IMG/VR virus record: IMGVR_UViG_3300020438_000249
Coordinates: 1 to 25,432 of that record
Length of the DNA: 25,432 bases
Direction: 5' to 3' (one strand)
From: a virus
Position 1 is the stretch's first letter; each line of letters starts with the position of its first letter. The notes under the pieces were generated by a model, which was not told where the DNA came from, made no database searches, and saw only the letters and a program-made list of their open reading frames with translations. The translations under genes and the position numbers were made by a program. Positions 1 through 25,432 of this stretch are shown here, piece by piece.

Positions 1-107
1 TTTTTAAGTTCATCTTTTCTTCTAACACAACCACCTTCAGGTGTATTACTTACTTCAATAGCACTAGTAGTGTTTAATGCTTCATCTATTGGATCATAAC
101 TAGACAT
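1..107 (-). CDS. Probable small terminase subunit (gp16-like), N-terminal fragment
   Basis: An open frame starts at an ATG (107-105) and runs off the left window edge, so only about 35 residues are visible (beginning MSSYDPIDEALNTT; later EGGCVRRKDELKK). It starts 8 nt after the stop of gp15. In T4-like phages the gene following gp15 is gp16, the small terminase subunit that recognises concatemeric DNA and regulates the large subunit gp17 during head filling. The visible VRRKDEL segment resembles the VRRN segment that opens the conserved part of T4 gp16, but this is a very short match. The identity therefore rests mainly on synteny. No Shine-Dalgarno sequence precedes the start, so coupling to gp15 translation is plausible. 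The fragment is too short for any statement about oligomerisation or DNA binding. Confidence 0.55.
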   Translation of the reverse strand, partial: MSSYDPIDEALNTTSAIEVSNTPEGGCVRRKDELK

Positions 108-115
108 GGTATTCA

Positions 116-1168
116 CTATGGATTAAGTACGTCTTGTTGTTTAGTTGGACTGTATACTAATCCATCATCAAATTCAGTGGTAAATTCATTAAATCCAAAA
201 TCATCATCAGGATCTATTAATTTATCATCAGCCTCAGTTAATAAATTAACAGCTATACCTGAAACATGTTCTGCAGCAACAGTACTGTCAAATCCTCTCC
301 AAACAATAATTGTAGTCGCATCCTCAACAGTTTTAATCTTCATAATTTCACTGTCTATTATAAATCTATTATCAGCTGCTAATCCAGTAGTTGAATCAAG
401 AGTAATTCTAGTTTCAGATGAAGTTAGATCTTCTTTTAGAGTTGCAACGTTATCATTGTTATAATCTTTAACTGCCTTAGGTGTGGCAACATAACGCACT
501 TGTCTTCTGCCTGATGGTGGCATATCTGTAGAGTAATCAACTTGAACTTTCTTAATAAGTCCATCACTACTATCAGATACAGGACCAAATAGATAGGTTT
601 TTGCAGTAAATTGTAGAGTATAAATTAATGCTGTTCTTGTAGAAAAATCTCCTTCATATTCATCTCTAAATGAAATATTATCTAATACTATTGGAATATC
701 TCTCTTTTCTCCAATAGATTTAATTAAGTTAATTGTTATATTAAATGATGGTTGGAAATATGGTAATATCTGTTCTACGATTTGTAATGCATCATCATTT
801 AACTTTGAAAATATACTTAATTCAAATCCAATATTGTAAGGAACTGGCATAAAGACTTTCTTTATATTTGAACCATCTTTTGCCTTAAATGTTTGAGTTA
901 TTCCTGATTTTCTAGTTGGGTCATATGAAATAGTAGTCATTTCAAATGACATTCTTGGTAGAGTTATTGCAACTGCTTTTGTTAAACTAGCTTGTTCTCT
1001 GATTTTCGCAAAGAACTTTTGTTGTGGACCATAAGCAAGACCTACTTTTGTATCATCAAGAGTTGTATCATCTCTATTCTCATGCTTAATATAAATTTGA
1101 TTAAAGAGAGTACCAAAACCAATAATGGTTTTTCTCATAATTTCATGATAATAATAAGTGCCTAACAT
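116..1168 (-). CDS. 15: Tail sheath stabiliser / tail completion protein gp15
   Basis: This is the gp15 family, which forms the hexameric ring that caps the proximal end of the contractile tail and sheath so that the tail can join the head neck. The N-terminus (MLGTYYYHEIMRK, then LFNQIYIKH) matches the T4 gp15 start in pattern. Residues 129-143 (QIVEQILPYFQPSFN) are nearly identical to T4 QIVEQILPYFQPHFN, and ELSIF at 116-120 is also shared. The core ends around residue 210 with GLIKKVQVDY, like T4 GLIRTTYTD. The protein has 350 residues, compared with about 272 in T4. Much of the extra length is a C-terminal module at about residues 248-312, with IIDSEIMKIKTV followed by VWRGFDSTVAAEH, which recurs in other proteins of this window. 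The start is supported by GGAG at 1183-1180, 11 nt upstream. The gene lies 3 nt after gp14. Confidence 0.96.
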   Translation of the reverse strand: MLGTYYYHEIMRKTIIGFGTLFNQIYIKHENRDDTTLDDTKVGLAYGPQQKFFAKIREQASLTKAVAITLPRMSFEMTTISYDPTRKSGITQTFKAKDGSNIKKVFMPVPYNIGFELSIFSKLNDDALQIVEQILPYFQPSFNITINLIKSIGEKRDIPIVLDNISFRDEYEGDFSTRTALIYTLQFTAKTYLFGPVSDSSDGLIKKVQVDYSTDMPPSGRRQVRYVATPKAVKDYNNDNVATLKEDLTSSETRITLDSTTGLAADNRFIIDSEIMKIKTVEDATTIIVWRGFDSTVAAEHVSGIAVNLLTEADDKLIDPDDDFGFNEFTTEFDDGLVYSPTKQQDVLNP

Positions 1169-1171
1169 AAA

Positions 1172-2614
1172 TTAATAATCTCCAAATGGGTTGCCTTCTG
1201 AAAAGTCAAGTAAGTTATCTGCTTCTAATTCAATTTCAGCATTAGAATCATATTGATCATCAACGCTATCTGAACTGTAAGATAGGCATACATATCTAGC
1301 AGAACTGATACCTCCAACAATTTCTTCACCTGGAGTAAACGCTCCACTATTAAGAGAAACTTTCAGTTCAACTGGTGGATTAACATCATCAACAGTTGTA
1401 AGTATCTTAAAGTCTCTAACGAATGCTTCTGTACCAGAAAGTTGACCAGTTACTACTTCGTTATATATGTAAGTTCCAATTCCAGTACTACTTATACCAG
1501 AGAATGTAACTGTAGGATTAGCAGTATATCCAGCACCAGCATTAGTAAACTGTATTTCCTGTATAATGCCTAGACTGTCTATAATTGGTACACCAGTTGC
1601 TGTTGTATTACCTACACCAGAAGGAGGGTCACTAAATGTTAACGTAGGAGTTCCTGTATAACCTCTACCTCTTTGAGATATAACAATAGTAGAGATACCA
1701 GCATTAACAACACCCACTGTAACAGCAGCACCTACTCCATTACCACCAGTTAATAAAACTAATGGTGGATTATCTGCACTATATCCACTACCTGGATTAA
1801 CCAATCTAACTTCTTTCACCGATTTAATCTTACCGATGGTTGTTGTTATTGCCACAGCAGTAGCTTGTACTCCTGAAGCAATTAGAGGTGCAGATATTTC
1901 AACTTCAGGTGTAGCAGTATATCCTGAACCATCATTTATTAAATCTATAAATCCAATCATTCCAGTTGTTCCTGTTGATCCAACACCAACAGCAGTGGTA
2001 GCAGCTCCAACTAATTGTACTGTAGTAGTATATCCTTCATCTTCTAGAGCACTATCAATTTCATTAATAGTAGTATCAATCTGTTCATTTTCATATTCAT
2101 AAAGTTCACAACTTAGTTCATAAACATAATTTCTACCTAATTGATAAAAAGGTTTTTCACCTTCAACTCTTTTAATTTCAAATAATCTTTCTCCAAGAGG
2201 GAAATATATTAAATCTCCTTCTTTTGGTCGTGCTACTAAATCTTCAAAAGTCCAATCTGTATTATATCCTTCTTCAATTCCTGATCTCATACCCTCCAAC
2301 CAAGGAGCAATAAAATCTTCATATCTTTCTCTTGAAATGGTAAGACTAACTTCATTGGTCAATCTTAAACCAAACTTGGTCATCAAATCTGCACCAGGAT
2401 TATATCCCTCATAATTATTTAAATATGCTTCAATTAAAAAAGAGTCATCAAATTTAGATGACTGAACTTCTCTAATAATATTATCAGTTTTAAATACTTT
2501 TCTAGGAAGATAATATACTTCTACTCCATAGGTCTGCAATTGTTCATTGATCAGATCTTGAACTAAAAACTGTTCGTTTTGAGAACCCTGTAAAAAATAT
2601 GGATTTAATCCCAT
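1172..2614 (-). CDS. 14: Neck protein gp14 (head completion), enlarged by inserted repeats
   Basis: gp14 forms, with gp13, the neck that closes the filled head and receives the tail. Residues 26-160 follow T4 gp14 closely: GVEVYYLPR (30-38; T4 GVECYYVPR), IEAYLNNYEGY (61-71; T4 AYLNSFEGY), FGLRLTNEVSLTI (81-93), KEGDLIYFPL (131-140; T4 KEGDLIYFPM) and PFYQLGRN (155-162; T4 PFYQLGQN). The C-terminal tail EGNPFGDY corresponds to T4 ESNPFDNDF. The family is about 256 residues in T4, and here there are 480. The extra length lies between about residues 200 and 450. It consists of four GxGYxxxP beta repeats (near 230, 278, 318 and 362), then an FTPGEEIVGGISSARYV module (about 387-450). The core is split but intact, so the protein is probably functional. 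It starts 6 nt after gp13 with a weak AGG upstream, and gp15 follows 3 nt later. Confidence 0.96.
   Translation of the reverse strand: MGLNPYFLQGSQNEQFLVQDLINEQLQTYGVEVYYLPRKVFKTDNIIREVQSSKFDDSFLIEAYLNNYEGYNPGADLMTKFGLRLTNEVSLTISRERYEDFIAPWLEGMRSGIEEGYNTDWTFEDLVARPKEGDLIYFPLGERLFEIKRVEGEKPFYQLGRNYVYELSCELYEYENEQIDTTINEIDSALEDEGYTTTVQLVGAATTAVGVGSTGTTGMIGFIDLINDGSGYTATPEVEISAPLIASGVQATAVAITTTIGKIKSVKEVRLVNPGSGYSADNPPLVLLTGGNGVGAAVTVGVVNAGISTIVISQRGRGYTGTPTLTFSDPPSGVGNTTATGVPIIDSLGIIQEIQFTNAGAGYTANPTVTFSGISSTGIGTYIYNEVVTGQLSGTEAFVRDFKILTTVDDVNPPVELKVSLNSGAFTPGEEIVGGISSARYVCLSYSSDSVDDQYDSNAEIELEADNLLDFSEGNPFGDY
1460..2017 (-). repeat. GxGYxxxP coding repeats inserted in gp14
   Basis: Residues about 200-385 of gp14 hold four degenerate units of about 40-50 residues. 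Each centres on a G(S/R/A)GY(T/S)xxxP turn (DGSGYTATP, PGSGYSADNPP, RGRGYTGTP, AGAGYTANP), followed by a hydrophobic strand and an Ala/Gly/Val-rich stretch. The DNA shows matching phrases around each GxGY (for instance AGTATATCC-like triplets on the plus strand) but is well diverged. T4 gp14 has no such segment. Confidence 0.85.
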
Positions 2615-2620
2615 TGCTTA

Positions 2621-3484
2621 TTAACCTATCAAATCAAGAGGTGGTACTTCATACTCGGATGACATCTTAGAAATTATTGATTCTAAATCTCTTTCAGCAT
2701 CATCGTATAATTGTCTTCCATTTAATTCAATTCCACCAGGAAGTTTAACTCCTTGAAACTTAATTAAATTTTGTCCCCACTGTCTTTTAATAAGAGCAGT
2801 CAGATAGTTTTTTATGAAAGGGTCGTTAAAAACACCTGTAAATTCAGTTGGATCTAATGCTCTATAACAGTCAACAATAATATAGTTATCTTTAACTGAA
2901 GAACCCCAATCAATATCCAAATATAATCTATCTTGTCTTTGATTAAATCTTATCTGCTTATCTGTAGTTAACATCATATCAATATCTTGAAGATATGATT
3001 TTGTCATAGCATAACTCAAAAGACCATTATATCCAAGATTAAATGCAACATCATTTAAAAATAATTGATACTTAATACTAAACATTCCACCAGAAATGGT
3101 ACTTGCATCAAATTTAAATATTTTTTCTATACCAACAACAGAATCTGGAATTTGTATAAAATTGGAAGTTTCATACCACTTACTAGTGATTGGATCAGCT
3201 AATCCACTTATACTTGTAGAAGTAGCAGTTGTAGTTACAATACCAACTGTATTAGTACTACCATCCTCATTAGTCGCCTGTCCTCTATCAATATCCTCCT
3301 GAGTAATTTGATGTTTAAGATACATTCTTTCAACACCATTATAACAACGCTCCTGAAAAAGTTGAAGAGCATCGTCATAAGCATCATCTATTTGTTCATC
3401 TGATACATTAATCTCCAATACTGGAGCACCTAATCTTCTGAGACAAAAATCTTTTAATTCTTGTTTAGTGGTTGGTTTTGCCAT
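2621..3484 (-). CDS. 13: Neck protein gp13 (head completion)
   Basis: gp13 is the neck protein that binds the portal side of the filled capsid and, with gp14, allows the tail to attach. The N-terminus, KQELKDFCLRRLGAPVLEIN (7-26), matches T4 KELKDVILRRLGAPIINV, followed by DEQIDDAYDDALQLFQE (29-45) as in T4 DQIYDCIQRALELYGE. The C-terminal signature is NYLTALIKRQWGQNLIKFQG (226-245), then VKLPGGIELNGRQLYDDA, aligning with T4 MMLPGGVTIDGQRLIEEA. At 287 residues it is close to T4 (309). The stretch VGIVTTTATSTSI (80-92) is low-complexity and looks like a short insertion. The start is firm: an ideal GGAGG lies 9 nt upstream within the end of the preceding gene, and the stop and start overlap as TAATG, which suggests translational coupling. 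Confidence 0.96.
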   Translation of the reverse strand: MAKPTTKQELKDFCLRRLGAPVLEINVSDEQIDDAYDDALQLFQERCYNGVERMYLKHQITQEDIDRGQATNEDGSTNTVGIVTTTATSTSISGLADPITSKWYETSNFIQIPDSVVGIEKIFKFDASTISGGMFSIKYQLFLNDVAFNLGYNGLLSYAMTKSYLQDIDMMLTTDKQIRFNQRQDRLYLDIDWGSSVKDNYIIVDCYRALDPTEFTGVFNDPFIKNYLTALIKRQWGQNLIKFQGVKLPGGIELNGRQLYDDAERDLESIISKMSSEYEVPPLDLIG

Positions 3485-5142
3485 TAATACGATCCTCCAT
3501 CTATTCCACCTGTAGCAGTTATAACACCACTTAAAACAGCACCAGAACCTTCAAAGAATCTATTGGTAAATACATCATCAGTGAAGGTAGTACCAGCACC
3601 AAGAGTTTCTATACGACGAGCACCATCATAGAAGACTTCTACTGATCCATCATCATTAGCGATAATACTATCTTCACCAGATTTTGCTTGAAGATATATG
3701 TTACCACCATCATCATCATTTACATTATTTCTAATATATAGATTTCCTGTATTATTATCAAGATATGAATAATCACCATTATGATACAATTCCATATCAA
3801 GACCAGTACCAATCAGAATCTTAACATCATCAACTAATTTTAGTGCATCAGCAGATTTGTCCCAATATAAAGCATTTGCTCCACCATTACCATGAAACTC
3901 TACATCTTCTTTAAATGTAGTTATACCTGATAAAAATAACCTATCGAGTGTTGATCCTCCAGAAATATTCGCACTACCGTTAGCATCAATTGCTGAAGTA
4001 AATGTAGATACACCTGCAGTTACAACTATTCCACCTGTAGTTACTCTGACTCCTTTACCAGCAGTTACAATACCAACAGAATCTACATTAGTTACATCTT
4101 CGTAAGTAAGAGTTCCTGCTATAGAGACATTCCCATCAAACTGAGCATTTCCAACAAAGGTTGAAAGACCAGTTATTTTAAGACTATTACCAGTAATATT
4201 ATCTAATACTAAATCATCGGATAGATATAAATCTCCACCAACATAAACATCTCCACTGAAAGTAGATACTCCAACAAACGTGGAAACACCAGATACATTT
4301 AGATTATCAAGTTCACTATGACCATTAACATCTAATCCAGTTAATGTTCCAAGTGATGTGATGTTAGGTTGTGCAGCTGTATTAACTGTACCTGCTAAGT
4401 TACCAGTAAATGTAGTTGCTGTAATAGCACCAGACACATTTACATCATCAAGTTCAGTAAAACCATCAACATCCAAGTTACCATTCGCATCTATGGCACC
4501 AGCAAATGTTGATACACCAGATACATTTACATTATCTAACTCAGTATGCCCAACTACATTTAAACCTACACCACCAGAAACATCTAAACCCCCATTCATA
4601 TCAACTGCAGGAGTAAATGTTGCTACACCAGTTGCAACATTAAGACCTAAGTTAAAAGTAGAAACTGAATTAAATATAGATGCTCCAACAAAGGTTGAAA
4701 TTCCAGTTACCTGTAAATCAGTAAACGTATTGGGTGCATTACTAATTGCAGATTCTATAGTTGCTGTTGTTGTGGCATCCAGAGATGCGATATTCTGTAA
4801 TTGTCTATCAGCATTAACTATTGTAGTTTCGCCAATTGCAATTGATTCAGTAGCAACAAGAGTAGGTGCAGTTGTTACTCCACTAAAATTTACTTCACCA
4901 AAATCTACGTGAGAAGTAAATGTACTAATTCCTTGTACATTTATACCTGCTGCAATATCATTTCCTAAGTTATATTTTTGTGTTACCCTATCCCAGATTA
5001 AAAGATACCCAGTTGCTCCAGTTTCATCTTTTCTTGTAGAGTTAACATCCACCAAGTTGTTAACACGAGTTGGTGGTGCAGAGGCATTTGCTAATACCCT
5101 AATTATATTTTGTGAACCTATTCTGTCGTTTATAGTTGGCAT
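3484..5142 (-). CDS. Repetitive fibre / whisker-like virion structural protein
   Basis: This 552-residue protein is built of beta-rich repeats. Residues 1-65 are a non-repetitive head (TINDRIGSQNIIRVLANA; later GYLLIWDRVTQKYNLG) that probably anchors it to the virion. Then come eight G(I/V/L)(S/T)TF motifs at about 71, 148, 209, 286, 292, 325, 377 and 406. The (T/S)ELDxxNVSG unit occurs three times (about 200, 229, 276). The segment TLTYEDVTNVDSVGIVTAGKG (about 344-364) and the distal MELYHNGDYSYLDNNTGNLYI (450-470) plus NDDGSVEVFYDGARRIET are familiar from fibre-like structural proteins of marine T4-like phages. It occupies the position just before gp13 where T4 has fibritin (wac), but I see no sequence similarity to fibritin. 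A fibre role in adsorption or as a whisker is inferred. The start overlaps the preceding stop (TAATG) and is preceded by AGGTGGAG (5160-5153) and AAGG (5148-5145). No chaperone or peptidase domain is visible at the C-terminus. Confidence 0.85.
   Translation of the reverse strand: MPTINDRIGSQNIIRVLANASAPPTRVNNLVDVNSTRKDETGATGYLLIWDRVTQKYNLGNDIAAGINVQGISTFTSHVDFGEVNFSGVTTAPTLVATESIAIGETTIVNADRQLQNIASLDATTTATIESAISNAPNTFTDLQVTGISTFVGASIFNSVSTFNLGLNVATGVATFTPAVDMNGGLDVSGGVGLNVVGHTELDNVNVSGVSTFAGAIDANGNLDVDGFTELDDVNVSGAITATTFTGNLAGTVNTAAQPNITSLGTLTGLDVNGHSELDNLNVSGVSTFVGVSTFSGDVYVGGDLYLSDDLVLDNITGNSLKITGLSTFVGNAQFDGNVSIAGTLTYEDVTNVDSVGIVTAGKGVRVTTGGIVVTAGVSTFTSAIDANGSANISGGSTLDRLFLSGITTFKEDVEFHGNGGANALYWDKSADALKLVDDVKILIGTGLDMELYHNGDYSYLDNNTGNLYIRNNVNDDDGGNIYLQAKSGEDSIIANDDGSVEVFYDGARRIETLGAGTTFTDDVFTNRFFEGSGAVLSGVITATGGIDGGSY
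3494..3498 (-). promoter_or_regulatory. Strong ribosome binding site for gp13
   Basis: The minus strand reads GGAGG at 3498-3494, followed by a 9-nt spacer to the gp13 ATG at 3484-3482. It lies inside the last codons of the upstream fibre gene (the GGS portion of its GGSY end). It is the clearest Shine-Dalgarno sequence in the window and fixes the gp13 start. The neck genes are thus well translated even though the stop and start codons overlap. Confidence 0.85.
4267..4548 (-). repeat. Coding tandem repeats, TELDxxNVSG / GVSTF units
   Basis: Residues about 199-292 of the fibre protein contain three imperfect copies of a unit with consensus (T/S)ELDxxNVSG, followed in two of them by GVSTFxG and in one by ITATTF. 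The copies are 29-47 residues apart. At the DNA level, phrases such as the complement of ACATTATCTAACTCAGT recur with substitutions. The reading frame is kept throughout, consistent with growth of a beta-helical shaft by internal duplication. Confidence 0.8.
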
Positions 5143-5480
5143 TACCTTGTTACTCCACCTCTGACTAGTGCTGACCCCTCAACTGCTTTATATGTTCCCC
5201 CTTCGGGTGTGGTTATTTGTACATCATATACGTACCTTCCAGGCTTTATATCTACAGTTTGATAAGCAAGCATTGAAATGGATATAACTCCATTTTCTGG
5301 TTGTGTAAGTGTAGTAGCAAAAGATACCTGAGTTGAACTAGAGGAGTGCTTTCTCAACATTGCTGATGTGCCAGCTCCTACTAAATCCAGATATCCATTA
5401 GTCCTAGTATCCTCTAATTGAAAGGATGTATCAAAATCAAAACCTTGTTCAATTACTATATTGGATACATATACTGCCAT
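5142..5480 (-). CDS. Small virion structural protein, 112 residues
   Basis: This is a compact protein with an all-beta look: MAVYVSNIVIEQGFDFDTSF, a central AMLRKHSSSSTQVSF, then GVISISM and KPGRYVYDVQIT, ending EGSALVRGGVTR. The pattern (IEQGxDFD start, YVYDV(Q/L)(I/L)T and EGSALVxxGVT end) is one I associate with small structural proteins next to fibre genes in marine T4-like phages. The fold resembles N-terminal baseplate-attachment domains of the BppU type, but that is impression rather than demonstrated homology. No signal peptide or membrane segment is seen. It is the first gene after a late promoter (5510-5503) and lacks a Shine-Dalgarno sequence. Its stop overlaps the start of the fibre gene (TAATG), so the pair is probably made together; an adaptor linking the fibre to the baseplate is a reasonable guess. 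Confidence 0.8.
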   Translation of the reverse strand: MAVYVSNIVIEQGFDFDTSFQLEDTRTNGYLDLVGAGTSAMLRKHSSSSTQVSFATTLTQPENGVISISMLAYQTVDIKPGRYVYDVQITTPEGGTYKAVEGSALVRGGVTR

Positions 5481-5502
5481 TATTAATCAATATATTTTTA
5501 AA

Positions 5503-5510
5503 TATTTATA
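5503..5510 (-). promoter_or_regulatory. T4-type late promoter TATAAATA upstream of the 112-residue protein gene
   Basis: The minus strand reads TATAAATA at 5510-5503, an exact match to the T4 late-promoter box recognised by the gp55 sigma factor with gp33 and the sliding clamp. It overlaps the stop codon of the upstream 66-residue gene and lies 22 nt before the ATG at 5480-5478. From T4 practice, initiation would fall about 6 nt downstream, giving a leader of roughly 16 nt. It would drive the 112-residue protein, the fibre, gp13, gp14, gp15 and beyond. The surrounding DNA is AT-rich, so chance occurrence is possible. The intergenic position and the matching box at 14607-14600 argue for function. 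Confidence 0.75.
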
Positions 5511-5706
5511 ATCTTTTATTTAACACTTCATATAAAAGAGATTTTATTTCATCAATATCAGACCGTAGACGTTTAATCTCCTCTTCTTCAGTTAATTTTT
5601 TGTTTTTTAACTGAAGATATTGGCGATACCCTTGGTTATCATGATTTATAATAGCACCAGAATCTTCATCTCTATAAAGATTCTTATGCCCTTCAACTGG
5701 TATCAT
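5506..5706 (-). CDS. Small coiled-coil virion-cluster protein, 66 residues
   Basis: The N-terminal half, MIPVEGHKNLYRDEDSGAII, continues to QGYRQYLQLK. The C-terminal half (about residues 38-64) is highly charged, with a heptad-like pattern (KLTEEEEIKRLRSDIDEIK, then SLLYEVL), predicting a short coiled coil. Proteins of this size with an IPVEGHxNLYRDExxGAI opening occur in the same position in T4-like marine phages; none has a function that I know of. It overlaps the preceding DUF4815 gene by one base (TAATG at 5708-5704), so it is probably translated by coupling and may act with that protein, for example as an assembly factor or small baseplate component. The late promoter of the next gene overlaps its stop. 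Real gene: high confidence; function: unknown. Confidence 0.85.
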   Translation of the reverse strand: MIPVEGHKNLYRDEDSGAIINHDNQGYRQYLQLKNKKLTEEEEIKRLRSDIDEIKSLLYEVLNKRL

Positions 5707-8700
5707 TATGCTAAAGCAATTACTCTTAAATCTTGGAATCTAGGAGGATCTGCTTCATTTGTTCCACTTATAACAATTTTAATTTGGAATCCAGTAAATT
5801 CATCTAAATTATTAGCAGTAAATTCATAATCTAAGAATTGATTTTCTTTACTTGCAATAACAGGTACATCTGGTTTTCCACTATTCTTACCAGGATCAAT
5901 GACTTGTTTTTCAATATCTAAATCTCTTAGATTATCAAATCCAGGGAATAAATCATATGTTTGTTCAACTTCAGAAGAATCTGGTTTGAATAGTCTATAA
6001 AGAACTCTAAAGTCTGATGTTGGTCCTCTGTAAGCACCAACTAAAACTTTTAATGAAGTTGATGGATTTGCTAAATTAACTCTTTGTGAAATGTAACAGG
6101 CAGCATGTGGATCTCCTGTAATCTGCCTTACTCTACTATCTACAGTGTAGTCAGATACTGGATTATTTAATCTATTTCTTAAGAACCAGAGTGATCCATT
6201 CATAGTATCAACAACTGGCGATAAGTTAGAATCGGCACTAGTTAATGATGCTACTAAAGTAACAGATTTATTTCTAGGCAGATTCTGCAATCTAAGTTGC
6301 TCATCAACTTCTGAACAAAGAAGACGAGGTGAAGATAATCTATTCAGTTCATTAAATTCAACACTGGTGTATCCCATGTCATTGAATGATGCTTCAGATC
6401 CTCCTTCACTTGTTCCTGATACTGATCTTAATTGTGCAGTAATACCTGTACCAGATCCAGGAGTTAATACATTAAATGATGGCATAAATGCATCATATTG
6501 GAAATTCTTAGAGACCAATGCAGACGATCCACCACCAAATCCTTCATCAGTAAAACTTAACTGATTTATACCAGTAGATCTATCGGGTAGATTTGTTCTT
6601 CCTGTTCTCTTTGCTTCCAAGAAGTAAGAGTCAATTGTTTTATTTGCATTTAATGTAGCATTAGTTGGCATATCATGAACAGTATTGATACCTACTAAAG
6701 AAATACCATTAAGTTCATATTTAAAGACCTGATCACCTATTGTATGAGTACTTTGAGAAGTACCACCAAATGCTCTTGTTCCTATAGTTAAACCATCGGT
6801 AGTTATAGCACTATAATATATAATCTCATCTCCAACCTTTACATAACCTTTAGTTGTTGCTATTCCTTCTGATGTAGTAAACGTTGAAGTATTACCAGCA
6901 CCAACAGTAATTGATGTGCCATCAGAGGCTAAATCAGCAGTCAAATTAACTGGAATAGTATTTGGTGCAAGATTTTTAACACTAACTCTATTACTTGTAG
7001 AAACCATACTGTGGTTGTATTGGTTAACCTCAAATACATTACCACTATAAAGATCACTAACAACTGCAGAACTTGCTATTACTGTAGTTCCCACACCAAC
7101 TGAATAAGTTCCATCTGGTCTTTCAACTATTAACTCATTACCATTCGTAAATGATTCACCTTGAACATCAGTTAGATATAATACATTTAAATGATGATTG
7201 GCAGTAACAGTTAGTGTAGCATCTGAACCTTTCTTATCAGTGCCTAAACTCTCAGTCGTAAATCCAATAACATCACCAACAACATAACCAGTTCCATTTG
7301 TAGTAATAACTGCATTATCTACACCACCACTAGCATTTGTTGTAACAACACCTATAGCACCAGATCCTTGACCAGATATATTGTACATAGGTACGCCAGT
7401 GTATGTTGAACTTGGTTTAAATCCAGTTCCAACGCCACTAAGACTCACAGATGCAATATCACCACCAACTTGTTCAAAGTATCCATTTGCGTCTGCAGGA
7501 ACACCTGATCCAGAACCACCACCCCAAGCACTAAATCTAGTTTGTGGTTTGAAATCAGCAATTGCCATAGGTGCATCAACATCAACATTAGAGAATCCTA
7601 CACGCAACTTTCTTGGATATGTTTTTATAGGATTACTTTGAGGCATTTCTAATATCTGCTTCATATTTGATCCTAATGCAGAATTATAAAATGTTAAATC
7701 AGCATTTGTGTTTTTGATAAATGAACACTTATACAGACTAAATTTAAGATCTTCAAATTGACTTGGTGACCAAATAGTTCCGTTTTGAGACTTAAATAAA
7801 CTTCCACCAAGATATTGTTTACTAATTATTGCCTGACTTCCTTCACCAAGAGCAACAGTTTCTATGGTTGCCTCACCCATTCTAGCAACCCACAACTTAT
7901 ACTTCGTAGTACTTGGTGCTAAAATAACTACTGCATATTCCTTACGTGCTTCCAAATAAATTGGAGAAGGGAATGTAACTCTTGTTGGAAGAGAAGCATC
8001 TGTCGAAGTTTTAATAATAGAATCTCCATTAGCATCTAATTGAGAAGGATCTAAATCAACTTCAGAATAATCTGCCACTAGTTGATTAGTTGGTGTTCCT
8101 AATTGAACATCTCTTATTTGAATAGTTATTTTTTGTACAGGATCCTTTTCAGCAAAATATAAATCTAATTCTGATAAGAAAGCACCTGTTTCATCAACAG
8201 TAAACGATTGTGCCAATGGATCATCATATTCTGGTTCTGGTCTTGGACGTTCCCTAATGATGGTTGTAGTCCTTGTATAGGTGTCTACAATACCATTAGT
8301 AGTATATGTTTCTTGACCACGAGTTATACCTGCTGAAGTATCTTCATCTCCAGGTAATGGATTAGCATTTGTCTCACTAGATGTTAATCTAAAGGTTTTT
8401 GCTCCATTTTCAAATCTCAATCCTGGTGTACTACCCCAAATTAAAGTATCACCAGCATATGGATTTCTAATAAAGAATGAACCCAATACATTTCCAAGAT
8501 TATCAGCAATTAGTCTAATATTAGAAATTGTAGCAATTGCACCGCTAGATTTTCCAACTAGTTTTAATCCAGTTTGAACTCTTCCATAATACGATCCTTG
8601 AGCATCTTTTGCTAAAGCATTAGTATCAACATTTAAAATAGTAGAAGATTCGGTATAAGCGGATGAAAGATTAACAGAAGTATCATATGGATTAGTCGTA

Positions 8701-11700
8701 AATGTAGTATCTGGACTATTATAAGAACCACTTCTATGATTTGCTTGAGCAGTTCTAAAGGTTATTAGACTAGTACCATCAGATAAAGTTCCCTCAACTT
8801 CTTCTCCAACCACAAATGACCCAGAAGTCATTGTAATTTCAAGTAGTTTTGGAATTATATCAACATTAGATCTTCCAGCAAAGAATGGGTAATATCTTGT
8901 ATTTGGTTTTAATCCGAATGTATTAAATGCAACATTTCGGGATCTCATGAATGTATCAGCTACACTACTTGTTAAAACAACATCTAAAGTTGTTCCTGCT
9001 GTATCACCAAGAGTAGTAACTTCTTCGTCAATATTTTCAGTCCTAACCCAAGTATCTGAGGATGGATTTAGTTTCATCCTACCTCTGAAAACCACTACCT
9101 CAAATGGATTAACGTTCTCAATTCTACTTGCGAATGTATTTTGAATCCAAGAAATTGAATCATACTTTAATGTAATTAAATCACCAGTTTTTTGACAATT
9201 AGAATCTAATAAATCTAAATTGGTACTAAAATCTGCAGTCCCATAATTAATTGATGGATTTAAACCCAATTCTGGAGAGTTAGTCCACTTATTCAATGGA
9301 ACAACCATTTCATCAGTATTAGTATCAATATCAACTCGACAATCTAAATTAGATCTATCCATTCTAAGAGTATCTTTGAAGTCATCTACAAAGAATCCAG
9401 ACTTGAATCTATCACCAGTAGCGTCTCTAACTTGTAAAGACTTAGTGCCAAGTTCAAGCATAGTTAAACTTGTAACTATTTCTAAATTTGTTACTCTCTT
9501 ATCAATTTTTCCAATATCTCTCATTGTATATCTCTTATTATCGATAAGAGATATTTTTGCATCTTTTGGATTATACAAATATGCAGGTAAATGAATTGTT
9601 GCAACATGCATTGCATCATCAATTAATAAAGGTTCTTTAGGTGATAAGTTTGGAACACCTTTAATTAATGAATATACTCCTAAATTTTCTTCTCCAGGAG
9701 TAAGAACTAACTTATCAATTCTTGGTAAATACCAACTATATCCTAAAGTAGAATCAGCTTCAGGTGATACAACTAAAGTTGATGTTGCACCACTATTACT
9801 AAAATCTCTACTTGTAAATGCAAATGGTGATTTATTTGTATCAGTAAATTCAGATACTCTTGGTCTAAAATCAAGTGTATCAGTTGCTCTTACACCATTA
9901 CCTAAAGTAGGAATATCATAGGTGTATCTATCTTTAGTATATGAATTAGCAGTAAATACATCTCCAGTATCACTAGATGGGACAGTAAAATTATCATAGA
10001 TTACCAATAACTCTCTAGATGGTGCTGCAAGATTTCTCTTTCTTACCAATCGTGAATAGTCATAAAACTGTTCTCTTTGACCCTTATCTAAAGTATACCT
10101 ATTTGTTATATTTAAATAATTACCTAAAGTTACATTTTGTAAAGTAGTAGAAATATTAGATTCGTCAAAAGTAATTATTTCTCCAAGAATAAATTTATTA
10201 GCATTTAAATATGCTATTCCAATTGTAGTTGCATTATCTCTTGATACAATTTGAGCAACAGCATTACTCTCACTACCAGTAACCTTTTCTCCAACTACTG
10301 AATTTACATCTAATCCAAGTCCAGAAATAAAGACCAATTTATCTAATGTAGGACTTGTTGTATCCTTAGATTCAAGAACAGAAACAACATTACATACATC
10401 AGGAACATTCAAAGATATTTCTTTATCTTGTACTCTTAATCCATAGAAATTACTAGTTGTTAATCCACTAATATTAGTACTAATACCTGAAGATTTATTA
10501 ACAACAAGTTGAGTACTTCTATTAAATTCTTTAAGTTTATCTTTAATTGATTGTTTTTCTATAGTAACATTAACGGTACATGCAGTATTACTTAAACCAT
10601 TGAAAGTAACTCTACTACCATTTTGTTGTCTAGTAAATTGATCACTTGTTAAATTCTCTATACTTCCATCACTATAACTAATTGAATATTTTTGAGTATC
10701 AAAGTTACTAAAAAATGCACTAGTTATTCCAGTTATATCCGTAACATTAACAACTAATGAACCACTGGATGGAGTTTTATTTAATACTTGAGCAGATATT
10801 TCTAATTCTGAAGATGATAAATCAACCGCAGAAACATTAGGTATATCTAATACAGAATAAAGACCAGACTCTTGATTATCTATTATCTGAGGTCTTACTA
10901 TAGAAAGAGCAACTCCTGTAGAAACTCCTACAAATCCAGTTGTAATTCCAACTACTTCAGGAACTCCTGCTACAGTTAATGTCTTTTTATCTGGAGAGAC
11001 ATCAGTAACTTTATTGAGGTTTGGTGAAGTATATGCAACACCTGCAACAGGACTTGCTGTATACTTAACTATTGATCCTACTTTAATATCATTAAAAGTA
11101 TTTCCTGGCGACACTATAGTACCACTCATAGCTTTATGAACACCAGTACCAGTAGGATCTACATTAACTGTAGCATTTGCAGCCCATCCTGGAACAGAAG
11201 ATTCTCTTAAAACAGTATTAGCAGAGAAATCAGCAGCAATTCCTGTAAATGAACTAGAATCCTGATATACAGATTTTATATCATTTGTTTCATACTGTCT
11301 AACAGCAGTAATAGATCTACTAAATTCTTCTTTTTCATTAATTAAAATTCTTTCTCCAACAAGAAATGTTCCTGAAGTTTGTGACAATTTAAGAGCAGTT
11401 GTTCCACTTGCTGCAACTTGTAAATATCCTGTAGCATCACTACTAACACCACGAACAAATGTACCAATAGGAGCCTGATTGGCATTTAATGATACTCCAA
11501 TTGTTAATGTAGTATATGTTTGAACATCAAATAAATATAAATCCCATTCACTAGCAGCATTTTGATATGGAGTATTTCTAAGTCCAAATGAATATACTCT
11601 CGCAACACCAATTTCTGTGCCAGATGCTGATGTAGGACTTGTTCCATCCTGTTTCACATCACTTTGCAATTTAACTAAATTAGTAGCATTATTTAAACCA

Positions 11701-12929
11701 ACAAAAGGTGTTCCACTTACATTATCAACCCTAATTAAAGAACCTAGTTCATAATCAAGTTTTGCAGATTCTGCAGATTCGGTATCTCTAGGTTTGTCAA
11801 AATCTAAAATTTCACCACCTGGTCTAACAACACGATACCCTTTAACGTATGCTGTTATAGGATCAATATCAACACAACCCAAACCTTCACTTGGAACATT
11901 TCCTTGTTCAGTAATTTGATTTGATTTGTAAACACCATCACTAGTTATTAAATCATTTAAAGAATTTAATACATTAAGTCTAGCATTACCTAATGAATAA
12001 TTTCCAGATTCTTCATAAGTTCTTGCTGCAAAATACTTATTAATTTCGTTATATATTGAAAAATCTTGTACTTTCTTTAATTCACCTTCCCTAAGTTTAA
12101 TTATTTCAATGAAATTAGTATCGTTAAAATCTGTAAGAGATTTTTTTGCTAGTGTAGTAGTAATTTTTAATCTATCTGCACCTGGAGCAGCATAGTTAGA
12201 GAATCCCCTAGCATTATCATATAATTGTGGATCATCTTTTGCAGTAACAATAGTTTCTAAAATATTTAATCCAACTCTATAACTTGGAGTATTATCATAT
12301 GGATCTAGAATTATAGTATCTGCAGCAACATCTACAAAAGTTCCTCTAATAAAATAAACTCCAGCAGACATTTTAACTGCACTACCAACTGCAGTTGCAC
12401 TAGATTCTATTAAATTAGCTACACTATCCCCACTACTAATAGTAGTATTTCCATAAACAATATCTTCTTCAGCAAGTAAAGGTTCACCATCACTTAAACC
12501 TTGATCAACATTATTATTATCCGCAGTTAAATACTTAACAAAAAGAGTTAAGTCTGTAATATCATCAGAATCCGATACTAATTTACAATCATTAACTAAA
12601 ACTTTTACCCCAGAATTTTGCCCTTTTAGTTCTTTTCCTTTTAATTCTTTAACATATAAAGAAACTGGAAGACCAAGATGTTCTGAATCCAACTTAACAG
12701 CATAATATTTGTCATCATATATTACACTTCCAGGAATGACTAATGATCCTTCCTTGAATATATGAGTTCCAAATGAATCTATTTGATTCTGTAGGATTGA
12801 TTGGAGAGTTGTTAGTTCTCGTGCTTGGACAGGTCTTCCTGGTCTAAATAAAACCTTGTAAAAATTATCTGCCGTGTCAAAGTCATCATAATATGGACTT
12901 ATATCTAAATTAGTTTTCTGTAATGACAT
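5706..12929 (-). CDS. Giant DUF4815-domain virion structural protein, 2407 residues
   Basis: The N-terminus, beginning MSLQKTNLDISPYYDDFD and continuing NFYKVLFRPGRPVQARELTTL, then FKEGSLVIPGSV, is the hallmark of the DUF4815 family, large structural proteins of T4-like marine phages. The following few hundred residues contain family-typical stretches such as CVDIDPITAYVKGYRVV. The long middle is a mosaic of beta modules: SGTFLVGERI, VGEKVTGSESNAVAQI and GSFVVGEEVEG (F.xGE modules), a GxGY pair near residues 1825-1880, and VGDEIIYYSA with TRAFGGTSQSTHTIG near 2000-2070. The C-terminal 200 residues (NGSLWFLRNRLNNPVSDY; GFDNLRDLDIEK; EFTGFQIKIVISGT; FQDLRVIALA) form a separate conserved-looking end domain. 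The gene lies 3 nt after gp8, in the interval where T4 has gp9-gp12, so it probably forms the outer baseplate or a baseplate-fibre connector. There is no frameshift across 7.2 kb. The molecular role is unproven. Confidence 0.9.
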   Translation of the reverse strand: MSLQKTNLDISPYYDDFDTADNFYKVLFRPGRPVQARELTTLQSILQNQIDSFGTHIFKEGSLVIPGSVIYDDKYYAVKLDSEHLGLPVSLYVKELKGKELKGQNSGVKVLVNDCKLVSDSDDITDLTLFVKYLTADNNNVDQGLSDGEPLLAEEDIVYGNTTISSGDSVANLIESSATAVGSAVKMSAGVYFIRGTFVDVAADTIILDPYDNTPSYRVGLNILETIVTAKDDPQLYDNARGFSNYAAPGADRLKITTTLAKKSLTDFNDTNFIEIIKLREGELKKVQDFSIYNEINKYFAARTYEESGNYSLGNARLNVLNSLNDLITSDGVYKSNQITEQGNVPSEGLGCVDIDPITAYVKGYRVVRPGGEILDFDKPRDTESAESAKLDYELGSLIRVDNVSGTPFVGLNNATNLVKLQSDVKQDGTSPTSASGTEIGVARVYSFGLRNTPYQNAASEWDLYLFDVQTYTTLTIGVSLNANQAPIGTFVRGVSSDATGYLQVAASGTTALKLSQTSGTFLVGERILINEKEEFSRSITAVRQYETNDIKSVYQDSSSFTGIAADFSANTVLRESSVPGWAANATVNVDPTGTGVHKAMSGTIVSPGNTFNDIKVGSIVKYTASPVAGVAYTSPNLNKVTDVSPDKKTLTVAGVPEVVGITTGFVGVSTGVALSIVRPQIIDNQESGLYSVLDIPNVSAVDLSSSELEISAQVLNKTPSSGSLVVNVTDITGITSAFFSNFDTQKYSISYSDGSIENLTSDQFTRQQNGSRVTFNGLSNTACTVNVTIEKQSIKDKLKEFNRSTQLVVNKSSGISTNISGLTTSNFYGLRVQDKEISLNVPDVCNVVSVLESKDTTSPTLDKLVFISGLGLDVNSVVGEKVTGSESNAVAQIVSRDNATTIGIAYLNANKFILGEIITFDESNISTTLQNVTLGNYLNITNRYTLDKGQREQFYDYSRLVRKRNLAAPSRELLVIYDNFTVPSSDTGDVFTANSYTKDRYTYDIPTLGNGVRATDTLDFRPRVSEFTDTNKSPFAFTSRDFSNSGATSTLVVSPEADSTLGYSWYLPRIDKLVLTPGEENLGVYSLIKGVPNLSPKEPLLIDDAMHVATIHLPAYLYNPKDAKISLIDNKRYTMRDIGKIDKRVTNLEIVTSLTMLELGTKSLQVRDATGDRFKSGFFVDDFKDTLRMDRSNLDCRVDIDTNTDEMVVPLNKWTNSPELGLNPSINYGTADFSTNLDLLDSNCQKTGDLITLKYDSISWIQNTFASRIENVNPFEVVVFRGRMKLNPSSDTWVRTENIDEEVTTLGDTAGTTLDVVLTSSVADTFMRSRNVAFNTFGLKPNTRYYPFFAGRSNVDIIPKLLEITMTSGSFVVGEEVEGTLSDGTSLITFRTAQANHRSGSYNSPDTTFTTNPYDTSVNLSSAYTESSTILNVDTNALAKDAQGSYYGRVQTGLKLVGKSSGAIATISNIRLIADNLGNVLGSFFIRNPYAGDTLIWGSTPGLRFENGAKTFRLTSSETNANPLPGDEDTSAGITRGQETYTTNGIVDTYTRTTTIIRERPRPEPEYDDPLAQSFTVDETGAFLSELDLYFAEKDPVQKITIQIRDVQLGTPTNQLVADYSEVDLDPSQLDANGDSIIKTSTDASLPTRVTFPSPIYLEARKEYAVVILAPSTTKYKLWVARMGEATIETVALGEGSQAIISKQYLGGSLFKSQNGTIWSPSQFEDLKFSLYKCSFIKNTNADLTFYNSALGSNMKQILEMPQSNPIKTYPRKLRVGFSNVDVDAPMAIADFKPQTRFSAWGGGSGSGVPADANGYFEQVGGDIASVSLSGVGTGFKPSSTYTGVPMYNISGQGSGAIGVVTTNASGGVDNAVITTNGTGYVVGDVIGFTTESLGTDKKGSDATLTVTANHHLNVLYLTDVQGESFTNGNELIVERPDGTYSVGVGTTVIASSAVVSDLYSGNVFEVNQYNHSMVSTSNRVSVKNLAPNTIPVNLTADLASDGTSITVGAGNTSTFTTSEGIATTKGYVKVGDEIIYYSAITTDGLTIGTRAFGGTSQSTHTIGDQVFKYELNGISLVGINTVHDMPTNATLNANKTIDSYFLEAKRTGRTNLPDRSTGINQLSFTDEGFGGGSSALVSKNFQYDAFMPSFNVLTPGSGTGITAQLRSVSGTSEGGSEASFNDMGYTSVEFNELNRLSSPRLLCSEVDEQLRLQNLPRNKSVTLVASLTSADSNLSPVVDTMNGSLWFLRNRLNNPVSDYTVDSRVRQITGDPHAACYISQRVNLANPSTSLKVLVGAYRGPTSDFRVLYRLFKPDSSEVEQTYDLFPGFDNLRDLDIEKQVIDPGKNSGKPDVPVIASKENQFLDYEFTANNLDEFTGFQIKIVISGTNEADPPRFQDLRVIALA
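9528..9554. repeat. Inverted repeat (10-bp arms, 7-nt loop) inside the DUF4815 gene
   Basis: The arms ATATCTCTTA (9528-9537) and TAAGAGATAT (9545-9554) are perfectly complementary around a 7-nt loop. On the plus strand a run of Ts (9554-9558) follows, giving a terminator-like shape for plus-strand transcripts. On the coding minus strand the hairpin is preceded, not followed, by such a tract, so it does not resemble a terminator for the phage operon. It encodes KISLIDNKRYTM in the DUF4815 protein. Confidence 0.5.
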
Positions 12930-12932
12930 GTT

Positions 12933-14579
12933 TTAAAATTCCAGGATAACCTTGATGTCTTCTTTTTGTCTTGCATCTCTACTGATTAATGGTCTATTAT
13001 CCAGATAGATTATATCACCCGACTCATTATTTATCTCAGAACTAGCGATGCCATCTGTAAATTCAGCACCTAGTTCAACAATTTTATTTCCAGTAGGATT
13101 AGTAGTAATTCCAGAGAAAATTGTATTAATTCCAACAGACCATCCACTACCACCTTCTTGCTTAACAAGTTCGGTAGCAGATGATTGGAAATTATAAATT
13201 GATCCTGAAGAATTAGCTAATTCTGTAATACCACTTCTATCAGTTTGATCTCCAGTTGATTGGTTGAAATATAAAGATCTATCTTGATAATACTTTATAA
13301 CAGCAATCTTTGGAGTATCTTCCGATATAATATCATAAGATACAACATATGCTCTTGCTTGACCCACTGTAGTATCACCAGATTTAATATCTTGGGTCAT
13401 AATATCCCCAACATTAATAGTGGTAGCAGATGGAAAATCATCCAAATACAATGAAGATACTGAAGAAAATTGATTTTCAGTAAATAACTGTGTAGATCCA
13501 ATAGATGTTGGATTTTTTACAATACCAATTTGAGCAAATTTAGTATCAATTGGAAAATCCTTTGTAGAATCATCAAATCTAGCATATACTAAAATTCTAT
13601 CTGCACCCAATTCCTTATATAAATCATACCCATGACCTTTTGATGGTGGTATAATTGGAATTAATTTTGCAGGAGTAGCTCCACTTAATGCGGAAGATGA
13701 AATACTACTTAAATCAACCATTCCATAAGTATATCCTTTACCACCTACAGAAACTTGTGTTTTAGTTATTTTAGTATTAACAACATCAACAACAACTTTA
13801 CCACCTGATCCGTCACCAACAATATTAAATTCTTGACCAGTGCTACCAGCATATCCATTGCCTTGATCTGCAATGAATACATTTTTAATTTGGTTGTTAT
13901 TTACATCAGAATTACCATTATCTCTAACTGCTGTTATTTGAGCGTTAGTAGATGATGACCAATCATTAGGAAGAGGTACAAATTCAGTTGCATCAAACTT
14001 TATAATATCACTTGGAGCGACTGTAAATAGATACTTCCAAATATAACCATCATCAGTATCACCAGATGCTCTGGTTGGTTCTAATCCTGTAAATGTTGGT
14101 TCATTCTGAGATCTACTTCCTTCAGTGTTAATTCCACTTGATCCATTTTGAATACAAACATAAACATTAAAATCTTTATTAATTACAAAATAATTAGCAT
14201 CATATAACCTAGCAGAATCAGTTACAGGAGACTGATTAGTAGAACTATAATCCTGACGATATATTTCATACCTAGTTCCACTAGCCCAACTTACTTTTCT
14301 AATAACTCTTCGTATATTATCCGTACTAATCTTTTTACCAAAGACCATCGTATCTTTAGAATGATTTAAATAATTAATATCATCAGTTGGATTTGGTGGA
14401 CTAGAATTCCAAGCACTATCACTAGTTGCTCTACCAAATGCTGGAGTTGTACCACTAAGAGTAATACCTGGATTTGATAGACCTACAAACACATAATAAG
14501 AATTTGAGGTGTCATTAACATCCCCCAAAAAATTACTAGCATTATTAATTCTAAATTGATCTGTTACAATAGCCGCCAT
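12933..14579 (-). CDS. 8: Baseplate wedge protein gp8
   Basis: gp8 is a dimeric component of each baseplate wedge that joins gp7 and gp10 in T4. The opening AAIVTDQFRINNASNFL matches T4 RAIVTSKFRTEKMLNF; YYVFVG (28-33) and PPNPTDD (61-67) match the next conserved positions. GDTDDGYIWKYLF (173-185) parallels T4 EPGDGYVWEYLF, and the C-terminus SGDIIYLDNRPLISRDARQK (519-538), ending EDIKVILEF, parallels T4 GEMIYMENRPPIIMAMDQ and its EEINILFTF end. At 548 residues it is much longer than T4 gp8 (334). The extra sequence includes two GxGY motifs (NGYAGSTGQ near 241; GKGYTYGMVDL near 280), a segment HGYDLYKELGADRILVYARF (316-335) and a stretch resembling F.xGE modules (INVGDIMTQDIKSG). It is preceded by a late promoter and has no clear Shine-Dalgarno sequence. 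The DUF4815 gene follows after 3 nt. Confidence 0.95.
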   Translation of the reverse strand: MAAIVTDQFRINNASNFLGDVNDTSNSYYVFVGLSNPGITLSGTTPAFGRATSDSAWNSSPPNPTDDINYLNHSKDTMVFGKKISTDNIRRVIRKVSWASGTRYEIYRQDYSSTNQSPVTDSARLYDANYFVINKDFNVYVCIQNGSSGINTEGSRSQNEPTFTGLEPTRASGDTDDGYIWKYLFTVAPSDIIKFDATEFVPLPNDWSSSTNAQITAVRDNGNSDVNNNQIKNVFIADQGNGYAGSTGQEFNIVGDGSGGKVVVDVVNTKITKTQVSVGGKGYTYGMVDLSSISSSALSGATPAKLIPIIPPSKGHGYDLYKELGADRILVYARFDDSTKDFPIDTKFAQIGIVKNPTSIGSTQLFTENQFSSVSSLYLDDFPSATTINVGDIMTQDIKSGDTTVGQARAYVVSYDIISEDTPKIAVIKYYQDRSLYFNQSTGDQTDRSGITELANSSGSIYNFQSSATELVKQEGGSGWSVGINTIFSGITTNPTGNKIVELGAEFTDGIASSEINNESGDIIYLDNRPLISRDARQKEDIKVILEF

Positions 14580-14599
14580 TTTCTATAGCTTTTTTTCTT

Positions 14600-14607
14600 T
14601 ATTTATA
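14600..14607 (-). promoter_or_regulatory. T4-type late promoter TATAAATA upstream of gp8
   Basis: The minus strand reads TATAAATA at 14607-14600, within the 33-nt gap (14612-14580) between the giant gene and gp8. It is an exact copy of the T4 late-promoter box. The ATG of gp8 begins 20 nt after the box, so with initiation about 6 nt downstream the leader would be roughly 14 nt. The leader is A-rich (an AAAAAAAG run, then CTATAGAAA) with no Shine-Dalgarno sequence. Spacing to the start codon is almost the same as at the second promoter (5510-5503). It would serve gp8, the DUF4815 gene and the 66-residue gene. Confidence 0.8.
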
Positions 14608-14612
14608 CTAAT

Positions 14613-17600
14613 TTATGCAGGATCATTTAATGCACCAGTATTTCTAATACCAACATTCCTTCTTTGGACTCTTGGGAAGGTTGTTAATCCTACGTTAACA
14701 GTCTTAGAGGTTACTCCAATTGATATTGGATTAGAACTTCTACTGATTCCTGATAATCTACCCCAAGAGAAATTACCAGATCCTTCACCAGTTGTTCCTA
14801 TACCTATTATGCTAGTTGAATTTGAATCAACATCTGCAATAAAGTCTGCCCTATTTGAAGATCTATTAATAGATCTAACATAATATATATTATCCAAATA
14901 TGTGGTACCAATTCCCACAACTGCAGCATTGCCGCCAGGTGCAGTTCCATCTATAGATGTCACTCCAGTTCCAATTGAAGTATTATAAACATAAATTGGA
15001 TACCCATTTACTAAAGTTGTAAAATCACCAGAGTCTTTCTCAAGGAAGAACTTAAGTGCTAAAGTTCCTGTACCACCACTTCCAAATGCTGTTGATATTC
15101 CAGTAACTATTCCAGAGAACCCTTGAATAGCAGCAGGTGCAATATTAGTAACAGTTTCTTTAGGAAGCACTGGAAGAGGAGCAATAACTTCAGGTTCTTG
15201 TCCACTAACATATCCAAGACCAGGATTTGTAATATGGATTGAAGCAATAGATCCATTTGTTATTGTGGCAGTAGCAGTAGCAGTAGTTCCTACACCTGCA
15301 GCAATCTTTATTCTTGGTGCAGATAGTGATACTGGAACTGTAGTAGTACTAAATCCACTTCCACCACTAACAATTGTAATAGAACTAACAGTACCACCAG
15401 CAGAAACATTAGCAGTAAGTGCAGCTCCTGTTAATGTTTGATTCTCATTAACTATAAATGCTCCAATATTTTTATTCTCATAATCAAATAATTCAGTAGA
15501 ATCTAAGAAGATTTCTGTATCTGTAGTTGTTAGATCACCAATTATTCTTGCATTAGGGAATACTAATGGTTCAATAGAAGGTCTTGATTTAGAAACAATA
15601 CTACCGTTGATAGTCTTATCAACTTTTTGCTTTAACCAAGTTAATGGTCTAAGGGTATCTTCATCAATACCTCTACCAAAGTATAAATTAGTTTCAACTT
15701 GATCTGAAGTTGATATTCCACTAATTGTTCTTCTGTCCTGATTAACACTTCCAGTAAGATAATTCTTCTTATTAACTTCTACATCATCACCAGATTTTAA
15801 TGTTTCAACAACATCAGTGAAAGTAACATCTACACCATTAGTTCCTTTGTAGAAGAAAATAGCTACGTCATCATATTGGTCAGGTGCTTCAGTAAATATA
15901 AAACTAGTTCCTCCCCCAAAGATATATGCTTCACCTGGAACTTGTAAAACACCATTAACAAAGATCAATAAAAGTGCTTCTAAGTCTATGGAAGCATCAT
16001 CACCTCTTTGGAATGATACTAATTCTCCATCAAAGTTTAATGGGAATCTTTTTCTAACTCCATCTTGAAGTTTAGCAATATCATCAATATAATCAAATTC
16101 TCCAACATTCCAAGAAGAGAATGTGTCTGTAAAGACTTGATTAACACTAAATTCTAAAGGTGTTAAAAGAGAAGAGAAATATCTATCAGTTACTATTCCA
16201 AGAGGTACGAAAGTATCTCCCTTTCTAAATCCAAATCCAGATCTAGATATACCAAAATCTTTAACTTCATAAGAAATAGAACCTATTCCAGTTGTAGAAC
16301 TGGCACCAACTTTAAGATCTAATCTAAGTGCAGTTCCTGTTTCTGTGGTTGACCCTAATCCCAATCTTGTCAATCCTTGAATATCAAGATTTTCATATGC
16401 AGGAGATGGTGTTAAAATTCTTGGATTAACATATCCAGCACCACCATCACTAATAGTCATCTTTAATCCACCACCACTATGAGCAGGTGATTTACCAACA
16501 TTTAAAGTGAATGAAGTTGTAGTACCTACAGATTCAACACCTATTGTTGCCTTATATGCAGGATCAGATCCTGGATTTTCTTTATTCTGTCTAGGATATG
16601 AGTGGTTACTAGTATTATTATCCTGATCACATGTAAATGTAAATGCATTTGTAGAAATTGCTACAACATTATTAGCTTTTAGTATACCTGAAGAAGCTGC
16701 TGATACAAATGTATGATCTTTTGTATTAGTTGAAGGTACTGAATCTAAAACTTGAATTGCGAACGTATTAACAGTTGTGCTTGCAATTGATACCCACTTA
16801 TTAAAAATTGGATCCGTTGATCTTGGGTATGGATGTTGAGTTTGATTACCATCAAGTTCACACGTGAATGTTAAAGAGTTTTCCTCAATCTTAACATAGT
16901 TTCCAACAAAGTACCCATGATTACTGGCAGTTGTAATTGTTATAATACCAACTGTTGGATTATATACAGCAGCTGTTGCTGTTTGGAAACCAGCAGCACT
17001 CATACCATGAGCATTATCTACAGTAACTGTTAGAATACCACTTACTGGATCATATGCATTACCCAATCCACCTATTGAATATGGACTATAATAAGTTGTA
17101 TCATCAACTAATATAGAACTTGATAGACCACTTACATAAGTATGGGCATTTCCCTGTATAACAGTAGCAGTTATAACAGCACCAGTACCTCCACCACCAG
17201 CAGATCCAACACCAACTGTAATAGAATCCGAAGTCGCAGTCTTAATATTCAACCATTCACCATTAGCTTCATCAGTTAAACGTGGATAATATTGTGTGCT
17301 TTGGAAATAATCACTAGAGCACTTAAATGCCATAGAAGTAGTTGCAATACCAACAGTATTTGCAGATCTCTTAATAGAATTTGGAAGTGCACTTACCCAA
17401 GCATGTGTAGTAGTATTTGAAGAAGGAGTATATTCAAGAACATTTATTTCAAAGGTATCACCACCACTTACTGCTGTAATAGGAACCCATCTATCAGACA
17501 TATAATCTGTAGATCTTGGATAAGGGTGATTAGATGCATTACTATCTTCAGCACAGGTGAATGTTAGTCCACCATCAGTGATATTGACTATTTGACCAAC

Positions 17601-20600
17601 TGCAAGTGCTGGACTTGGTGATGCAGTTAATTTAACAGTTAATATACCTACAGTTCCATCATAGAAAGTTCCAGTAGTTGCTGTATATGAATCTGATGTT
17701 ATAAGTCCATGACTATCTTTAATTAATGTTAATTGTCCACTGTCAGACTTAAAGGTTGCATCCGTAGGTGTAAATGTTGCATACGCACCAATACCATTAG
17801 GATTAACTGTAATTGAATTAACACCAGCACTTATAAATCTATGCTCATAAGCTACGTCTGTTACCCCAATAGAAACACTACCTTCAAAACTATATCCAGA
17901 TCCTTGGAAATCAGTAGAACCAATTCCAACACCAGTAATAGTTCCTACAGTGTTAGTAACAGCAGTTGAAGAAGCACCAACTAAAGGAGCAATACCAAGA
18001 CCACCACTAGAACCAATTGATACAATTTGCCCAGATCTTGGTAGTTGGTTTTGATTTATCATATCATCACGAACAACAAGTGCACCATTTGTGGAGGTAA
18101 TTCCACTAAAGACGAAACTAGTAACTCCTACTGTGCTATTTTCTATAAAATCATAATTATTAAGTGGATTTTGTTCGGTAGTTGGTCTCTGGAACATTCC
18201 ATTTACTGTGAGGAAAGTACTTCCTGTAGTAATACCTGCAGTATTAATGCCACTAACCAGAGTTGTAAAGGTTTGAGCAATTCCAGTAAATTCATTTGAT
18301 ATATCATCATATATCTTATTAAGACGATAATCTTGTCTTAAATAAACTCTACCACTAAAGGATGATCTACCTGTATCACGATTAGATCTATCTTTTGATG
18401 TATCGTTTGAACCTCTTGGTGCCTCACTAAAGTAAATTCTTTCACCAACAATATTATATCCACCCTTATACAATCTAACAGTATCACCATCATCATGAAT
18501 TGTTGCCGCAGTTCCAACAAAACCTCTTTCAACTTCAATCATCTTCAAAGATCCTGTTTCTGTTATAGGACCTTTGTTTGTTATTCCTAATCCAACATTT
18601 TTTACTTTAACAAATTCCTTACCACCTGATCCATTGTCTATTTCTAAGATATCATTAAGAAGTATAGAAGAAATACCAACAAGAGTGATTATATCTGTAG
18701 AAACACCTACTTGACCATTTACATTACCCGAAAGTTTGGTCGTAATTGGAGAATATGCTACAGGTGATTGAATTACATTATCTAAAGTAATCAAAGTCTT
18801 TGAGTTCTTCTTGAACATCTCAAATCTATGATAGTTACCAGTACCAATTCCCATTGGAGCATTATATGGATAATCAATAAATGTTACTGCTGCCCCTGCT
18901 ACACCATTTGAATCTCTAGTAAGAGATAGTTGGAAATTATCTGAAGTTGTTAAACTAGATTTAATGTAAACTTCCTCTGGTAATGGATTTCCATTAGACA
19001 TCAATAAACGTCCAGTACCAATACCTTCTACAGAAGATCCTGGAGTGTAAACTAGTCTCTCATCAGCATTAAAGAAGTTGTTAGGGAAATTAAATGTTCC
19101 TGTACCAGGAGTGAAGAAATCAGTATCAGAAGGATCAAAATATCTTGCGAAAATTGGCAACCCATCATGCTTTAATACAAAATTTCTATTATCAGATCTA
19201 CTACCATTTAATCCATCATACTGTAAAAGTGATAGTTGATCTATTGCAGGACCATATGTGTGGTCAGGAGGAATATTAATTAAATCAAATCCAGAATTAA
19301 TAACTTCACTATAAGTTTGTACTTGTATTTCGCCAGATGCATCTGGATGGAATACCAATTCAAAATCATTTCCATTTAATTGAGCAGTAAATGTTCCAAG
19401 ACCAATATTTCCAGAAGTGCTACCAATGGATATAAATGGATACTGCATATAGAGTGCATCAGTAGTATCATGTGCCATTATCACTTGATGAATAGCACTT
19501 GTATTTCCTATAGAGACCCTTATTATATTACTTGCACTAGAAACTGTATTTTTATCAAATTCAAGAATTGTTGCAGCAGCAGAAACTCTATTATATGAAG
19601 ATTGTACCCTTAATGACCTTTCAGACCCTGCTGGTTGAGCAGATGTATTAAATCTATATGTTCCTATACCTGCTGTAGTTGTTCCAATTCCTACAATTTT
19701 AGATTTAACTGAAACTGAATTAGCAGTGATATCATTTTCAAATTTTAATGATAAAACACCAGAATCAATACTTGAGGTAAATGTACCTATAGCATCAGTG
19801 GTATTAGTTTCAAAATCATAACTTGAAATATATGAATTAGTTCCATCATGAGTTACATAAAGTTCAGTAATCTTATTTGTATTAGCAAAAGTGTCATTTA
19901 CTTCTATAGATGCAAAATATGCATCTATTTCGCCAATATTAGCAGATGCCATAACAGAAGTAGTTGGTCCTAATGCAGTACCTGCACTAACCTCTTCACT
20001 AAATCCTTCTAAACTAATAAAACCAAAACTAGTTGTTCCTATTCCAGTTCCAACAATAGAAGTCTCATATACCTTTATATTAAGATCAGTAGAGTAAATA
20101 TCCGTTGGTTCAAATTTTAAAGAATAAAGATCGTTATAATCTCTGTCTCCAATAATATTTACAAGACCCGTTTTATTATCAACAACTTGATTTCCAAATA
20201 AAGATCCTTTTTGAATTGTGTAAACATTCTTATTTGTAAAGTCTACAGTGGTAAGTACTTCTGTAAGTTGAATACTATCCTTTGTGCGACCTCCTGCAAT
20301 AGATGTAGGCACGGTTGCTTGTACTAAAAATCTACCATAAGTATTTGTAAGTTCTAATTTACCATCAGTTTTAATATTATTACTTGCATTAGAAAACTGC
20401 GTATTAATATTGTCAATTGTTAGAGCATTATTAGTCTCACATTTAAAGTAATTTACAAGTTCTCTAGTGCTAAATCTAATATATTTTGATCTTTCAGGAT
20501 TTGTAAGAGTATCGATATCAGAAACAAGATCAAAATCTTTAATAGCATCAACTCTTTTATCTGATGTTAGATCACGTATTATTGATGTTGAATCAGCTGA

Positions 20601-23600
20601 AGTTGATAATCCAGAAGATGTAGTAGAAGTAATACCAGTATCAGCAAAATTCTTAAGTCCTGAAGTATGAAGTAATCTGTTAACTGGACTTACTAATGCT
20701 TGATATTCAATTGGACTTTGAATAGTGTATGATAAATTTTGATAATAATCATTATCTGGAATAACTTGGAAGTCATCATCCAATTTTCCAGTATTTGTAA
20801 ACCAACCTTTAGTCTTTTTAGATGAATAGTCAACTTTAAATTCCCCTTTGTTTGGGTATAAAGTATTAATAGTAGCTATAGATCCAGTATAAGTTCCTTT
20901 AATTTTTTCATTTACCTTAAGATCATATTTACCAATTACCTTAATATAATCATTAGAAATTTTATCTAATTTAAGACCAACATCTTGATATTCATTATTA
21001 GCATCTAATACAAATATAGTTTCACCTTCAATAAATGGTGCTGCCTCTTGAGTAAGTGTAAATACAGGAAATTTCTTCTTATTAACAATAGAAGCAAAAG
21101 TTTGATTTGTTTTAGCAAGACCTGGATTATTTGCAATATCTTTTATATTAAATTCAAATTGATAAGGATTAAGACCCAATGCTGATGGTCTGCTTATATA
21201 AGTGTTAGTTACAGTAAAGAATCTATATCCATTATTTGCAGAGTTAAAAGTAGTTCCATATTCATTTTCAAATCCTTCTACAAAAATTTCATCACCTATT
21301 TTAAATGGATCTGTTGTAAATCCAACGATTGGAGTTCCTAAAGTAACTGTTACAATTCCACTTTGAGTATTTGTAACTATAGTATCACCAATTGCTACGG
21401 AAGTAACAGAAACACCATTGGTATTATCAACAGTTAATATTTCAGGAACATTTAATCCTTTTGGTGCAGATATAATATCAACACTTTCAATTGCTTGTGT
21501 TGATGGACTTACATTTGGTTGTAAGTATCCTGTAGTATTAACTTCTCTAGTAAGTTTATCAATTATGACTAATGTAGGATTAGCAACAAATCCTTGGCCA
21601 CCACTAACAACATCTAAAGTCTTAAGTACGCCATAATCTCTTAAAGAAATTACTGGAGATAATCTTGCTATGGGCAATAAAGTTTTATCTGAAGCATACT
21701 CAAAACCAATGTTATTAATCTTAACATCTTTTATTTGATTAGAAGTAGATGATCTAGGTAATACCTCACCATTTGCTCCTTGAGTAGAAGCAATACTTAC
21801 AAATTTTGGCATTTGTTTGTATCCTACTCCAGCAAAATCTATCTTGATTTCACTTAAAGGTCCTCTTGCTGTTGGTGAATTTGTAGAATATTTAAAAGTA
21901 TCTGTAGTTGAAGAATCATAGCGAAGAGATTCTGGTTTTTTATCTAATTGAATAGTAAAGGTAGTGGTTCCAATACCAGCAACTGCATATGAACCTTCAT
22001 AATCACTATTAACATAAGTAACCCTAGATCCATTTTTAACATCAATATCAGATGTACTAATAAATCCAGATTTTTCTAGATTGTAGAATAAGTTAAATGG
22101 ATTGTCTTTATTATATTTCAATGTAACAGTCGCTGTTACTCCACTACCTACAGTACCATCCCTAGCAATACTAATTACATTTGAACTTCCTATAGATACA
22201 AATTTATTAACAAAATCATGATCATGATATAAATTAAAGTCATATCCAGATAAAGATGTGTCTGAAACATCAAATACTAGATTATTATCTCTTACGACAG
22301 GAATTGGTGGATTTATTAAAGACAATTCCTGTGCAGTACCACCAACAGATACTAAAGACTTAACTTGTGGTGGATAACTTATAGCATCATAATAGGTGTC
22401 TGCTAATTGAATCTTATTATCATCAATTCTATAAACAAAATATGATGAAGAAACAGTTAGTCCCTCAATTGCTGAAAAATCAGTAACACCAATACCAGTA
22501 TTATAAAATACCTTACTACCAGTTTCAAAATGATGAGAATTTATAGTTAAAATATCTGTAGATGTATTAACACCAGAAGATGTAAACAATACAGGATTAA
22601 CCAATAACTTTTCAGTTAATGCATTATATTTTAAGGTAATTCCTGCTGAAGTACCAATACCAACTGATTGATCAGGTTTTAATGATAATGTAATAACATC
22701 ATTACCTAAAAGATTATGATTTGTTGAAACTGAAACTGTTGTATCTATTTTTTCAACGGTTCCAGTTACTTGAGTAAAATTAGATTTGAAAATATATTCA
22801 AAACTATCAGTAGTAGCACTTAAGAAGAATAGTCCACCTGCGAGTGTTCCAGTTGTAGATCTTAAATCTGAAAGTTGAGTTGTTATTCCAATATAATCTT
22901 CGGATTTATTAATAGCATAAAGATTTTGACTAGTTCCAGAAATTGGTATACTATATCCAGAAACAACAGTTCCATTTGTTGAAACTCCAATATTACCACC
23001 ACTAGATGCTTTTGTAAGAGTTATTAATTGACCAGTCTTAAATGGATGCTTTGGTAAGTAAATGCTTTGAGTCGGAACAGAGACTTGACTAGCAGTTTCT
23101 CCTACAGAAACATATACTGACGTAGATACTCCAGCAACTCCTCCTAAACCAAAAGACTGCTTGGGATTGAAGTAAACAATATCATCTAACTTAGAATCAA
23201 AGTAAGTAGTTTTTACTGGTAATGTAATTGATCTTGGTATTGTGGTAACTTCAGTAGAAAGTGTATGAGCAATTCCAGTAATACCTCTCTTAACTCTTAA
23301 AATATTTCTATCTTCAAACTTATTAAGAACAGATAATGTTTCTGTACCTATACCAATAGTACTACCAACAGAAATTAAATCTGAAGTTCTACCAACGTAA
23401 ATATCAGTTATAATTCCTGCTGTTCCATTTAAAGCAACTTCTTTATAAAGAATTGTATTTTCTGTAGTAATACCTAATACATGATTTCCTGCAAGATTTT
23501 GAATAGCAGTTGATAATCCAGAAACTATAATAGGAGTATTAAGTGCTAATTCATGAGGTTCTGTAAAGTATGCAGATATTGTATTAGAATCTTTCCATGT

Positions 23601-25432
23601 AAATTGAACACCAGTAAATGAAGTGTATGTAGTTTCAATAAGCGATAACTCTGGACTATCTACAGATTTAACAACAGCAGTTAAACCATTTCCATTAGTT
23701 CCTGTATCATCAAAAACTAAACTATCACCAGCTTTGTAATTATCTCCAACTTTTATAATATCAAGAGATTCTACATCTCCCTGAGAAACTGCTTCTACAA
23801 CTGAAGATTGTGTAACAATATCGTCCGATTGTACAAAATATGTGGATGAGAATTTATCAGATGATTTATATGGGAAAGTATTTCTAACTAAATCCGAAGA
23901 ATTAAAATCAAATGATTGTGTAATTTCATCTTCTGCATCTAAAACTACAGGAAGTGACCTATAAGTATGTCCAATAAAATATGGGAAAACTGGTTCTAAC
24001 TTTCCATTAGAAGCAGTATTAACACCCACAAAATAAGCATATACTCCATCAGGGTATTGTGGTGTTATGCAATATCTACCATTATGCTCATCTAAATCAC
24101 CAGAAGCATCATAAGAATAGTCCTCTGCAAAAGTTCCTTCTGCAAAAGTCAATAGTGCTGGTCTATCTTCAACTTTAGAAGAATCTAAACTATAACTTGG
24201 TTTTAAAAGAGTAACATCAGAATTATCAAAAGCATCAGTATATCCATAAGGACCATATATTGGATTACCATCATAAGCCCACCCTATAATAGGCGAGTGA
24301 CTGCCTGTAAGATCTCCAAAGTATTCTTTACCTATATCAGTAGAATAACCTACTACAGAGTATCTAAGACCATGTACAGACTGTGTTATAACCTCATCAG
24401 TATATCTTGCAGTATATGGTCTTGTTGATTGTATACCACATAATGATAATTTTCTAATATCTGTGTCAAATATAGCATTCTTTCCTGCAGGAATAACTTT
24501 TATAGAAGTTTTATCCGTACTAAATCCTGCTCCCCCATTAAGTATTACAGTATCAACTATTCTTAAGTAAGTATCCGATCCTACATTTCTATCAATAATA
24601 GGTCTTATCTTAGCACTAAATCCATCACCCTCTACAGATAAAACTGGAGTAGAATAATATTCATTTCCACCAGAATCAATTCTAACTTTTACAACTTTTC
24701 CATTTTCAATAATAGGAACTAAAGCTGGAGTGATATCCTTATCACTTCTACCAAGACCATTCTTTAATAGTATTTCTGGTCTATTGTGATAGTTTATGAG
24801 AGTAGAAGAACCGTATGATGTTCCCTTTTCATAAAGGAAAGCATCTATTATTTTTCCATCAATAACAGGAGTTAATTTAACAGTCTCAGTTGTTATGCCA
24901 GTAGAATATATAACTTCTGCAGTAATTGTAATATCTGGATAGTTAAATGTCTGATATCCAGATCCCTTAGTCGTAAATTTCGTATAATTATTTTGATCAA
25001 AGTTAGTTGTTACAGTTCCACCTACTCCAGCATTTGCAATTCTAAATGAATTATCATTTAACTTAATTACCTTATATTCAATTGAAGTAGATAGTCCTGT
25101 AATATCAGTAGTTGTTCCACCAGAATAAACTATAGATTCTCCATTCTTAAATCCATGATTTTCAAAAGTAATTGTATCAGTATAAGTGGAAATACCAGTA
25201 GACTTAACATAAATTTTTCTGTTTGCATATTCATCACCTGGATCTACTACAGCAATAGAATTTAAAGTATTTTTAGCATTTTTAAGTGTAAACTTATGAG
25301 TTCCTGTTTTTGCTACATTAGTAAATCCTATTGTATTAATTCCAGCATTATAATCGGATTCATCTTTAAAAAGATAAACGCTACTTATACCAAGAACTTG
25401 AGGATAGTATACAGAACCATCTTCTAATGTTT
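14613..25432 (-). CDS. Giant YHYH-domain virion protein in the gp7 position, N-terminus outside the window
   Basis: The frame is open from the window edge to TAA at 14615-14613: 3605 complete codons, with the true start beyond 25432. A TTG at 24152-24150 is only an internal Leu. Counting from the first full codon (25430), residues about 325-480 form a YHYH-type domain, with HSPIIGWAYDGNPIYGPYG (378-396) and DLDEHNGRYCITPQYPDGVY (445-464); the YHYH tetrapeptide itself is not visible. The rest is a chain of beta modules: GxGY/GxGF units (VILNGGAGFST; VVSGGQGFVANP; ITNPGLGYVSG), two VxRGxxGxxxxxH units (about 23264-23420 and 18465-18695), four Cys/YPR units (16440-17600), and two NGxxQxP units, LTVNGMFQRPT (about 18090-18350) and LIFVNGVLQVPGEAYIF (about 15800-16120). 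Its place directly before gp8 is that of the T4 wedge scaffold gp7 (about 1030 residues), but no gp7 similarity is evident by eye. A baseplate wedge or peripheral tail role is inferred. No signal peptide or membrane segment is evident. Confidence 0.9.
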   Translation of the reverse strand, partial: TLEDGSVYYPQVLGISSVYLFKDESDYNAGINTIGFTNVAKTGTHKFTLKNAKNTLNSIAVVDPGDEYANRKIYVKSTGISTYTDTITFENHGFKNGESIVYSGGTTTDITGLSTSIEYKVIKLNDNSFRIANAGVGGTVTTNFDQNNYTKFTTKGSGYQTFNYPDITITAEVIYSTGITTETVKLTPVIDGKIIDAFLYEKGTSYGSSTLINYHNRPEILLKNGLGRSDKDITPALVPIIENGKVVKVRIDSGGNEYYSTPVLSVEGDGFSAKIRPIIDRNVGSDTYLRIVDTVILNGGAGFSTDKTSIKVIPAGKNAIFDTDIRKLSLCGIQSTRPYTARYTDEVITQSVHGLRYSVVGYSTDIGKEYFGDLTGSHSPIIGWAYDGNPIYGPYGYTDAFDNSDVTLLKPSYSLDSSKVEDRPALLTFAEGTFAEDYSYDASGDLDEHNGRYCITPQYPDGVYAYFVGVNTASNGKLEPVFPYFIGHTYRSLPVVLDAEDEITQSFDFNSSDLVRNTFPYKSSDKFSSTYFVQSDDIVTQSSVVEAVSQGDVESLDIIKVGDNYKAGDSLVFDDTGTNGNGLTAVVKSVDSPELSLIETTYTSFTGVQFTWKDSNTISAYFTEPHELALNTPIIVSGLSTAIQNLAGNHVLGITTENTILYKEVALNGTAGIITDIYVGRTSDLISVGSTIGIGTETLSVLNKFEDRNILRVKRGITGIAHTLSTEVTTIPRSITLPVKTTYFDSKLDDIVYFNPKQSFGLGGVAGVSTSVYVSVGETASQVSVPTQSIYLPKHPFKTGQLITLTKASSGGNIGVSTNGTVVSGYSIPISGTSQNLYAINKSEDYIGITTQLSDLRSTTGTLAGGLFFLSATTDSFEYIFKSNFTQVTGTVEKIDTTVSVSTNHNLLGNDVITLSLKPDQSVGIGTSAGITLKYNALTEKLLVNPVLFTSSGVNTSTDILTINSHHFETGSKVFYNTGIGVTDFSAIEGLTVSSSYFVYRIDDNKIQLADTYYDAISYPPQVKSLVSVGGTAQELSLINPPIPVVRDNNLVFDVSDTSLSGYDFNLYHDHDFVNKFVSIGSSNVISIARDGTVGSGVTATVTLKYNKDNPFNLFYNLEKSGFISTSDIDVKNGSRVTYVNSDYEGSYAVAGIGTTTFTIQLDKKPESLRYDSSTTDTFKYSTNSPTARGPLSEIKIDFAGVGYKQMPKFVSIASTQGANGEVLPRSSTSNQIKDVKINNIGFEYASDKTLLPIARLSPVISLRDYGVLKTLDVVSGGQGFVANPTLVIIDKLTREVNTTGYLQPNVSPSTQAIESVDIISAPKGLNVPEILTVDNTNGVSVTSVAIGDTIVTNTQSGIVTVTLGTPIVGFTTDPFKIGDEIFVEGFENEYGTTFNSANNGYRFFTVTNTYISRPSALGLNPYQFEFNIKDIANNPGLAKTNQTFASIVNKKKFPVFTLTQEAAPFIEGETIFVLDANNEYQDVGLKLDKISNDYIKVIGKYDLKVNEKIKGTYTGSIATINTLYPNKGEFKVDYSSKKTKGWFTNTGKLDDDFQVIPDNDYYQNLSYTIQSPIEYQALVSPVNRLLHTSGLKNFADTGITSTTSSGLSTSADSTSIIRDLTSDKRVDAIKDFDLVSDIDTLTNPERSKYIRFSTRELVNYFKCETNNALTIDNINTQFSNASNNIKTDGKLELTNTYGRFLVQATVPTSIAGGRTKDSIQLTEVLTTVDFTNKNVYTIQKGSLFGNQVVDNKTGLVNIIGDRDYNDLYSLKFEPTDIYSTDLNIKVYETSIVGTGIGTTSFGFISLEGFSEEVSAGTALGPTTSVMASANIGEIDAYFASIEVNDTFANTNKITELYVTHDGTNSYISSYDFETNTTDAIGTFTSSIDSGVLSLKFENDITANSVSVKSKIVGIGTTTAGIGTYRFNTSAQPAGSERSLRVQSSYNRVSAAATILEFDKNTVSSASNIIRVSIGNTSAIHQVIMAHDTTDALYMQYPFISIGSTSGNIGLGTFTAQLNGNDFELVFHPDASGEIQVQTYSEVINSGFDLINIPPDHTYGPAIDQLSLLQYDGLNGSRSDNRNFVLKHDGLPIFARYFDPSDTDFFTPGTGTFNFPNNFFNADERLVYTPGSSVEGIGTGRLLMSNGNPLPEEVYIKSSLTTSDNFQLSLTRDSNGVAGAAVTFIDYPYNAPMGIGTGNYHRFEMFKKNSKTLITLDNVIQSPVAYSPITTKLSGNVNGQVGVSTDIITLVGISSILLNDILEIDNGSGGKEFVKVKNVGLGITNKGPITETGSLKMIEVERGFVGTAATIHDDGDTVRLYKGGYNIVGERIYFSEAPRGSNDTSKDRSNRDTGRSSFSGRVYLRQDYRLNKIYDDISNEFTGIAQTFTTLVSGINTAGITTGSTFLTVNGMFQRPTTEQNPLNNYDFIENSTVGVTSFVFSGITSTNGALVVRDDMINQNQLPRSGQIVSIGSSGGLGIAPLVGASSTAVTNTVGTITGVGIGSTDFQGSGYSFEGSVSIGVTDVAYEHRFISAGVNSITVNPNGIGAYATFTPTDATFKSDSGQLTLIKDSHGLITSDSYTATTGTFYDGTVGILTVKLTASPSPALAVGQIVNITDGGLTFTCAEDSNASNHPYPRSTDYMSDRWVPITAVSGGDTFEINVLEYTPSSNTTTHAWVSALPNSIKRSANTVGIATTSMAFKCSSDYFQSTQYYPRLTDEANGEWLNIKTATSDSITVGVGSAGGGGTGAVITATVIQGNAHTYVSGLSSSILVDDTTYYSPYSIGGLGNAYDPVSGILTVTVDNAHGMSAAGFQTATAAVYNPTVGIITITTASNHGYFVGNYVKIEENSLTFTCELDGNQTQHPYPRSTDPIFNKWVSIASTTVNTFAIQVLDSVPSTNTKDHTFVSAASSGILKANNVVAISTNAFTFTCDQDNNTSNHSYPRQNKENPGSDPAYKATIGVESVGTTTSFTLNVGKSPAHSGGGLKMTISDGGAGYVNPRILTPSPAYENLDIQGLTRLGLGSTTETGTALRLDLKVGASSTTGIGSISYEVKDFGISRSGFGFRKGDTFVPLGIVTDRYFSSLLTPLEFSVNQVFTDTFSSWNVGEFDYIDDIAKLQDGVRKRFPLNFDGELVSFQRGDDASIDLEALLLIFVNGVLQVPGEAYIFGGGTSFIFTEAPDQYDDVAIFFYKGTNGVDVTFTDVVETLKSGDDVEVNKKNYLTGSVNQDRRTISGISTSDQVETNLYFGRGIDEDTLRPLTWLKQKVDKTINGSIVSKSRPSIEPLVFPNARIIGDLTTTDTEIFLDSTELFDYENKNIGAFIVNENQTLTGAALTANVSAGGTVSSITIVSGGSGFSTTTVPVSLSAPRIKIAAGVGTTATATATITNGSIASIHITNPGLGYVSGQEPEVIAPLPVLPKETVTNIAPAAIQGFSGIVTGISTAFGSGGTGTLALKFFLEKDSGDFTTLVNGYPIYVYNTSIGTGVTSIDGTAPGGNAAVVGIGTTYLDNIYYVRSINRSSNRADFIADVDSNSTSIIGIGTTGEGSGNFSWGRLSGISRSSNPISIGVTSKTVNVGLTTFPRVQRRNVGIRNTGALNDPA
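16440..17600 (-). repeat. Four Cys/YPR coding repeats arranged as a duplicated doublet
   Basis: The giant protein carries four related units with an F(T/K)C start and a YPR motif about 10 residues later: FTCAEDSNASNHPYPRSTD, FKCSSDYFQSTQYYPRLTD, FTCELDGNQTQHPYPRSTD and FTCDQDNNTSNHSYPRQNK. Their Cys codons lie at 17555-17553, 17321-17319, 16862-16860 and 16631-16629. Spacings are 234, 459 and 231 nt, so units 1 to 3 are 693 nt apart and units 2 to 4 are 690 nt apart. This is a doublet copied once. The flanks agree: TVGILTVKL precedes unit 1 and TVGIITITT precedes unit 3, and THAWVSA and DHTFVSA follow them. Confidence 0.85.

Follow-up and report, generated by a model that had tools for sequence, protein, structure and literature searches.

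The stretch of DNA analyzed here (hereafter the window; 25,432 bases, the whole of virus record IMGVR_UViG_3300020438_000249) ends inside the gp7-slot baseplate-wedge gene of a T4-like, cyanophage-type marine phage, and the intact protein is 4507 amino acids long, a reading to which we assign a probability of roughly 95%. The window holds the C-terminal part of this protein on the minus strand, from 25430 to 14613, where translation yields 3605 sense codons followed by a stop; the 5′ end is missing at the contig end. Codons capable of initiation are sparse in this frame (14 ATG, 6 GTG, and 20 TTG per 3605 codons): no ATG, GTG, or TTG occurs before codon 427, which is the TTG at 24152, and ATG itself first appears in frame at codon 1207. 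A preliminary description of the sequence had reported that the first 426 codons lack a start and that the frame leaves the window, and its coordinates and counts are right. The window being the entire record, the giant frame runs off the contig itself; its start is missing for the simple reason that the sequence breaks off within the gene.

The complete gene is present in longer contigs. A DNA pattern scan of bacterial genome contigs located PCBP01000015.1, which, in the part fetched, matches window positions 11427–25432 at 99.9% identity (14,006 bases, 14 mismatches, no gaps) and extends 5.8 kb past the window edge. The gene order in this extension is a gp25-like gene (132 aa), a gp6-like gene, its TAA stop, a single T, and the ATG of the giant frame, with the gp25 and gp6 identities backed by family matches. 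Measured from the window edge, this ATG is 902 codons further upstream, and it opens an intact ORF of 4507 amino acids, 18 of them Met. The preliminary description had proposed extending the sequence past 25432 to look for a start after gp6, and had named a stop or frameshift just beyond that position as grounds for refutation; the extension found the ATG directly after gp6, neither a stop nor a frameshift was seen there, and both the truncation and the claim of a protein longer than 3605 residues stand. The same 4507-aa ORF is present in a second, independent contig from IMG/VR (L008), which shares 98.5% identity with 11,502 bases of the window; here too the ATG stands 902 codons upstream and one base past the gp6-like stop. 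Across the IMG/VR relatives with enough upstream sequence, the first ATG falls 872–921 codons upstream of the matching point (24/24). The startless frame is an effect of the contig end. In a fragment of this kind, automatic annotation could wrongly assign the start to the TTG. PCBP01000015.1, nearly identical to this phage, is filed in a Flavobacteriales MAG (NP1160), and could be either mis-binned phage DNA or a lead to the host.

The giant frame encodes the giant gp7-slot baseplate-wedge protein of cyanophage-type T4-like phages and is thus an ordinary representative of a family already known in cyanophages. Residues 1–2710 of the frame match positions 858–3490 of the 4179-position profile of phrog_2885 (baseplate wedge subunit) with 2456 bits, and the N-terminus that the window lacks is matched by the same family in L008 (residues 2–892 to positions 2–859, E = 1e-279). 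The gene lies between gp6 and gp8: PCBP01000015.1 places gp25 and gp6 on its upstream side, and in the window the next gene downstream encodes a gp8-like baseplate wedge protein (12933–14579, minus strand; PF09215, 1.8e-10; phrog_438, 1.2e-143). Using tblastn, relatives were found in 463 phage records, nearly all of them Synechococcus or Prochlorococcus phages, at identities below 60%. Isolate proteins in the same slot include P-SSM2 gp7 (5195 aa), syn9 gp101 (6076 aa), and those of ACG-2014f (4225 aa), S-SRM01 (3895 aa), and S-SSM6a (3007 aa). The exceptional size claimed in the preliminary description is therefore ordinary for the family, since homologs span 3007–6076 aa in isolates and a metagenomic contig has one of 7474 aa. 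This last frame, which follows gp25 and gp6 in the gp7 slot of NHFO01000063.1 (G002:C54 20824–43248; L172 12825 to L173 15249), exceeds the largest isolate member examined (6076 aa), and its phage contig is likewise filed under a Flavobacteriales MAG; NHFO01000009.1 and NHGE01000052.1 carry frames of 7476 and 7292 codons.

The 426-codon stretch without a start is real, but to be expected in a protein so poor in Met, which makes up 0.39% of the window frame. Using codon shuffling of the full-length L008 gene as the null, the longest start-free run (481 codons) compares with a shuffled median of 381 and a 95th percentile of 579 (p = 0.16), and the longest Met-free run (1366) with a median of 863 (p = 0.05). 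The lack of Met had been called unusual in itself; this does not hold, as low Met is a trait of the family (0.23–0.80% in isolates and the IMG/VR set, 1.0% in the 7474-aa relative), and relatives have stretches of 1787 and 1956 residues free of Met. It could still be argued that Met and start codons are missing through selection, against internal initiation or against sulfur use or oxidation, rather than by chance at low Met content. The low values across the family (0.23–1.0%, compared with 1.9% in T4 gp7) would fit this explanation, as would the lower Met content of P-SSM2 virion proteins relative to their T4 homologs, in a comparison which spans two genomes only. The start-free run, however, fits random placement, relatives do carry start codons in the same stretch, and fibrous T4 proteins are Met-poor as well (wac 0.62%, gp10 0.83%, gp34 0.93%), so that selection appears an unlikely explanation. 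The virion comparison is a lead rather than a result: the mean Met content is 1.53% in P-SSM2 and 2.29% in T4 (Wilcoxon p = 0.006; p = 0.009 without gp7), whereas the difference in non-virion, replication-type proteins is not significant (p = 0.34), for 18 virion and 12 non-virion genes.

A natural split of the gene, in which the N-terminus would come from a separate upstream gene by way of a programmed frameshift, an intein, or an intron, is very improbable. Broken copies do exist: S-SKS1 has four ORFs and an unannotated 7-kb stretch in this region (L030 9386–21772), and in L003 a net loss of 79 bp goes with a change of frame around position 3245. The breaks differ from case to case, however, and errors of sequencing or assembly could account for them; the frame is continuous from the ATG to the end of the overlap in PCBP01000015.1, and also continuous in L007, L008, P-SSM2, S-SRM01, and others. 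Initiation at TTG 24152, with the upstream open frame either non-coding or belonging to another protein, is scarcely credible: although this is the earliest start-type codon in the window, the unbroken frame with its ATG in the longer contigs already refutes such a start, the residues upstream are conserved among relatives (40–98% identity), a start there would split the YHYH domain (as the preliminary description had recognized in rejecting it), and the codon varies among relatives, reading TTA in L002 and L008 (the latter 98.5% identical) and ACA in L004–L007, and is therefore not a conserved start. By comparison with these relatives, the TTG (24150–24152, minus strand) is an ordinary Leu codon within the domain.

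That domain corresponds to the C-terminal half of Pfam YHYH (PF14240; profile positions 91–183 of 193, E = 2.1e-24) and lies at 24302–24018 on the minus strand, or frame residues 377–471, where it scores 87 bits against a curated cut-off of 25. A sequence match places its signature, HSPIIGWAYDGNPIYG, at frame residues 378–393 (24252–24299, minus strand). YHYH proteins have been predicted to be metal-dependent hydrolases on the basis of a histidine triad and an aspartate (PMC7824862); which histidines are meant was deduced here from conservation in bacterial sequences. Among 68 bacterial YHYH sequences, gathered by a pattern requiring A[FY]DG.PIYGP and so not an unbiased sample, conservation is 93–96% for the upstream GHP histidine and both HxH histidines, and 91% for the HSPIIG histidine. 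The half of the domain with HSPIIG and DG.PIYG is kept in all 28 motif-bearing gp7-slot copies (the window included, and some of them near-identical), whereas the GHP and HxH histidines, sought within 160 residues upstream, are absent from every one of the 28. Set against the proposed histidine triad and aspartate, the gp7-slot copies examined retain the HSPIIG histidine and the DG.PIYG aspartate and lack the GHP and HxH positions. Judging from these sequences, the copies embedded in the baseplate are probably without the proposed metal site, and because the upstream GHP and HxH histidines are missing, a hydrolase role for the embedded domain looks unlikely. If this result holds, it argues against naming these baseplate domains hydrolases. 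A stand-alone phage protein of 530 aa (L173 15258–16850), encoded beside the 7474-aa relative, keeps both GHP and YHYH.

Sites resembling T4-type late promoters occur in two intergenic gaps of the window. With the consensus from PMC2984593, one ATAAATA (in TATAAATA) lies between the giant gene and gp8 (14600–14606, minus strand), and a second lies in the gap before a 112-aa ORF (5503–5509, minus strand). Overall, the window has fewer copies of the motif than expected (4 found versus 20 expected).

The role of the protein in the baseplate may be sketched from its parts. The N-terminal ∼260 residues contain the sole segment of similarity to T4 gp7 and would act as the wedge anchor next to gp6. 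The remainder is a very long chain, poor in Met and Cys and beta-rich as far as modeled, with the YHYH half-domain near residue 1280. Both the position of the gene and virion proteomics of S-CREM2, in which the ORF after gp6 (77594–83407) yielded 91 unique peptides (PMC10665884, Table 3), point to a peripheral-baseplate role, the S-CREM2 protein (ORF122) being likened to the giant protein by its position after gp6. The long chain would probably make up an outer or peripheral baseplate region in contact with the host surface, and the YHYH unit, without its histidine-rich half, probably serves for binding or structure and not as an enzyme. An AlphaFold model of the N-terminal 420 residues of L008 has a pLDDT of 61.7; using Foldseek, it has no match in the PDB at E < 0.001, and its best match in a viral library is the homolog from Bellamy, a "baseplate wedge initiator." Prediction for the YHYH region (window 23571–24983, 14 sequences) gave no usable model (mean pLDDT 38.9), and no meaningful match emerged when PDB sequences were searched with the protein or with profiles of its N-terminus and of YHYH. 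As a tentative picture, to which we give slightly less than even odds, gp7 in marine T4-like phages could have become a fused giant arm of 3000 to ∼7500 aa, in which a small N-terminal wedge anchor is followed by thousands of beta-rich residues. Embedded among these would be a YHYH half-domain that, having lost its proposed metal site, acts without enzymatic activity in binding or as a structural element.

Comparison with known systems begins with the bacterial YHYH proteins (PF14240), which share the HSPIIG, D, PIYG, NGR, Y.Y, and FPY segments with the giant protein, but which differ in their conserved upstream GHP and HxH histidines, missing from all 28 motif-bearing gp7-slot copies. T4 gp7 (NP_049765.1, 1032 aa) occupies the same gene slot and has a short segment similar to the giant protein (T4 residues 730–790), although it is a quarter of the length, has no YHYH domain, contains 1.94% Met, and is alike over ∼60 residues only. 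Within this segment, T4 residues 730–758 match phrog_2885 positions 196–224 (E = 1.3e-4), phrog_26741 matches both T4 gp7 (664–759) and L008 (193–248), and hhalign aligns 61 columns at T4 730–790, a short and weak similarity (P = 1.7e-4, probability 49%). On this alignment evidence, homology of the giant protein to T4 gp7 is likely but not proven. T4 gp7 has been described as absent from cyano- and pelagimyophages, with VrlC in its place (PMC7029224); the T4 gp7-like segment sits in the giant YHYH family, which suggests that the gp7 remnant may be carried by this protein and not by VrlC. The window also encodes a 2407-aa DUF4815 protein (5706–12929), in the slot annotated as VriC/VrlC in S-SRM01, and it co-occurs with the giant YHYH protein (14613–25430).

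The closest parallels are with the isolate proteins annotated as baseplate wedge initiators. P-SSM2 gp7 (PSSM2_111, AAX44489.1; 5195 aa) is likewise encoded directly after gp6 and before gp8, is 37.5% identical over 99% of a 1810-aa query, carries the YHYH signature, and is Met-poor as here, although it is ∼690 aa longer than the 4507-aa form. The S-SRM01 protein (QPX48159.1; 3895 aa) is in the same slot and has the highest identity among the isolates (40.6%); it is ∼610 aa shorter than the 4507-aa form, and the Met-free run of 1956 residues is found in this protein.
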